Below are positions 1 to 64,000 of a stretch of DNA of 64,000 bases, piece after piece. The translations under genes were made by a program, and so were the position numbers. The stretch is from Salinilacihabitans rarus. GTDB taxonomy: Archaea; Halobacteriota; Halobacteria; Halobacteriales; Natrialbaceae. The stretch lies in NCBI RefSeq assembly GCF_024296665.1, contig NZ_CP100762.1:62001-126000 (forward strand), written 5' to 3'. The notes beneath the pieces are model-generated. The model had not been told where the DNA came from. It worked only from the letters and a program-made list of their open reading frames with translations, and did not search any database. Each line of letters starts with the position of its first letter. Position 1 is the stretch's first letter.

Positions 1-64
1 AGTAGTGGTACCCGTTCTTCTCGATGATGGGCGCCTCGAGCAGGGACTGCTTCAACTGATCCAT
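1..64 (-). CDS. hpt: Purine (hypoxanthine/guanine) phosphoribosyltransferase, N-terminal fragment
   Basis: Only the first 21 codons are in the window; the gene runs off the left edge. They read [21 protein letters not shown], starting at an ATG at 64. As I recall the family, this matches the conserved start of haloarchaeal HGPRTase-like proteins, which salvage hypoxanthine or guanine with PRPP to IMP or GMP in the cytoplasm. A TATA-like TTTTACT lies about 25 nt upstream on the minus strand, which would suit a leaderless transcript. The catalytic PRPP loop is outside the window, so the call rests on the N-terminus alone. Confidence 0.72.
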
Positions 65-87
65 GTCGTGGGTCGTGCCGTAGGAGA

Positions 88-94
88 GTAAAAG
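88..94 (-). promoter_or_regulatory. TATA-like box of the purine phosphoribosyltransferase gene
   Basis: The minus strand reads TTTTACT about 25 nt before the ATG at 64. This is the spacing expected for an archaeal TATA box of a leaderless transcript. The surrounding DNA is GC-rich, so the short AT run stands out. Confidence 0.4.
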
Positions 95-137
95 TTGACG
101 ATACGCGCGGGAACGGTGTCGAGCGTTCGCGTACCGC

Positions 138-710
138 TCAGTCGTCGGCGCCGTAACTGAGTTCGGGCGGCTTCTCGCCGTACCCCAGCCGCATGTTGCG
201 CTCGTGGTAGATGTGAGCGGTGGCGGCCGCGGTGAACGTCGTCGAGATGAACCCCGCCCACGCCAGATCCGACAGCAGCGTCAGCGGGTAGATGCCGAGC
301 CAGAGCGCGGCGACCAGCGCGCAACTGACCGCCCCCAGCGAGAGGTAGAGTTCGCGCCAGGCGAACTCGTGGCCCGGAACAATCTCGAGGTAGACGCTGA
401 CGTCGCGGGTCAGGTCCGTCGCCTCGATCACTCCCTCGTCGGCGTCGAACGAGAGGATCCCCGCCTCGTCCATCTTCGGGAGATGCGTCTGCTGGAGCGT
501 GGTGTAGACGCGCTTTCGTTGCTCCGGCGTGACGCCGTCGAGCGTGGTCTCGTACTCCCACGCGGCGACCTGCTGGGCGAGGTCGCCGAGTTCGACCGGC
601 CGGCCGTCCTGCTTGAGAAACTGGACCACGTACCGCCGGCGCTGGTTGCGCAGCACCTCGAATATCTCACCTTTCGTGAGCGTATCCCCTCCCGAGACGT
701 CGCCTATCAC
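138..710 (-). CDS. Haloarchaeal winged-helix protein with C-terminal membrane anchor (DUF7344-like)
   Basis: 190 residues from a GTG at 710. Residues ~10-105 form a winged-helix-like region ([14 protein letters not shown]... [12 protein letters not shown]...AGIL) of the type in haloarchaeal DUF7344 proteins, which are putative DNA-binding regulators. Residues ~118-165 contain two hydrophobic segments ([19 protein letters not shown] and [19 protein letters not shown]), so the protein probably sits in the membrane with the HTH facing the cytoplasm. The target is unknown. It is a single gene, in the same direction as the phosphoribosyltransferase downstream but separated by a promoter-like gap. 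The family name is from memory. Confidence 0.75.
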
Positions 711-808
711 GTCACGACACCCCCACCCCGGTCGAAACCGGATTACAACCCATTAATTCGTGGCAGGAACGCCACCTATATAATTCTCTTGACGGTCGCG
801 AATTCCGA

Positions 809-1981
809 TCAGTTCGGTGTCGTGTCGGCGTCGAGAACGACCGACAGCGAGGCGGCGATCTCGTCGGCCAGCCCGTCTTTCGAGCCCTCGAACCGGGCGG
901 CGTCCGTGGCGTGGACGAGCAGCGCACGCGTCCGGTCCGACCCCATCACGCCCGCGTCGTTGGCGACGACGAACGCCGCGTCGATCCGCTCTAGGGTCTC
1001 GCGGGCGGCCTCGATCATCGCCTCGTCCTCGTCGGCGGTCTCGGTCTTGAACGCCACGATCGGCAGGTCCGGGCGGCGCTCGCGCACCTCGTCGACGAGT
1101 TTCGGCGTCGGCTCCAGTTCGAGCGTGAGCTCCTGTCCCGACCGGATCTTCTCGGGTCGGGCCTCGACGGTGTAGTCGCCGATCGCGGCCGCCGAGACCA
1201 GCGCGTCGGCGCCCTCGCTGGCCGCGAGCGTCGCATCGAGCATCTCCGCGGCGGTCTCGACCCGCCGGACGTCCGCGTACGGGACGTCGGGGCCGTCGTG
1301 GACGAGCGTCACGTCCGCCCCGCGGACGTAACAGGCCCGCGCGACCGCCCGCCCCATCTTCCCCGACGAGCGGTTCGTCAGCACGCGCACCGGGTCGATC
1401 GGCTCGCTGGTCGCCCCGCTCGTGACCACGACGCGCTCGCCGTCGAGCGGCCGGTCGCCGGCCGCGCGCGCGGCGTCGCAGACGATCGCCTCCTCGCTCG
1501 CGACCTTGGCTTTCCCCTCCTCGACCCGCGGGTCGACGAACGAGACGCCCCACGACTCGACGCGCTCGATCGCCTCGATCACGCCCGGGTGGTCGTACAT
1601 CGGCTCGTGCATCGCGGGCGCGATCACCACCGGCGTCCCCGACCCAAGCGCGGTCGTCGCACAGGTGGTGACCGGCGTGTCGTCGATCGCCGCGGCGATC
1701 TTCCCGACCGTGTTGGCCGTCGCCGGCGCGATCAGGAACACGTCGGCCCAGCCGTCGTCGCCGAAGAGGTCGACGTGCTCGACCGCGCCGGTGATCTCCG
1801 TGACCACCTCGCGGCCGGTGGCGAACTCGACCGACCACGGGTGAACGATCCCGCGTGCGCTGTCGCTCATCACACCCCGTACGTTCGCCCCCCGCCGTCG
1901 AAGCTCGTGGGCGAGTTCGACCGTCTTGACCGCCGCGATCGACCCCGTCACCCCGAGTACGACGTTGACTCCGTCCAGCAT
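809..1981 (-). CDS. coaBC: Bifunctional phosphopantothenoylcysteine decarboxylase / phosphopantothenate-cysteine ligase
   Basis: 390 residues from an ATG at 1981. The N-terminal flavoprotein half (CoaC, ~1-175) has the FMN-binding start GVTGSIAA (residues 10-17), the decarboxylase His in HPW (H47), APATANT (85-91) and a substrate-clamp motif PAMHEPMY (122-129). The C-terminal half (CoaB, ~181-390) begins VVVTSGATSEPID and includes LTNRSSGKMG and a conserved AFKTET. Together they convert 4'-phosphopantothenate to 4'-phosphopantetheine, using CTP or another nucleotide and cysteine, for coenzyme A synthesis. Length is normal for the fused enzyme. In PAMHEPMY a His stands where many homologues have Asn. 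Confidence 0.95.
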   Translation of the reverse strand: MLDGVNVVLGVTGSIAAVKTVELAHELRRRGANVRGVMSDSARGIVHPWSVEFATGREVVTEITGAVEHVDLFGDDGWADVFLIAPATANTVGKIAAAIDDTPVTTCATTALGSGTPVVIAPAMHEPMYDHPGVIEAIERVESWGVSFVDPRVEEGKAKVASEEAIVCDAARAAGDRPLDGERVVVTSGATSEPIDPVRVLTNRSSGKMGRAVARACYVRGADVTLVHDGPDVPYADVRRVETAAEMLDATLAASEGADALVSAAAIGDYTVEARPEKIRSGQELTLELEPTPKLVDEVRERRPDLPIVAFKTETADEDEAMIEAARETLERIDAAFVVANDAGVMGSDRTRALLVHATDAARFEGSKDGLADEIAASLSVVLDADTTPN

Positions 1982-2074
1982 TCGTGTGAGATTGCCGGCG
2001 AGCCCCCATTAACTCTAGCGCTCGCGCTCGCACCTGAACGGCTATGGTGCTGGCGACGGTCACCTGAGACAGCC

Positions 2075-3259
2075 GTGACCGTCTACCGAACCGAACGGGG
2101 ACTCCGCCACGCGTTCAGGGACGTCCTCAACTTCTACTACCCGGACTGCATCGACGCGACCTACGGCGGCTACGTCGCGCAACTCGACGAGCGCGACGGC
2201 CACGTCTACGACGCCCGGTCGAGACACCTCGTGGCGACCGCCCGCGGGGTACACAACTTCGCCCTCGGCGTCCTCGAAGACGGGCCGACGTGGTGTCGCG
2301 CCGCGGCCGAACACGGCCTCACGTTCCTCCGGACGGCCCACTGGGACGCCGACCGCGGGGGGTACGACTGGCTGCTCGAGGGCCGCGAGACCGTCGACGC
2401 GACGCGACACGCCTACGGCCACGCGTTCGTCGTGCTGGCCTGCGCCCGCGCCCACGAGGCGGGGATCTCCGGCGCGCTGGCCGAACTCGAACGCGCCGCC
2501 GGCGTCCTCGAAGACCGGTTCTGGGAACCCGCGTACGACCGCTTCGCCGACCGGGCCGACCCCGCGTGGGACGCCCTCGTCCCCTACCGCGGGCAGAACG
2601 CCAACATGCACGCCTGCGAGGCGTACCTCGCGGCCCACGAGGCGACCGGCGAGGAGGCCCACCTCGAGCGCGCGCTCGCCGTCGCCGACACGATCACCCG
2701 CGAGGCCGCCGCAGAGACCGACGGCCGCCTCTGGGAGCACTTCACCGAGGGGTGGGAGCCGAACCTCGATCACAACCGCGACGATCCCGAACACCGGTTC
2801 CGCCCGTGGGGCTACCAGCCGGGCCACCACCTCGAGTGGGCGAAACTGCTCCTCGCGCTCGACGAGCACGCGTCGGAGCCGTGGCTCGAACCGCGCGCCC
2901 GCGAACTGTTCGACGTCGCCGTCGAGATCGGCTGGGACGACGAGCACGGCGGCTTCTACTACACCGCCGACGCCGACGGCGACCCCGTCGTCGCGGACAA
3001 GTACGGCTGGGTCCACGCGGAGGGGATCGGCGCGAGCGCGCTGCTCGCCGCCCGCGACGACGACTACCGCGAGTGGTACGACCGGCTGTGGGAGTACGCG
3101 ACGACCCACCTCATCAACCCGCGCTACGGCAACTGGTACGAACGTCTCGCACGCGATCACGCGCGCGACGGGCCGAACCGCGGGGTCGAGGTCGAACCCG
3201 GCTACCACCCGCTGTCGAACTACCGGGTCGCGACGGGCGTCGTCGACGACCTCGCGTGA
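2075..3259 (+). CDS. AGE family epimerase/isomerase (N-acylglucosamine 2-epimerase-like)
   Basis: 394 residues from a GTG at 2075. The frame stays open much further upstream, but that part is Arg/Pro-rich antisense of coaBC, so I chose the GTG before VYRTERGLRHAF. The protein has the (alpha/alpha)6-barrel signatures of the AGE family: YGHAFVVLACARAHEAG, QNANMHACEAYLA, PWGYQPGHHLEWAKLLL and DEHGGFYYTADADG. Conserved His residues in GHAF, NMHA, GHHLEW and HAEG would be active-site residues. Relatives epimerise or isomerise aldoses; the substrate here cannot be predicted. No obvious operon partner. Confidence 0.88.
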   Translation: MTVYRTERGLRHAFRDVLNFYYPDCIDATYGGYVAQLDERDGHVYDARSRHLVATARGVHNFALGVLEDGPTWCRAAAEHGLTFLRTAHWDADRGGYDWLLEGRETVDATRHAYGHAFVVLACARAHEAGISGALAELERAAGVLEDRFWEPAYDRFADRADPAWDALVPYRGQNANMHACEAYLAAHEATGEEAHLERALAVADTITREAAAETDGRLWEHFTEGWEPNLDHNRDDPEHRFRPWGYQPGHHLEWAKLLLALDEHASEPWLEPRARELFDVAVEIGWDDEHGGFYYTADADGDPVVADKYGWVHAEGIGASALLAARDDDYREWYDRLWEYATTHLINPRYGNWYERLARDHARDGPNRGVEVEPGYHPLSNYRVATGVVDDLA

Positions 3260-3265
3260 TCGGGC

Positions 3266-4003
3266 TCAGCGACCCTCGACGTCGGGGTGCATCGTCGGCC
3301 CCTCGTCGAGCGGTTCCGCGAAGGCGTCGAGCATCGTCCGGCGGGCGCGCGCGTCGCGCCGCCGTCGCTCCTCCTCGTCGATCTCCTCGCAGGCCGGGGG
3401 CACCTCGCGACCGCGGCCGGTGAAGTAGCCCTCGGGGGCGACCCAGTCGTTGTAGAAGGGGACTCCGGCGTCGTGGATGGCCGCGAGGGCGACCTTCGCG
3501 CCGTGGCCCGCGGCGACGATCGCCTGGTGGGGTTCGCCCGCGAGTCGGCCGGCGGCGTAGACGCCGTCGACGGCGGTGCGACCGGCCTCGTCGACCGCGA
3601 CGAAGTACTTGTGTCCGCGCTGGCTGCGCCCGACGTCGAGGGGGACGAGGTACTCGCTGTCGGGCCACGAGGCGGCGATCACGCGCCGGGCCTCGATTCG
3701 CTCGCCCGACGCCGTGACGAGTTCGAAGCCCGCTTCGAGGTCGGCCGCGTCCCGCCGCGTCGCCTCGACGACCCGACCGGATTCGAACGCGGCGCCGGCT
3801 TCGACGGCCCCGTCGCGAGCCAGTTGCAGGTAGCGCCGGGCGTCGATCCCGTGGGGGAACCCGGGGTAGTTCTCGAGGCTGGCGTTGCGCGCGAGGATCG
3901 ACTCGTCGCCCGCGACGACGAGCGTGTCCAGTTCGGCGCGGGCGGCGTAGGTGGCCGCGGCGAGTCCGGCGACGCCGCCGCCGACGATGCAGACGTCTCG
4001 CAT
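3266..4003 (-). CDS. NAD(P)/FAD-dependent oxidoreductase, thioredoxin-reductase-like but lacking the redox CxxC
   Basis: 245 residues from an ATG at 4003. The N-terminus has the FAD Rossmann motif GGGVAGLAAATYAAR (8-22), and the second FAD motif VYAAGRLAGEPHQ lies near residue 170. It aligns with the ends of thioredoxin reductases but is shorter than the usual 310-340 residues. There is no CxxC dithiol in the middle and no clear NADPH-binding Rossmann insert. Classical thioredoxin reductase activity is therefore unlikely, and a small flavoprotein reductase or electron-transfer role is more plausible. It converges on the epimerase gene with a 6-nt gap. Confidence 0.82.
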   Translation of the reverse strand: MRDVCIVGGGVAGLAAATYAARAELDTLVVAGDESILARNASLENYPGFPHGIDARRYLQLARDGAVEAGAAFESGRVVEATRRDAADLEAGFELVTASGERIEARRVIAASWPDSEYLVPLDVGRSQRGHKYFVAVDEAGRTAVDGVYAAGRLAGEPHQAIVAAGHGAKVALAAIHDAGVPFYNDWVAPEGYFTGRGREVPPACEEIDEEERRRRDARARRTMLDAFAEPLDEGPTMHPDVEGR

Positions 4004-4097
4004 GGAGGGTCGTTGCTCGCGGACGGGCTATAACCCGTCGGCTCCGGCCGGTCGGCGAAACGGTAATCCTTACGTCGGGACCCGACATATCCGCGGT

Positions 4098-4619
4098 GTG
4101 GACAGAATCCTCGTCAGTACGGTCGTCTACCGTCCGCCCGAGGAGGTCTTCCCGTACGTCCGGTCGTTCACCGACTATCCGCGGTACACCGAGTACCTGA
4201 AGGAGGTGACCAGACACGGCGACGGGGGACCGGGGACGCTGTACGACCTCCGGTTCGCGTGGTGGAAACTCGGCTACACGGTCCGGTCGGAAGTGATCGA
4301 CGTCACCCCGCCGGAGTCCATCGAGTGGCGACTCGCCAGGGACGTCGACGCCGAGGGCGAGTGGCGGGTCGTCCCCGAACCCGAGTCGGCGCCGGCCGAC
4401 GAGGAGACCGCAAGCAGGCTCTACTTCGAGGCCGTCTACGACCCGCACTCGGCCGACGAGGACACCATCTCGCTGCCGCGGTTCGTCTCGCTGGGGTGGG
4501 TGATCGACAAGGTCAGGCCGCGAGTGCTCGAAGAGGCCCAGCGGGTCCTCTCGCGGCTTGTCGCCGACGTCGAGGGCGAACCGCGCGAGGTCGAACTCAC
4601 CCTCCACGACCGGCCCTGA
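4098..4619 (+). CDS. SRPBCC (START/polyketide cyclase-like) family protein
   Basis: 173 residues from a GTG at 4098 (VDRILVSTVVYRPPEEVF). The first strand, the helix pair PPEEVFPYVRSFTDYPRY and the C-terminal helix EEAQRVLSRLVADVE fit the helix-grip fold of ligand-binding SRPBCC proteins, as in haloarchaeal polyketide-cyclase-like families. A GTG two bases upstream is in another frame. The open frame continues further 5' but through antisense of the flavoprotein gene. Ligand and function are unknown; such proteins usually bind lipids or hydrophobic metabolites in the cytoplasm. Confidence 0.82.
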   Translation: MDRILVSTVVYRPPEEVFPYVRSFTDYPRYTEYLKEVTRHGDGGPGTLYDLRFAWWKLGYTVRSEVIDVTPPESIEWRLARDVDAEGEWRVVPEPESAPADEETASRLYFEAVYDPHSADEDTISLPRFVSLGWVIDKVRPRVLEEAQRVLSRLVADVEGEPREVELTLHDRP

Positions 4620-4715
4620 CCGCGGTGCCGGACGCCGGATAGTAACCCACTTAGCTCTCCGCAAAAAGAAAGGGGGTATGAGACCGGCCGTGGACCGTCG
4701 TCCGGTGATCGCACC

Positions 4716-6053
4716 GTGCGCGTGATCGTCGTGGGCGCAGGCGAGGTCGGGACGAACATCGCCGCCAGCCTCGCCGACGAGCACGACGTCGTCGTGGTCG
4801 ACCGAGACCCCGAGCGCATCGACGCGATCACCTACTCGCTGGACGTGCTGGCGATCGAAGGCGACGGCACGTCGCTCGAAGTTCTGGAGGAGGCCGGCAT
4901 CGACAGCGCGGAGATGGTCATCGCGAGCACCGACGTCGACGAGACGAACATCGTCGTCTGCGGCGCGGCCAAGACGGTCGACGACCCGTTCACGATCGCC
5001 CGGGTGAAGAAGACGGACCTGCTGCGGACGTGGGAGCGCTCGGAGGGCGCCTTCGGCGTCGACTTCATGGTCGCGACCGACCTGCTCACCGCCCAGGCGA
5101 TCGTCCGCATCGCCGGCCTGCCGGGGGCCCACGACGTCGACACGTTCGCGAACGGCCTCGTCCACATGGCGGAGTTCGAGGTCCGCGAGGAGAGCCCGAT
5201 CGCCGGCCAGACTGTCTCGGAGGCCGACCGGTTCGAGTCGCTGACGTTCGCGGCGATCATCAGCGACGAGGAGGTGGCGATCCCGTCGGGCGACACCGCC
5301 ATCCGCGACGGCGACAACGTCGTCGTCATCGGCTCGCCCGAGAGCGTCCGCGACTTCGCCAGCGACCTCACTCCCGCGCCGACGCTCGAAGACGCCGACG
5401 AGATAGTCATCGTCGGCGGGAGCGAGATCGGCTACCAGACCGCGCGGCTGTTCGAGGAAGAGGGACTCTCGCCGCGGTTGATCGAGCGCGACCACGCCCG
5501 CGCGCGGGAACTCTCCGAACGGCTCCCGAACACGCTCGTCCTCGAGAGCGACGCGACCGACATCGACTTCCTCGTCCGCGAGCACGTCGGCGAGTCCGAC
5601 ATCGTCGTCGGGTGCCTCGACAGCGACGAGAAGAACCTGCTGGTCTCGCTGCTGGCCAAGCGGGTCGGCGTCGACCGGACCGTCGGCGTCGTCGAGTCCG
5701 GCGAGTACGTCGACCTCTTCGAGGCCGTCGGCGTCGACGTCGCGATCAACCCCCGGATCGTCACCGCCGAGGAGATCACCCGCTTCACTCGCGAGGAGTC
5801 GACCGAGAACGTCGCCATCCTCGAATCCGACCGCGCGGAGGTCCTCGAGTTCGAGATCGACCGCGACAGCCTGCTGTTCGGCAACCGCATCGGCGAGGCG
5901 ATGGGCAACCTCCCCGACGGCGTCGTCCTCGGGGCCATCTCCCGCAACGGCGACCTCATCACCCCGCGCGGGGAGACGGTCGTCGAACTCGGGGACCACG
6001 TCGTCGTCTTCGTCGACACGCGGGTCCTCGACGAAGTGACGTCGGCGCTGTGA
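4716..6053 (+). CDS. trkA: Trk-type potassium uptake regulatory subunit TrkA
   Basis: 445 residues from a GTG at 4716. It has two tandem TrkA-N/TrkA-C (RCK) units. The first nucleotide-binding motif is VVGAGEVGTNIAASL (5-19), and the second starts at EIVIVGGSEIGYQTARL (~231-247). Each is followed by a C-terminal RCK-C lobe, for example EFEVREESPIAGQTV and EFEIDRDSLLFGNRIG. TrkA binds NAD(H) and ATP on the cytoplasmic face of the TrkH channel and gates K+ uptake, which is central to the salt-in strategy. No trkH gene is adjacent. Confidence 0.93.
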   Translation: MRVIVVGAGEVGTNIAASLADEHDVVVVDRDPERIDAITYSLDVLAIEGDGTSLEVLEEAGIDSAEMVIASTDVDETNIVVCGAAKTVDDPFTIARVKKTDLLRTWERSEGAFGVDFMVATDLLTAQAIVRIAGLPGAHDVDTFANGLVHMAEFEVREESPIAGQTVSEADRFESLTFAAIISDEEVAIPSGDTAIRDGDNVVVIGSPESVRDFASDLTPAPTLEDADEIVIVGGSEIGYQTARLFEEEGLSPRLIERDHARARELSERLPNTLVLESDATDIDFLVREHVGESDIVVGCLDSDEKNLLVSLLAKRVGVDRTVGVVESGEYVDLFEAVGVDVAINPRIVTAEEITRFTREESTENVAILESDRAEVLEFEIDRDSLLFGNRIGEAMGNLPDGVVLGAISRNGDLITPRGETVVELGDHVVVFVDTRVLDEVTSAL

Positions 6054-6059
6054 GCCGGT

Positions 6060-6650
6060 CTAGGCCGCCGGCTCGCCGCCGTAACGCATGAAGAAGTAGA
6101 CGAGCGCCAGCGTCGAGACCATCCCGGCGACGGTGGCGATGAGCAGCGTGTACGCGGCGTCCGGGATGGCGGAGACGGGACCGGCGGCCGCCTCGCCGCC
6201 GCCACCCTCGGCGACCTCGATCGTCCCTTCCATCCCGAGGCTGAGGTGGGGGTCGCAGTGGAACGCGTAGGTCCCCTCGACCTCGAACGTGTGCTCGACC
6301 TCGAATCCCGAGTTCTCGATCGGCATGTGCCCCTCCCAGTCGGAGTCGTCGGGTTGCTCGGTGACGTTGATGTTGTGGTTGTCGGTCTCCCAGACGAACA
6401 GCACCGTCGTTCCGGGCGCGATCGAGAGCGGACTCTCGGTGCCCGGTTCGTAGGCGTAATCGACCAGTTCGACCGTCTCGGCACCGCCACCGCCGGCGTC
6501 GCCTTCTTGGCCGCCGCCGCCGTCCTGCCCGCCGCCGTCGCCGTCTTCCTGTGCGGCGCCGGTCGCGCTCGCGGCGGCGGCCGCGGCCGCGCCGGCCGAC
6601 CCGACGAGGAACCCCCGTCGGGAGAGCGCGTCGTCCTCGCGTGGGTCCAT
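6060..6650 (-). CDS. Halocyanin/plastocyanin-like blue copper protein, Tat-exported and membrane anchored
   Basis: 196 residues from an ATG at 6650. A Tat signal (SRRGFLVG, residues ~10-17) is followed by an Ala-rich hydrophobic core and a Gly/Asp-rich linker (~35-58). The cupredoxin domain (~60-150) has type 1 copper ligands: His in DNHNIN, Cys in FHCDPH, His in DPH, and Met in SLGM. A single C-terminal membrane helix (PDAAYTLLIATVAGMVSTLALVYFF) ends in a short cytoplasmic tail. It probably carries electrons on the outer face of the membrane. The combination of Tat signal and C-terminal anchor recalls CbaD/halocyanin-type proteins, but no terminal oxidase genes are nearby. Confidence 0.9.
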   Translation of the reverse strand: MDPREDDALSRRGFLVGSAGAAAAAAASATGAAQEDGDGGGQDGGGGQEGDAGGGGAETVELVDYAYEPGTESPLSIAPGTTVLFVWETDNHNINVTEQPDDSDWEGHMPIENSGFEVEHTFEVEGTYAFHCDPHLSLGMEGTIEVAEGGGGEAAAGPVSAIPDAAYTLLIATVAGMVSTLALVYFFMRYGGEPAA

Positions 6651-6756
6651 GTCCGCCCTAGCACCGTCGGAACGGAAACCTCTGTTCCCACGTTCAGGCC
6701 GCGCTACCGGTCGGATTCGGAGACAGTCGCGGTCGAGTGACGGAGTCGCCCGCCGC

Positions 6757-7824
6757 TCAGAGCGCGTAGTCGTGCTCGCCGTCCTCGCTCTCGAGGAACG
6801 CCGTCAGGAGGTCGATCGTCGCCGCGACGTCGTCGACGTGGGCCGTCTCGGTGACGGTGTGGAGGTACCGCGTCGGGACGGAGATGGCGCCGACCGGCTT
6901 CGCCCCCGCGGTGTGCTGGAAGCCCGCGGTGTCGGTGCCGCCGGCGGGCAGCACCTCGAACTGGTGGTCGATCCCCTCGGCCTCGGCGACCGAGCGCAGC
7001 CGTCGGTGGACCTTCGGGCTGGTGATGACGCTCGAGTCTTTGAGTTTGATCGCCGTCCCCGCGCCGAGGCTGGTGACGTACTCGCCCTCGTCGAACTCGG
7101 GGACGTCGTTGGCGACGGTCACGTCCAGCGCGACCGCGAGGTCGGGGTCGACGTCGACGCCGAGCGCCCGCGCCCCGCGCAGGCCGACCTCCTCCTGGAC
7201 GGTCGCACAGAAGTGGATCGTCACGTCGGGGTCTTCGATCCGGCGGGCGGCTTCGAGCATCGCGAACAGGCAGACCCGGTCGTCGAGGGCCTTCCCCGTG
7301 ACCGTCTCGCCGACGAGTTCGGTCGTCCCGGCCATCGTCACGAGGTCACCCGGCGAGACGCGCTCGCGGACCTCCTCGACGGGGAGGCCGACGTCGACGA
7401 AGACGTCCTCGACTTCGGGCGGCGTCTCGCGCTCTTCTTCGTCCAGGGTGTGCGGCGGCGGGGAGCCGATCACGCCGGGGAGGTCGCCGTCCTCGGTGTG
7501 GACCGTCACGCGCTGGGCCTTGAGGACGCGGGCGTCCCACCCGCCCAGCGCGTCGAGTTCGAGGAAGCCGAACTCGCCTTCCTTGCCGCGGACGTGCCGG
7601 ACCATGAAGCCGATTTCGTCCATGTGTGCGGCGACCGCGACCGAGTACTCCGAGTCGCCGTCGAGCGTCCCGACGACGTTCCCCATCGCGTCGGTGCGGA
7701 CGCGGTCGACGCTCGCCTCGAACTCCCGGCGCACGAGGTCGCGAACCCGGTCCTCGTAGCCGGGGACGCCACGTTCTTCGGTCAGTTCGGTGAGTAACTC
7801 GAGGTCGAACGGAGCGGTCGTCAT
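6757..7824 (-). CDS. M42 family metallopeptidase (tetrahedral aminopeptidase / endoglucanase M-like)
   Basis: 355 residues starting at ATG 7824 (MTTAPFDLELLTELTEERG); an ATG at 7911 is in frame but adds a non-conserved 29-residue Arg-rich leader. The dimetal site residues are visible: VAAHMDEIGF (His-Met-Asp), DDRVCLFAML, TVQEEVGLRGA (catalytic Glu-Glu) and ALDVT. Members form dodecameric cytoplasmic aminopeptidases that trim peptides released by the proteasome. Length is typical. It stands alone and is divergent from the thiolase gene. Confidence 0.92.
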   Translation of the reverse strand: MTTAPFDLELLTELTEERGVPGYEDRVRDLVRREFEASVDRVRTDAMGNVVGTLDGDSEYSVAVAAHMDEIGFMVRHVRGKEGEFGFLELDALGGWDARVLKAQRVTVHTEDGDLPGVIGSPPPHTLDEEERETPPEVEDVFVDVGLPVEEVRERVSPGDLVTMAGTTELVGETVTGKALDDRVCLFAMLEAARRIEDPDVTIHFCATVQEEVGLRGARALGVDVDPDLAVALDVTVANDVPEFDEGEYVTSLGAGTAIKLKDSSVITSPKVHRRLRSVAEAEGIDHQFEVLPAGGTDTAGFQHTAGAKPVGAISVPTRYLHTVTETAHVDDVAATIDLLTAFLESEDGEHDYAL

Positions 7825-7954
7825 GCTCTCCCGTGGGAAATCGGCGGGCATAAACCCCCTGAAACCCCGCACTCGGTGCCGGAACCCCGGCGTCGTCGTG
7901 TCGGTTTCCATACCAACCGCGGAGTATTAACGGATCGACGGGGTACGGTGTAGT

Positions 7955-9118
7955 ATGAGCGACGTACGAGTCGCCGGCGTCGGGCTGACGCCGTTCGGGT
8001 CCACTCCCGAACGGACGGGACGGGACCTCTTCGCGGAGGCGAGCATCGAGGCGTTCGAGGACGCCGGCGTCCCCCGCGAGGACGTCGAGGCCGTTCTCTA
8101 CGGCAACTTCATGGGCGAACTCGCCGAACATCAGGGTCACCAGGGCCCGCTGATGGCCGAGGCCGCCGGCGTTCAGGCGGGCGCGACCCGCTACGAGGCC
8201 GCCTGCGCCTCCAGCGCGGCCGCCGTCCGCGACGCGACGATCCGAATCCGCAGCGGCGAGGCCGACGTGTTGCTCGTCGGCGGCACCGAGCGGATGACGA
8301 ACCTCGGCACCGCGGGCGCGACCGAGGCGCTCGCCATCGCCGCCGACGACCTCTGGGAGGTGCGCGCGGGGATGACCTTCCCCGGCGCCTACGGGCTGAT
8401 GGCCCGGGCGTACTTCCGGGAGTTCGGGGGCGACCGCGAGGACCTCGCACACGTCGCGGTGAAAAACCACGAGCACGCGATCCCCAACGACAAGGCCCAG
8501 TACCAGCGGGCGATCACCGTCGAGGACGTCCTGGAGGCGCCGATGGTCGCCTCGCCGCTCGGACTGTACGACTCCTGTCCCATCTCCGACGGGGCGAGCG
8601 CCGCGGTGCTCGTCAGCGAGTCGTACGCCGAGGAGCACGACCTCGACGCGCCGGTCGCGATCACGGGGTCGGGCCAGGGCGGCGACCGCATGGCGCTGCA
8701 CGACCGCGACCACCTCGCCCGGACGCCGGCGGCCGATCAGGCCACCGCGGCGGCCTACGACGACGCCGGCGTCGGCCCGGCGGACGTCGACGTCGTCGAG
8801 GTCCACGACTGTTTCACCATCGCGGAGGTCCTCGCCATCGAGTCGCTCGGCCTCGCCGACGTCGGCGAGGGGATCACGGCGGCCCGGGACGGCTACACGA
8901 CCGCCGACGGCGAGGTGCCGGTGAACCTCTCCGGCGGGCTGAAAGCGAAAGGCCACCCCGTCGGCGCCACCGGCACCTCACAGATCGTCGAACTCACGAA
9001 GCTCCTGCGCGGCGACCACCCCCACAGCGGGGCCGTCGACGGCTCGGTCGCGGTCGCACACAACGCGGGCGGGACGGTCGCCTCCTGCATGGTGCACGTA
9101 CTGGAGGTGGGACGATGA
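7955..9118 (+). CDS. Thiolase family protein (acetyl-CoA acetyltransferase-like)
   Basis: 387 residues from an ATG at 7955. The nucleophilic Cys is in EAACASSAAA, the His in VEVHDCFTIAE, and the C-terminal active-site loop is GGLKAKGHPVGATG, which retains the GHP motif. Haloarchaeal thiolases of this group condense or cleave acyl-CoAs and act with a DUF35 OB-fold partner. The next gene, overlapping by 4 nt (ATGA), is exactly such a partner, so the two are probably co-translated as a complex. The route could be mevalonate or beta-oxidation; this cannot be decided from the sequence. Confidence 0.92.
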   Translation: MSDVRVAGVGLTPFGSTPERTGRDLFAEASIEAFEDAGVPREDVEAVLYGNFMGELAEHQGHQGPLMAEAAGVQAGATRYEAACASSAAAVRDATIRIRSGEADVLLVGGTERMTNLGTAGATEALAIAADDLWEVRAGMTFPGAYGLMARAYFREFGGDREDLAHVAVKNHEHAIPNDKAQYQRAITVEDVLEAPMVASPLGLYDSCPISDGASAAVLVSESYAEEHDLDAPVAITGSGQGGDRMALHDRDHLARTPAADQATAAAYDDAGVGPADVDVVEVHDCFTIAEVLAIESLGLADVGEGITAARDGYTTADGEVPVNLSGGLKAKGHPVGATGTSQIVELTKLLRGDHPHSGAVDGSVAVAHNAGGTVASCMVHVLEVGR

Positions 9119-9513
9119 GCGACGACGAGCGCGTCCGCGACGCCGACTACGACGACTGGCTCGACGCCGTCGAAACCGACGAGGCCTTCTACATCGAGTG
9201 CCCCGAGGGCCACGGGCTGCTCCCGCCGCGGCGGATCTGTCCGGACTGTGCCTCGACGGAACTGGTCGAGCGGCCCTTGCCCGAGACCGGCGTGATCGAG
9301 ACGTTCACGGTCGTCCACGTCCCGACGCCCTCCTTCGCGGACGACGCCCCGTACGCGACGGCCGTCGCGGACTTCGGGCCCGTCCGGCTGACCGGACAGG
9401 TGACGGGGGTCGATCCCGACGACGTCGAGGAGGGCCTCGCGGTCGGCCTGACCGTCGGCATCTCCGAGACGAGCGGCGACCGGCTGTTGACGTTCCCGGT
9501 CCGAGAGGAGTAG
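9115..9513 (+). CDS. Zn-ribbon/OB-fold protein (DUF35 family), thiolase partner
   Basis: 132 residues starting at the ATG that overlaps the thiolase stop. The N-terminal rubredoxin-like zinc ribbon has Cys in IECPEGH and ICPDCAST (~22-42), followed by an OB-fold with the typical ETGVIETFTVVHVP strand and VTGVDPDDVEEGLAVGLTV. In archaea, DUF35 proteins bridge thiolase and HMG-CoA synthase or channel acyl-CoA between enzymes. The overlap with the thiolase gene supports a stable complex. Confidence 0.9.
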   Translation: MSDDERVRDADYDDWLDAVETDEAFYIECPEGHGLLPPRRICPDCASTELVERPLPETGVIETFTVVHVPTPSFADDAPYATAVADFGPVRLTGQVTGVDPDDVEEGLAVGLTVGISETSGDRLLTFPVREE

Positions 9514-9514
9514 G

Positions 9515-10450
9515 CTACTCGCCTTCCGCCCGCGGCAACTCGGCGCGGAGGTACTCGACGAATATCTCGGGGTGTTCGGCGTGGGGCAGTTGCGTCGCGT
9601 AGTCGATCACGACGAGGTCGAGGTCGGCGGCCTCCGCGAGTTCCCGCCCCTCGTGCAGCGGGACGAGTTCGGCGTCGCGGCCCCAGACGAGCGTCGTCGG
9701 CGTCTCGAGGGCCGCGAGTTCGGTCGTGAGGTCGAACTCGGGGTCGAGCGTTCCCGAGGCGAACGAGGCCGGCGCGTAGCGCGCGCCGGGCTGGTGGGCG
9801 CTGCGCCACGCGTAGTCGATCTCCGCGGGGTCGACGCTCTCGTCGTCGTAGTAGCCCTCCCGTTCGAGGAAGTACTGGATCGACGGCTTGCTCGCGAGCA
9901 GGTCGAACAGCGCCGTGCCGACGACCGGGGCGCGAAGCAGCGTCCGCACCCACGGACGTTCGGTTCCGGTGTCGCCGGTCGGACAGATCAACACGAGGCG
10001 CTCGAAGTCGGCCTCGGCGGCGGCGTCGGCGGCGAACGCGCCGGTCAGCGAGGAGGCGACGACGATCGGTCGGTCGGCCACGTCGGTCGCGAAGTCGCGG
10101 ACGAACTCCGCGTAGAGGCCGGACGAGTAGACCAGCGGCGGCCGATCCGACCGGCCGAAGCCGGGCAGGTCGACCGCGAACACGCGGTAGTGGTCGGCCA
10201 GCAGGTCGAAGATCGGCTCGAACTCGTAGCTGCTCGCTGCGGCGTTGATGCCGTGACAGAGGACGATCTCCGGGTCGTCCGGTTCGCCGGCGACCGTGTA
10301 CCTGACGTCCATCCCGCGCCAGCGGTAGGTCCGCTCGATGCCCGGGAGGGGGTCGTCGAGGTCGCCCGCGCGGGCCCGGAGCAGTCGGTCGCCGACGACC
10401 GCGACGCCCGCGGCGCCGGCGACGGCACCGAGCGCTGATCGGAGCTTCAT
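9515..10450 (-). CDS. Alpha/beta hydrolase
   Basis: 311 residues from ATG 10450 (MKLRSALGAVAGAAGVAVVGDRLL). The N-terminus has a short hydrophobic stretch that may anchor the protein. The fold signatures are LCHGINAAASSYEF (oxyanion loop), the nucleophile elbow VVASSLTGAFAA (Ser near residue 140), the acid in VWGRDAELVPL and the His in QLPHAEHPEIF. The elbow is A-S-S-L-T rather than the canonical G-x-S-x-G. Substrate unknown. The frame is open upstream into meaB antisense and I excluded that part because its composition is not haloarchaeal. Confidence 0.87.
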   Translation of the reverse strand: MKLRSALGAVAGAAGVAVVGDRLLRARAGDLDDPLPGIERTYRWRGMDVRYTVAGEPDDPEIVLCHGINAAASSYEFEPIFDLLADHYRVFAVDLPGFGRSDRPPLVYSSGLYAEFVRDFATDVADRPIVVASSLTGAFAADAAAEADFERLVLICPTGDTGTERPWVRTLLRAPVVGTALFDLLASKPSIQYFLEREGYYDDESVDPAEIDYAWRSAHQPGARYAPASFASGTLDPEFDLTTELAALETPTTLVWGRDAELVPLHEGRELAEAADLDLVVIDYATQLPHAEHPEIFVEYLRAELPRAEGE

Positions 10451-10520
10451 GCGCGAGACTTCGACCGCGACGACCTTATGCGTGCGGTCGCGCCGCAGCG
10501 CGTGGCGACGCCCGTCGTCG

Positions 10521-11612
10521 TCAGCGCGACGGCGATTCGAGCCGGTCGAACTCGACTTCGAGGTCGCCGAGACACTCCTCGACGGGCGCGAGGACGTCGT
10601 CGGCGATCGTGTACGGGTCGGTCTCGCCGCGGCGGACGGCCTCGGCGAGGCCCTCGACGCCGCCGGCGCGGGCGAGTTCGTCTTCGAGCAGCCCGTGGAC
10701 GTCCTCGCGAAGCAGCGTGCGAATCTCCTCGGCGTGGCGCCGGCGGGCCCGCTCGTCGCGCTCGCCCGACGCGTCGAGGTAGCGCCCGTGGTCGGCGAGC
10801 GCGTCGGCGAACGCCTCGACGCCCTCGCCTTTCGTGGCGACGGTCTCGACGATCGGCGGCGTCCAGTCGCCGTCATCGTCGTCCGGCGTCTCCTCGTGGC
10901 CGTGGCCGGCCACTGCGTCCGCGCCGTGGTGGCCCGCTCCTGTACCGCCGCCGCCGAAGCCGTCGCGCTCGCCGAGTTCGACCATCTCCGAGAGCTCCTG
11001 GACCGTCCGGTCGGCGCCGGGGCGGTCGGCCTTGTTGACGACGAAGACGTCGGCGATTTCGAGGATACCGGCCTTGAGCGTCTGGACGGTGTCGCCCGAC
11101 CCCGGGGGGACGAGGACGGCGACGGTGTCGGCGGTGCGGACGATGTCGATCTCGTTCTGGCCGGCGCCGACGGTCTCGATGATGACCCTGTCCTTCCCGA
11201 AGGCGTCCATCGCGCGGACGGCGTCGGCGGTCGCCGTCGAGAGGCCACCGAGGGTGCCGCGGGCGCTCATCGACCGGACGAAGACGTCCATGTCGCCGAC
11301 CGTCGAGGCCATCCGGATGCGGTCGCCCAGCACCGCCCCGCCGGTAAAGGGCGAGGAGGGGTCGATGGCGACGATGCCGACCGTCTCGCCGCGCGCGCGG
11401 TAGGTCTCGGCCAGTTTGTCGACCAGCGTCGACTTCCCCGCGCCCGGAGAGCCGGTGACCCCGATCACGTCCGCGTCGCCGGTGTGGGCGTACAGTTCCG
11501 AGACGAGGTCGCGATAGCCCGACGAGCGGTTCTCGATCTTCGAGATCACCCGCGCCAGCGCGCGGTGCTCGCCGGCGAGTAAGTCCTCGAGCAGCGCGTC
11601 GTCGGCGCTCAT
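10521..11612 (-). CDS. meaB: Methylmalonyl-CoA mutase-associated GTPase MeaB
   Basis: 363 residues from ATG 11612, overlapping the stop of the B12-binding subunit gene by 4 nt. G-domain motifs: P-loop GVTGSPGAGKST (~49-60), switch region DPSSPFTGGAVLGDR, ETVGAGQNE (G3) and VVNKAD (G4). A His/Gly/Asp-rich insertion (GGGGTGAGHHGADAVAGHGH...) follows NKAD and is not a core family feature. MeaB is the GTP-dependent chaperone that protects and reloads adenosylcobalamin in methylmalonyl-CoA mutase. The upstream gene is the mutase B12 subunit, so the pair forms a functional unit. Confidence 0.93.
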   Translation of the reverse strand: MSADDALLEDLLAGEHRALARVISKIENRSSGYRDLVSELYAHTGDADVIGVTGSPGAGKSTLVDKLAETYRARGETVGIVAIDPSSPFTGGAVLGDRIRMASTVGDMDVFVRSMSARGTLGGLSTATADAVRAMDAFGKDRVIIETVGAGQNEIDIVRTADTVAVLVPPGSGDTVQTLKAGILEIADVFVVNKADRPGADRTVQELSEMVELGERDGFGGGGTGAGHHGADAVAGHGHEETPDDDDGDWTPPIVETVATKGEGVEAFADALADHGRYLDASGERDERARRRHAEEIRTLLREDVHGLLEDELARAGGVEGLAEAVRRGETDPYTIADDVLAPVEECLGDLEVEFDRLESPSR

Positions 11613-12025
11613 CGTCGGGGCGCGTTCTCGCGGACGAACTCGATCGTCTCGTCGATCGGCGTCCCCGGGCCGAAGATGGCGGCGACGCCCTCGTCTTTCA
11701 GCTCCTCGCGGTCCTCCTCCGGGATGACGCCGCCGACGATGACGAGCGTGTCCTCCTTGGCGCCGTACTCCTCGAGGCCGTCCATCACCTTCGGGACGAG
11801 CGTGTTGTGCGCCCCCGAGAGGATCGAGATGCCGAGGACGTCGACGTCCTCCTGGACCGTCGCCTGCACGATCTCCTCGGGCGCCCGGTGGAGGCCGGAG
11901 TAGATCACCTCGAAGCCCGCGTCGCGGAACGCCCGCGCGACGACGTGCGCGCCGCGGTCGTGGCCGTCGAGGCCGACCTTCGCGACGAGACACCGGATCG
12001 ACCGCTGCTCCTGTTCGCTCTCCAT
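11609..12025 (-). CDS. Cobalamin-binding (small) subunit of methylmalonyl-CoA mutase
   Basis: 138 residues from ATG 12025. It has the B12 signature KVGLDGHDRGAHVVARAF (D-x-H-x-x-G, residues ~16-33), followed by the family's LSILSGAHNTLVPKV and VIVGGVIPEED. This is the separate 'mcmA2' type subunit found in archaea; the large catalytic subunit is not in this window. The coupled downstream gene is meaB. The subunits act in propionyl-CoA/methylmalonyl-CoA to succinyl-CoA conversion in the cytoplasm. Confidence 0.93.
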   Translation of the reverse strand: MESEQEQRSIRCLVAKVGLDGHDRGAHVVARAFRDAGFEVIYSGLHRAPEEIVQATVQEDVDVLGISILSGAHNTLVPKVMDGLEEYGAKEDTLVIVGGVIPEEDREELKDEGVAAIFGPGTPIDETIEFVRENAPRR

Positions 12026-12112
12026 GCCCCGAGATTCCCCGGCCGGCTGTTTGACTTTAACGGAAGTTGTTGAGGGTCGATCGCCGGCGAAAACCCGATC
12101 GGCGGGACGCTC

Positions 12113-14644
12113 CTAGCGGTCCTCGCCGAAGGTGAACACGTCCTCGGCTTCCTCCGCGTCTTCGTCGTCGTCGGCCGCGTCGTCCCCCTCGAAGCTACCC
12201 TCGCGGTCGACCGGTTCGGCCTCGACGGCCTCCGCGGAGTCGACCAGTTCGTCGAGCGGGTCCTCCTCCGCCGGGTCGGACTCGACCGGTTCGGCCACGA
12301 TGGGTTCGTCGGCGTCGTCCTCCTCGAACGGGTCGCGGTCGCCCGCGTCGGCGTCGGTCTCGAAGCGGTCGAGGGTCTCGGAGAGGCGGGCGGCGCGCAT
12401 CGAGAGGTCGCTGGCACTGTGGGAGACCTCGGTGAGCGCGGTCGTCTGCTCCTCGGCGGCGGCCGCGACGCGCTCGCTCTCCACGGAGGTCTGCTCGCTG
12501 ATGGTGGCGACCTCGTCGACCATGGCGACGACTTCCTGGGTGGAGGCGGCCTGCTGCTGGCTGGCCGCCGAAATCTCCTGAACGCCCGTGTTCGTCTCCT
12601 CGGCGTAGTCGGCGATCTCGTCCAGCGCCTCCACCGCCTCCTCGACCGAGTCGGCGTGCTCGGAGACCCGTTCGCTCGTCTTCTGGACCTCCGCCGCGGT
12701 CCGTCCGCTCTGCTCTTTGATGCGTTCGAGTCGCTCCTCGATGTCCTCGGCGGCTTCCTTGACCTCCTCGGCGAGTTCCTTGACCTCGCCCGCGACGACC
12801 GAGAACCCTTCCCCGGAGTCGCCGGAGCGTGCGGCCTCGATGTTGGCGTTCAGCGCCAGCATGTTCGTCTGCTCGGCGACCTCGGAGATGAACTCGATCA
12901 ACTCGTCGATCTGCTCCATCTCGGCTTCGAGGCGCTCGATCTCCTCGACGGCGCCCTCGGACTCGACCTCGATCTCGTTCATGCCCTCGATCGCCTTCTG
13001 GGCCGCCTCGCGACCGCGTTCGCCCGTGTTCGCCGTCCGCTCGGCGATGTCGGCGACCTGGTTCGAGGAGGCGGCGATCTGTTCGATCGTCGTCGACAGG
13101 TCGTTCATCTCGTGGGTGACCGACTGGAGACTGTCGTTCTGGCGCTCGGCGCCGTCTGAGATCTCCTGGATCGACTCGGTCACCTGCTCGGAGGCCGACC
13201 TGACCTCCTCGCTGGAGGCGGTCACCTGCTCGGAGGCCGTCGCCACCTCGGTGGCGAACGCCTTGAGGTGGGACGTGGTCTCCTCGATCTCGGCGATCAT
13301 CTCGTTGAACTCGAGTGCGATCGACTCCATCGCCTCGTTGTGGCTCTCCGCCTCCATCCGGGCGGTGAAGTCGCCGTCGGCACACTCCTGCATCACGGCG
13401 GCGTACTCGTCGGCTTTCGCCTCGAGGTGGTCGTTGATCCGTTCGGTCTCGGCGCGCGCCTGCTCGGCCTCCTCGCGGGCGCGCTGGGCGCTCTGGATCT
13501 GCGCTTTCAGCGAGTCGCGCATGCTGGCGAAGCCGTCGTAGAGGCGCCCGATGCTGTCGACCCGCTCGGTCTCGAACTCGACGTCGAGGTCTCCCTCCTC
13601 CATTCGCGCGGCCTTGCGGGTCAGCCGGTCGATCGACTGCGACGTGTTCCGGCCGATGACGCCGCCGATCAGGACGACCAGCAGGATGCCGGCGGCGGAG
13701 GCGTAGATCCCGTACTCGCCGACGGTGTTGACGAAGCCGTAGGCCTCGCTCTCCGGCGTGTGGATGGCGACGAGGAACTCGCTGTCCTCGTTGACTCGGG
13801 CCGCGGAGACGATGTACTCCTCGTCGTGGAACCGGTCGTCGACGGACCCCCGCAACGCGAGGCCGGGCGTGCCGACCTCGTGGATGGTCGCGTTCGTGCC
13901 GACCGTCGAGAGGTCGAACGACCGCTCGTTGCCGTAGTCGACGAAGAACGACTCGCCGGTGGGATCCATCACGACCTGCCCACTCCTCTCGTTGACGATG
14001 TACGAGAGCCGACCGTCCTCCTCGGCGCTGATCATCTCGTGGGTGAACTCGCTGATCTCCATCGAGAGCACGAGGTACTCGTTCAGTTCCCCGTCGACCC
14101 GCATGACGTAGCTCAGCACCGCGGTCCCGTCGTCGGACTCGTGGGGGACGATCGCGGGTTCGCTCGCTAGGTCGATCGGTTCGTAGCCGAAGACCGTCTC
14201 GCGCTGTTGTCCGTGAGCGCGGAACTCCTTCGCCCAGGCCTGCTCGGAACTGTCGAGGCTCGAATCGTTGAGGCTCGTATCCGTGCTGTGGAGGATCCGG
14301 TTTTCCTTGGCGTCGACGTGGTGGATGTGGTAGACGCCGTCGACGGCGATCCGCTCGCCGAGCAAGTAGCCCAGTTCCTTGTCCGCGGTCGTGATCTGAT
14401 CCGACATCCGATCGACGTGGATGACGTTCAACTGGTTCCACTTCTCGACGTTCCGTGCCTCCTGTTCGGCCAACTGCTTCGAGTCGTCCTGTACCTGCTG
14501 TTCGACCTCGTCGGCGATCTGGTTGGTCCCCAAAAACCCGACTGCCCCCACCGACAGACCAATCACGAGCAAGACGATCGCGAACTTTAGCGCGTAACTC
14601 TCCCTAATATATGTTGGTGTGACTCTCCGAACCGGGTCTAACAT
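12113..14644 (-). CDS. Methyl-accepting transducer (haloarchaeal Htr chemoreceptor)
   Basis: 843 residues from ATG 14644 ([13 protein letters not shown]); an earlier in-frame ATG would add sequence antisense to the neighbouring gene. The layout is: TM1 (~19-40); an extracellular dCache-like sensor (~45-300, with [20 protein letters not shown]); TM2 near 305-330 ([20 protein letters not shown]); HAMP with an extended coiled coil (~331-480); a methyl-accepting signalling domain with the hairpin tip [20 protein letters not shown]; and an acidic tail. It should relay ligand binding to CheA/CheW and control the archaellum. The ligand is not predictable. No che genes are adjacent. Confidence 0.93.
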
Positions 14645-14699
14645 CGGGACGAAAAGAATTCCGGCAAACGATAAATCCTCCCCTCCAATTATCACGATT

Positions 14700-14780
14700 G
14701 AGAACACTTTTGTCAGGAGTGGGTGATTATTTAAACGGGGGGACGCCGATACATGATCGAACGCCGGAGGACGACTGTCG
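14700..14780. promoter_or_regulatory. Divergent promoter region between transducer and hypothetical gene
   Basis: The intergenic DNA here is strikingly AT-rich for this genome. A TATTTAAAC run at about 14727-14735 lies ~45-55 nt before the ATG at 14781. Further AT-rich blocks (GATAAATCC, TTATCACG) lie nearer the transducer start at 14644. I read these as TATA elements of the two divergent genes; no transcription start can be seen. Confidence 0.35.
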
Positions 14781-15947
14781 ATGAGTGAAGATGCGCTTCG
14801 GAGCGTTCTCGCCCGGATCCGGGCGTCGACCGACGCCGCCCCGCCCTCGTCGCGTGCCGACACGCGGCTGTTGATCGTCGAGCCGCTGCTCGCGGCTCTG
14901 GGCTGGGACGTCCGCTCGGACGCGACCGACCGCGACGTCGTCGTCGACGGCACGCGCCTCGAGTACGTCTGTTCGGTCGACGCGACGCCGGGGTTGTTCG
15001 TCGCGGTCGAACCCTACGGCGAGTCGCTCGATCGCGACCGCGCGTCCGCCCTCGAAGGGCTCATGCGCCGGACCCGCGTCGACCGCGTGATCTACACGAA
15101 CGGCCGGAAACTGGCGCTCCTCGCCGGGACCGACGCCGTCGAGCGGACGGCGCTCGACCTCTCGGCGCCGCTCGACCGGTGGGCCGCGGTCGACGACTTC
15201 TCCCGGCCCGCGGTCGCGCGCCGCCTCGACGATCACGCGTACGAGCGTGCCGCGCGCAGGCTCGCGCTCGCCCGCTCCGACCTCGCCGCGGCCGTCACGG
15301 AGGAACTCGCGTCCGCCGCCGGAGCCGTCCACGAGGACGAACTGGCGACGATGACCGACCGCTTTCTCGACCGCGTCGTCGAGTCGTTCACCCTCGCGGC
15401 CGCCGCTCGGTCGGCCGACGCGTCGGCCGAGACGCCGACCGCCGACGCGGACGACGGCCCCGCCACCGCCGACGCCGACGACGCGTCGGGAACCGACGAC
15501 GCCGGCGACGCCGCCGACGCCGCCGACACCGCGGACGACGCCGACGCCACCACCGCCGGCGACCCGGAGACGGCCACCCCGGACGCCGCCTCCCGATCGG
15601 ACGCCGGGTACGTCGTCCGGTTCTTCGCCGAGCAGGGGTCGGTCGGTGCGATCGGCCACGCCACCTCGGACGACGCGCTCGTACACGCCGCGGAGTTCTG
15701 TCTCGACCACGGGCTCTCGCGGGTCGAGATTCCGTGGACACCCCGCGACGGCGACCGCGTCGTCCTCAACGACGAACCCGTCGGCGCCGACGGGACGCCC
15801 ATGGCCGAACCGCGACAGCTGTCGAACGGGCTCTACATCGAGACGGCCGGGACGGTCGAGGAGCGAGCGACCCGGGTGGAACGAATCGTCTCCCGCGCGG
15901 GGTTGCGGGCGATGTTGACGGGCGGGTGGTCCGGCGGGGTTCGCTGA
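14781..15947 (+). CDS. Haloarchaeal hypothetical protein with HSDR_N-like N-terminal domain and acidic linker
   Basis: 388 residues from an ATG at 14781. Residues ~1-200 ([20 protein letters not shown]... [18 protein letters not shown]) resemble the nuclease-like N-terminal domain of type I restriction R subunits, which has often lost activity in stand-alone haloarchaeal proteins. A low-complexity Asp/Ala/Thr linker follows (~212-275). The small C-terminal domain (~278-388) includes [15 protein letters not shown] and [10 protein letters not shown]-like strands. It is divergent from the transducer. No function is assigned; the domain comparison is from visual similarity only. Confidence 0.75.
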
Positions 15948-15950
15948 GGA

Positions 15951-16715
15951 TCAGTAGTCGACGTCGACGACGACGATTTCGATGTGAGCGCGGTCTACGT
16001 CGCAGGTGTAGGTTCCGCCGCCGCCGTCCGACCAGCCGTTTCGCTCTGCCGTCGATTCCCAGCTGTTCTGGTGGTTCGAACTGTCGATTTCGATTTCGAC
16101 CACGTCGGCGTTTTCGTACGTCTCGCTGACGCTCCGACCGTCCGCTCGGTTTTCGGTGACCGTGATCTCGGTACCGCTGCTGGTCTGGATCGTCCCCGGC
16201 CCGTCCGCGACCGCGACGAGCGTGACGATCGCGGCATCGTCGGCACACCGCATCTGCGGGTACGAGACGGCGACGTCACCGTCGGTCTGGTTCCGGAAGA
16301 CGCCGCCGCCCTCGTAACTGATCGTCGTCCCCTCGTACTCGTAGACGAGCGCGCCGACGTTGCTTCCGTCGTTGCCGAGGGGGGAGTCGGTAGTTCCGGA
16401 ATCATTCGTCACCGTGATCGTGACGTTCGACCCGTCCGTCGTCCTCAGGCGGCCGTCCCGCAACGCGATTTCGCCCGACCGCTGGCGGATCGCGTCGTAG
16501 CGAACGACGTCGTTGAAGTTGTCCGCCAGCGCCTCCATCCCGCGTTCGGCGTTCCGGAGCTGTTCGGTCTCCTGATAGGCGTCCATCGTCTGGAAGCCGA
16601 CCGCGTACAGCAGGCCGACCGAACCGATGATGATCCCGAAGACGAGCACGAAGCCGACGACTTCGGAGACCGCACGATCCGTTTCGCCGTCTCGATTCCG
16701 TCCACCGGTTCTCAT
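15951..16715 (-). CDS. Pilin-like secreted protein of the pil operon (DUF7289-like)
   Basis: 254 residues from ATG 16715; the frame upstream is antisense-like. The N-terminus RTGGRNRDGETDRAVSEVVGFVLVFG has the haloarchaeal pilin/archaellin-type layout: a charged leader, then AVSEVVG, then a hydrophobic H-domain (FVLVFGIIIGSVGLLYAVGF). A mostly beta C-terminal domain follows, with a Cys pair (CADD... TYTCDVD). It is the last gene of the operon and overlaps the previous gene by 4 nt. It is probably a minor pilin or pilus-assembly component outside the membrane. The family number is from memory. Confidence 0.82.
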   Translation of the reverse strand: MRTGGRNRDGETDRAVSEVVGFVLVFGIIIGSVGLLYAVGFQTMDAYQETEQLRNAERGMEALADNFNDVVRYDAIRQRSGEIALRDGRLRTTDGSNVTITVTNDSGTTDSPLGNDGSNVGALVYEYEGTTISYEGGGVFRNQTDGDVAVSYPQMRCADDAAIVTLVAVADGPGTIQTSSGTEITVTENRADGRSVSETYENADVVEIEIDSSNHQNSWESTAERNGWSDGGGGTYTCDVDRAHIEIVVVDVDY

Positions 16716-17191
16716 GGTTCCTCCAGAAGTTCGACGTCGTCGCCGTCGCTCCGGACGATTACCGTCCCGCCCTGTACCTTTTCGCTGTCGCTGCCCACGT
16801 CGACCGAGACGGGAACGTACGTCTCCGTCTCGTTGTCGATCGTCGCCAGCCGGAGGCAGTTCTGACCGTCCGCCACCAGCGGCGCGTCGCAATCGCTGCT
16901 GTCGCGCAACTCGACGGTGTACTGTGCGTTGCCGGCCCGTCGGGGGTGATCCGCGGTGATGGTCACCTGGTCACCGCTCTCCGCGAGGCGATCGGCGTGG
17001 GAGAGTTCGCCCGCCAGCCGCTCGCCGACGATTTCGAGCGACCGCTCGGTACTGCGTTCGCGCTCGGAGTCGAGCATGGTCCCCGCGCCGACCAGCAGGC
17101 CGGCGACGAGGATCGTCGTGATACCGATCGTCAGGACGTGCGTGACGGTGATCGACACCGCGCGCTCGTCCGCGTCGAGTCGCCGGATCAC
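16712..17191 (-). CDS. Small membrane-anchored protein of the pil operon (DUF7266-like)
   Basis: 159 residues from ATG 17191. The N-terminus DADERAVSITVTHVLTIGITTILVAGLLVGAG gives a short charged leader and one hydrophobic pilin-like helix (~12-36). An extracellular beta-rich region with Cys in SDCDAPLVADGQNCL follows. It overlaps both flanking genes by ATGA junctions, indicating translational coupling in the pilus operon. It is probably an envelope-exposed minor pilin. Confidence 0.8.
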   Translation of the reverse strand: MIRRLDADERAVSITVTHVLTIGITTILVAGLLVGAGTMLDSERERSTERSLEIVGERLAGELSHADRLAESGDQVTITADHPRRAGNAQYTVELRDSSDCDAPLVADGQNCLRLATIDNETETYVPVSVDVGSDSEKVQGGTVIVRSDGDDVELLEEP

Positions 17192-17979
17192 GTTCGATCA
17201 CCGTAGACGTCGACTTCGATGGTTCGTTCGATGGAGACGTCGGCCGAGTCGTACGTGTACTCGACTTCAGCTGTCCAAGTACGTGATCCAGAATTTTTTG
17301 TGATTAGCTCGTATTCTCCATCAATATCTGTACTGCTGGTAACCGTAATCGTAGTAGTAGTATCCGTAGAATCAATTAGATCGAACTCACAACTACCCTG
17401 TGTCTTCGCACCGACAGCTCCCGAGGTAAAGTCAACCCACACGTCATCTTGGCCCGATGTATCAATTGTACAACTAACGTCCCCGGTTACCGCGAGCTCG
17501 GTTCCAGTGTACTCTATGTCAACCGTATCACTGTCTATCTCCAATCCTAACCTGTCGCCAGGATCGGAGTTGTCGAGGTTCATCTTGACTCTGAACTGGC
17601 CAACCTGTTCACTATTCGCTACATCTCCCGGTGAAATAGATCCACTCTCAAATGCCGCTTCTTGCACCCCATCTACCCTCTCGATGGCCACAATCGCTGG
17701 TTTTTCATCGTTAATGGAACTCCGGTAGGTCGATTCGAACTCGTCGGAATCCGGGGGGTCTCCGGCAAGATTCTGCTGTTGAACCAATCCTCGAACCCCC
17801 TGTTCGATCTCGTACTCGACCGTCTCCGCGTCCGTGACGCTCCCGCTCGTACCGCTCGAAGAGACCGTCTCCGTGTAGAGGACGCCGTTGAAGACGACGA
17901 CGAGGCCGAGGATGATGAACGCGATCGAGATGGCGGCGACGAGGATCAACTGTCCCCGGTCGCGCGTCTCGCTTACCAT
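17188..17979 (-). CDS. Pilin-like protein of the pil operon (DUF7261-like) with AT-rich mosaic segment
   Basis: 263 residues from ATG 17979. The N-terminus ETRDRGQLILVAAISIAFIILGLVVVFNG is a charged leader plus one membrane helix. The remainder is a Ser/Thr/Asp-rich extracellular domain. The bases between about 17280 and 17790, encoding most of that domain, are far more AT-rich than anything around them and use codons otherwise rare here (ATA, TTA, AAT, GTA). The frame is intact through this stretch, so the domain appears to have been replaced by recombination. Its neighbours and ATGA overlaps put it in the pilus operon. Confidence 0.82.
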   Translation of the reverse strand: MVSETRDRGQLILVAAISIAFIILGLVVVFNGVLYTETVSSSGTSGSVTDAETVEYEIEQGVRGLVQQQNLAGDPPDSDEFESTYRSSINDEKPAIVAIERVDGVQEAAFESGSISPGDVANSEQVGQFRVKMNLDNSDPGDRLGLEIDSDTVDIEYTGTELAVTGDVSCTIDTSGQDDVWVDFTSGAVGAKTQGSCEFDLIDSTDTTTTITVTSSTDIDGEYELITKNSGSRTWTAEVEYTYDSADVSIERTIEVDVYGDRT

Positions 17980-18572
17980 ACGATCACCCGCACCTCCACG
18001 ACGTTGTACACGTGATCACTGCCTTCATTTGGGATCGGATAGCTGTCCTCGGCGTCTTCCAGCCGCTGGTGTTCGTATCCGGGCGCGGTCAGGTGCTGGT
18101 CGTCGTACAGCGTGACCGCGTAGCTCGCCGTGAACGCGGTCGAACTCTCCCGCCCTTGGTAGACCAGCCGTACCGGGTCGTCCATCCCCGGCGCGTGGAG
18201 TTCGACGTTGTAGTTCTGCCCGCGCTCTCGGAACCGTTTCTCGAGGATCGCCCCGAGGCGCGTCTCGTTGAACCCCTCGGCCGTGTAGTAGCTGGTTTCG
18301 ACGTCGGTGTCGCTGCCGTAGAACTCCTCGCTGCTGTTGTTCCAGTACCGCACCGTCTCCGAGAGGTCCCCGTCGCTCGCGGCGACGACCAGCGCGTCGT
18401 TTGCCTCCTGCTGGAACTGCGCCTGTACCGTCCGGTCGATCGGCCCGCCGGTCGTCGGCGTGATGACGACCGACTGGAGCGCGAACAGCACCGCCATCAG
18501 GACCACCATCGCGCCGACGAACCCCTCGAGGGTGTACGCCTGCCCGCGGTCGGTCCGCTTCGTCCCTCTCAT
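17973..18572 (-). CDS. Pilin-like protein of the pil operon (DUF7288-like)
   Basis: 199 residues from ATG 18572. The N-terminus TDRGQAYTLEGFVGAMVVLMAVLFALQSVVITP resembles a class III-type pilin leader (G-QAYTLEGF) with a single hydrophobic helix. The rest is a soluble outer domain. Its 3' end overlaps the next gene by 7 nt. Co-transcribed with the pilus ATPase and platform genes; role probably as a minor pilin. Confidence 0.82.
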   Translation of the reverse strand: MRGTKRTDRGQAYTLEGFVGAMVVLMAVLFALQSVVITPTTGGPIDRTVQAQFQQEANDALVVAASDGDLSETVRYWNNSSEEFYGSDTDVETSYYTAEGFNETRLGAILEKRFRERGQNYNVELHAPGMDDPVRLVYQGRESSTAFTASYAVTLYDDQHLTAPGYEHQRLEDAEDSYPIPNEGSDHVYNVVEVRVIVW

Positions 18573-18576
18573 GCGA

Positions 18577-19110
18577 TCACCACACCCTCACGACGAGTCG
18601 ACAGGCCGAGTCCTCACACTCCGAGACCGGATCGCCGTCGTCGACGACCGTGACGAGCCGCGAGACGACGGCCGCCGACTGGTCGTCGTACGCGGGGCCC
18701 TCCCGAAGCGGTTCGTCGGTTCCGTCGCCGTCGATGTCCACCATGATCGGTTCCTGATCCGCGTCGCTGAGTTCGACGACCGTGACGTTCACGTGATCTA
18801 TCGGGCCGCTCGCGGTCGACCGGAGGCCCAGTTCGTCCGCGTCGCTCGCGTCGAGGCCGTCGAACGCCGTCGCGTCGATCTGGTTCGGCGTCGATCCCGT
18901 AGCCGTCTCGTCGAGCACGTCCGCCGCGATCCGTTCCGCCTGCGGGGCGTCCCCGCCGGGCGCGCCGGAGAACGGCGTGATGACCGTCGGGACGAACGCG
19001 AAGACGAACGCGATCGCCAGCAGGAAGACGCCGATTCCGATGGCGAAGTCCTGCGTGGTCTGTCCGCGCTCGCGGGGCGAACTCGACGCGTGTCGCTGTC
19101 GGCCGGTCAT
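18577..19110 (-). CDS. Pilin-like protein of the pil operon (DUF7287-like)
   Basis: 177 residues from ATG 19110. The N-terminus SPRERGQTTQDFAIGIGVFLLAIAFVFAFVPT has the G-QTTQDF leader and a membrane helix typical of this set. The outer domain carries one Cys-containing loop (SECEDSACRLVV) that could form a disulfide. It begins 2 nt before the stop of the membrane-platform gene, in the same operon. Confidence 0.82.
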   Translation of the reverse strand: MTGRQRHASSSPRERGQTTQDFAIGIGVFLLAIAFVFAFVPTVITPFSGAPGGDAPQAERIAADVLDETATGSTPNQIDATAFDGLDASDADELGLRSTASGPIDHVNVTVVELSDADQEPIMVDIDGDGTDEPLREGPAYDDQSAAVVSRLVTVVDDGDPVSECEDSACRLVVRVW

Positions 19111-19111
19111 G

Positions 19112-21184
19112 TCAGGCCACCATCACCCACGCCACGAGTGCGACGGTCGAGAGGACGAGGACGAACTTCAGCCCGCTCAGGAGGTCGGCGTCGCGGATGT
19201 AGCCTGCGATGAACCCCGAGAGGATCCCCTGGAGCGTCACCGCGTGGAAGAACAGCAGCGAGAGCTGATTCGTGTCGACGTTCTGGCTGAAGTCCGCGTT
19301 GCCGATGCCGGCCCCGGCGGCGCTCGATCCGGTGTCGGCGCCGCTGGTGTCGAGCCCCGCCATCGTGTCGATGAACTGCGTCTTGAGGATCGCGATCACC
19401 GCGAGCAGGGTCATGAACGTCATGATGATGATCACGACCTGCATCAGCGTCCGGGACTTGCGCTCGCGGACGATGTCGTCCTGGTTCTCGCTGGCCTGGG
19501 CGGCGGTTCGCAGCACGTCGGAGATCTGGTTCGACGCCTCCTGGGACTTCGCGATGAGTTTGACGGTCCGGGCCAGCCGCGGGATGTGGTACTTGTTGTT
19601 GAACTCGACGAGCGCCTCCTGGAGGCTCATCCCGTAGTTGACCTTCGTGTGCATGACCTCGAACTCGCGGGCGAGTTTCCCGCTGGTCGTGTCGGAGACG
19701 GCCTTCAGCGACTCGAGCAACGTCATTCCGGTGTCGTTCGCGCTCGAGAGCTTCCGGAGGTCCTCCGAGAGCGTCCTGACGACCGCGTTCCGCGAGCGGA
19801 CGTTCCACTCCCGGAAGACCGTCAGCGGGACCATCGTCAGGTACAGCGGGACGTAGACGTAGAGGAACGTCCCCCACACCGGCCGCTCGATCATTCCGGA
19901 CCACGACACCGGGGCGGAGCCGCTGACCATCGCCGTCACGACGATCACCAGCGCCGCGGGGCCGGTCAGCGCGAGCGTGTACAGCGGGTTGTCCCGGAAG
20001 AACAGGTGAGGCTTCTGGAGCACCTGAAGGGTCTCGTAGGTCCCCTCGCGGTTCTTGATGCGGTTGAAGACGTTGTACTCGCCGGTGAACTGCTCGACCA
20101 GCCCGAGGTTGAGCAGCCCCTGCTCCTCGGCGGCCTGGACTCGTCGGTCGTCGTGGGCGTGTCTGAGGTAGCCGTCGCCCGGTTCGTCGTGTTTGACCGT
20201 CGAGACGAGGACGATGAAGCCGACGCCGGTCAGCGGGATCAGTCCGTAGATGGTCAGGTAGATCATCCCGTCGGAGACGCTCGCGCTCGGGATCATCTGC
20301 ATGATGACCAGAATGATGATCAAAAGCAGCGGGAACAGCGAGAGCGTCATGTACATCTCGCCGAACAACTCGAGCGTCTCGAGGGTCGTCTCCTGTTCCT
20401 GCTTTGCGGTCCGCATGTGCTTTTCCTTCTTGTCCGACAGGAAACTCTCCATGTCGCCGCCGCTGTTGATGATCGAGAGCATGTCGGTCAGGAACTGCGA
20501 GAGCTCGTCGCTCGGCGTCTCGATCGCCTGCTTGCGGATCGCCGTCCGGTAGTCGACGTCGAAGTACTCGGTCTCCTGGACGATGCTCTGGAACTCCTTG
20601 GCGACCTCGCCGTAGGTGTCGTCGGCCTGTGCCATCGCCTCGAGGATCTCGAGCTGGTTGAGGCCGCCGACCGCCAGCGCGTACATGTACGAGACCGAGT
20701 CCGTGAGCAGCATGTTGATCTCGCGTTGGCGCGCCGAGGCCCGCGAGTAGGGGATCGCGACCAGCGAGCCGAAGCCGAGCGCGAAGCCGATCGTCCCGAG
20801 GACCATCCCCGTCAGCAGGATCGCCAGCGGTAGCTTCGCCTGGTTGAGGACGGCGATCACCGCCTCGTTGCCGACCGGGAGCCCGAGACTGAGCGACTCC
20901 GCGCTGACGACGCCGGTCGCGAAGATCGCGTAGCCGAGCACCAGGCCGACGAACCAGAGCATCCCGCCCGTCAGCAGGCCGATCCCGAGCGCCCGCGAGA
21001 GGAAGAGCTCGACGGTGTCGGTCATCCGCGACTGGGCGAGTTTCAGCTCCACGTCGGAGACGAACTGGCTGTCCTCGTCGAACAGCCGCTCGTACAGCGG
21101 GTAGAACGTGTCGCCGAGCGCGTCCGAACTCCCGGCGAGCGATTCGGCGTCGGTTCCGCTACCGCTACCGGTTTCCAGACTCAT
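19112..21184 (-). CDS. Type II secretion/type IV pilus membrane platform protein (PilC/TadC-like, T2SSF family)
   Basis: 690 residues from ATG 21184, overlapping the ATPase stop by ATGA. Two T2SSF-type halves are visible. The first has QREINMLLTDSVSYMYALAVGGLNQLEILEAMA, followed by two membrane spans. The second has RNAVVRTLSEDLRKLSSANDTGMTLLESLKAVSD and IPRLARTVKLIAKSQEASNQISDVL. Hydrophobic spans occur near residues 65-95, 115-145, 285-330, 400-450 and at the C-terminus. It forms the inner-membrane base on which the ATPase assembles pilins. Haloarchaeal PilC3-type proteins have this two-domain size. Confidence 0.92.
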   Translation of the reverse strand: MSLETGSGSGTDAESLAGSSDALGDTFYPLYERLFDEDSQFVSDVELKLAQSRMTDTVELFLSRALGIGLLTGGMLWFVGLVLGYAIFATGVVSAESLSLGLPVGNEAVIAVLNQAKLPLAILLTGMVLGTIGFALGFGSLVAIPYSRASARQREINMLLTDSVSYMYALAVGGLNQLEILEAMAQADDTYGEVAKEFQSIVQETEYFDVDYRTAIRKQAIETPSDELSQFLTDMLSIINSGGDMESFLSDKKEKHMRTAKQEQETTLETLELFGEMYMTLSLFPLLLIIILVIMQMIPSASVSDGMIYLTIYGLIPLTGVGFIVLVSTVKHDEPGDGYLRHAHDDRRVQAAEEQGLLNLGLVEQFTGEYNVFNRIKNREGTYETLQVLQKPHLFFRDNPLYTLALTGPAALVIVVTAMVSGSAPVSWSGMIERPVWGTFLYVYVPLYLTMVPLTVFREWNVRSRNAVVRTLSEDLRKLSSANDTGMTLLESLKAVSDTTSGKLAREFEVMHTKVNYGMSLQEALVEFNNKYHIPRLARTVKLIAKSQEASNQISDVLRTAAQASENQDDIVRERKSRTLMQVVIIIMTFMTLLAVIAILKTQFIDTMAGLDTSGADTGSSAAGAGIGNADFSQNVDTNQLSLLFFHAVTLQGILSGFIAGYIRDADLLSGLKFVLVLSTVALVAWVMVA

Positions 21185-24100
21185 CGTTCGTCCTCCTCAC
21201 CGTCGAAGATCGACGTCGACTCCTCGTCGAACGGGGAGCCGTCCGGGTGCCCGAAGATCGAATCCTCGCCAGTCGACGGGTCCGTCGCCTCGTCTCTGGG
21301 CATCGCGTCGGCCGACTCCGAATCCTCGCTGAAGAGGGAGTCGGCGCCGGTCCCGAAGATCGAGTCGTCCGTCTCGGCGGCCTCCGTCGACGTGCCGGCG
21401 TCCCCGCCGGCTTCGGCCTCGGCCTCTTCGAGTTCTTCGAGTTCCTCGAAGGTTCGGTCGACGTCCTCGAACAGTTCCTCGAAGTCGTCCGTCCCGGAGG
21501 ACTCGCCCGTCGACGTACCGCCGTCGACCGCCCATCCGCCGTCGTCGACCTGTCCGGTGACGTCTCCCGCCGGGGTGCTGGCGGCCTCCGCGGTCGCGCC
21601 GGCGTTCGAGGCGTCGGCGCCGACGTCGATCGTCGGTTCCTCGTCCGGGGCCGCCTCGAGCGCCGGCCGTTCGGCCGTCTCGGACTCGTCGCCCGACGCC
21701 TGCGCGTCCGGGAGTGCTTTCTCCGCTTCCGCCGACTCCGACTCCTCGTCGAGCCACGACGGGGTGTCCGCGACGGCGCCGTCTCCGCCGGAGCCGAGCG
21801 CGTTGTCGTCGGCGTCCCAGTCCCCGGCGTCGAACGCGGCGTCGCCGGCCGCGTCGGCCTCGACGGGGTTCGCCTCGTCGACGCCGCCGAGCGCGCCCGC
21901 GAGGCCGCTCGGGACCTTCCCGCGGTACTCCTCGAACAGCGACTCCTCGGCGCGTTCCAGGACGTCCATCGAGAGGTTGTACGTCTCGTTGGTCGGGTCC
22001 GGCCGCGGGACGAGTTCCTCCTTCTCGGGATCGACGTCGATCAGGACGCTCTCCATCTCCCGGAGGTCCTCGAGGCTCCCTTCGAGTTGGCCGTTCGCGA
22101 TCAGCGTCAGGATCGTGTCCGGATCGTTGATGAACGCCTGGATCGTCGCCGCGACCTCCGCGTACGTGTTGAGTTCGTTCTTGATCAGGTACGCGAGGAT
22201 CACCTTGCGCTTGAACAGTTCGTTCTGCAGCTTCTCGCGGTTCCAGCCGCGGTCGAACATGATCTCGTCTAAGGTGTTCGAGTCCCCCATCTTGAGGTAC
22301 TCGTCCGTCTCGGCCTGCCACTGGTAGACGTCCTGGACGTTGATCTCGTCGTTTTCGGCCTCGTAGTGGTTGATCTCGGTCAGCGACTTGTTCCGGCGGA
22401 CCTTCCGGCCCTGGACCCGCGTCTGGGTCTGGATCGAGACCAGGTCCAGCGCCGTGAACATCGTCTTCGAGACGTTGATCGGGTCGGTCGTGAACCGCTT
22501 GAGGACCTCGTCGACGGAGTCGGCGTGGAACGTGGTGTAGGTGGTGTGGCCGGTCGACATGACCTGGAACAGCGTCCGGCCCTCCTCGCCGCGGATCTCA
22601 CCCATCACGATGTAGTCGGGCCGTTGCCGGAGTGCGGCCTCCAGCAGGTCGAACTCGTCGACGTCGCCCTGGGCGTCGTCGGAGAACGACGGCCGGGTGA
22701 CGGAGGCGATCCAGTTGCGCTGTGGGAGTTCGACCTCGCGGGTGTCCTCGATCGAGACGATCTTGGTGTTCGACGGGATGAAAAGCGACACCGCGTTCAG
22801 CGAGGTCGTCTTCCCGGACGCGGTCCCACCCGCGAAGATCAGGCTCTTGTGGTTCTCGATGGCGAGCCAGAGGAACGCCATCTCGTCGAGGCTGAAGGTG
22901 TTCCAGTTGATGAGGTCGATCGGCGTGAACGGGACGTCCTTGAACTGTCGGATCGTGTAGTTGGTCCCGTGATCCGAGACCTCGTTGCCGAGGGTCAACT
23001 GGGCGCGCGAGCCGTCCGGCAGGGTCGCGTCGACCTGCGGCAGCCGCTTGCTGATCCCCTTGCCCGATCGCTGGGCGAGTTTCACGACGAAGTCGTCGAG
23101 TTCGTCCTCGCCGTGGTGGATGTTCGTGATGATCTGCTCGTACTCGGAGTGGTAGACGAAGACGGGCGAGTTGTACCCGTCACAGGAGATGTCCTCGACG
23201 TTGATGTCGTGTTTGATGCCGTCGATGCGCTCGTAGCCGATGAAGTTCCGCTTGAGCAGGTACAGGAGCTTCTCGACCTGGTACTCGTTGAGCGTGTCCG
23301 AGTCCTCCTCGAGGAGGAGCGGTTCGGGACGGACCTTGATGCCTTCGAGTTGCCGGTCGCGCTCGCCGATATCGAGGTCCACGCCCTCCTCGTCTTCCTC
23401 CTCGTCGTCCAGCATGGATCTGACGGCGTCGAAGAAGCTCTCGTCGTCGCCGCCGATCCGCTCGAAGAGGTCGTAGCGTTTCAGCAGCCGTCGAGTCTCC
23501 TCTTCGATGACCTCGCGTCGGCCGTCTTCGCTCTCGGTCTGTTTGATCCCATCGTCGGAGTACTTGATCGCCGTCCTGAGCTTCCCGGAGAGGAACTCCT
23601 GAAGTTCCTCTTCGATCTCGTTCAGGTACGGCTCGATCATGTAGTACTTCCTCTCGTTTTCCTTCTGGGAGTGGAAGATGACGACGAACGCGTAGGGTTT
23701 GTTCACCCAGTAGCGCTCCTCCTCGCGGAAGTGGCCTTTCTTCTCCGGCGGGACGGCCTTCTCGAGGTCGTACCGGTTCACGACGGTCGTGTTCCCCTCG
23801 GCCGTCGAGAAGAACTCGTCCTCGTCGAGTTCCTCCCGGACTTTCACCGTCCGCGCGTCGACGACGTCGTCGAGTTCCATCGCGACGTTGCCGGCCTCGT
23901 GGAGCTTTTGCTCGATGTCGTCCGGGTCGAACCCGAGCGTTTCCTCGCAGTCGAACGGTTCGATCTCGCCGTTTCGCTTTCGGGGGCGATTCCCCTCGTC
24001 GTCGTAGTAGTACTCCCACTTGTAGTGTTCCAGCGAGTAGACGTCCTTGACGACCGGCGTCGTCTCGGGGTCGAGGTACTCGAGGAAAGCGTTCCGGAAG

Positions 24101-24456
24101 TACTTCGCGTTCGGGGCGAACGTCTCCGTGATCAGGTCCGACAACTCGTCGGGGTGGTAGCCGAGGTGCGCCTCGGGATCGAACTCGACGCTGTCCCAGT
24201 CGTCGCCGCTCGGAACCGCACTCGACGTCCCGAGACCGAGTTGATCGCCGGACGACCCGGTCCCGTGGGGATACACCGCCGACACCTCGTCGCCGTACCC
24301 GTACTCCTCCATGAAGTCGGCCCAGGTGTACTCGCCGACGCGAACGTCCGAGTTTCGCGTCGGGCCGTCGAACGTCCGCTCGTCCGACGCAGGCGTCGAC
24401 GCCTCCGCGTCAGAAAACTCCCCGGCGTCGGACTGGTCGGCCTCGTCAATAGCCAT
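21181..24456 (-). CDS. Type II/IV secretion system ATPase (PilB-like) with long acidic C-terminal extension
   Basis: 1091 residues from ATG 24456. Residues ~1-520 hold the haloarchaeal N-terminal region. The RecA-like core follows with Walker A FAGGTASGKTT (~538-548), VSIEDTREVELPQ (Asp box) and Walker B IVMGEIRGEEG (~612-622), then a His box in MSTGHTTYTTFHADS. From about residue 855 to the end there are ~236 residues of disordered Asp/Glu/Ala/Ser-rich tail with short repeats SIFG, SLF and SIFD. It powers assembly of the pilus encoded downstream. First gene of a seven-gene operon. The tail is not part of the core ATPase family. Confidence 0.92.
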   Translation of the reverse strand: MAIDEADQSDAGEFSDAEASTPASDERTFDGPTRNSDVRVGEYTWADFMEEYGYGDEVSAVYPHGTGSSGDQLGLGTSSAVPSGDDWDSVEFDPEAHLGYHPDELSDLITETFAPNAKYFRNAFLEYLDPETTPVVKDVYSLEHYKWEYYYDDEGNRPRKRNGEIEPFDCEETLGFDPDDIEQKLHEAGNVAMELDDVVDARTVKVREELDEDEFFSTAEGNTTVVNRYDLEKAVPPEKKGHFREEERYWVNKPYAFVVIFHSQKENERKYYMIEPYLNEIEEELQEFLSGKLRTAIKYSDDGIKQTESEDGRREVIEEETRRLLKRYDLFERIGGDDESFFDAVRSMLDDEEEDEEGVDLDIGERDRQLEGIKVRPEPLLLEEDSDTLNEYQVEKLLYLLKRNFIGYERIDGIKHDINVEDISCDGYNSPVFVYHSEYEQIITNIHHGEDELDDFVVKLAQRSGKGISKRLPQVDATLPDGSRAQLTLGNEVSDHGTNYTIRQFKDVPFTPIDLINWNTFSLDEMAFLWLAIENHKSLIFAGGTASGKTTSLNAVSLFIPSNTKIVSIEDTREVELPQRNWIASVTRPSFSDDAQGDVDEFDLLEAALRQRPDYIVMGEIRGEEGRTLFQVMSTGHTTYTTFHADSVDEVLKRFTTDPINVSKTMFTALDLVSIQTQTRVQGRKVRRNKSLTEINHYEAENDEINVQDVYQWQAETDEYLKMGDSNTLDEIMFDRGWNREKLQNELFKRKVILAYLIKNELNTYAEVAATIQAFINDPDTILTLIANGQLEGSLEDLREMESVLIDVDPEKEELVPRPDPTNETYNLSMDVLERAEESLFEEYRGKVPSGLAGALGGVDEANPVEADAAGDAAFDAGDWDADDNALGSGGDGAVADTPSWLDEESESAEAEKALPDAQASGDESETAERPALEAAPDEEPTIDVGADASNAGATAEAASTPAGDVTGQVDDGGWAVDGGTSTGESSGTDDFEELFEDVDRTFEELEELEEAEAEAGGDAGTSTEAAETDDSIFGTGADSLFSEDSESADAMPRDEATDPSTGEDSIFGHPDGSPFDEESTSIFDGEEDER

Positions 24457-24835
24457 TGACTTCCCTCAAACCCTCTCCCTTCAAAAAATTCATCCACGGA
24501 TTACCACATCTGATAATTATACGTGTCATGCGATCTGTCAGTGGGGACAAAACCCGCGACGGTTCGGCGTTCGTCTCAATCATTTGACCACCCTTCACGA
24601 GGTTCGACCCATCGTTTTTGGCCACAGGCTTTTTATTTTACGGAATAATATATCCATAGCGACATTATTGGCTCGAAGACGTATCCCCGGTCACGACGCC
24701 GGTTCGAACCGGCGACTCGCGGGCGGTCGGCGCCCGGGCGGGACGTGCGGCTGACGGGATTCGAACCGCGGCCACGGCGGCGCTCCCTTTCGAACCTCGC
24801 ACGATCCGTCGTCGGCTTCGCTGTCGCGCGCGCGA
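24457..24835. other. Upstream region of the pil operon, with palindrome and tRNA-3'-end-like fragment
   Basis: No gene. The first 230 bases are AT-rich, with TTTTTTGAA on the minus strand about 30 nt before the ATPase ATG and a second AT-rich block (CTTTTTATTTTACGG, ATAATATATCC) at 24626-24660; these are likely promoter or regulatory DNA. The composition then turns GC-rich. An 18-bp perfect palindrome lies at 24697-24714. A sequence resembling a tRNA T-loop and acceptor 3' strand (minus strand, TTCGAATCCCGT then CAGCCGC) lies at about 24746-24767. No complete tRNA cloverleaf can be folded here. Confidence 0.5.
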
Positions 24836-24860
24836 GAACGGGCGTGGCGGGATTCGAACC
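24836..24860 (-). repeat. Left attachment site (att) of the tRNA-Arg element
   Basis: This 25-bp segment is identical to 40076-40100. It contains the T-loop, T-stem 3' strand and acceptor 3' strand of the tRNA-Arg gene plus 4 bases past its 3' end (CGTTC side). Identity ends exactly at the T-arm, so this copy is a truncated tRNA end. Such duplication is the classic mark left by a tyrosine recombinase integrating into a tRNA 3' end. The recombinase gene begins 240 bp away. Confidence 0.88.
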
Positions 24861-24862
24861 AC

Positions 24863-24901
24863 CGGAAGAGAATCTGCAACAAAGTTGCAGAACCTCTTCC
24901 G
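24863..24901. repeat. Long hairpin adjoining the left att site
   Basis: Two stacked 8-bp perfect arms: CGGAAGAG (24863-24870) pairs with CTCTTCCG (24894-24901), and TCTGCAAC (24873-24880) pairs with GTTGCAGA (24884-24891). A 2+2 internal loop separates the arms, and an AAA loop closes the hairpin. It begins 2 bp from the att repeat and lies upstream of the integrase. It may be a recombinase or accessory-protein binding site, or a cruciform or RNA structure. There is no T-run, so it is not an obvious terminator. Confidence 0.75.
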
Positions 24902-25100
24902 TACCTCGCGCTCGCGTCGCTCGCGCTCACCCGCGATCAGACCCAGTTCCGGGCTGCTCGGCGCGGCGCGCCTGCGCTGCCGGGCTCCTGCCGCGGTGGG
25001 AACCTCCGGCGACCACCGCCACGTGGACACGCCGGCCCGGCCACTGTACCGCCGCCTGTGCGGACGTGGCCCGCGTGCGTCTCCCTCGAGACCAGAGCCT

Positions 25101-26123
25101 ATGCCACCGAACCCAGACCTTGACCCGATCGATCCCAACTCGGCCGTCGACATGTATCTCGCCGATCGCGAACCGACCGTCGCCCAAAGCACCCTCTATG
25201 CCCATCGCTCCCGGCTCGGCCACTTCCTGCGGTGGTGCGAGGCCGAGGCGATCGAGACGATCGCCGACCTCACCGGGCGCGAGCTCCACGCCTATCGGCT
25301 GTGGCGCCGCGAGGACGGCGACCTGAATCGCGTCTCCGAGAAGACGCAGATGGACACGCTGCGCGTGTTCATCCGCTGGTGCGAGCAACTCGGGTTCGCC
25401 AGTCCTGACCTCCACCTCGCCGTCCAGAGCCCGACGCTCGACCCCGGCGATAACACACGCGAGGTGCTGCTCGACGCTGAGCGCGCGACGGCGATCCTCG
25501 ACTATCTCGCGACGTACCACTACGCCTCGCTCGACCACGTCGTCCTCGTGCTGTTCTGGCGGTGCGGCCTCCGGCTTGGCGCGCTCCACGCGCTCGACGT
25601 CGACGACTACGACCCGATCGAGCAGTCGCTCGCAGTCGTGCATCGGCCGGAGACGGCGACGCCGCTGAAAAACAAGCACGAAGGCGAGCGGTACGTCGCG
25701 TTGAGCGACGCCACACGCCGCGTTCTCGACGACTGGGTCGGCGACCGCCGGCCGGACGTGACCGACGAGCACGGCCGGGAGCCGCTGTGTGCGACGACTC
25801 GTGGCCGCGCCTACAAGTCGTACCTCCGCAAGTTCGTCTATCGCTGGACGCGCCCCTGCGTCGTCACCGGCGAGTGTCCCCACGGGCGGACGATCGACGA
25901 CTGCGACGCCGTCAGTGACGAGGCGGCGTTCCGCTGTCCGTCGTCGGTCTCACCGCACGCGATCCGCCGCGGGGCGATCACGCACTGGCTCAAAGCCGAC
26001 TGGCCGACGCGAGCGGTCGGTGACCGGGCGAACGTCTCGCCGGACGTCCTCGAGGCGCACTACGACCAGCGCTCGGCGCAGGAGAAGATGGAGCAACGCC
26101 GCCGGTACCTCGATAACATCTAA
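25101..26123 (+). CDS. Tyrosine recombinase/integrase (XerC/D-like)
   Basis: 340 residues starting at ATG 25101. The frame is open back to 24885 but that part is Arg/Pro-rich and crosses the att hairpin. An N-terminal core-binding SAM-like domain (~12-100: DMYLADREPTVAQSTLYAHRSRLGHFLRWC) precedes the catalytic domain. Catalytic residues: Arg in CGLRLGALHAL, Lys region NKHEGERYVAL, His-x-x-Arg in SPHAIRRGAITHWL, and the Tyr nucleophile in LEAHYDQRS near the C-terminus. It probably integrates and excises the surrounding element at tRNA-Arg. The catalytic set is complete, so it may still be active. Confidence 0.93.
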   Translation: MPPNPDLDPIDPNSAVDMYLADREPTVAQSTLYAHRSRLGHFLRWCEAEAIETIADLTGRELHAYRLWRREDGDLNRVSEKTQMDTLRVFIRWCEQLGFASPDLHLAVQSPTLDPGDNTREVLLDAERATAILDYLATYHYASLDHVVLVLFWRCGLRLGALHALDVDDYDPIEQSLAVVHRPETATPLKNKHEGERYVALSDATRRVLDDWVGDRRPDVTDEHGREPLCATTRGRAYKSYLRKFVYRWTRPCVVTGECPHGRTIDDCDAVSDEAAFRCPSSVSPHAIRRGAITHWLKADWPTRAVGDRANVSPDVLEAHYDQRSAQEKMEQRRRYLDNI

Positions 26124-26465
26124 GTGGCATACCCGGAACTTTCCAAATGAATGTACAATATAGAGGGCGAAAAAGTCGCGTAACACGAGCAATCCTAACA
26201 GTTATAGTGGCCAATCTGCTTTCCTGAGGCAATCATGTAGGAAACGAGTAGACAGCCCGCCCACCGGGCTGCCAACAACACTGAGTAGTGGTACAGTGCA
26301 GGAACTCGTGACGGAGTTCCGCTTCGAGATTGGAGGTCGAGCCTCTTTAGCATTGAGGAAATCGAACTCCATCTCGGGCGGACTCGAACGTCGGGTTCCT
26401 CGGACGGCACCGCCGTGCCGGAGCAACGGCTACTGATTCCACCGAATCATCAACAGACCAATACA
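26124..26465. other. Hairpin-rich leader between integrase and replication genes
   Basis: No convincing gene. Five stem-loops occur within ~200 bp: TTCCT/AGGAA (26220-26242), CAGCCCG/CGGGCTG (26253-26271), GGAACTC/GAGTTCC (26301-26320), a long bulged stem at 26326-26375, and CGGCAC/GTGCCG (26405-26420). The DNA from 26130 to 26225 is AT-rich. The position just before a replication gene fits an origin of replication or an untranslated structured RNA. Confidence 0.6.
26326..26375. ncRNA. Candidate structured RNA or DNA hairpin
   Basis: Successive pairings are GAGAT/ATCTC, GGAG/CTCC, TCGA/TCGA and CCTC/GAGG, with single-base bulges and a 9-nt loop TTTAGCATT. On the outside, CCGC (26319-26322) can pair with GCGG (26378-26381), competing with the preceding hairpin. 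Competition of this kind is known in regulatory RNAs, but expression is not shown and it could equally be an origin structure. Confidence 0.4.
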
Positions 26466-26669
26466 ATGACGAACAACGAGATAGATCTACAAAAGTACCA
26501 GCCAACCGACGCCCGATGTCGGACCGTCACACTCACCCGTGTGGCACAGTCCAGAGGAGAGAGCAACGACCGCGCCAAGGACGGCGTGGCGGACACGCCG
26601 CCCGCTTTCAAGGAGGCGCCAGCTACCGAGCGCCCACCCATCGGCCAGCGGCCGGGCGATAAGAAATGA
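26466..26669 (+). CDS. Small protein translationally coupled to the primase gene
   Basis: 67 residues from ATG 26466 (MTNNEIDLQKYQPTDARC). Its stop overlaps the primase start (ATGA at 26666-26669), which argues that it is translated. No domain or membrane segment is recognisable; the C-terminal half is polar and Pro-rich (TPPAFKEAPATERPP), probably disordered. It may be a replication accessory peptide or simply a leader that drives primase translation. An ATG at 26415 in frame is possible, but lies inside a hairpin. Confidence 0.6.
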   Translation: MTNNEIDLQKYQPTDARCRTVTLTRVAQSRGESNDRAKDGVADTPPAFKEAPATERPPIGQRPGDKK

Positions 26670-29665
26670 GCGGTCAGGACGACGACGCGGCATCACCCCC
26701 TTCGATCGACGAGCTCGTCGAAGCGCTTCCGGATCTGCAGGCGTATATCGAGAATCCTGCTCACGGCCAGCACACGACCGATCTCGTCGCCGTCGGGGAC
26801 GAGTATCGCGGCGCCCATCCCGTCCACGGCTCGACGAACGCCGACGAGAGCGGGCCGGCGGCGGGCAACTTCGCGGTTAACCCGGCCAAAGGCGTCTGGT
26901 ACTGTCACCGCTGTGGTGCCGGTGGCGACCTCCTCAACTACATCGCAGTCGACGAGGGGCTCGTCGACTGCGCGCATGCCGACGACCTCGCCGACGTCTT
27001 CCCGCTCGTGCTCGATCTCGCCACCGAAGCAGCGGGAATCGCGGATCGGATGTCGGGCGCGGATCGGCGCGAACTGGCCGCCAGACGCCACGAACGAGCG
27101 GCGATCACCGAGGTGCACACGGCGGCCTGTACGTTCTACCGTCAGCACCTCGATGAGCCCCGCCCGGACGAGCCCACCGAGACGTGGGCGGCGTACGTCC
27201 GCAACCGGTGGGGACTCAGCGCGGCGATCCTCGACGAGGCGGGCATCGGCTACGCCCCCCGCGAGCCGCGCGCACTGGTCGACTACCTCCGCGCGGAGGG
27301 CTTCGAGGACCACCTGCTCCGTCAGTCGGGGCTGGTCAGCGAGAACGACGAGGGCGAGCTCGTCGACTACTTCGACGGGCGGCTCATCTTCCCCTACCGG
27401 GTGCGCGGCGCACCGCGCTACTTCATCGGGCGGCGGACCCCACAGACGCCCGGCCGGACCCCCTCGAAGTATCGAAAGCTCCGGAATCCGGACCCGGACG
27501 GCACCGGGCCGACCGCGTGCGTCACCGAACCGGTCTTCGGCCTCGATACCGCACGGTCCGCGGAGCACGTCGTCGTCACCGAAGGCGTCACAGACGCCCT
27601 CGCGCTCCACGACGCCGGTTTCGCCGCGATCGCGCCTGTTGGGACGGCCTTCGGCGAGGACCGCCTCAAGACGGCCGCACGGGCGCTCAGCGGCAAACGG
27701 GTGACGGTCGTCATGGACGAAGACGAAGTGTCCGGGGCCGGCCTCCGCGCCGCACTGACGACCGCCACGGACCTCGCCGAGACGGGCCACCCGCGCGAGG
27801 TGCGGGTCGGCCGACTCACGGCCGCCGACGGGGTGACCCAGCAGACGATCGACGTGGCCGAGTTCTACCGCGACTACGATGCAGCCGCGTTCGCGCAGGT
27901 GCTCGACGCCGCCCTGCCTGTCAACCACGCCCGCTACTGCTGGGGCGAGACCGCGGGCGATCCGAGCTACCTGTTCGCGGCCGCCGTCGAGGCCGCCGAT
28001 CACGACCCGACGGCGGTCGCGAGCCGGACGGACGACGAGGGGACGGAGAGCCTACTCGGGGTCGATGACATCATCGACGGCGACGAACTCCCGACGGCCC
28101 AGCGTGAGTTCCATCGCCGAAGCGACCTCTCGGGAAAGGACGTGCGCGACATCTTCGAGCACGCGATCCGGATCGACCTCGAGGCGAACGGGTCGTTCAT
28201 CCGGTCGGACGACGGCCGACTCTGGTACTTCTTCGATCCGGAACACCGGCTCTATCCGATCGACGCGTCGGGCCAGCAGGAGATCCACGACGAGTTCCAC
28301 GGGCTGATCAAAGCGCGGTTCGGCCTCTCGATGGACCAGTGGTCGCGGGGGCTCTTCAAGGACATCCGGATTCACGGCCGCCGGATCGCCGCGCGCCGCG
28401 CCGTCCACCAGTTCGCCTGCTACAACGCAGAGGCGGGCGAACTGTACGTCAGCGACTTCGACGACGGCTACTACGTGGTCGACGGGAGCGACGAGGCGCC
28501 CGAGCATCGGCCGAACGGGACGGACGTCCTCTTCCGCGACGAGCGCGGGGAGCCGTGGACGTACGTCCCACCCGCGGCGCGCCCGGAGCCCGACGGGGAC
28601 ATTCCGGGCGAGCGCTCGCCGTGGGCGGGCGAGGGCGATCTCCTCCACCGCTACGTGACGAACCGCGTGAACTTCGGCGACGCCGTCCTGACGCCGGCCC
28701 AGCAACGGCTACAGCTCTACCTGCACCTGCACATCATCCCGCTGACGTCGCTCCTCTCGGCGCGGCCGATCCTCGCGTGGGTCGGCCCGAAGGGCAGCGG
28801 CAAGACGGTCACCCAGCGGATGATCGGCCGGCTGTTCTACGGGCCGTCGTTCAAAGAGACGGTGATGCCCGACGAGAAGAAGGACTTCTACGCCGTCCTC
28901 GCGAACCGGCCGCTGACGTTCATCGACAACTACGACGACGGCCGTCGGTGGGCGAACGACGTGCTGGCCGCGGTGGCGACCGGCGCGAAGCTGGAACTGC
29001 GCAAGCTCTACTCGACGGTCGACCTCGCCTCGTACGATCCGCAGTGCTGGCTGTCGCTCACCTCGCGCGACCCGCCGTTCCGGCGCGACGACGTCGCCGA
29101 GCGGATGCTCGTGTTCAACCTCGAGCGGATCGCGACCGGCACGGCCGACTTCGTCGGTACGACGCCGTTCCTCGAGGTGGTCGACGAGGCCCGCGAGCCA
29201 CTGCTCTCCGCGCTCCTCGACAACGTCAACGCCGTCCTCCGGGTCTACCACGACACGGAGCGCGCGGCGTTACGGTCGCAGCACCGGATGGCCGACTGGG
29301 CGGCCTGCGCACACCTCTGTGCGGAGGCACTCGACCTCGACGGCGTCGACGCCCTCCTCGAGGCGATGGGGGGCGAGCGCGCGGCGTTCGTCCTCGAAGA
29401 CGATCCGCTCCGGCCTGCACTCGACCACTACCTCGAGACGCAGCCCAAGTGCGCCACTCGCTTCCACTCGACGACTAAGCTGTACGATGTGCTAGCAGAA
29501 GCGGCGGCCAGCACGGACCATACGTTCGACTACGCGGACGCGCGCCATCTCGGGCGGCGACTCAAAAAGATCCGCGAGGAGTTACACCAACTCTACGGCA
29601 TGGAGGTCGACACCTCGGGGCGCGCACCCCAGTATCGCTTCCCGACGGCACGCGACGACGAGTAA
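26666..29665 (+). CDS. DnaG-like (TOPRIM) primase fused to a P-loop helicase domain
   Basis: 999 residues. Residues ~48-90 form a CHC2-like zinc finger: HPVH (51-54), then NPAKGVWYCHRCGAGGD; the first ligand is His instead of Cys. The TOPRIM fold carries VVVTEGVTDALALHDAG (~302-318, catalytic Glu) and VVMDEDEVSG (~347-356, DxD). A linker leads to a C-terminal ATPase with Walker A GPKGSGKT (~708-715) and a following TFIDNYDDGRRW Asp box. It should prime and unwind DNA for replication of the element. Archaeal chromosomes use a different, AEP-type primase for replication, so a bacterial/phage-like primase marks mobile DNA. Confidence 0.88.
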   Translation: MSGQDDDAASPPSIDELVEALPDLQAYIENPAHGQHTTDLVAVGDEYRGAHPVHGSTNADESGPAAGNFAVNPAKGVWYCHRCGAGGDLLNYIAVDEGLVDCAHADDLADVFPLVLDLATEAAGIADRMSGADRRELAARRHERAAITEVHTAACTFYRQHLDEPRPDEPTETWAAYVRNRWGLSAAILDEAGIGYAPREPRALVDYLRAEGFEDHLLRQSGLVSENDEGELVDYFDGRLIFPYRVRGAPRYFIGRRTPQTPGRTPSKYRKLRNPDPDGTGPTACVTEPVFGLDTARSAEHVVVTEGVTDALALHDAGFAAIAPVGTAFGEDRLKTAARALSGKRVTVVMDEDEVSGAGLRAALTTATDLAETGHPREVRVGRLTAADGVTQQTIDVAEFYRDYDAAAFAQVLDAALPVNHARYCWGETAGDPSYLFAAAVEAADHDPTAVASRTDDEGTESLLGVDDIIDGDELPTAQREFHRRSDLSGKDVRDIFEHAIRIDLEANGSFIRSDDGRLWYFFDPEHRLYPIDASGQQEIHDEFHGLIKARFGLSMDQWSRGLFKDIRIHGRRIAARRAVHQFACYNAEAGELYVSDFDDGYYVVDGSDEAPEHRPNGTDVLFRDERGEPWTYVPPAARPEPDGDIPGERSPWAGEGDLLHRYVTNRVNFGDAVLTPAQQRLQLYLHLHIIPLTSLLSARPILAWVGPKGSGKTVTQRMIGRLFYGPSFKETVMPDEKKDFYAVLANRPLTFIDNYDDGRRWANDVLAAVATGAKLELRKLYSTVDLASYDPQCWLSLTSRDPPFRRDDVAERMLVFNLERIATGTADFVGTTPFLEVVDEAREPLLSALLDNVNAVLRVYHDTERAALRSQHRMADWAACAHLCAEALDLDGVDALLEAMGGERAAFVLEDDPLRPALDHYLETQPKCATRFHSTTKLYDVLAEAAASTDHTFDYADARHLGRRLKKIREELHQLYGMEVDTSGRAPQYRFPTARDDE

Positions 29666-31173
29666 CCCGTCCCGTCGACGCCGGCTGCTCGCTTTCGTAA
29701 TGGTGAGGCCGTGTCGGAGTGGCGAGGCCGTGTCGTCGTTAGCCGCACACCACCTCGACGCAAAAAGTGGCAGCCGGGACCGAGGGACACGAACCGGGGC
29801 ATCAATACTGGTTCTCCCGAGCGCACGCACGCGCACGCGGGGAATCGGCCACCACCCCGTGAGAGCATGTTGCTCGTCCACGGCTGTCGATTTTTGGGTC
29901 GACCGACCTCATTGAGTTCGTCGAATGAGCGCCGTCCGAGACGCATCGGACTCGCACCCGGGCTAACACACCATCGGGCGCCACCAGCAAGAGCGCAGCA
30001 GCCCTTCGCCGAGATGAAGGGTCCGTCGAGCGAGATCGGGAGCTGCGGACAGAGACCCCGTTCGTCCGCGAGTCGCACCGGGAGAAGCTCTCACAACCGA
30101 CCCCACTCTCGGAGCACGCTCCAGAGGTGAGTCGGCGCCAGTCGAGTCGTCGACCTGTCGAAGTGGGTCGGAAGTTGCTTGTACTATTATCCAATCGCCT
30201 TGATCAGCGCCCATACGACGAGCGGACGCACGCGTTTGGGACCTCGTCCACCCCGAAACTCCAGTTGCTGGCCCGGACACGATACGGGCTGACCCCATCC
30301 GGCCGTGGCACTACGATGCGGGAGCGCGATCGGCGCGCGTGGGCGGCTGCGACGACCCTCTCCGATCACGCCGTCGTCGCCTCCTTTTATCCCTTGGAGC
30401 CGCGACTCGAAGCGCGGCTGCCCATACAGGCTCGTTCACGCCCTCACAGCGGTCACGGCCGCACGCCGGGCCGGCGACCCACCGACGGCTGGGGCTGACG
30501 CCGATGCGGATGGCCCGCCCGCGACGCGACGCCGCCCACGACGCGATACCGCTCGTGAACCGGCGGCACGCCGCTCTCTACTGGGCGACTGCCCCGTCGG
30601 TACGGTCACCCCGGCGGTGATGCCGCCCGCTACCACCCCGGACCGCGCCTGCGCGGCTGCTAACTGGCTTGCTACGCCCTGCACCACGCCCCGTTGCTGC
30701 CCCGCCGCGGTGGCAGTCCGTCGGACCCGGCCGCGACGACGAGTGGTCGGGGGACACCCTCGCGGTGCGGAATAACGTCGGCGAACCGATAGCCATGCCC
30801 GCAACATCGGCGAGCCGCCAGCGACGATCACCGCGACGACCCCCGAGGCGTGCCGCCCAGCGGCGCTCACCCCCGCCCGCGGCTGCTTCCGACGCCGAGT
30901 GCGGCCCGACGCGTTCAACGCCCTCTCGGCCGTGGCTGCGCCGGTGGTGGTCCCACACCGACGACCACCCTCCGGCGCCCGCTCGACGCCGCGAGAAGAG
31001 TAGTCAGGCCGGCGACCCGCATCCGGTGTAGCGACGCGCGTCCGCCGAGTCGGTCGCTCTCCCCGTACCGGCACGTGGCGCTGTCCGTCCGTCTCCGCCG
31101 CTGTGCGGCCCGTGATGCGGTCGGGCCCGCCGCGAGGGTAGTGTGACGGCGCGCCGCCCGACCCGCGTGCGAC
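29666..31173. other. Gene-poor tract inside the element
   Basis: About 1.5 kb with no frame showing the acidic residue composition seen in real genes of this window; open frames here are Arg/Pro/Ser-rich and conflict on both strands. Small features: a 12-bp direct repeat (29705-29716 and 29724-29735) just after the primase gene, and a CTCATT/AATGAG stem-loop at 29908-29929. It may be decayed coding DNA, or regulatory or replication DNA of the element. I see no transposase remnant. Confidence 0.5.
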
Positions 31174-31445
31174 ATGGATGACGGCCCGCATAGCGGGGCC
31201 GCGAGCGGAGGTGAGGTCGACGGCACAGCGCCTCGGCGATCGCCGCCGCCCTCGACAGCGCGGACAGCACCGCGTACGAGTACACCGAGCAGGAGATCCA
31301 CGACGAGTTCCACGGCTACAGTCGCGTGCCCACCGACCACGGCGGGTGGCGGGCGAAAGCGTACCGCTATCTTGCCCAGAAACGGACGCTCGAACGGCAG
31401 TGGGCCGAGCGTGACGGGGCCGTGGAGGCCACCACACCGGCGTAG
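31174..31445 (+). pseudogene. Frameshifted small gene remnant
   Basis: The ATG at 31174 opens MDDGPHSGAASGGEVDGTA, which then degenerates to Arg/Pro-rich sequence. From about 31230 the coding-like frame continues one register away, SAIAAALDSADSTAYEYTEQ through HDEFHGYSRVPTDHGGWRAK to a TAG at 31443-31445. Both halves have haloarchaeal composition and together would give a ~90-residue protein, so a single frameshift is likely. A 28-bp stretch at 31288-31315, in the same codon phase, is identical to 28275-28302 in the primase gene. No function recognised. Confidence 0.55.
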
Positions 31446-31671
31446 CGCCGCCTCACCGAGTTGTAGCCGGCGGTCGCAGATGCGACTGGAAGCCGGTGAC
31501 GCCCGCCCTGTTGGCCCGAGAGCCGCGTCAGTGTTGCCACGACCATCCAGTCGGGTTCGGCCGGTGGGCCACGGTCGCAGGTCGCCATCGATCGAAGGGT
31601 GGTCGCCCATCGACGGCCGGCCACACCGATAGGCGTGGGATTTATCCGGCTAAACGGCCACTACGCGGTAA

Positions 31672-34600
31672 ATGAGTGAGCGACCAGCGCCGCCCGGCGC
31701 AACCTTCTGGGCGGAGACGAGCGACGACGTCGCGCGCCAGCGGTACGAGACGCTCGTGAACGTGGTCGACGACGGCATCTACCAGCTCGACGCCGCCGGC
31801 CGGTTCGAAGCCGTCAACGACGTCATCCTCGAGCAGACGGGCTACGACCGCGAGGCCCTCCTCGGCGAACACGTCTCGCTCGTCCTCGCCGCCGCCGACA
31901 TCGAGCAGATCCAGCGCGAGATCCGCCGGCGACTCACGACCGGCGAGCGGCAGGTCGAGACGTTCGAGTTTCCCGTACGGACGGCCGAAGGGGCGACGAT
32001 CGACTGCGAGTTGCGCTTCAGCCTGCTCGTCGAAGCCGGCACGTTCCGGGGGACCGTCGGCATCGCCCGCGATATCACCGACCGCAAGCGTACCGAGCGG
32101 ACGCTCGCCGCGCGCGAGCAACAACTCCAACGCGAACGCGACCTGACCGAGCGCATTCTCGACACCGCGCCGATCGGCATCCAAGTACTTGATGCCGACG
32201 GCGAGATCACGCGGCTGAACGAGCGCGCGCGGGAGCTCCTCGACATCGCAGAGCCGCAAGCGTACGCCCCGTCCGATCGGACCGTCTACGACGAGGACGG
32301 CCGCGAACTCGCGGTCGACGAGCACCCGTTCGCGCAGGTGCTCGCGACGGGCGAGCCAGTGGCCGACCGGATACTCGAGATCGACCGCCCGGACGGTGAC
32401 TCGCGGTGGCTGTCGGTCAACGCCGCGCCCATCCTGACCGCCGATGGCGCGGTCGACCGCGTGGTCACCACCGGCGAGGACGTCACCGCCCTCAAAGAGC
32501 ACGCGCGCGACCTCGAGCGCCGAACGGACGCGTTGGCGGCGGAACTCGCGGAGGTCTACGGCCGGATCACCGACGGCGTCATCGCCGTCAACGAGGCGTG
32601 GGAGTTCACCTACGCCAACGAGCGCGCCGCGACGGCTCTTGGCCTCGACACCGCGGAGTTCCTCGGCGAGACGCTCTGGGAGGCCGTTCCCGACGTGGTC
32701 GACACGGTGTTCGAAGAGCGCTTCCGCGAGGCGATGGCCACCCAAGAGCCGGTCGGCGTCGACGCGTACTACGCGCCGGCCGACAAATGGTTCGACGCGC
32801 AAGCGTACCCGTCGGCGACGGGGCTGTCGATCTACGTCCGCGACGTCACCGAGCGCGCGGCGGCCAAACGCGAGATCGAGGCAACCAACCGCACGCTCCA
32901 GCAGTTGTACGCGATCAGCGCCGACCGCGAGCAGTCGTTCGACGAGAAGGTCACCCGGATGCTCGCCCTCGGCCGGGAGCGCCTCGGCGTCGAAACCGGC
33001 TATCTGGCGACCGTCGACGAAGCCGAGGATTCTTTCGAGGTCACCCACGCCAGCAGCGACGACCCGCGCGTCCAGCCCGGCTTGGTCGCGCCGCTGTCGG
33101 AGACCTACTGCCGGACGACCGTCGAGACCGAGGGGTTGCTCGCGTTCACCGACGCCCCGACTGACGCGGGGATCGACGACGAGAGCTACGAGACCTTGGG
33201 CCTCGAGTGTTATATCGGCGGGTCGGTGATCGTCGACGGCGAGCTATACGGCACGCTCTGTTTCGAAGACGCGTCCCCGCGGGCAGCGTCGTTCACGCCG
33301 GCCGAGCGGACGTTCGTCGAACTCGTCACGCAGTGGGTCAGCTACGAACTCGAGCGGACCCAGCGCCGGCGCACCCTCGAACAGTACACCGAGTACACTG
33401 ACGCGATTCTGGACGCCGTCGACGACCTCTTCTACGTCCTCGATACGGACGGACGGCTCCGGCGGTGGAACGAGAGTCTCGCCGCGGTGACGGGCTACAC
33501 ACACGCTGCCATCGAGTCGATGCACGCGCTCGACTTCTTCGACGAGTCCGCACACGAGGCGATCACGACCGCGATCGCCGACGGGCTCGAGACCGGTCGG
33601 ACGCGCGTCGAAGCCGCGTTGCAGACCGCGGACGGCGCCACGATCCCCTACGAGTTCGTCGCGACCACGCTCACCGCTCCCGACGGCGAGCCCCGGCTGG
33701 CCGGGATCGGCCGCGACATCACCGAGCGCAAGCGCCGCGACCGCGAACTGGCGAAGTACGAAGCGATCGTCGAAACGAGTAACGACGGCATCTACGTCGC
33801 GGACGATGCGCTGGAGTACACGATGGTCAACGACGCCTACGCCGCGTTGACCGGCTACGACCGCGACGAGTTGCTGGGCACGCACGCCTCGCGCGTCGTC
33901 GCGGACGAGACGCTCGAGCGCGCGGCCGAGTTGCGGGAGGCGATGGCCACCGAGGCGGTGGCGAAGCCGACCATCGAGGGGACGATCGAGACGGCCGACG
34001 GCGAGCGCGTCCCCGTCGAGGTGACGTTCTCGACCGTTTCGAGCGACGGCACCGCCGAACGCGTCGGTATCGTTCGCGACATCACCGTGCGCAAAGAACA
34101 ACGCCGACAGCTCGAGGCGAGCGAGCGCCGGTACCGGACGCTCGTCGAGCACTTCCCGAACGGCGCGGTCGCCCTCTTCGACGACGACTTCCGCTATACG
34201 GCCGTCGGCGGGCAACTACTGGACGCCATGGGCGTCGCCCCTGACGACCGCGTCGGCACCAGCGTCTACGACATCTACCCGGACGACATTGTCGACGAGG
34301 TCGAACCGTACTTCACCGCCGCCCTCGCGGGCGAGGCCACCTCGTTCGACGTCGAGTATCGCGACCGCCACCTCTTGGCGTACACGCTCCCCATCCGCGA
34401 CGCCGGCGACGAAATCTACGCCGGGATGCTCGTCGTCCAGAACATCACCGACCTCAAGGAGACCCAGCGCCGCCTCGAGGAATCCAACGAACGACTGCAG
34501 CAGTTCGCCTACGCGGCCAGCCACGACCTGCAGGAGCCGCTGCGGATGGTCTCGAGCTACCTCCAGTTGATCGAGCAACGGTATGGCGACGCCCTCGACG

Positions 34601-35160
34601 CGGATGGCCACGAATTCCTCGCGTTCGCCGTCGACGGCGCCGAGCGGATGCGCGCGATGATCGACGGCCTGCTCGAGTACTCCCGGGTCGAAACGCAGGG
34701 CGAGCCGTTCGAACCGGTCGCTCTCGAGGATGTCGTCGAGGAGGCCCGCGCGAATCTCCACGTGCGGATCGCCGAGACCGACGCTCGGATCGAGGTGGCG
34801 GACCTGCCCGTCGTCGAGGGTGACCCGCGGCAACTTCGCCAACTGTTCCAAAACTTGTTGAGTAACGCGATCGAGTACAGCGGCGACGAGCCCCCACAGG
34901 TACACGTCGCGGCCGAGCGCGACGGTGACGAGTGGACCGTCTCGGTGCGCGACGAGGGGATCGGGATCGATCCGGACGAGCACGACCGCATCTTCGAGGT
35001 CTTCCAGCGGTTGCACAGTCGCGACGAGCATCCGGGGACGGGCATCGGGCTCGCGCTCTGCCAACGAATTGTCGAGCGCCACGGGGGCGAGATCCGCGTC
35101 GACTCCGAGCCCGGCGAGGGCACCACGTTCGCGGTGACGCTCCCGGCAGCGAGCGAGTAG
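31672..35160 (+). CDS. Soluble multi-PAS/GAF sensor histidine kinase
   Basis: 1162 residues from ATG 31672. Domain order: PAS (~22-145), PAS (~150-275), PAS (~290-405), GAF (~410-565, with LGRERLGVETGYLATVDE and GGSVIVDGELYGTLCFED), PAS (~572-690), PAS (~695-815), PAS (~820-930), HisKA with the phospho-acceptor His in AYAASHDLQEPLR (~951), and HATPase_c (~1045-1158) with N box NLLSNAIEYS and G boxes DEGIGIDP and GTGIGLAL. No membrane segment, so it senses cytoplasmic cues such as redox, light or small ligands through PAS-bound cofactors. No response regulator is adjacent. As element cargo it may rewire host signalling. Confidence 0.93.
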   Translation: MSERPAPPGATFWAETSDDVARQRYETLVNVVDDGIYQLDAAGRFEAVNDVILEQTGYDREALLGEHVSLVLAAADIEQIQREIRRRLTTGERQVETFEFPVRTAEGATIDCELRFSLLVEAGTFRGTVGIARDITDRKRTERTLAAREQQLQRERDLTERILDTAPIGIQVLDADGEITRLNERARELLDIAEPQAYAPSDRTVYDEDGRELAVDEHPFAQVLATGEPVADRILEIDRPDGDSRWLSVNAAPILTADGAVDRVVTTGEDVTALKEHARDLERRTDALAAELAEVYGRITDGVIAVNEAWEFTYANERAATALGLDTAEFLGETLWEAVPDVVDTVFEERFREAMATQEPVGVDAYYAPADKWFDAQAYPSATGLSIYVRDVTERAAAKREIEATNRTLQQLYAISADREQSFDEKVTRMLALGRERLGVETGYLATVDEAEDSFEVTHASSDDPRVQPGLVAPLSETYCRTTVETEGLLAFTDAPTDAGIDDESYETLGLECYIGGSVIVDGELYGTLCFEDASPRAASFTPAERTFVELVTQWVSYELERTQRRRTLEQYTEYTDAILDAVDDLFYVLDTDGRLRRWNESLAAVTGYTHAAIESMHALDFFDESAHEAITTAIADGLETGRTRVEAALQTADGATIPYEFVATTLTAPDGEPRLAGIGRDITERKRRDRELAKYEAIVETSNDGIYVADDALEYTMVNDAYAALTGYDRDELLGTHASRVVADETLERAAELREAMATEAVAKPTIEGTIETADGERVPVEVTFSTVSSDGTAERVGIVRDITVRKEQRRQLEASERRYRTLVEHFPNGAVALFDDDFRYTAVGGQLLDAMGVAPDDRVGTSVYDIYPDDIVDEVEPYFTAALAGEATSFDVEYRDRHLLAYTLPIRDAGDEIYAGMLVVQNITDLKETQRRLEESNERLQQFAYAASHDLQEPLRMVSSYLQLIEQRYGDALDADGHEFLAFAVDGAERMRAMIDGLLEYSRVETQGEPFEPVALEDVVEEARANLHVRIAETDARIEVADLPVVEGDPRQLRQLFQNLLSNAIEYSGDEPPQVHVAAERDGDEWTVSVRDEGIGIDPDEHDRIFEVFQRLHSRDEHPGTGIGLALCQRIVERHGGEIRVDSEPGEGTTFAVTLPAASE

Positions 35161-36047
35161 CGGGGGAGACTCGCTGGCGCAGGACGCTGCCCAGACGCGG
35201 TTTCGTGAGCGAGCGCGGTCGCCGGCGAAAACTACCCCCTCCGCGAACTCGGGGGTGGGTCGCGCTGAGCACTATTGGGGCCCCGCGCCCTCGACTTTCC
35301 CCGAATTTTTCGCGCTCGGCTGGCTGCCTACTGGACAGCCGTCTGATACTTTGTGAGTGTGGATGGGCGACGGGTAAGAGTTTTAGCAAGCGCGGCGGTC
35401 ACACCCGCAACTCGGCCGGGTTCCACAACCGACGATGGTGGGTCGACGCAATTCCCGGTACGAGCGGCGAGTAGTGTCGCGACGGCGGCGAACGGCGTGT
35501 GCGACCGGCCGATAGTACCCGTTGTAGTGGGGGCTATCCGCCGATTCTACGCGAGATAGCCGCTCTACCGGTCATCGCTGCCCCGCCCGTCGAGCCGGCG
35601 TGAGTGCGCGAGCGGCCGCCCGAGTGCCGCCGGGCGACCGGCCACTCGCCTCGGTCACCGGCCACATACCCCCGGACGCGCCCGACTCCGAACCGCGCGC
35701 AGCGAGTCGCCCAGAGGGCCGTGCATTCGCCCGGCCCCTGACCGGCCCTCGAACCGGTCTCGCGTCGAACCGATCCGACCGGAGCGTGGCCACGACTACC
35801 CAGTGGCCGATGGGGAACCGTCGCGCAGTCGCCCGTGCGAGTCGTCGGGGACTGCCATCGACGCCAAGACGCCCACCGTCGCCGAGACGACGCCGATGCC
35901 TCGCGTACGAGACCGCTCTGCCCCGGTCCGCACGGTTGTGGCGATGTGGCGCCGTCATATTCCGTCGGCTGAGACTCATTCGTGCCAGCTATATTTTGGA
36001 CCGAATTATCCAGTAATATATTGTGGCATGGTAGCATCGGACAGCGT
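35161..36047. other. Gene-poor spacer downstream of the kinase
   Basis: About 890 bp without a supportable gene. Open frames on both strands are basic and Pro-rich. The last 70 bases become AT-rich (TATATTTTGG at ~35990-35999 and AATATATTG near 36015-36023), which is a plausible promoter for the following exported protein. One minus-strand stretch (~35960-35800) encodes a short Val/Ala-rich peptide (GVVSATVGVLASMAVPDD) that might be a remnant, but I could not support it as a gene. Confidence 0.5.
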
Positions 36048-37034
36048 ATGCAGCGCCGTCACTATCTCCGGAGGGTTGGCGCGAGCGTCGGGGGTGGCGT
36101 CGCGGTCGGCGGGGTAGAACGGGTCGCAGCCCAGTCGGCCGGGTTCGTCGTCGCGATCGAGGAGGTGTTCGATCCCGTCCGCGCTGGCGACGTCCTCGTA
36201 GTGCGCACCGGCGTCGAGAACACCGCTATGGGGATGGACGAGCAGGTGATCCGCCTCGTCGTGAGCGACGAAGTCGTCGACACCGAGTCGGTGCCGGTCC
36301 CGGGAGGCGAACCCTATCCCGTCCCGGTCGAACTCGCGTACGAGACGTATCCGGTCGAGGAGGACGTCGAGTTCCCCGTGCGCGTCGAGTGCGACGACGA
36401 CGCGGACGAGCAGCGCGTCGCGGTCGTCACCGAAGCCGACGGCGAGCTCGTCCCCGTGATCGATCAGACGAACGCGCCGGTCAAGGCTGGCGACGTCCTG
36501 CGTATGCGGGGCCACATCGGGAATACCGGCCGGGTCACGCAGACGCAGGACGTACGCCTCGTCGTCGGCGACGAGACGGTCGACAGCGAGCCGATGACCG
36601 TCCCACGACCGCACGAATACGGCGTCACTCTCTCGTACGAGACGTATCCGGTCGAGCAGGACGTCGAGTTTCCCGTTCGGGTGGAGACCGAGGACGACGC
36701 CGCCCAGACCGCCGTGCGGGTGTTGGCCGACGTCGATCTCACGTTCGACGTGCGGATCGACCGCACGAACGCACCGGTAAACGCGGGCGACGTCCTCGAG
36801 GTGGAGGCGACCGTCACCAACACGGGCGGCGTCGCGGGGGCGCAGGAGGTCCGCCTCGTCGTCGGTGGCGAGACCGTCGACCGCGAGACCGTCGAGATCC
36901 CTGCGGGGTTCAGCAACGTCGTCTGGCTCGGCTACGAGACGTACCCGGTCGAGCAGACCGTCGAGTTCCCCGTCCGCGTGGAGACGGCCGGCGGGGCCGA
37001 CGAGCGCGTCGTCACCGTCTACGGCGTCGGTTGA
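36048..37034 (+). CDS. Tat-exported protein with three CARDB/Ig-like repeats
   Basis: 328 residues from ATG 36048. The N-terminus has a twin-Arg motif (RRHYLRRVG, residues 3-11) and a weak hydrophobic stretch ending near AAQSA. Three tandem beta-sandwich repeats follow at ~36-127, 136-225 and 234-325. Each contains AGDVL near its start, a central RLVV.(D/G)E and a closing YETYPVE..VEFPVRVE. The fold looks like CARDB-type adhesion modules and the repeats clearly arose by duplication. There is no C-terminal anchor, so it is probably secreted or held by another protein. Function unknown; surface binding is an inference. Confidence 0.8.
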   Translation: MQRRHYLRRVGASVGGGVAVGGVERVAAQSAGFVVAIEEVFDPVRAGDVLVVRTGVENTAMGMDEQVIRLVVSDEVVDTESVPVPGGEPYPVPVELAYETYPVEEDVEFPVRVECDDDADEQRVAVVTEADGELVPVIDQTNAPVKAGDVLRMRGHIGNTGRVTQTQDVRLVVGDETVDSEPMTVPRPHEYGVTLSYETYPVEQDVEFPVRVETEDDAAQTAVRVLADVDLTFDVRIDRTNAPVNAGDVLEVEATVTNTGGVAGAQEVRLVVGGETVDRETVEIPAGFSNVVWLGYETYPVEQTVEFPVRVETAGGADERVVTVYGVG

Positions 37035-37057
37035 CGGGGCTGACCAACTCGTCTGGG

Positions 37058-37840
37058 CTACAGCAAGAACCGCGTCTCGAAGTGGTCAGCCATCTCTTGG
37101 ACGAACGTCCGATAGTGGACGCGTTCGCCGGGCTGGGGTGCGGGCTCGCGAGTGACCAGCTCGGTCTCGCCAATGTCCTCGGGCAGGTTCGTGTGGTCGA
37201 CGACGATAAGGCCAGCACCGTCGAGATTGGCCGAGATTTCGCCCTCGCTTCTGTCGATGGAGTCGAACAAGTCGACGATCTCCTCGATGATACGCTCGAT
37301 GTTAGCGTGTTCGGTAATATCGTCTGGATCTCGCGTCGGCGAGTCGAACCGTTCGGCGATGTTCAATAATAGAATGCCGCAGGTGAGTGCCTGCTCGTGA
37401 TGAGTATGCATGATATCGGCGAAGCTGTTGATGTCGCGCTGGCGGTTCCGCCGGGCTTTCTGGTGTTCTGTGACGATGCTTTTGGCATCGCAGGCGAGCC
37501 AGACCTCGCCCGGGGTATCCTTCGCCATTCCGCCGCCCAAGGGCGGCTGTACGTCGCCCGCAGGCGGGCCGAGCACGAGGTCGACGTTCCACCCTAACCC
37601 TCTCGGGTCACCGACGTCGTAGTCCTCGGCGTAGACGATCTCGCCGTTTTGCGCCGCCGCCTCGATGGCCTTGCTCTCGTGGATGAGGTCATCGACGAAG
37701 TATCGGCACTGCGCGCCGCCATGCTTGTCCGATCGGGGATGATACGGGGCGTCCTTCGGGTAGTTCCACTCACGCGGCTGGTTCAGCCACTCGACAATCC
37801 GTTCATCGCCAAATGTATGACCAGTCTCGGCTTTCGACAT
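37058..37840 (-). CDS. Putative type II restriction endonuclease (PD-(D/E)XK-like)
   Basis: 260 residues from ATG 37840. It lies directly downstream of a DNA methyltransferase on the same strand. A candidate nuclease core is present: VDLVLGPPAGD (Asp), then after ~28 residues EVWLACDAKSI (D-x-K), followed by the basic helix EHQKARRNRQRD. The sequence otherwise matches no family I recognise. Gene order and motif suggest it cuts the site protected by the methyltransferase. A hairpin and an inverted repeat occupy the gap to the methyltransferase gene. Specificity unknown. Confidence 0.68.
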   Translation of the reverse strand: MSKAETGHTFGDERIVEWLNQPREWNYPKDAPYHPRSDKHGGAQCRYFVDDLIHESKAIEAAAQNGEIVYAEDYDVGDPRGLGWNVDLVLGPPAGDVQPPLGGGMAKDTPGEVWLACDAKSIVTEHQKARRNRQRDINSFADIMHTHHEQALTCGILLLNIAERFDSPTRDPDDITEHANIERIIEEIVDLFDSIDRSEGEISANLDGAGLIVVDHTNLPEDIGETELVTREPAPQPGERVHYRTFVQEMADHFETRFLL

Positions 37841-37843
37841 ATA

Positions 37844-37860
37844 CCGCGAGTTCCTCGCGG
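37844..37860. repeat. Hairpin just upstream of the restriction gene start
   Basis: Perfect 7-bp arms CCGCGAG and CTCGCGG with a TTC loop, 3 bp before the ATG at 37840 on the minus strand. In mRNA this would mask the translation start, which could delay or limit endonuclease synthesis. This is an inference from position. Confidence 0.55.
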
Positions 37861-37887
37861 GTGAATCTTAATACTACGCGAATAAGC

Positions 37888-37902
37888 AATCTACAGTAGA
37901 TT
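37888..37902. promoter_or_regulatory. Operator-like inverted repeat between methyltransferase and restriction genes
   Basis: Perfect 15-bp inverted repeat AATCTAC-A-GTAGATT in an AT-rich spacer (37865-37920) which also holds TATA-like sequence on the minus strand (AGTATTAAG at ~37867-37875). Many restriction-modification systems place a controller-protein site here, but no controller gene is visible. It may be bound by a host regulator or by the methyltransferase. Confidence 0.5.
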
Positions 37903-37968
37903 CCAAAACAATTATGAATCTCCGTTGACGGTCGATGGCACCTACAGCGCCCGGTCTGCGCGACCAGC

Positions 37969-38961
37969 CTACCGCTCAACCGACACCGACAAGTTCTGGA
38001 TGTTCGTCAGCGTCCCACGTTCGTTCTGAATCCGCGCCTCTGCGATGTCTACGTATTCGGGTTCAAGTTCGACCCCTACGCTGTTACGTCCGCAGCGACT
38101 GGCGGCGACCGCCGTCGAGCCCGTCCCCGCGAACGGGTCGAGGATAGTGTCGCCGACGAAACTGAACATCCGAATGAGCCGCTCGGCGAGGTCCGCCGGG
38201 TACGGCGCAGGGTGGTCGCGCTGACGTTCGCCCGTAATATCGTCCCAGAGCTGCCGAAACATCCGCTGGTGTTCGTCCGCCTCGATGGTCGACAAAATGC
38301 GTTCGGCCGTGTTCGGCGAGCGGTAGCCGCCGTTCTGCTTGCGGAACAGGAGAATATACTCGATATCGTTTTTGACGACCGCCCCGGGCTCGTAGGGCTT
38401 ACCGAGGAACCGAGCGTTTCCGCCGGCCTCGAGGGACGCATTTCCGATCTTGTACCAGATGATCGGCGCGAGGTTGTCGAAACCGAGGTTGGTCGCGTGC
38501 TCTTGAATCGTGGCGTGAAGGGGGATGACGCGGTGACGGCCGTGTTCGCTCCGCGAGCGGAGGACGTCGCCGACGACGACGCACAGTCGGCCCCCCGGCC
38601 GGAGAACCCGTTCACACTCCGCCCACACCTCGTCGAGGAGCGTAATGAATCGCTCGTAGTCGTCGATGTCGCCGAGCTGGCCGTCCTCGGGCGTCTCGTA
38701 GTCTTTGAGGTTGAAGTAGGGAGGAGAAGTAACGGCGAGGTCGACGGACTCGTCGTCGAGCCGTGTGAGGACGTCCCGACTGTCACCCTCGTACAGGTCA
38801 TGATGGCTGGGAAGTTGCTGGACGGCCTGTTCGACGTCGCCCATCCGCCCCTCGTCTCGGGCGAGTGCCGGGATTTCGGACTTCAGTTCGTTGTCGCTCA
38901 TCTCCAGTAGGTCTCGGCAAGACTCGGGGACGTATGCTTCGAGATCCACGTGGTCAGGCAT
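37969..38961 (-). CDS. Site-specific DNA methyltransferase (beta-class, TSPPY type)
   Basis: 330 residues from ATG 38961. The catalytic motif IV TSPPYFNLKDY (~79-89) precedes the AdoMet-binding motif I DPFAGTGSTA (~277-286), the order of beta-class amino-methyltransferases. TSPPY is most often seen in N4-cytosine enzymes, though N6-adenine cannot be excluded. Other conserved pieces are PGGRLCVVVGD and FLGKPYEPGAVVKNDIEYILLFRK. It modifies DNA using AdoMet. Together with the downstream nuclease candidate it forms a restriction-modification unit carried by the element. Confidence 0.9.
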   Translation of the reverse strand: MPDHVDLEAYVPESCRDLLEMSDNELKSEIPALARDEGRMGDVEQAVQQLPSHHDLYEGDSRDVLTRLDDESVDLAVTSPPYFNLKDYETPEDGQLGDIDDYERFITLLDEVWAECERVLRPGGRLCVVVGDVLRSRSEHGRHRVIPLHATIQEHATNLGFDNLAPIIWYKIGNASLEAGGNARFLGKPYEPGAVVKNDIEYILLFRKQNGGYRSPNTAERILSTIEADEHQRMFRQLWDDITGERQRDHPAPYPADLAERLIRMFSFVGDTILDPFAGTGSTAVAASRCGRNSVGVELEPEYVDIAEARIQNERGTLTNIQNLSVSVER

Positions 38962-39135
38962 TGGTCTGACGATGACACCGTCGACTTATAGACCTTCAGT
39001 ATTGGTTGTACTACACTACGATGGCGGTTACACGTCGGCCAGACGGTCATCCCCTACGAGATCGACTGGGTCGAGGACCGCGAGACGATCGGCCTCGCGC
39101 TGGATCAGTCGCTCGAGCTGACGGTCCGCGCGCCC

Positions 39136-39753
39136 ATGTCGGCTACGCTCGCCGACGTCGAGGACGTTCTCGAGAGCCGGCGTGAGTGGCTCCTCGAGAA
39201 GCTCTACGGACTCGCCGAGCAAGCGGAGCCGCCGTACCCGAAAGAGTTCTTGAGCGGCGAGAAACTCCCGTATCGTGGCCGTGAGTACCACCTCGACGTC
39301 GTTGAGGCCGACGTCCCGGAGCCCCACCTATCGTTCGACGGCACCGAGTTCACGCTATGCGTCCACGGGCGCGACGCGGCCGCCGATCACGTGAGCGTCC
39401 GTCGGAAGCGGCAGGCGGTCGTCGACTGGTACGTCCGCCGCGCCGCCGCCGAACTCCCCGCCCGCAGTCCGCGGTTCGAATCGCAGTTGGGCCTCGCGGA
39501 CGTGTCGATCGAGATTGAGGTCGGCACGCTCGACGGCCGCTGGGGCGAGTACGACGACGGCATCGTCCGCCTCCATTGGCGGCTGCTACTCGCGCCGGTC
39601 CGAATACACGCCTACGTGCTCGTCCACGAGCTGGCCCACGCCGTCCACGACGACCACTCCGACGCCTTCTGGAACACGGTGGGGACGGTGATCCCCGACT
39701 ATGAGGATAGTCGCGAGTGGCTGCGACTGAACGGGAATACGCTGAGGATTTAG
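39136..39753 (+). CDS. YgjP-like (DUF45) metallopeptidase, possibly N-terminally frameshifted
   Basis: 205 residues from ATG 39136. The zinc site HELAHAVHDDHSDAFW (HExxH plus a downstream His) is intact, followed by IPDYEDSREWLRLNG. Members of this family frequently travel with restriction-modification genes, as here. The coding-like sequence continues in frame upstream (residues VGQTVIPYEIDWVEDRETIG, encoded from about 39034), but that frame contains no start codon before a TAG at 38989. An ATG at 39021 lies one register off. The full-length protein therefore seems to have lost its start by a small indel, or uses the internal ATG. Confidence 0.8.
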   Translation: MSATLADVEDVLESRREWLLEKLYGLAEQAEPPYPKEFLSGEKLPYRGREYHLDVVEADVPEPHLSFDGTEFTLCVHGRDAAADHVSVRRKRQAVVDWYVRRAAAELPARSPRFESQLGLADVSIEIEVGTLDGRWGEYDDGIVRLHWRLLLAPVRIHAYVLVHELAHAVHDDHSDAFWNTVGTVIPDYEDSREWLRLNGNTLRI

Positions 39754-40075
39754 CCTTCGACATCGTGTCTACCCGCCGCCATCGGTCCGAACGGACGGTC
39801 GCGCTGCTACCCCGCTTCGAAGCCGCCGCCTGTCGGCGCGAGCGATGAGCGGGTGCGGCCTCGTCGACGTGGTGCGTCGCGGGTACTCGGGGGGCGACGA
39901 TAGGTTGCTGTGCGTGAGAAGCAGTTATGACGGTGCTCGTGGTCGTTGACTCTCGAGGGATTCGCACGACGGGCCCGACCCGCGGTCGGCCGCGGGTCGA
40001 ACTGTTGGCGCCCGCGGTGGCGGACTGGTAAAAGGGACGCGGCGCCGCCCCTTGGATTCCAACCGCTCGAAGAAC
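39754..40075. other. Right end of the element, no gene seen
   Basis: About 320 bp between the metallopeptidase stop and the right att repeat. No frame is convincing. A GC-rich inverted motif (AAGGG ... CCCTT) lies around 40031-40053, just past the tRNA 3' end, and could end the tRNA transcript. No transposase or other element gene is seen. Confidence 0.45.
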
Positions 40076-40100
40076 GAACGGGCGTGGCGGGATTCGAACC
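40076..40100 (-). repeat. Right attachment site (att), within the tRNA-Arg 3' end
   Basis: Exact 25-bp copy of 24836-24860. It covers tRNA-Arg positions from the T-loop to the 3' end plus four bases beyond. Because the complete tRNA lies on this side, integration restored the tRNA here and left the partial copy on the far side. Confidence 0.88.
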
Positions 40101-40151
40101 CGCGATCAGAAGGTTAGGAACCTCCTGCCCTATCCGCTAGGCCACACGCCC
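40080..40151 (-). tRNA. tRNA-Arg (anticodon CCT)
   Basis: A 72-nt cloverleaf on the minus strand: acceptor GGGCGTG/CACGCCC, D arm GCCTAGCGGATAGGGC, anticodon stem GGAGG/CCTTC with loop TTCCTAA (anticodon CCT), a 5-nt variable loop TGATC, and T arm GCGGG-TTCGAAT-CCCGC. CCA is not encoded. It decodes AGG. It lies 14 bp downstream of tatA and serves as the integration site of the element on its 3' side. Confidence 0.95.
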
Positions 40152-40165
40152 ACGGCCCGAAAAAA

Positions 40166-40447
40166 TCAGTTCGATTCGGTTTCGGTGTCCTCTTCCGAGG
40201 TGACCGGTTCGGTGTCGACGAACTCCTCGTCCTCGTCCTCGTCGTAGTCGCCGGTCTGACGCATCTCCTCGAGTTCGGTTTCGACCTTCTCGCGGCCCTT
40301 CTGGAACTCCCCCATCGCCTCGCCCGTCGAGCGCGCCAACTTCGGGATCTTGTTCGCCCCGAACAGCAAGATGGCGATGAAGAGGATGATCAGGAGTTCC
40401 GGACCCCCGGGCATGGGGGCGAACAGCGGTGCGATTTCGAGTACCAT
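40166..40447 (-). CDS. tatA: Twin-arginine translocase subunit TatA/E
   Basis: 93 residues from ATG 40447 (MVLEIAPLFAPMPGG). A short outer part is followed by one membrane helix PELLIILFIAILLFGANKIPKLA with the TatA hinge FGANKIP(K), an amphipathic helix GEAMGEFQKGREKVE, and an acidic disordered tail. It forms the Tat translocation pore for folded proteins. Haloarchaea send most secreted proteins by this route, including the cupredoxin and the repeat protein in this window. tatC genes are not nearby. Confidence 0.93.
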   Translation of the reverse strand: MVLEIAPLFAPMPGGPELLIILFIAILLFGANKIPKLARSTGEAMGEFQKGREKVETELEEMRQTGDYDEDEDEEFVDTEPVTSEEDTETESN

Positions 40448-40667
40448 CTCTATGCGTGGCTTACCCGCTGGCAATTATAACCTTTTTGCCTCGAACAGCC
40501 ACACAGGAATGTCCGAATATCGGCATCGAGGGCAGGTGTGGCGGACGAATCGACGGGCGAATTCGTCGAGGCGAGGCCGAACCGACGAAAATGGGGGCAC
40601 GAGCGCCCACATCGGCGAATTCCGTCCGTTCCGCGGGGGCCTCCTCGGCGGGCGTCGTCGAGGGCGG

Positions 40668-40880
40668 TCACTCGGCGGCCCCCTCGCGGCCGGCGGCGTC
40701 CCGCAGCGCGTCGCGTTCCCGGCGCGTCTGGCGCAGGAAGTAGACGCAGGCGAACAGGGCCGCGGAGACGAGCGTGAGGGGAATGTCGCCGTCGGCCCCG
40801 CCGAACATGAGCCCACCCACCGCGACGAAGCCGAGGGCCGCTTCGATCACTTCCGGAGACTGTCGCCAGCGTTCGTTCAT
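40668..40880 (-). CDS. Small two-helix membrane protein
   Basis: 70 residues from ATG 40880 (MNERWRQSPEVIEAALG). Two hydrophobic segments, EAALGFVAVGGLMFGG and LTLVSAALFACVYFLR, are separated by a short acidic turn, and the tail is charged (RQTRRERDALRDAAGREG). No known function. It is divergent from the peroxiredoxin gene. Composition supports real coding. Confidence 0.68.
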   Translation of the reverse strand: MNERWRQSPEVIEAALGFVAVGGLMFGGADGDIPLTLVSAALFACVYFLRQTRRERDALRDAAGREGAAE

Positions 40881-40994
40881 GCGCGAGTGGTCGCACCGCC
40901 GGCCCATCAACCTTCGGCACGCCGTGCGTTCGCCCTCCGGCGATCCTGTTCGAGAACGAAACAGTCTTTCCCTCGTGAACGAAAGGGCGGGCCG

Positions 40995-41474
40995 ATGCCA
41001 TCCGCTGGTGACACCGCGCCCGACTTCACCGTACCGCTCGCGAACGGCGACGTCGACTCCTTTACGCTCTCGGAGCGACTCGCCGACGAAGCGCCGATCG
41101 TCCTCGCCTTTTTCCCCGGCGCGTTCACGAGCGTCTGCACGGCCGAGATGTGCACCTTCGAGGACCGCCTGTCGGCGTTCGAGGACGTCGACGCCACCGT
41201 CTACGGCGTCAGCGTCGACTCCCCGTTCGCGCTCAACGAGTTCCGCGAGCAAAACGGCCTCTCCTTTGGCCTGCTCAGCGACTTCGAGAAGGAGGTCGTC
41301 GACGCGTACGACGTCCGCATGGACTTCGCCGACCTCGGCGTCCACGACGTCGCCAAGCGCTCGGTGTTCGTGATCGACGCCGACGGCGAGGTCACCTACG
41401 CGTGGGTCAGCGACGACCCCGGCGTCGAACCCGAGTACGCCGAAGTCGAGGACGCCGTCGCCGACATCGCCTGA
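40995..41474 (+). CDS. Peroxiredoxin (AhpC/TSA/Bcp family)
   Basis: 159 residues from ATG 40995. The peroxidatic Cys lies in FFPGAFTSVCTAEMCTFEDR (C49-type position), with a second Cys five residues later. AFKT-type N-terminal strand APDFTVPLANGD and the C-terminal VFVIDADGEVTYAWVSDDPG complete the thioredoxin fold. It reduces hydroperoxides in the cytoplasm. Single gene with a T-rich element after the stop. Confidence 0.92.
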   Translation: MPSAGDTAPDFTVPLANGDVDSFTLSERLADEAPIVLAFFPGAFTSVCTAEMCTFEDRLSAFEDVDATVYGVSVDSPFALNEFREQNGLSFGLLSDFEKEVVDAYDVRMDFADLGVHDVAKRSVFVIDADGEVTYAWVSDDPGVEPEYAEVEDAVADIA

Positions 41475-41501
41475 TCCGTCGCCGACCTGCCCCCGGAGGG
41501 C

Positions 41502-41508
41502 TTTTTTA
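41502..41508 (+). promoter_or_regulatory. T-rich element: TATA box of the HD gene and/or peroxiredoxin terminator
   Basis: TTTTTTA lies ~28 nt after the peroxiredoxin stop and ~24-30 nt before the ATG at 41532. The spacing fits a TATA box for a leaderless HD-protein mRNA; a run of T could also end the peroxiredoxin transcript. Confidence 0.45.
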
Positions 41509-41531
41509 GCCTCGAATCGACCATCGAGTGT

Positions 41532-42344
41532 ATGAGCGATTCTGCCGGCGACCAGAGCGGTCGCGTCTACGCCCCCGAGGACGAACACCACTTCCCCGAC
41601 GGGAAACTGAACGACGTCCTCGAGTTCGTCGAGGCCGACGACGAGATCGCCGCCTACCTCGAAGCCCAGAACGTCAACGCCGTCGATCGCAAGCGGTACA
41701 ACGACCACGGCACCAAACACATCTCCATCGTGCGCAACCGCGCGCTCTGTCTCTACGACCTCCTGAAAGCCGGCGACGTCGACTTCAACGGCGCCCGCCA
41801 GCAGGGCCTCGAAGAGGCGGACGAGTCGGTGATCATCGCGCTGGCGGCGACGCTGCACGACGTCGGTCACATCGTCCACCGCGACCGCCACGCCTACTAC
41901 TCCATCCCGCTCGCGGCGGACGTCCTCGATCGCGTGCTGCCGGAGTTCTACGACGCGGTCGAGGCCGTCCGGATGAAAGGCGAGATCCTCCACGCGATCC
42001 TCTGTCACCACACCGCCGAGACGCCGCTGACGACCGAGGCAGGCGTCATCCGCGTCGCCGACGCGCTCGACATGGAGCGGGGCCGCTCGCGCATTCCCTA
42101 CGAGCAGGGCGGCCGCGGCATCAACACCCTCTCCAGTCAGGCGATCAGCCGCGTCTCGCTGCACGCGGGCGACTCCCGGCCCGTGATGGTCGAGATCGCG
42201 ATGACCAACGCCGCCGGCGTCTACCAGGTCGACAACCTCCTCAAGTCCAAGCTCCGCGGCTCCGGCCTCGAGGACCTCATCCGCATCGTCGCGGTCAACA
42301 CCAACGAGAACCGCGACCAGCTCGTCGAGCGGATCGAACTCTAG
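41532..42344 (+). CDS. HD-domain phosphohydrolase family protein
   Basis: 270 residues from ATG 41532. Metal-binding residues are seen in YNDHGTKHISIVRNRA (His), ATLHDVGHIVHRDRH (the HD pair) and ILCHHTAETPL, followed by RVADALDMERGRSRIPYEQG. The layout is typical of archaeal HD phosphohydrolases acting on nucleotides or cyclic nucleotides. The C-terminal ~80 residues (VEIAMTNAAGVYQVDNLLKSKL) form an additional domain. The substrate is unknown. Confidence 0.87.
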   Translation: MSDSAGDQSGRVYAPEDEHHFPDGKLNDVLEFVEADDEIAAYLEAQNVNAVDRKRYNDHGTKHISIVRNRALCLYDLLKAGDVDFNGARQQGLEEADESVIIALAATLHDVGHIVHRDRHAYYSIPLAADVLDRVLPEFYDAVEAVRMKGEILHAILCHHTAETPLTTEAGVIRVADALDMERGRSRIPYEQGGRGINTLSSQAISRVSLHAGDSRPVMVEIAMTNAAGVYQVDNLLKSKLRGSGLEDLIRIVAVNTNENRDQLVERIEL

Positions 42345-42447
42345 TACCCGCCGTCTGCCCTGCGCCGTTCTCGCACCGACGCCGGAAACGCTGGCGGAGA
42401 GCGCCGCCGCTGTGGGAGCGTTCGTCGCGGACCGATCGGTCGAGAAA

Positions 42448-42672
42448 TCAGTCGAGTTCGTACCGGCCGTTCGCCCGCCGGACGTGGCCGCGCTCGCGGA
42501 GGGTGCCGGTGATCGAGAGGACCGAACTCTTGTCGACGTCGAGCGTGTCACAGAGTTCGTCCGCCGTGGCGGTCCCCCGGACGGCGAGGCAGAAGTACAC
42601 GAGTTTCGCTCGCGCGGATCGGATGTCTTCCGGCATCGACACGTCGATGTGGTCCGTCGCTGTCGCGCTCAT
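42448..42672 (-). CDS. Small winged-helix DNA-binding protein (MarR/TrmB-like)
   Basis: 74 residues from ATG 42672. An almost minimal winged helix: KLVYFCLAVRGTATADELCDTLDV, then the recognition helix KSSVLSITGTLRERG, then the wing VRRANGRYELD. Probably a dimeric transcription regulator in the cytoplasm with unknown targets. The extended upstream frame is antisense-like and was excluded. Confidence 0.83.
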   Translation of the reverse strand: MSATATDHIDVSMPEDIRSARAKLVYFCLAVRGTATADELCDTLDVDKSSVLSITGTLRERGHVRRANGRYELD

Positions 42673-42907
42673 ACTCGCACTCTCTGTGTTTCGACGATAA
42701 TAAAATTGAGCTACGACGATCGTCGAAAATCGGGCGCCCGACGACGCCGTCGAGCGCCGTACATCGACGGGAACCGCCGTCTCGCGGCCGTTCGCGCCCG
42801 TCGCCGTCGTCCGGCGGTGAGACGATCGTCGTGTGTGACGAACGATCGTGTGGGTTCGACGCGCGTGACGCATCGTTTTAGTACTTCGACCGGCCAACTG
42901 GTAGCTC
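42673..42907. other. Intergenic region between the HTH gene and the XapX gene
   Basis: 235 bp with no gene. AATAATAAAATTGAGC next to the HTH start (about 42697-42713) is AT-rich and probably its promoter. GTTTTAGTACTTC at ~42874-42886 precedes the XapX ATG by about 25 nt and is its likely TATA region. Several GACGATCGTCG-like inverted motifs (for example at 42714-42725) recur here and might be operators. Confidence 0.4.
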
Positions 42908-43102
42908 ATGAATACCCAGCTCACCGTCCTCGCGCTCGCGACCGGGCTGCTCACCGGGGCCCTCTTCAGGTTCCTCAACGTCCCGATCCCGGCTCCGCCG
43001 GAGCTTCCGGGCGTGATGGGGATCGTCGGCATCTACGTCGGCTACAAGCTGATCGACCACTTCGACGTCGGCGTCGACGTCCTCGAAGCCCTCGGGAGCT
43101 GA
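42908..43102 (+). CDS. XapX domain membrane protein
   Basis: 64 residues from ATG 42908. Two membrane segments: LTVLALATGLLTGALFRFLNVPIPAPPELPG, then VMGIVGIYVGYKLIDHF. The LNVPIPAPPELPGVMGIVGI...GY motif is the XapX signature. Function of the family is unclear; it is often linked to transport. A TATA-like region lies ~25 nt upstream. Confidence 0.9.
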   Translation: MNTQLTVLALATGLLTGALFRFLNVPIPAPPELPGVMGIVGIYVGYKLIDHFDVGVDVLEALGS

Positions 43103-43106
43103 GCGC

Positions 43107-43703
43107 TCACGCCACCCGTTCTACCGTCGCCAGTATCCCCGGCATCGGACCGTTCGTCGTCTCGAACGGCGCGTCCGTCGTCGTCAGCACCCGCCACCCG
43201 TCGTCGAACGCGGCCGCGACGTCGTCGGGACCGATCCGTTCCGGGGGGTACGCCGCCGGCGCGTCCGCGCCGAACGCGAGGACGGCCGCGCGGCCGCCGG
43301 GTTCGAGGACCGCGCGCAGACGGTCCGCGTACCGCGCCCGCGCGTCGGCCTCGAACGCGTGGAACGTCCCGCAGTCGAGCGCGGCGTCGAACGGGCCCAG
43401 AGCCGGGTCGAGGGCGAGCGCGTCGCCGACGCGGTAGGCGACCGGCAGGTCGTCGTCGGTCGCCGCCCGCGCCCGCTCGATCGCGACTGCGGAGACGTCG
43501 AGCCCCGTCACCCGGCGCCCGCGAGCGGCGAGGTACCGCGCGTGGGTGCCGGTCCCGCAGCCGACGTCGAGGACGCAGCCGGCGAGGGCACCGCTCTCGA
43601 CGAGGTCGACGACCGCCGACTGGGGCTCGCCGACGTCCCACGGGGTGTCGCCGGCCGCGTACGCCTCGTCCCACCAGTTTTCCGTCTCGTCGGCGTCGGG
43701 CAC
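43107..43703 (-). CDS. Class I SAM-dependent methyltransferase
   Basis: 198 residues from a GTG at 43703. Motif I VLDVGCGTGTHARYLA (~45-60), VTGLDVSAVAIERAR (motif post-I), and ALDCGTFHAF (motif II region). The N-terminal WWDEAYAAGDTPWDVGEPQ resembles thiopurine/tellurite-type methyltransferases. Substrate unknown; cytoplasmic. Confidence 0.87.
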   Translation of the reverse strand: MPDADETENWWDEAYAAGDTPWDVGEPQSAVVDLVESGALAGCVLDVGCGTGTHARYLAARGRRVTGLDVSAVAIERARAATDDDLPVAYRVGDALALDPALGPFDAALDCGTFHAFEADARARYADRLRAVLEPGGRAAVLAFGADAPAAYPPERIGPDDVAAAFDDGWRVLTTTDAPFETTNGPMPGILATVERVA

Positions 43704-43779
43704 GGCTCCCCACTGCGCGCCGTCGCGACAAAAGACCGTCGACTGCCGCCGAAAACGAGAGACGGAACTCGGACCGCGA

Positions 43780-45624
43780 TCAGTAACTGCGGACCTTCGG
43801 CTCGTACGTCTCGCCCTCGCCCTCGAGGATCACGGGCCGGTACCAGACCGAGGGCTTGCCGCCGTTCCAGGAGATCATGGTGTGTTTGAGCCACTCGTCG
43901 TCCTTGCGCTCCTGGTGTTCCTTGCGCCAGTGGGCGCCGCGGAACTCCTCGCGGACGAGCGCGCCGAGCGCGATCGTCTCGGCGACGTCGATCAGGTTGC
44001 GCGTCTCGACGGTCATCTGCAGGTCGGTGTTGAACGTCCGCGAGGGGTCGTCGACGTAGACGTCCTGGTACTCCTCGCGGCACTCGCGGATGACCTTCAG
44101 CGCGCGCTTGATGCCCTCCTCGGTGCGGAAGACGTTGACGTCGCGGGTCATCGCCTTCTGGAGCTTCGAGCGGATCTCGGCGTGCTGGACGCCGTCGTCT
44201 TTGTCCATCAGGTAGTCGACGCGCTCGCGTTCGGCCTCGACGGCGCGCTCCAAGACGGCGTCGGCGTCGGTGACCTGCCCGGCGCCGTCGGCGACGGGTT
44301 CGCCGACCGCGGGTTCGATGCCGGCCTCGCCCGGTTCGACCGGGAAGTCGACGTCCGTCTCCTCTTCGACGTCGGGACTGTAGCCCGTCTCGATCCTGGC
44401 CTCGCCGAGGTCCTCGCCGGCGGCGTGGCGGCCGGCGCGCTTGCCGAAGACGATCAGTTCGGGCAGGGCGTTCCCGCCGAGTCGGTTGCCGCCGTGGACG
44501 GAGACGCAGGCGCACTCGCCGGCCGCGTAGAGGCCGTCGATGTTGGTCTGGCCGTTCTCGTCGGTCTCGATGCCGCCCATCGCGTAGTGCTGGCCGGGCT
44601 TGACCGGCATCGGCTCGACGAGGCCGTCGACGCCCTCGAAGTCCTCCGCGAGGTGGAGGATGTTTTCGAGGCGGTCCATGATGCGCTCCTCGCCGAGGTG
44701 GCGCATGTCGAGGTGGACGTACTCGTCGTTGACGCCGCGGCCCTCGTTGACCTCCGTCAACTCGGCCCGGGAGACGACGTCGCGGGAGGCGAGTTCGCCG
44801 TCGTTGTTCGCGTAGCCGTACTCGAACATGAACCGCTCGCCCTCGTTGTTGTAGAGGATGCCGCCCTCGCCGCGGACGCCCTCGGAGATGAGCACGCCCG
44901 TCGACGGCAGCGACGTCGGGTGGAACTGGATGAACTCCATGTCCTCGAGCGGGACGCCGGCGCGGTAGGCCATCGCCTGGCCGTCGCCGGTACAGGAGAC
45001 GGCGTTGGTGGTGTGGTCGAACGCCTGCCCGAGGGGGCCGGTCGCCAGAACGACGCCGTCACGGGCCTTGAACCCCTCGATCTTGCCGGTCTGGACGTCG
45101 TAGCCGACGACGCCGTGACAGCTCCGGTCGTTCGGATCCGGCTCGTCGGTGACGGCGAGGTTCATCACGAACCACTCGTCGTACACCTGGATGCCGCGCT
45201 TGACGGCCTGCTCGTACATCGTGTGCAGCAGGTGGTGACCGGTCTCCGCGCCCGCGTAGGTCGTCCGCGGGAACGAGAGGCCGCCGAACGGCCGCTGGGA
45301 GACGCGGCCGTCGTCCTCGCGGGAGAACGGCATCCCCCAGTGTTCGAGGGTGATCACGTCCTCGGGGGCGTCCTGCGCGAGGGTCTCGATCGCGGGGGCG
45401 TCGCCGAGGTAGTCCGACCCCTTCATGGTGTCGTAGGCGTGCAGTTCCCAGTCGTCGCCCTCGCGCAGCGCGGCGTTGATGCCGCCCTCCGCCGCGCCCG
45501 TGTGGCTCCGCACGGGGTGGAGTTTGGTGACGATCGCCGTGTCAGCTCCCGCTTCGTGCGCTCCGATCGCAGCCCGGAGGCCGGCGCCGCCGCCGCCGAC
45601 CACGATGACGTCGTGTTCGTACAT
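43780..45624 (-). CDS. sdhA: Succinate dehydrogenase/fumarate reductase flavoprotein subunit
   Basis: 614 residues from ATG 45624. The FAD motif VVGGGGAGLRAAIGAHEAG (~8-26) is followed by the flavinylation His in RSHTGAAEGGINAAL. Active-site pieces are QFHPTSL, EGVRGEGGILYNNEG, the Arg in SRAEL, PVKPGQHYAMGG and GGNRLGGNAL. It oxidises succinate to fumarate on the cytoplasmic side of the membrane, feeding the quinone pool via SdhB, C and D. Last gene of the sdhCDBA operon, 3 nt after sdhB. Confidence 0.96.
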   Translation of the reverse strand: MYEHDVIVVGGGGAGLRAAIGAHEAGADTAIVTKLHPVRSHTGAAEGGINAALREGDDWELHAYDTMKGSDYLGDAPAIETLAQDAPEDVITLEHWGMPFSREDDGRVSQRPFGGLSFPRTTYAGAETGHHLLHTMYEQAVKRGIQVYDEWFVMNLAVTDEPDPNDRSCHGVVGYDVQTGKIEGFKARDGVVLATGPLGQAFDHTTNAVSCTGDGQAMAYRAGVPLEDMEFIQFHPTSLPSTGVLISEGVRGEGGILYNNEGERFMFEYGYANNDGELASRDVVSRAELTEVNEGRGVNDEYVHLDMRHLGEERIMDRLENILHLAEDFEGVDGLVEPMPVKPGQHYAMGGIETDENGQTNIDGLYAAGECACVSVHGGNRLGGNALPELIVFGKRAGRHAAGEDLGEARIETGYSPDVEEETDVDFPVEPGEAGIEPAVGEPVADGAGQVTDADAVLERAVEAERERVDYLMDKDDGVQHAEIRSKLQKAMTRDVNVFRTEEGIKRALKVIRECREEYQDVYVDDPSRTFNTDLQMTVETRNLIDVAETIALGALVREEFRGAHWRKEHQERKDDEWLKHTMISWNGGKPSVWYRPVILEGEGETYEPKVRSY

Positions 45625-45627
45625 TGT

Positions 45628-46509
45628 TTACCAGAATTTCAGGTTCTTCTTCACGGCCTCACGCTTGAGCTCCTGAATGTGCTCGGTGAGGGGGATGTCT
45701 TTCGGACACACCTCCGTACAGGAGAACTGCGTCTGGCACCGCCAGACGCCGTGTTCCTGCTCGACGATGCGGAGTCGATGCTCCTTGATCTCCTCTTCCT
45801 CGCGCTCGTCCATCGCGAACCGGTAGGCCTTGTTGATCGCCGCCGGGCCCAGATACTGGTTGTCGCCGGCCGCGATGTTACAGGAGGACATACACGCGCC
45901 ACACCAGATGCAGCGCGTGCTCATCTTCACCTTCTCGCGGTTCTCCCGCGACTGGCGTTGCTCTTCGCCCTCCGGGAGGTCCTCGCTCTGGAAGTACGGC
46001 TCGACCGCGTGCATCTGGTCGTAGAAGTGGTCCATGTCCACGACGAGGTCCTTGACGACCTCCTGGTGGGGGAGCGGTTCGACGCGCACCGGCTGGTCGA
46101 GTTCGGAGATCTGGGTCTTACAGCCCAGCCGTTGCCGGCCGTTGACGAAGAACGCGTCCGAGCCGCAGATGGCCTGCCGGCAGGAGTGCCGGAAGGTGAG
46201 CGAGGAGTCGAACTCGTCGCGCGCGTAGATGAGCGCGTCGAGGACGGTCATCCCGCGCTCGAACGGGACGTGGAAGTCGTCGAAGCGCGGTTCCTGCTTG
46301 TCCGCGACCTCGGGGTCGTAGCGGAACACCTTCAGGTGGACCGCGTCCCCGTCGAGGTCGCCCTCGTCGGCGGCCCGCTCGCGCTGGGCCTTGCTCTCCT
46401 GCTTGCGCTGGAGGCGCTCCTGCTGGGGCGAGGCCAGGCCGCTCATCTCCTGGTCTTCCGGCACCTCCTGGGTCTCGGGTTCTTCGGGTTCTTGCTGTTG
46501 TGCGCTCAT
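45628..46509 (-). CDS. sdhB: Succinate dehydrogenase iron-sulfur subunit
   Basis: 293 residues from ATG 46509. The [2Fe-2S] ligands lie in SCRQAICGSDAFFVNGRQRLGC, the [4Fe-4S] ligands in CIWCGACMSSC, and the final cluster ligands in CTEVCPKDIPL. It has a ~60-residue acidic, Gln-rich N-terminal extension (QQQEPEEPETQEVPEDQEMS) typical of haloarchaea. It passes electrons from SdhA to the membrane anchors. Confidence 0.96.
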   Translation of the reverse strand: MSAQQQEPEEPETQEVPEDQEMSGLASPQQERLQRKQESKAQRERAADEGDLDGDAVHLKVFRYDPEVADKQEPRFDDFHVPFERGMTVLDALIYARDEFDSSLTFRHSCRQAICGSDAFFVNGRQRLGCKTQISELDQPVRVEPLPHQEVVKDLVVDMDHFYDQMHAVEPYFQSEDLPEGEEQRQSRENREKVKMSTRCIWCGACMSSCNIAAGDNQYLGPAAINKAYRFAMDEREEEEIKEHRLRIVEQEHGVWRCQTQFSCTEVCPKDIPLTEHIQELKREAVKKNLKFW

Positions 46510-46510
46510 G

Positions 46511-46876
46511 TTAGATCCACCCCGCCATGACGAGGGCCACCCACGTGCCCTGGGCGACCAGCGCGACGCTCGCGACCACGAGCACCGCCAGCACGACCTT
46601 CTTCTGGGTACCCTCGAGTCCCTGGTTGATCAACGCGTTGTAGACGCCGTTGACGCCGTGGAACGCCGCCGCGATTAGAAATAGCACCATCGTCAGGAAG
46701 TACCCAACGTTTTCCATGCGCGCCTGCGTCCCGGCGAAGTCGACCTCCGCCGCGTGGGTGACGAAGTGCAACTGGAAGAAGTGGAACGCGAGCACGACGA
46801 TCAGGAACGCGGCGGTGATCCGCTGGAGCAGCCACGTCGTCCCGCCCGGCGCGAACGAGGAGTAGCGCTCGGCCAT
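46511..46876 (-). CDS. sdhD: Succinate dehydrogenase membrane anchor subunit (SdhD)
   Basis: 121 residues from ATG 46876; its start overlaps the sdhC stop by one base. Three helices are visible: TWLLQRITAAFLIVVLAFHFF, ENVGYFLTMVLFLIAAAFHGVNG and KKVVLAVLVVASVALVAQGTW. His in FHFF and FHGVNG are candidate heme or quinone-site residues. With SdhC it anchors the complex and reduces the quinone. Confidence 0.9.
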   Translation of the reverse strand: MAERYSSFAPGGTTWLLQRITAAFLIVVLAFHFFQLHFVTHAAEVDFAGTQARMENVGYFLTMVLFLIAAAFHGVNGVYNALINQGLEGTQKKVVLAVLVVASVALVAQGTWVALVMAGWI

Positions 46877-47271
46877 CAGAGGCCCACCCCCTGGAGGAAC
46901 GTCGGGACGCTCGCGACGGTGATGAGTCCCGTCAGCACGAGCGACGCGTAGAAGCTCTTGTCCTGGGCTTCGAGGCCGACGCCGAGGTCGACGAGCAGCA
47001 GCCGAACCCCGTTGAGGATGTGAAAGACCGCCACCGCGAGCAGTCCGACCTCGAGCACCCGGATGATAAACAGGCCCTCTAGCCCCTGGATCGTCCCCGT
47101 GTACGCTTCGGGCCCGGACAGCGCGCTGCTCAGCACGGCGATGTGGGTGAACAGGTAGCCGATCAGCATCCACCCGGTGAACTTGTGGAAGATCCACGCC
47201 CACATCCCGGCCGAGAACTCGCGCCACCGGCCGAAGTCCTCGACGAGACCGCGATTGTAAGACTGACTCAT
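46876..47271 (-). CDS. sdhC: Succinate dehydrogenase cytochrome b556 subunit (SdhC)
   Basis: 131 residues from ATG 47271. The family motif is in [24 protein letters not shown], with the heme His in [14 protein letters not shown]. Three membrane helices. First gene of the operon; the region upstream (47272-47330) includes a T-rich stretch consistent with a promoter. Confidence 0.92.
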
Positions 47272-47386
47272 GCGCTCTAGTCGGAGGGTTAGAGCGCGGG
47301 CGTATAGAAGTTACTTTTGTTCCGTGAAGGATTCCGTTCGACCGGTCGACGGCGGCCGAATCGCCGACCGAGCCGAAGTCCTCGGC

Positions 47387-48475
47387 TCACTCCAACGTGT
47401 CGAGGAACGGGTCCTGCGTGGTAAGTTCTCGTTCGAGCGCCGAGAGCGTCGTGTCGCTCAGCCCCACGAGGTGACACAGCGGGTTGCCCGGGTAGACGAC
47501 CGGGTTCTCGAGGACGCCGACGAGCAGGCCGGTAAACGGCGCCTCGACGACCTCGACCTCGTCGTCCTCCTTGAACGGGTTGGTGATCGAGCAGATCACC
47601 TCGCCCTCGCGGACGAGGTCGCCGCTACCGTGTTTCATGTCGACGATGCCGCCCGCGTCGGCTCTGAGCCACGTCTTCTCGTCGGCGTCGTCGATGACGA
47701 CGCGCCACCCGGGCCAGAGTACCGAGGACTCGGGGTGGAGGCCGAACTCCGCGAGGACGCTCGCGACGCCGGTCAGCGAGCGCTCGATGAGCCGTCGCTG
47801 GAAGCGGTGGGCCTCGCCCATCTCGACGGTGATCGTCGGGATGCCCGCCTCGGTCGCCTCGTGCCTGAGCGTCCCCGACGGCCCCTCGCCGGCGATGATG
47901 ACGTTCGAACTGAACGCCTTCGCGAGGCGCGCGACCTCGGGCCGTTCCATGTTCGCACGGACGTGGAGCATGTTCGTCCGCCCGCGCGTCGACGTGTGGA
48001 AGTCGATGCCGACGTCACAGGGTTCGATGAAGTTCGTGAAGATGCGGTGGGCCATCCGCCGCGCGCTCGTCGACCCCTCGCTGCCGGGGAACGAGCGGTT
48101 CAGGTCGCGGTCGTAGATCGGGAGGTACCGCTCCTGGGCGAGGAAGCCGGGGACGTTCATCACGGGCAGGCAGACCAGCGTCCCGTGGAGGTTGGCGTGG
48201 TCCCAGTCGTGGGCCACTTCGCGGACCACCTCGATGCCGTTGAGTTCGTCGCCGTGGGCGGCCGCAGAGAGGAAGACCGTCGGGCCGGGGTGGTCGCCGT
48301 TGATGACGGTGACGGGGATGCGGACCGGGTCGCCGAGGTAGGTCTCGCTGATGCCGTAACGGATGTTCGCGGACTCGCCGGGGTCGACGCGCCCGCCGTT
48401 GTAGGTGAACACGTCCTGTTCGGCGAGTGTCGCCGAGTCGCCGGACGGTCCCGCGTCCGACGCGTCGTCGCTCAT
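47387..48475 (-). CDS. Succinylglutamate desuccinylase/aspartoacylase family (M14-like) protein
   Basis: 362 residues from ATG 48475. Zinc ligands and active site are visible in SAAAHGDELNG (H..E), RDLNRSFPGSEG, DFHTSTRG (His), and TVEMGEAHRFQ (general-base Glu). The C-terminal part (VVEAPFTGLLVG...) is a beta-barrel seen in haloarchaeal members. It probably hydrolyses an N-acyl or amide bond on a small molecule; the substrate is unknown. Cytoplasmic, no signal peptide. Confidence 0.88.
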   Translation of the reverse strand: MSDDASDAGPSGDSATLAEQDVFTYNGGRVDPGESANIRYGISETYLGDPVRIPVTVINGDHPGPTVFLSAAAHGDELNGIEVVREVAHDWDHANLHGTLVCLPVMNVPGFLAQERYLPIYDRDLNRSFPGSEGSTSARRMAHRIFTNFIEPCDVGIDFHTSTRGRTNMLHVRANMERPEVARLAKAFSSNVIIAGEGPSGTLRHEATEAGIPTITVEMGEAHRFQRRLIERSLTGVASVLAEFGLHPESSVLWPGWRVVIDDADEKTWLRADAGGIVDMKHGSGDLVREGEVICSITNPFKEDDEVEVVEAPFTGLLVGVLENPVVYPGNPLCHLVGLSDTTLSALERELTTQDPFLDTLE

Positions 48476-48581
48476 ACGTCCCCTCCGGCGGCGACGGTAT
48501 AAAAGCGTGCGGCACGGGCGGCTTTCGCACCGTCCGTCGATCGGGGCATAGCCTTTGTAGGCGGCCGTCGTACCGCCGTCC

Positions 48582-49355
48582 ATGGACATCCGCGAGGCGA
48601 CCACGGCCGACGCCGACCGCATCCGGTCGATCGCGCGCGACTCGCTGTCGGCCTCGTACACGGAGTTCCTCGACGCGGAGCGGATCGAGACGGCCGTCGA
48701 GCAGTGGTACGGCGAGGACCTGACCGAGGACCTCGAACGGGAGACCTCGCTCTACCTCGTCGCCGAGACCGACGACGGCGACCTCGCGGGTTTCTCCCAC
48801 AGCGAACTGCTCGGCGAGGGCCCCGAGACGGGGCGGATCCACTGGATCCACGTCGACCCCGACCACCGCGGCCGCGGCACCGGCGTCCGCCTGCTCGTGC
48901 GGACCCGGGAGGAACTGCTCGACGTCGGCGCCGACCGCATCGTGAGCGTCGTCCTCGAGGACAACGAGGTCGGAAACGAGTTCTACGAGGCCCAGGGGTT
49001 CGAGCGGGTCGGCGAGCGCGAGATCGGGATCGGCGACGCGACCTACACCGAGAACGTCTACCTCGAACGCGAGTTCGAGGCCGCCACCGACGACGGGTCG
49101 CTCGACGACTGGCGCGCCATGGAGGCGGTCTCGATCGACGACGAGACGCTGTACGTCAGCTACGGCGAACCCGTCCGCGGCTCGGAGGCCCCGTTCTACA
49201 CCGCCTACCGGGATTCGGAGGGCGGCAAGCGCTACGGCTGGTTCTGTGGCAACTGCGACACGGTCGACAACGCGATGGACTCGATGGGCCGGATCGAGTG
49301 CAACGTCTGTGGCAACCGCCGGAAGGCGACCCGGTGGGACGCCTCGTACCTCTGA
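48582..49355 (+). CDS. GNAT acetyltransferase fused to a C-terminal zinc-ribbon domain
   Basis: 257 residues from ATG 48582. The GNAT fold (~1-165) has the acetyl-CoA motif HVDPDHRGRGTGVRLL and the C-terminal NEFYEAQGFERVGERE. A second domain (~178-257) carries YGWFCGNCDTVDN and ECNVCGNRRKATRWD: two CxxC pairs forming a zinc ribbon of a haloarchaeal DUF5816-like type. The ribbon could recruit a nucleic acid or protein substrate for acetylation. No partner gene overlaps. Confidence 0.87.
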   Translation: MDIREATTADADRIRSIARDSLSASYTEFLDAERIETAVEQWYGEDLTEDLERETSLYLVAETDDGDLAGFSHSELLGEGPETGRIHWIHVDPDHRGRGTGVRLLVRTREELLDVGADRIVSVVLEDNEVGNEFYEAQGFERVGEREIGIGDATYTENVYLEREFEAATDDGSLDDWRAMEAVSIDDETLYVSYGEPVRGSEAPFYTAYRDSEGGKRYGWFCGNCDTVDNAMDSMGRIECNVCGNRRKATRWDASYL

Positions 49356-49450
49356 ACGGGTCGCCCGCTCGCGCGAAACCGGAGACGCGTCGACGCCCGC
49401 GCCCGAATCGACCGACAATGCTTTTCCGGGGGGCAGGAGTGTACCGATAC

Positions 49451-50794
49451 ATGAGCGCCGAGGAGCCCGTGACGGTCGGGGTACTGAGTTTGCACACGAG
49501 CAAGGAGACGAAGGCGATTCTCAACGCGGTCGAGGACCTCGGCCACGAGGGCGAGTGGCTCCGCGAGGAGACGACGAGCGTCAGCGTCCGCGACGGGAGC
49601 GTCGCCCTCGAACCCGAGGTGGACGTGATCGCGAACCGGATGCTGCTGTCGAACACCGAACAGCCCTGCGAGGAACTCGGGCTGGCGAACACCTTCTCGC
49701 AACTCGTCCCCACGCTGAACGAGCCGAAGGCGGTGCTCACGGCGATCCACAAGCTCTCGACGGCGACGACGCTCGCGGCACACGACGTCCGCGTCCCCGA
49801 CGTGTTGCTCGCGCTCAGCAGCGACCGGCTCAACGCCGCCCGCGGCGAGTTCGGCGAGGAGGCGGTGTACAAGACGGCGATCGGCACCCACGGCGGCGGC
49901 ACCTGGAAGGTCGGCCCCGAGGATCCGGTCAACGCGCAGGTCGGCAACCGGTACGCGTTCCTGCAGGAACTCATCGAGCGCGACGACGCCCGCCACCACG
50001 ACGTCCGCGTCTACGTCGTCGACGGCGAAATCGTCGGCGCGATGTACCGCTACGCCCCGGACAACGACTGGCGGACGAACGTCGCCCTCGGCGGCTCCGT
50101 CGAGGACGCCACCGACGACCTCCCCGAGGAGGCCCGCGAGATGGCGACGCGCGCGGCCGACGTCGTCGGCCTCGACTACGCCGGCGTCGACCTCGTCGAG
50201 GGCGACGAGGGCTGGTTCGTCCTCGAAGTCAACCCCACCGCGGGCTTCAAGGGGCTGTACGAGGCGACCCGCGTCAGCCCTGCCCCTCACATCGCCGCGC
50301 TCGCGATCGAGCGCGCCGGCGGCGAGGTCGACCGCGAGCGCGTCCGGGAACTCGCCGCGACGCTCGACGACTCCACGCCGGCGGCCCAGCCGCGCGAACT
50401 GACCGCGACGGACGGCGAACCCGCGATCATCGGCTACACCGAGGAGGTCGTCCTCTCGGGGACCAGCGGCTCGACGACCGTCTACGCGAAGTCAGACACC
50501 GGCGCGAACCGGACGAGCATCGACACCCAACTGGCCGCCGAGATCGGCGCGGGGCCGATCAAGTCGATCACGCGCGTCAAGTCCGGCAGCAGCAAGACCA
50601 CCCGGCGCCGCCCCGTCGTCGACGTCGTCGTCGGCGTCGGCGGCAAACAACACACCGTCACCGCCAGCATCGAGGACCGCAGCCACATGGACTACCCCGT
50701 CATCCTCGGACGGGACATCCTGGAGAACTATCAGGTCGACGTCGGCCGGCGCGTCGACCGCGACGCCCCCGAGAGCCCCGAGGAAGAGGAGTGA
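49451..50794 (+). CDS. RimK-type ATP-grasp enzyme fused to a retropepsin-like (RimB) protease domain
   Basis: 447 residues from ATG 49451; ATG 49418 is also in frame, but the shorter start matches the typical haloarchaeal start. The ATP-grasp part (~1-290) includes VYKTAIGTHGGGTWKV (ATP-binding Lys and Gly loop), ELIERDDARHHDVRVYVVDGEIVGAMYR and VLEVNPTAGFKGL (metal ligands). From ~325 onward there is a retropepsin-like domain with VYAKSDTGANRTSID (catalytic Asp-Thr-Gly) and HMDYPVILGRDILE. RimK enzymes ligate amino acids to proteins or peptides, and the RimB-type partner removes them. Having both in one chain suggests reversible glutamylation-type modification. Confidence 0.86.
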   Translation: MSAEEPVTVGVLSLHTSKETKAILNAVEDLGHEGEWLREETTSVSVRDGSVALEPEVDVIANRMLLSNTEQPCEELGLANTFSQLVPTLNEPKAVLTAIHKLSTATTLAAHDVRVPDVLLALSSDRLNAARGEFGEEAVYKTAIGTHGGGTWKVGPEDPVNAQVGNRYAFLQELIERDDARHHDVRVYVVDGEIVGAMYRYAPDNDWRTNVALGGSVEDATDDLPEEAREMATRAADVVGLDYAGVDLVEGDEGWFVLEVNPTAGFKGLYEATRVSPAPHIAALAIERAGGEVDRERVRELAATLDDSTPAAQPRELTATDGEPAIIGYTEEVVLSGTSGSTTVYAKSDTGANRTSIDTQLAAEIGAGPIKSITRVKSGSSKTTRRRPVVDVVVGVGGKQHTVTASIEDRSHMDYPVILGRDILENYQVDVGRRVDRDAPESPEEEE

Positions 50795-50989
50795 CCGGGT
50801 GGAGCGACGGCCGAGGGGAGAGCAGACCGTTCGAGTCGGCCGCTCGCCACCGGATACGGACGACCGACACGATACGTTCGTGAACCGATCCGTTTCGAAC
50901 GGGGAACGGAATCCCGCATCGCTGCGCCCGATATCCTCTCTCATCGACAGAAATTAGTAATTCCGAAAGATATTTTTGATTGCGAGTAA

Positions 50990-53185
<2,196 letters not shown>

Positions 53186-53250
53186 TCCGCCCCCGCCCGC
53201 TCCCACGGGGCAACGCGCTTTTGTCCGCACGGTCCCTGCTTTCGCCGACG

Positions 53251-53844
53251 ATGGCCGACCCCGAATCCGTCCTGCGGGAGGATCCCGTTCTCGCGCCCGT
53301 GATCGACCGGCGCGATCCGCACCCGCTCGACCCCGTCGAGAACGAGTTCGAGCGCCTCTGCGTGTCGATCGTCAACCAGCAACTGTCGACGGCGAGCGCG
53401 GCCGCGGTCCGCGAGCGGGTGTTCGACGTCCTCGGCGGTACCGTCACCCCCGACGCCGTCCTCGACGCGCCGCGGGACCCCCTCCTCGAGGCGGGCCTCT
53501 CGCGGACGAAAGTCGACTACGTGAAAAACGCCGCGCGGGCCTTCCGGGAGCGGGACCTCACCCGGGAGGGCCTCGCCGGGCGGACGAACGAGGAGGTGAT
53601 CGCGGAGTTGACCCGCATCACGGGCGTCGGGGAGTGGACCGCGAACATGTACCTCATCTTCGTCCTCCAGCGGCCCGACGTCCTCCCGCTGGGTGACCTG
53701 GGGATTCGGCGGGGGATCGAGCAGCTATACAACGACGGCGAGGAACTGTCGCGGGCGGAGATGCGCGAGGTCGCCGCCCCCTGGCGCCCGTTCCGGAGCA
53801 CCGCGACGCGGTACATCTGGGCGGAGTACGAGGCGGAGGGCTGA
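53251..53844 (+). CDS. DNA-3-methyladenine glycosylase II (AlkA-like, HhH-GPD)
   Basis: 197 residues from ATG 53251. The helix-hairpin-helix and catalytic region reads ITGVGEWTANMYLIFVLQRPDVLPLGDLGIRRG, with the catalytic Asp in LGDLG. The N-terminus FERLCVSIVNQQLSTASAAAVRERV is typical of AlkA/MPG-II proteins. It excises alkylated bases in base-excision repair. Confidence 0.93.
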   Translation: MADPESVLREDPVLAPVIDRRDPHPLDPVENEFERLCVSIVNQQLSTASAAAVRERVFDVLGGTVTPDAVLDAPRDPLLEAGLSRTKVDYVKNAARAFRERDLTREGLAGRTNEEVIAELTRITGVGEWTANMYLIFVLQRPDVLPLGDLGIRRGIEQLYNDGEELSRAEMREVAAPWRPFRSTATRYIWAEYEAEG

Positions 53845-53857
53845 GCGACCCCCGAGG

Positions 53858-54334
53858 TCAGTCCTCGGTGACCGTCGTCCGCCCGGCCGCGGGCCGGTCG
53901 ATCCGGAAGACGTGGCCCGCGCCGACGCCGGCCAGCCCCGCGACCGCGATCCGGAGGCCGGTGGCGACCGCGCGTTCGAGGTACGCGAGGGCGGACTGTC
54001 CGACGGACGCGCTCTGTATCTCCAGGAGACGGCCGAACGCGAACTGCCCGGCGACGGCGCCGGCCGCCGCGCCGAGGAAGAACGCCGCGGCGACGACGGC
54101 GTAGGCCCGCGGCGCGTCGACCGCGCGGGCGAGGCGGTAGCCGACGGCGAAGACCGCGACGGGTTCGACGAGCAGCAAGCCGAGGGTGGCCGCCAGTGCG
54201 AAGGTCGTGACGGTTTCCGCGCCGAGGTCGAGAAACTGGATGCCGACGACCCCCGCGTACTGTGAGCCGACGTGGACCGGTGCGGCGACGACGGCGACCG
54301 CGGCGGCGACGAGCGAGGCCGTTCGGAGGGACAT
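53858..54334 (-). CDS. Membrane protein with about four helices, haloarchaeal hypothetical
   Basis: 158 residues from ATG 54334. Hydrophobic segments at ~5-22, ~38-60, ~75-105 and ~125-145. Rich in Ala and Val, no recognisable motif. It converges on the glycosylase gene. No function assigned. Confidence 0.75.
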   Translation of the reverse strand: MSLRTASLVAAAVAVVAAPVHVGSQYAGVVGIQFLDLGAETVTTFALAATLGLLLVEPVAVFAVGYRLARAVDAPRAYAVVAAAFFLGAAAGAVAGQFAFGRLLEIQSASVGQSALAYLERAVATGLRIAVAGLAGVGAGHVFRIDRPAAGRTTVTED

Positions 54335-54435
54335 GCCACCGAATCGACTCGTCAGTCACTAAAACGTATCGGGACGCGAACCAGCGGAACGAGCCGAGTC
54401 GGAACTTTTGGGGTCGGCGCCGTACTGCCGGACGA

Positions 54436-54972
54436 ATGCAGCCACCCGTCCACCTCGCCGTCGGCTACCTCTGTTACGCCGCCTACGCGCGGTGGCGGTG
54501 GGATCGGCCGCCCGTGAGCGGGCCCGCCGTCGCCGCCGTCGTCGGCGCGGCCCTCCCCGATCTGGTGGACAAGCCCCTCTGGCTGCTCGGCGCGGCGCCG
54601 GTCGGCCGGACCGTCGCCCACTCGCTGCCGGTCGCCGTCCCGCTGGCCGCGGCGGGGTGGCTGCTCGCGCGCCGCGCCGGGCGCCCCGCGGTCGGCGTCG
54701 CGTTCGCCGTCGGCGTGCTCTCGCACCTCGCGGCGGACGTCCCGTGGCACCTCCTCGCCGGTGCGTCCGCCGAACTCGGCTTCCTGCTGTGGCCCGTCAC
54801 CTCGACGCCCGCGTACACCGGCACGAAACCCCTCGGGAGCGTCGCCAGCGTCGCGGTGACGACGCTGTGGCTCGAAGCCGTGATCCTCGTCGCCGGCCTC
54901 GCCGTCTGGTGGCGCGACGGGGCGCCGGGGCTCCGAGGCGGGGCGTCGGAATCGGAAGAACGAGTCCGGTGA
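54436..54972 (+). CDS. Membrane-bound metal-dependent hydrolase-like protein (YdjM/DUF457 type)
   Basis: 178 residues from ATG 54436. Conserved His/Asp residues lie in QPPVHLAVGYL, AALPDLVDKPLWL, VAHSLPVAVPL and LSHLAADVPWHLL, arranged on hydrophobic helices as in YdjM-family membrane hydrolases. Four to five helices. Substrate unknown. Confidence 0.8.
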   Translation: MQPPVHLAVGYLCYAAYARWRWDRPPVSGPAVAAVVGAALPDLVDKPLWLLGAAPVGRTVAHSLPVAVPLAAAGWLLARRAGRPAVGVAFAVGVLSHLAADVPWHLLAGASAELGFLLWPVTSTPAYTGTKPLGSVASVAVTTLWLEAVILVAGLAVWWRDGAPGLRGGASESEERVR

Positions 54973-54973
54973 C

Positions 54974-57484
<2,511 letters not shown>

Positions 57485-57555
57485 CGTTCCTTCGTACGGA
57501 CTCCGGACTGATACGGCTTATTCGTCGTGTGCCAACTTCGGCTCCGCCCGCGCGG

Positions 57556-58302
57556 TCAGCCCCCGGGTGCGACCCGGTCGAGCGGATCGTCGCCGCGGAC
57601 GAACGCCCGCGCGAGTTCGGCCTCGGCCCGCCGAAGCCGGTAGGAGAGCGTCGACCGCGGCACTTCCAGTTCCTCGGCGAGTTCCGAGAGGTGGATCCGT
57701 CGCGGCGTCTCGTAGTAGCCGCGCTCGACCGCGGCCCGGAGCGCGGCCCGCTGCTCGCCCGGGAGCGGGTCGTCGGCGGCGGTCGCCTCGCGGTCCGGGT
57801 CGAGGTCGGTCAACCGCAGTATCTCCATCCCCGCGCACTCGCCGACCTCCTCGCCGAGGGCGTCGAAGAACGCGTGGACCGGCGCGTCGTCGGCGAGGAC
57901 GATCCGCCAGCGGTAGCGTCGCCCCTCGCGGTAGGTCTCGAACAGCAACCCCTCGCCGAGGTGCTCCAGCGCGAGGTGGGGGACCGACGTGCAGACGTCC
58001 GTGCGCGCCCAGTAGGTGTAGACGACGAGTTCCTCGCCGGAGCGGTCGAGCACCTGCGCCTCGCAGTCGGCGCCGCAGTCGTCGCGGACGAGACAGTCCG
58101 CGCAGTAGGTCGCGTCGCGGTACGCCTCTTCGAGGGCTTCGAGGGCCGCCCGCGACCCGGTCGCGTGGTCGACCCGCCAGAGGCTCTCGGGCGTGACGTG
58201 ACACGACAGCGAGCGCACCGTCGTGTCGGGGTGGGCCTCGAGCACGTCCGCGACCGGGTTCGTCCCGGGGTCGTACTCCAGGGCGAAGACGAACTCCCTC
58301 AT
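57556..58302 (-). CDS. Bat-type HTH regulator with Cys-rich sensor, probable regulator of the metal ATPase
   Basis: 248 residues from ATG 58302. The C-terminus has the HTH_10 (bacterio-opsin activator) motif RRIHLSELAEELEVPRSTLSYRLRRAEAELA (~205-235). The N-terminal sensor contains a Cys cluster CADCLVRDDCGADCEAQ (~67-83) and further Cys in DVCTSV and GECAGM, suitable for binding metal ions. Placed 5' of the P1B ATPase on the same strand, it probably controls its expression. No direct evidence of the ligand. Confidence 0.85.
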   Translation of the reverse strand: MREFVFALEYDPGTNPVADVLEAHPDTTVRSLSCHVTPESLWRVDHATGSRAALEALEEAYRDATYCADCLVRDDCGADCEAQVLDRSGEELVVYTYWARTDVCTSVPHLALEHLGEGLLFETYREGRRYRWRIVLADDAPVHAFFDALGEEVGECAGMEILRLTDLDPDREATAADDPLPGEQRAALRAAVERGYYETPRRIHLSELAEELEVPRSTLSYRLRRAEAELARAFVRGDDPLDRVAPGG

Positions 58303-58360
58303 ACACGAGGGGACGTGCCCGCACGAAAAAGGGTTCCCGGTCGCGCCCGTACCGGGTCGC

Positions 58361-58813
58361 GTGACCGCGGGAGCGATCGAGTGGTGTCGCGGCTGCTGGC
58401 GGTACTACCTCGCGTACACGCACACGAGTGCTCACGCGGCGGCAGCGGCGGCGCTGGCGATCTTCGGCATCCTCGCGGCCGTCGACGCCCGGTTCGCGGC
58501 GCTGGCGATCGCCGCGTACGTGCTCCCCCCGGTGGTGCTGTACGCGCTCACGGACGAACCGCCGGACGACGAGCGGCCGCGGCCCGCCGGGACGCGCGAC
58601 CGGCCGACTCGATCCGGGGCGGGCAACGCGGGCCCGGACGGGGCCGGGAGCGGCGACGGGGACGGCGATACGGACACGGACTCCGACGACGGCGACACCG
58701 ACTCGGACCGGGACGACGGCGACACCGACTCGGACCGGGACGACGGCGACACCGACTCGGACCGGGACGACGGCGACACCGACTCGGACCGCTCGGCCGA
58801 CGCCGCGCAGTGA
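58361..58813 (+). CDS. Two-helix membrane protein with a 9-residue tandem-repeat acidic tail
   Basis: 150 residues from a GTG at 58361. The N-terminal ~65 residues hold two hydrophobic segments (SAHAAAAAALAIFGILAAVDA and FAALAIAAYVLPPVVLYAL). The tail contains four consecutive copies of the nine residues D-D-G-D-T-D-S-D-R, encoded by a 27-bp DNA repeat. The tail is strongly acidic and probably disordered in high salt. No function known. Confidence 0.72.
   Translation: MTAGAIEWCRGCWRYYLAYTHTSAHAAAAAALAIFGILAAVDARFAALAIAAYVLPPVVLYALTDEPPDDERPRPAGTRDRPTRSGAGNAGPDGAGSGDGDGDTDTDSDDGDTDSDRDDGDTDSDRDDGDTDSDRDDGDTDSDRSADAAQ
58685..58792 (+). repeat. 27-bp tandem repeat (minisatellite), four copies
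   Basis: Four head-to-tail 27-bp units at 58685-58711, 58712-58738, 58739-58765 and 58766-58792. The first three are identical and the last differs only in its final base. Near identity implies recent expansion. The unit is a multiple of three, so the frame is kept. Confidence 0.92.
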
Positions 58814-59168
58814 GCGCCCGCCGGGAGGCGCGACGGCCGGATTCCCGCGGTCCCGCGTCGGGGGACTGGGGAAACACGTGGTTTCTCGGCGTCTGACGCG
58901 GATGTCACTCGGTTAGAAACCCGACCGACAGCGTGTAAGGATTGGTAATACGGCGGCGGGACGGGCGGCGGCCGCCGGCGCGGACGCGGGCGCGACGCCC
59001 GGCGCGCCGCGGAATCTAGTGATCCTAAAACGGACGCTCTCGTCATTAAATTAGTATTGTGCGAAAAGTACGATGGTGTGTGATTAGTTATGGTCGCCGG
59101 CCGGCTAGCTAGGCCAGCGCCTGAGAGACGTGGGCGCGAGTCGGGGCCGACCCGGCGAGAGGAAAGGT
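58814..59168. other. Intergenic region before the small membrane peptide
   Basis: 355 bp, no gene beyond the small ORF that follows. The middle is GC-rich. From 59033 to 59092 it is AT-rich (TTAAATTAGTATTG, TGATTAGTTATGG) and probably holds the promoter. A GCCGGCCGGC palindrome-like block lies at 59096-59105. Confidence 0.4.
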
Positions 59169-59306
59169 ATGATATCGGTACAGGTTCCGCCCGACGACGG
59201 GCTCTCGGTCACTGCCGTCCTCTGTGGCACCGTGCTCGCCCTCAGCGGCGCGCCGCTGCTCGCCGCCGCCGTGTTCGTCATGGCGGTCTGGTTCAGCACC
59301 CTCTGA
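59169..59306 (+). CDS. 45-residue membrane peptide
   Basis: From ATG 59169, reading MISVQVPPDDGLSV then two hydrophobic stretches TAVLCGTVLALSGAPLLAAA and VFVMAVWFSTL, ending at TGA 59304-59306. A purine-rich GAGAGGAAAGG immediately precedes the ATG. Codon use is haloarchaeal. Too short for family assignment. A T6 run follows at 59329-59336, and a near copy of its start region occurs at 59338-59358. Confidence 0.6.
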   Translation: MISVQVPPDDGLSVTAVLCGTVLALSGAPLLAAAVFVMAVWFSTL

Positions 59307-59355
59307 GGGCGTGGAACCGTCGTCACGATTTTTTAAGAAAGGGATGATACCGGTA

Positions 59356-59445
59356 GGCGTCGCCCGAGTCAGGGTCGACACGCCGTCCACGGCGGTGGAC
59401 GTGCGGCGCTCCGTGGCGTTTCGGGTCCCTGACCGTCGGGACGCC
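59356..59445. ncRNA. Candidate structured RNA (long paired stem with internal hairpin)
   Basis: The outer stem pairs GGCGTC (59356-59361) with GACGCC (59440-59445), CCGA (59364-59367) with TCGG (59436-59439) and GTCAGGG (59368-59374) with CCCTGAC (59427-59433): 17 bp with small bulges. Inside, CGTCCAC (59384-59390) pairs with GTGGACG (59395-59401) around a 4-nt loop. It follows a T-rich, TATA-like run (59329-59339). Located between a small membrane peptide and a convergent gene. It may be an sRNA or a structured 3' region; no known RNA family is recognised. Confidence 0.45.
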
Positions 59446-59577
59446 ACGTCGGCCTACGACGGAGGGGGCATTAACTATTTCCGACGCTATCTCGCAGAGT
59501 GAACGTCGGCGAGACGCGCCGAGTCGGGACGAGGGGTGGGCGAAAACGGGGCGAAAACGGGTCGCGGGCGCGGGCGG

Positions 59578-60729
59578 TTAGAAGCCCTTGCCGAGCAGTT
59601 CGCGGGCGATGACGTTCTTCTGGATCTCGCTGGTACCCTCGTAGATCTGGGTGATCTTGGCGTCGCGGTAGAGCCGCTCGACGGGGAAGTCGTTGACGTA
59701 GCCGGAGCCGCCGTGGATCTGGACGGCTTCGTTGGCGACGTCGACGGCGACCCGGGAGGCGTACTCCTTGGCCATCGAGGCGAGTTTGGTGATGTCGTTG
59801 CCCTGATCGACGTTCCAGGCGGCCTTGTAGGTCAGGTTACGCGCGGCCTCGGTCCTCGTCGCCATGTCGGCGAGTTTGTGCTGGATGGCCTGGAACTCCG
59901 AGATCGGCTTGCCGAACTGCTCGCGCTCCTGGGCGTAGTCGAGGGCGGCCTCGGTCGCGCCCTTCGCGATGCCGACGCCCTGGGCGGCGACTGCGGTACG
60001 GGTCTCGTCGAAGAACTGCATCTGCTGCATGAACGCGGCGTCCCGCGTGCCGATGAGGTTCTCCTCGGGGACCCGCACGTCGTCGAAGATGACCTCGGCG
60101 GTGTCGGACGCGCGGATGCCGAGTTTGCCTGTGATCTTGTCGGTCTTGACGCCGTCGCGGTCGGTCTCGACGACGATCTGGCTGAAGCCGTTGTACCGGC
60201 CCTCGGCGTCGGGGTTGGTCTTCGCGAGGACGACGAGGAAGTCGGCGACGGTGCCGTTGGTGATCCACATCTTGTTGCCGTTGATCACCCACTCGTCGCC
60301 GTCCTTCTCCGCGCGCGTCGAGACCGACGAGACGTCCGACCCCGTGTCTGGCTCGGAGATGGCGGCCCCGGAGATGGCCTCGCCCAGCGCGATCGGTTCG
60401 AGGTACCGCTCTTTCTGTTCGTCGGTGCCGAAGTTCATGATCGCCTCGCAGCCGAACGACGTCGAGACGATCGAGAGGGCGATGCCGGGGTCGACGGCGA
60501 ACAGTTCCTCGGTGATGATCGCGGTGTCGAGGATCGAGTAGCCCGCGCCGCCGTACTCGATCGGGATGTAGGCGCCGGTCAGCCCCATCTCGGCTGCCTT
60601 CTCGATGATCTCGTGGGGGTACTTCTCTCCGGTGTCGTACTCCTCGGCGACGGGCCGAATCTCGTTCTCCGCGAACCGGCGAACCTCCTCGCGAATCTGC
60701 TCCTGTTCGTCGGTCAGTCCGAATTCCAT
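59578..60729 (-). CDS. Acyl-CoA dehydrogenase
   Basis: 383 residues from ATG 60729. FAD/substrate motifs: [59 protein letters not shown] and the catalytic-Glu region [17 protein letters not shown]. It performs the first oxidation step of acyl-CoA breakdown and passes electrons to ETF. It is divergent from the fused hydroxyacyl-CoA dehydrogenase/enoyl hydratase gene, which acts next in the same pathway; their shared upstream region suggests coordinated control. Confidence 0.95.
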
Positions 60730-60844
60730 AGTCGGGTGTTCCTGCCTTAACGATAAAGAACTTTGTAACCCGAAGTAAACCCGAAAAGAGTTTTCTTCAC
60801 CGGGGAGGGAAACGTTGAAAGCGGTGCCGGTTGCATATTCGTCC

Positions 60845-62818
60845 ATGGAGCTGGAGGATATCAACACCGTCGCAGTTCTCGGCGCGGGGAATATGGGCCA
60901 CGGAATCGCGGAAGTCGCGGCCATGGCAGGCTACGACGTGGCGATGCGGGACATCAAAGAGGAGTTCGTCCAGAACGGCTACGAGCAGATCGAGTGGTCG
61001 CTTGACAAGCTCGCCGAGAAGGACCAGCTCACCGAGGAGGAGGCCGACGCCGCCCTCGAACGCGTCACGCCGCTGGTCGACATGGAGGAGGCGGTCGCCG
61101 ACGCCGACGTCGTCATCGAGGCGGTGCCGGAGAAGATGGACATCAAGAAGGACGTCTACGAGGAAGTCGAGGAGTTCGCCCCCGAGGAAGCGATCTTCGC
61201 GACGAACACCTCCTCGCTGTCGATCACCGAGCTCTCGGAGGTGACCGAGCGTCCCGAGCGCTTCTGCGGGATGCACTTCTTCAACCCGCCCGTGCGTATG
61301 CAACTCGTCGAGGTCATCTCCGGCGAGCACACCGCCGACGAGACCCTCGACGCGATCGAGGACCTCGCGGCGGACTTCGGGAAGACGCCCGTCCGGGTCC
61401 ACAAGGACAGCCCCGGCTTCATCGTGAACCGCGTTCTCGTTCCCCTGATGAACGAGGCGGCGTGGATGGTACACGAGGACGAGGCCACCGTCGCCGAGGT
61501 CGACTCGACGGCGAAGTTCGACATGGGGCTCCCGATGGGCCTGTTCGAACTCACCGATCAGGTCGGGCTCGACGTCGGCCTGCACGTCCAGGAGTATATG
61601 CACGAGACCCTCGGCGAGGCCTACGCGCCGTGCCCGATGACCGAGGAGAAAGTCGAGGCGGGCGAACTCGGGAAGAAGGCCGGCAAGGGCGTCTACGACT
61701 ACGAGGACGGCGAGGGCGTACAGATCCCGACCGACGAGGGCCAGGAGTGGATCGCCGACCGCCTGCTCGCCGTGATGGCCGACGAGGTCGCCCAGCTGAT
61801 CGCGAACGACGTGGCCGATTCCGACGCCATCGACGAGGCGATGATGCTCGGCGCGGGCTTCCCCGACGGCCCCGCGAAGCTGGCCGACGAGCGCGGCCTC
61901 CCGGAGCTGCTCGAGGCGCTCGAGGAGACCTACGAGGAGACCGAGGCGGCGCGCCACGAGCCCTCGGACGCGTTCCGCGAGTTCGCCGACGAGGACGGCT
62001 TCTACGACCACGACGAGGACGAGGGGGGCGTCGAGTTCGACACCATCCGCGTCGAGTATCCCGGCGACATGGTCGGACACGTCGTCATCGACCGGCCCCA
62101 CCGGATGAACACCATCAGCTCGGAGCTGCTCGGCGAGCTCTCGACCGCGATCGACCTGCTCGAAGACGACGACGAGGTGCGCGCGATCCTCATCACCGGC
62201 GAGGGCGAGAAAGCGTTCTCCGCGGGCGCGGACGTCCAGAGCATGGCCGCCGGCGGCGCCGACTCGCTGGGCGCGGTCGAACTCTCGAAGAAGGGTCAGG
62301 GGACGTTCGGCAAGCTCGAATCCTGTGACATGCCCGTCGTGGCCGGCATCGACGGCTACTGTCTCGGCGGCGGGATGGAACTCGCGACCTGCGCAGACAT
62401 CCGCATCGCCTCCGAGCGCTCCGAACTCGGCCAGCCCGAACTCGACCTCGGGCTGATCCCCGGCTGGGGCGGCACCCAGCGGCTCAAGCACATCGTCGGC
62501 GAGGGCCGCGCCAAGGAGATCATCCTCACCGCCGACCGCTACGACGCCGAGACGATGGAGTCGTACGGCTTCGTCAACGAGGTCGTCGGCAACGACGAAC
62601 TCGAGGAGCGCGCGTTCGAACTCGCGACACAGCTCGCCGGCGGCCCGCCGATCGCCCAGAAGTTCACCAAGCGCGCGATGCTCGCCGGCCGCGACGACAC
62701 CGAGGCCGGCCTCGAGTACGAGGCCTCGTCGTTCGGCCACCTGATGGCCACCGACGACCTGATGACGGGCATCACCGCGTTCATGAGCGGCGACGACCCC
62801 GAGTTCGAAGGGAAGTAG
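60845..62818 (+). CDS. Fused 3-hydroxyacyl-CoA dehydrogenase / enoyl-CoA hydratase
   Basis: 657 residues from ATG 60845. The N-terminal HAD half (~1-385) has the NAD motif [13 protein letters not shown] (~10-22), [10 protein letters not shown], the catalytic His in [11 protein letters not shown] and [11 protein letters not shown]. The C-terminal hydratase half (~400-657) has [10 protein letters not shown] (oxyanion hole), [16 protein letters not shown] (Glu) and [17 protein letters not shown] (second Glu). The order (dehydrogenase first) differs from the bacterial FadB/FadJ order. Performs steps two and three of beta-oxidation. Confidence 0.95.
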
Positions 62819-62839
62819 AGCCGCCCGACGCTCGTTTTT

Positions 62840-63244
62840 TCAGCGCCGCCGGAGCAGCGCCCGCAGTCGCTCGTTCATCGGCAGTTCCGCGGCCGCGGCC
62901 GGTTCGACCCACGCGTAGTCGTCGATCGGTTCCTCGGGGTGGGGGTTCGACTCGACGTCGACCGTCCCGCCGAGCAGGTCGCAGTCGAAGACGACGGAGA
63001 CGGTCCCCTCCTCGCCGCCGGCCCACGTGACCGGGTACGCTTCGAGCGGGTCGCCGACGGCGACTTCGAGGCTCGTCTCCTCGCGCACCTCGCGGGCGAC
63101 CGCGTCGCGGGGCCGCTCGCCGACCTCGGCGCGGCCGCCGGGGGCGCCCCAGATCGGCCCCGATGGCATGTCGTGTCGCAGGAGGAGGTACGCGCCGTCG
63201 TCTTCGATCAGCCCGCGAACGGAGGCGTGTGCGAACTCGGACAT
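62840..63244 (-). CDS. NUDIX hydrolase
   Basis: 134 residues from ATG 63244. The Nudix box spans ~38-60 (GGRAEVGERPRDAVAREVREE with G..E...REVREET). A substrate-binding start VRGLIEDDGAYLLLRHD precedes it. It hydrolyses a nucleoside-diphosphate derivative; the substrate is unknown. Confidence 0.9.
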   Translation of the reverse strand: MSEFAHASVRGLIEDDGAYLLLRHDMPSGPIWGAPGGRAEVGERPRDAVAREVREETSLEVAVGDPLEAYPVTWAGGEEGTVSVVFDCDLLGGTVDVESNPHPEEPIDDYAWVEPAAAAELPMNERLRALLRRR

Positions 63245-63335
63245 GGGGGAACCGTCGACGCACGGACGAAAGCGGTTACGGTTTACGGGTTCGCGACCGT
63301 CCGACCGGAACGACTTTGGGTCGGGGGCTCGCGAC

Positions 63336-63707
63336 GTGGCGTCCACGAACGACAGCGATTCCGGGGCGGAGGCGGGGATCGATCTCGACCTCGACCTCGG
63401 GGTCACCGTCGGTCCGGGGATGTCGTTCGACGAGGCCGTCGGGTGGGCCGCGGACGAGGCGTTCGCGTTCGTCGAACTCCTGCTCGACGGCCCCTACGCA
63501 CGCGAGCGGATCGCCGACCGGCGCGATTCGATGCGGGCGACCCTCGCCGACGCCGGGGTCGGGATCGTCGTTCACCTGCCGTTCGCCGCCGACCCCGGAT
63601 CGCCGTTCGTGCCCGTCAGGGAGGGCGTCGTCGGCGCCGCGCCGGGACCGCCGGACGGGAGCCTCAGCGCGCCTGCCGGTAGATCAGGTTGCGCTGGACC
63701 TCGTTGA
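63336..63707 (+). pseudogene. Truncated sugar phosphate isomerase/epimerase-like gene
   Basis: The frame starts at GTG 63336 and encodes 123 residues. Residues ~22-103 (GVTVGPGMSFDEAV, EAFAFVELLLDGPYARER, VGIVVHLPFAADPGSPFVPV) look like the first strands of a xylose-isomerase-type TIM barrel. Family members need ~250-280 residues, but here the homologous part stops near 63640 where the convergent acyl-CoA dehydrogenase gene begins; the last ~20 residues are antisense of that gene. Probably a broken remnant. Homology is judged by eye. Confidence 0.6.
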
Positions 63708-64000
63708 CCCCCTCGTAGATGACCGGAACGCGGGCGTCCCGGTAGACGCGGGCGATCCGGCGGTCGTCGAGGACCGACCGGCCGCCGTGGAGGCTCATCG
63801 CCCGCTCGGCGACGTCGACGGCCGTCTCGGTCGCCTTCGTCTTCGCCAGCGCGGCCCAGTACCCCGCGTTCTCGCGGCGCTGGACCTTCTCGCAGGCCCG
63901 CCACGTGAGCGCCCGCGCGCTCTCGAACGCGGCGAGCATGTCGGCCAGGTCGTGCTGGACCGACTGGAACTCGTTTACCGTCCGGCCGAACTCCTCGCGG
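63664..64000 (-). CDS. Acyl-CoA dehydrogenase, C-terminal part (runs off the window)
   Basis: The stop is at 63664-63666 and the frame is open to the window end. The visible 112 residues include FGRTVNEFQSVQHDLADMLA, RRENAGYWAALAKTKATETA and HGGRSVLDDRRIARVYRDAR, then VIYEGVNEVQRNLIYRQAR, the standard end of acyl-CoA dehydrogenases. It uses the YEGVNE variant at the position where the other dehydrogenase in this window has YEGTSE. Its start is outside the window. Confidence 0.9.
   Translation of the reverse strand, partial: REEFGRTVNEFQSVQHDLADMLAAFESARALTWRACEKVQRRENAGYWAALAKTKATETAVDVAERAMSLHGGRSVLDDRRIARVYRDARVPVIYEGVNEVQRNLIYRQAR

Follow-up and report, generated by a model that had tools for sequence, protein, structure and literature searches.

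Cryptic integrated elements were defined for Thaumarchaeota and are stated to occur in other archaea (Krupovic et al., 2019, PMC6563490). They carry an integrase, a replication protein and restriction-modification genes, and their median size is 17 kb. A second point of comparison is provided by the genomic islands GI3/DV11 and DV7 of Haloquadratum walsbyi (PMC3119063), which are inserted between an intact tRNA gene and a 22–43-bp copy of its 3' end, with an integrase nearby and with restriction and replication genes.

The DNA examined here is a 64,000-nt stretch (positions 62,001–126,000) of the 3.62-Mb single-contig genome of Salinilacihabitans rarus. This whole stretch is called the window below, and all coordinates refer to it. 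It contains an insert of 15,265 bp (15.3 kb; 24836–40100) adjoining an intact tRNA-Arg(CCT) gene. We consider it very probable that the insert is a tyrosine-recombinase integrative element of the cryptic integrated type, derived from a circle that recombined at this tRNA gene.

Limits of the element

The insert is bounded by an exact 25-bp direct repeat, the right copy of which consists of the last 23 nt of tRNA-Arg(CCT) and two bases past the tRNA (Table 1). Identity between the two copies breaks off sharply at either side, and by chance alone 21 kb of sequence would be expected to contain about 4e-6 repeats of this kind. An earlier note on this DNA had described an exact repeat at both ends, one copy being the 3' end of an intact tRNA, and the direct repeat and the ARAGORN prediction confirm this.

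Table 1. Features of the integrated element and its ends.
Feature	Position	Strand	Basis or remark
Displaced tRNA-Arg trailer unit, now just outside distal att; beside the tRNA in relatives	24746..24838	-	Model R1
Distal att copy	24836..24860	.	Exact 25-bp direct repeat; 23 nt of tRNA-Arg 3' end plus 2 nt
Integrase-proximal att arm with palindrome CGGAAGAG..CTCTTCCG	24861..24942	.	Sequence
Tyrosine integrase, 340 aa	25101..26123	+	Pfam PF00589, PHROG integrase, catalytic motifs
Small ORF overlapping primase start, coding uncertain	26415..26669	+	ORF only; 84 aa, or 67 aa from internal ATG
DnaG-type TOPRIM primase with P-loop ATPase/helicase-like half, 999 aa	26666..29665	+	Pfam, PDB DnaG matches, motifs, modular relatives
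Decayed or non-coding stretch, ~2 kb	29666..31671	.	Frame scan
Multi-PAS/GAF sensor histidine kinase, 1162 aa	31672..35160	+	Pfam
Repeat protein, three ~99-aa repeats, twin-arginine-like N-terminus	35982..37034	+	297-bp repeats, sequence
Putative type II restriction endonuclease, 260 aa	37058..37840	-	Position beside methyltransferase, D...DAK motif
Type II N6/N4 DNA methyltransferase, 330 aa	37969..38961	-	Pfam PF01555, PADLOC MTase_II
YgjP-like metallopeptidase, 205 aa	39136..39753	+	Pfam PF01863
tRNA-side att copy	40076..40100	.	Exact 25-bp direct repeat overlapping tRNA; regenerates its intact 3' end
tRNA-Arg(CCT), intact, integration target	40078..40152	-	ARAGORN

The palindromic arm next to the distal copy is a likely candidate for an integrase-binding site. 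It also gives a weak match (24.1 bits at 24839–24942) to R1, a model of the tRNA trailer described below. Outside the element, the right flank carries tatA (40166–40447, minus strand), and the left flank carries a gene for a PilB-like ATPase (21181–24456, minus strand) with a PilC-like neighbour. The G+C content of the element does not differ from that of its flanks. Its coding density is 72%.

Empty sites in related genomes

The locus was compared with 61 halobacterial genomes, the nearest of which belong to the same family as S. rarus. PilB is present in 59 of these and the tatA–tRNA-Arg arrangement in 60. Judged by coordinates, at least 14 relatives (G002, G007, G009, G010, G013, G015, G018, G023, G024, G028, G032, G033, G036 and G042) have only 0.3–0.7 kb between PilB and tatA–tRNA-Arg, and these are empty sites; with the insert taken out, the flanks in the window would be 379 bp apart. 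The only element sequence found in the sampled intervals of the relatives is a shared kinase domain, in G021. The earlier note had proposed a search for the empty tRNA-Arg site, which is thus seen in genomes of other genera. As grounds against an element it had named the lack of a junction in relatives and conservation of the cargo in place, and neither was found.

Longer PilB–tRNA intervals were considered as rival elements and rejected. Eight genomes (G004, G008, G017, G019, G021, G022, G027 and G035) carry there a conserved gene pair, by sequence SDR-like and acyl-CoA dehydrogenase-like, and no integrase match falls within any of these eight intervals.

In the relatives, tRNA-Arg is directly followed by a unit of about 100–140 bp, which terminates in a further repeat of the 3' end of the tRNA. 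This trailer is missing beside tRNA-Arg(CCT) in the window, and is found instead at the far end of the insert (R1 match of 40.1 bits, E 4.8e-7, with a local alignment score that beats all shuffles). Because its place is immediately beyond the distal att copy, the element must have entered at the precise boundary of tRNA and trailer, which settles both the junction and the coordinates. The att repeats, the empty sites and the displaced trailer together support the integrated element, with the limits originally suggested for it.

Integrase

The earlier note had also called the recombinase complete. This is borne out by the Pfam and PHROG matches and by the presence of every catalytic motif (R, K, HxxR, H, Y); the catalytic domain is accompanied by a SAM-like N-terminal domain that scores slightly below the Pfam cut-off. 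The gene is unsplit and lies 240 bp inward of the distal repeat. With att upstream of the integrase gene, the layout is the classical, non-suicidal one, in which the gene stays whole after integration.

The nearest integrases are 57–60% identical and occur in other haloarchaea. Where tested, they lie at the tRNA-distal end of tRNA-Arg(TCG) elements with different cargo, which indicates that integrase and cargo are freely exchanged. Minimal elements of this kind, in G011 and G028, share with the present element the closest integrases found and their tRNA-distal position. The G011 element differs in having only 2.5 kb, with two genes besides the integrase (one of them PIN-like by eye) and with neither primase nor restriction pair. 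No relatives of the integrase were found in viral contigs.

Replication protein

The N-terminal half of the large primase contains a CHC2-like zinc ribbon (HPVH...CHRC), a DnaG core and a TOPRIM domain, and is of the bacterial DnaG type. The C-terminal half has a Walker A motif (GPKGSGKT) and a Walker B-like motif (FIDN), as in an AAA+-like ATPase. Profile and motifs thus agree with the earlier description of a primase-helicase, as a DnaG-type primase with a helicase-like ATPase half. Homology suggests that the protein functions in replication. The 84-aa ORF that overlaps its start has no family match in Pfam.

The P-loop half is modular. It recurs at 46% identity in Halapricum hydrolyticum (G274), behind a very different N-terminal half, and in Salinadaptatus halalkaliphilus (G011) as a stand-alone ORF of 505 aa. 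A profile of this half run against 84,980 species genomes found these two species only, a lower bound since the search patterns were narrow. The ATPase module is, on these sequence searches, rare. The full-length primase had no relative in the first scan of genome contigs; in phages and plasmids the DnaG half alone finds matches, at about 30%, and in viral contigs the primase gave a 22-residue match only and the ATPase half none. No sister element with the same gene order was found, both relatives of the ATPase half being ordered differently. A structure prediction for this half (mean pLDDT 38) was too poor for use.

The primase gene is followed by a stretch of about 2 kb in which a frame scan found no plausible acidic frame of the haloarchaeal type, apart from a 76-codon remnant at 31215–31442. 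Together with the coding density, this stretch suggests partial decay. A 28-bp exact repeat (28275/31288) was considered as a trace of a second primase copy and rejected, as the copy at 31.2 kb lies within the short remnant and its flanking residues differ.

Cargo

The histidine kinase, remarked on earlier as very large, is indeed large and confirmed by profile, but its make-up (PAS, GAF, HisKA, HATPase) is ordinary and typical of haloarchaea. The repeat protein, described earlier as Tat-exported, has three repeats and a twin-arginine-like N-terminus; its start MQRRHYLRRVGA, at an internal methionine, is compatible with Tat export. Its family is widespread in Halobacteria (matches in 152 of 381 genomes).

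The proposed restriction-modification pair stands in part. The methyltransferase is identified by profile, but its 260-aa partner has no family match, a search of PDB sequences with its profile was empty, and it is assigned by conserved position and by a conserved D...DAK, which may fit a PD-(D/E)XK nuclease. The two genes are adjacent or a few genes apart in about 10 of 381 haloarchaeal genomes. A plasmid of Haloferacaceae archaeon XH8 also carries them, with identities of 78.7 and 83%, and in G158 they lie next to an integrase. Viral contigs yielded no relatives of the putative endonuclease, and its predicted structure (mean pLDDT 41) was too poor for use.

The YgjP peptidase is confirmed by its Pfam profile. 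YgjP is present in 17 of 61 genomes, including that of S. rarus, and in the other genomes it lies at different places. The S. rarus genome contains a second element, of 12.3 kb in tRNA-Ala(GGC), with the same layout, a YgjP-like gene, and type I restriction-modification genes (the latter named by eye from sequence). Searches of every gene of the tRNA-Arg(CCT) element against Pfam and PHROGs gave no match to a structural, packaging or conjugation gene, which upholds the absence of such genes noted before.

Nature of the element

The element is precisely inserted between att repeats, encodes its own integrase, lacks viral structural or packaging genes and conjugation apparatus, and shares its integrase and restriction pair with other elements and a plasmid. 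Every feature tested fits the cryptic integrated elements, and the element therefore belongs to a known kind. In the Pfam and PHROG searches there was no relaxase or type IV secretion gene, as an integrative and conjugative element would have, and no capsid, terminase or portal gene, as a provirus would have. Like the thaumarchaeal elements (PMC6563490), it combines an integrase, a replication protein of mobile-element type and restriction-modification with a lack of viral and conjugation hallmarks, and its size is near their 17-kb median. The likeness is one of features and extends across phyla, and the replication proteins named for the thaumarchaeal elements are of AEP, MCM or Rep type, whereas that found here is a DnaG-type primase-ATPase fusion. 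The H. walsbyi islands differ in their targets (tRNA-His and tRNA-Ala), in size (52 and 19.7 kb) and in cargo, which includes either Cdc6 and type IV secretion-like genes or a DNA polymerase gene of viral type (PMC3119063). The earlier suggestion that the element is of a kind not yet described holds for the gene combination only, the category having been known since Krupovic et al. (2019, PMC6563490).

Most probably the element arrived as a circle that contained the 25-bp tRNA 3' end and recombined there with tRNA-Arg(CCT). The element's own copy of the 3' end restored the tRNA, and the original trailer was pushed 15 kb away. The integrase could excise the element through the 25-bp core, re-forming attP, and the DnaG-ATPase protein could prime, unwind and replicate or re-prime the circle. 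The restriction-modification pair may stabilise the element or defend the host, while the kinase, the secreted repeat protein and the peptidase may be cargo of benefit to the host. Spread from cell to cell would presumably depend on uptake, mating or the machinery of another element. With about 2 kb decayed, the element may no longer move.

Other origins must be weighed against this one. The element could once have been a larger provirus or integrative plasmid and have decayed, losing the genes for structure or transfer. The 2-kb gene-free stretch, the truncated 76-codon remnant and the low coding density speak for this; but both ends, the integrase and the primase are intact and no vestige of viral or conjugative genes was recognised, so that we regard this as unlikely. 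Much less likely still is a minimal replicon that needs a virus or conjugative element as helper for its packaging or transfer; the earlier note had suggested that the element could be satellite-like. The primase-integrase layout and the 15-kb size do resemble those of phage-inducible islands, and the element has no transfer genes of its own, but it contains no packaging, packaging-interference, capsid-remodelling or relaxase gene, its cargo is large and non-viral, no helper relationship was found, and viral contigs contain no relatives of its integrase, primase ATPase or endonuclease.

That the region is simply chromosomal, lying between repeats made by chance or by recombination, can for practical purposes be set aside. 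Its G+C content and coding style are host-like, and families such as those of the histidine kinase and the repeat protein are common in haloarchaea, but this reading is contradicted by the empty sites in relatives and by the displaced trailer, the integrase at one end, and the very small number of such repeats expected by chance.

Trailer units behind tRNA genes

Halobacterial tRNA genes are often trailed by between one and three units, each about 100–130 bp long and each ending in a copy of the 3' end of the tRNA in question. Among 41 tRNA genes scanned in S. rarus, the final 21 bases of the gene recur 102–127 bp downstream in eight cases, exactly in seven and with one mismatch in the other; none of the 41 has such a copy upstream. 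The unit interiors are alike across tRNAs and genera: identity between the Arg-CCG unit of S. rarus and the G008 Arg-CCT unit is 86%, and for each unit compared with its nearest neighbour the score beats all shuffles. The last part of the unit self-pairs through an inverted T-arm (GGGATTCGAA...TTCGAATCCC).

The trailer-unit model has matches in 57 of the 61 halobacterial genomes, up to 43 in one of them, counts that are soft for weak matches since the model includes a tRNA-like 3' end. Strong matches in S. rarus lie at nine tRNA genes. Twelve places matched by the model were fetched, and 11 of them lie directly behind a tRNA, in most cases with exact copies and frequently as tandem units. The remaining place, in G020, is on the outer side of the att of a different integrated element, whose target, as judged by the core sequence, is tRNA-Arg(TCT); the geometry is the same as that of the displaced trailer in the S. 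rarus window.

These units may be att scars, CIME-like mini-elements moved in trans, maintained integration pads, or trailers with a function at the RNA level. A CIME is a cis-mobilizable att-flanked element that lacks an integrase and is moved in trans; the units are flanked by tRNA 3'-end copies and lie in tandem. Between genera, Arg-CCT units are for the most part mutual nearest neighbours, which suits vertical descent. It is possible, although we would not favour it, that the units are mini-elements mobilised by integrases, or att landing pads that are maintained. On this reading each would have a 3'-end copy of its own tRNA and an arm-like hairpin, and the units would accumulate as tandem arrays and pass from one tRNA gene or genus to another. 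The literature searched, which covered few subscription journals, contained no published description of the units, and the family may be new.

Implications

The S. rarus element adds a well-delimited haloarchaeal case to the cryptic integrated elements. It has a rare DnaG-ATPase replication protein, the ATPase half of which is swapped among different primase types. If the trailer units are mobile, or are kept as integration pads, they would be directly relevant to the question of how a tRNA gene withstands one integration after another.

tRNA trailer units

Many halobacterial tRNA genes are directly followed by a unit of about 100–130 bp, the terminal part of which is a copy of the 3' end of its own tRNA. 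The interior is conserved between different tRNAs and between genera, and a tandem arrangement is often seen. Using R1, our model of the unit, trailer units were found in 57 of 61 genomes. No earlier description of them was met in the literature searched.

Location of the features discussed; L numbers are loci in the own genome or in the compared genomes
Feature	Locus	Position
Trailer unit	window	24746-24838
Trailer units, own genome	L156, L165, L170, L173, L179, L182, L186, L188, L194	
Trailer units, further loci	L207-L218	
tRNA-Ala(GGC) element, own genome	L197	2086-14396 (G000:C1 about 3494085-3506395)
tRNA-Arg(TCG) element, G011	L084	7427-9912
ATPase half, G274	L115	829-3507
ATPase half, G011	L081	158-1675
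28-bp repeat	window	28275-28302; 31288-31315
Integrase and restriction pair, G158	L148	5300-10133

Integrated elements and their genes

The genome itself carries a second integrated element (12.3 kb, target tRNA-Ala(GGC)). Its integrase is at the distal end, and it also contains a YgjP-like gene as well as genes for type I restriction-modification. On contig 9 of genome G011, tRNA-Arg(TCG) carries a 2.5-kb element. It holds an integrase (60% to that of the window) and two further genes, one for a protein of 222 aa and one, PIN-like, for a protein of 181 aa; both also accompany the integrase in G028 (L085).

The ATPase half of the window's primase stands alone in G011, and in G274 follows a different, primase-polymerase-like N-terminal half. 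Different primase types are swapped on a single ATPase. Within the window, an exact 28-bp repeat encoding QEIHDEFHG has one copy in the primase, while the other falls in a gene remnant of 76 codons.

In G158, an integrase is adjoined by homologues of the window's methyltransferase and endonuclease (87 and 81%); three genes separate these two homologues, and two of the three are ParB-like by eye. This arrangement suggests that the pair forms a mobile restriction module.
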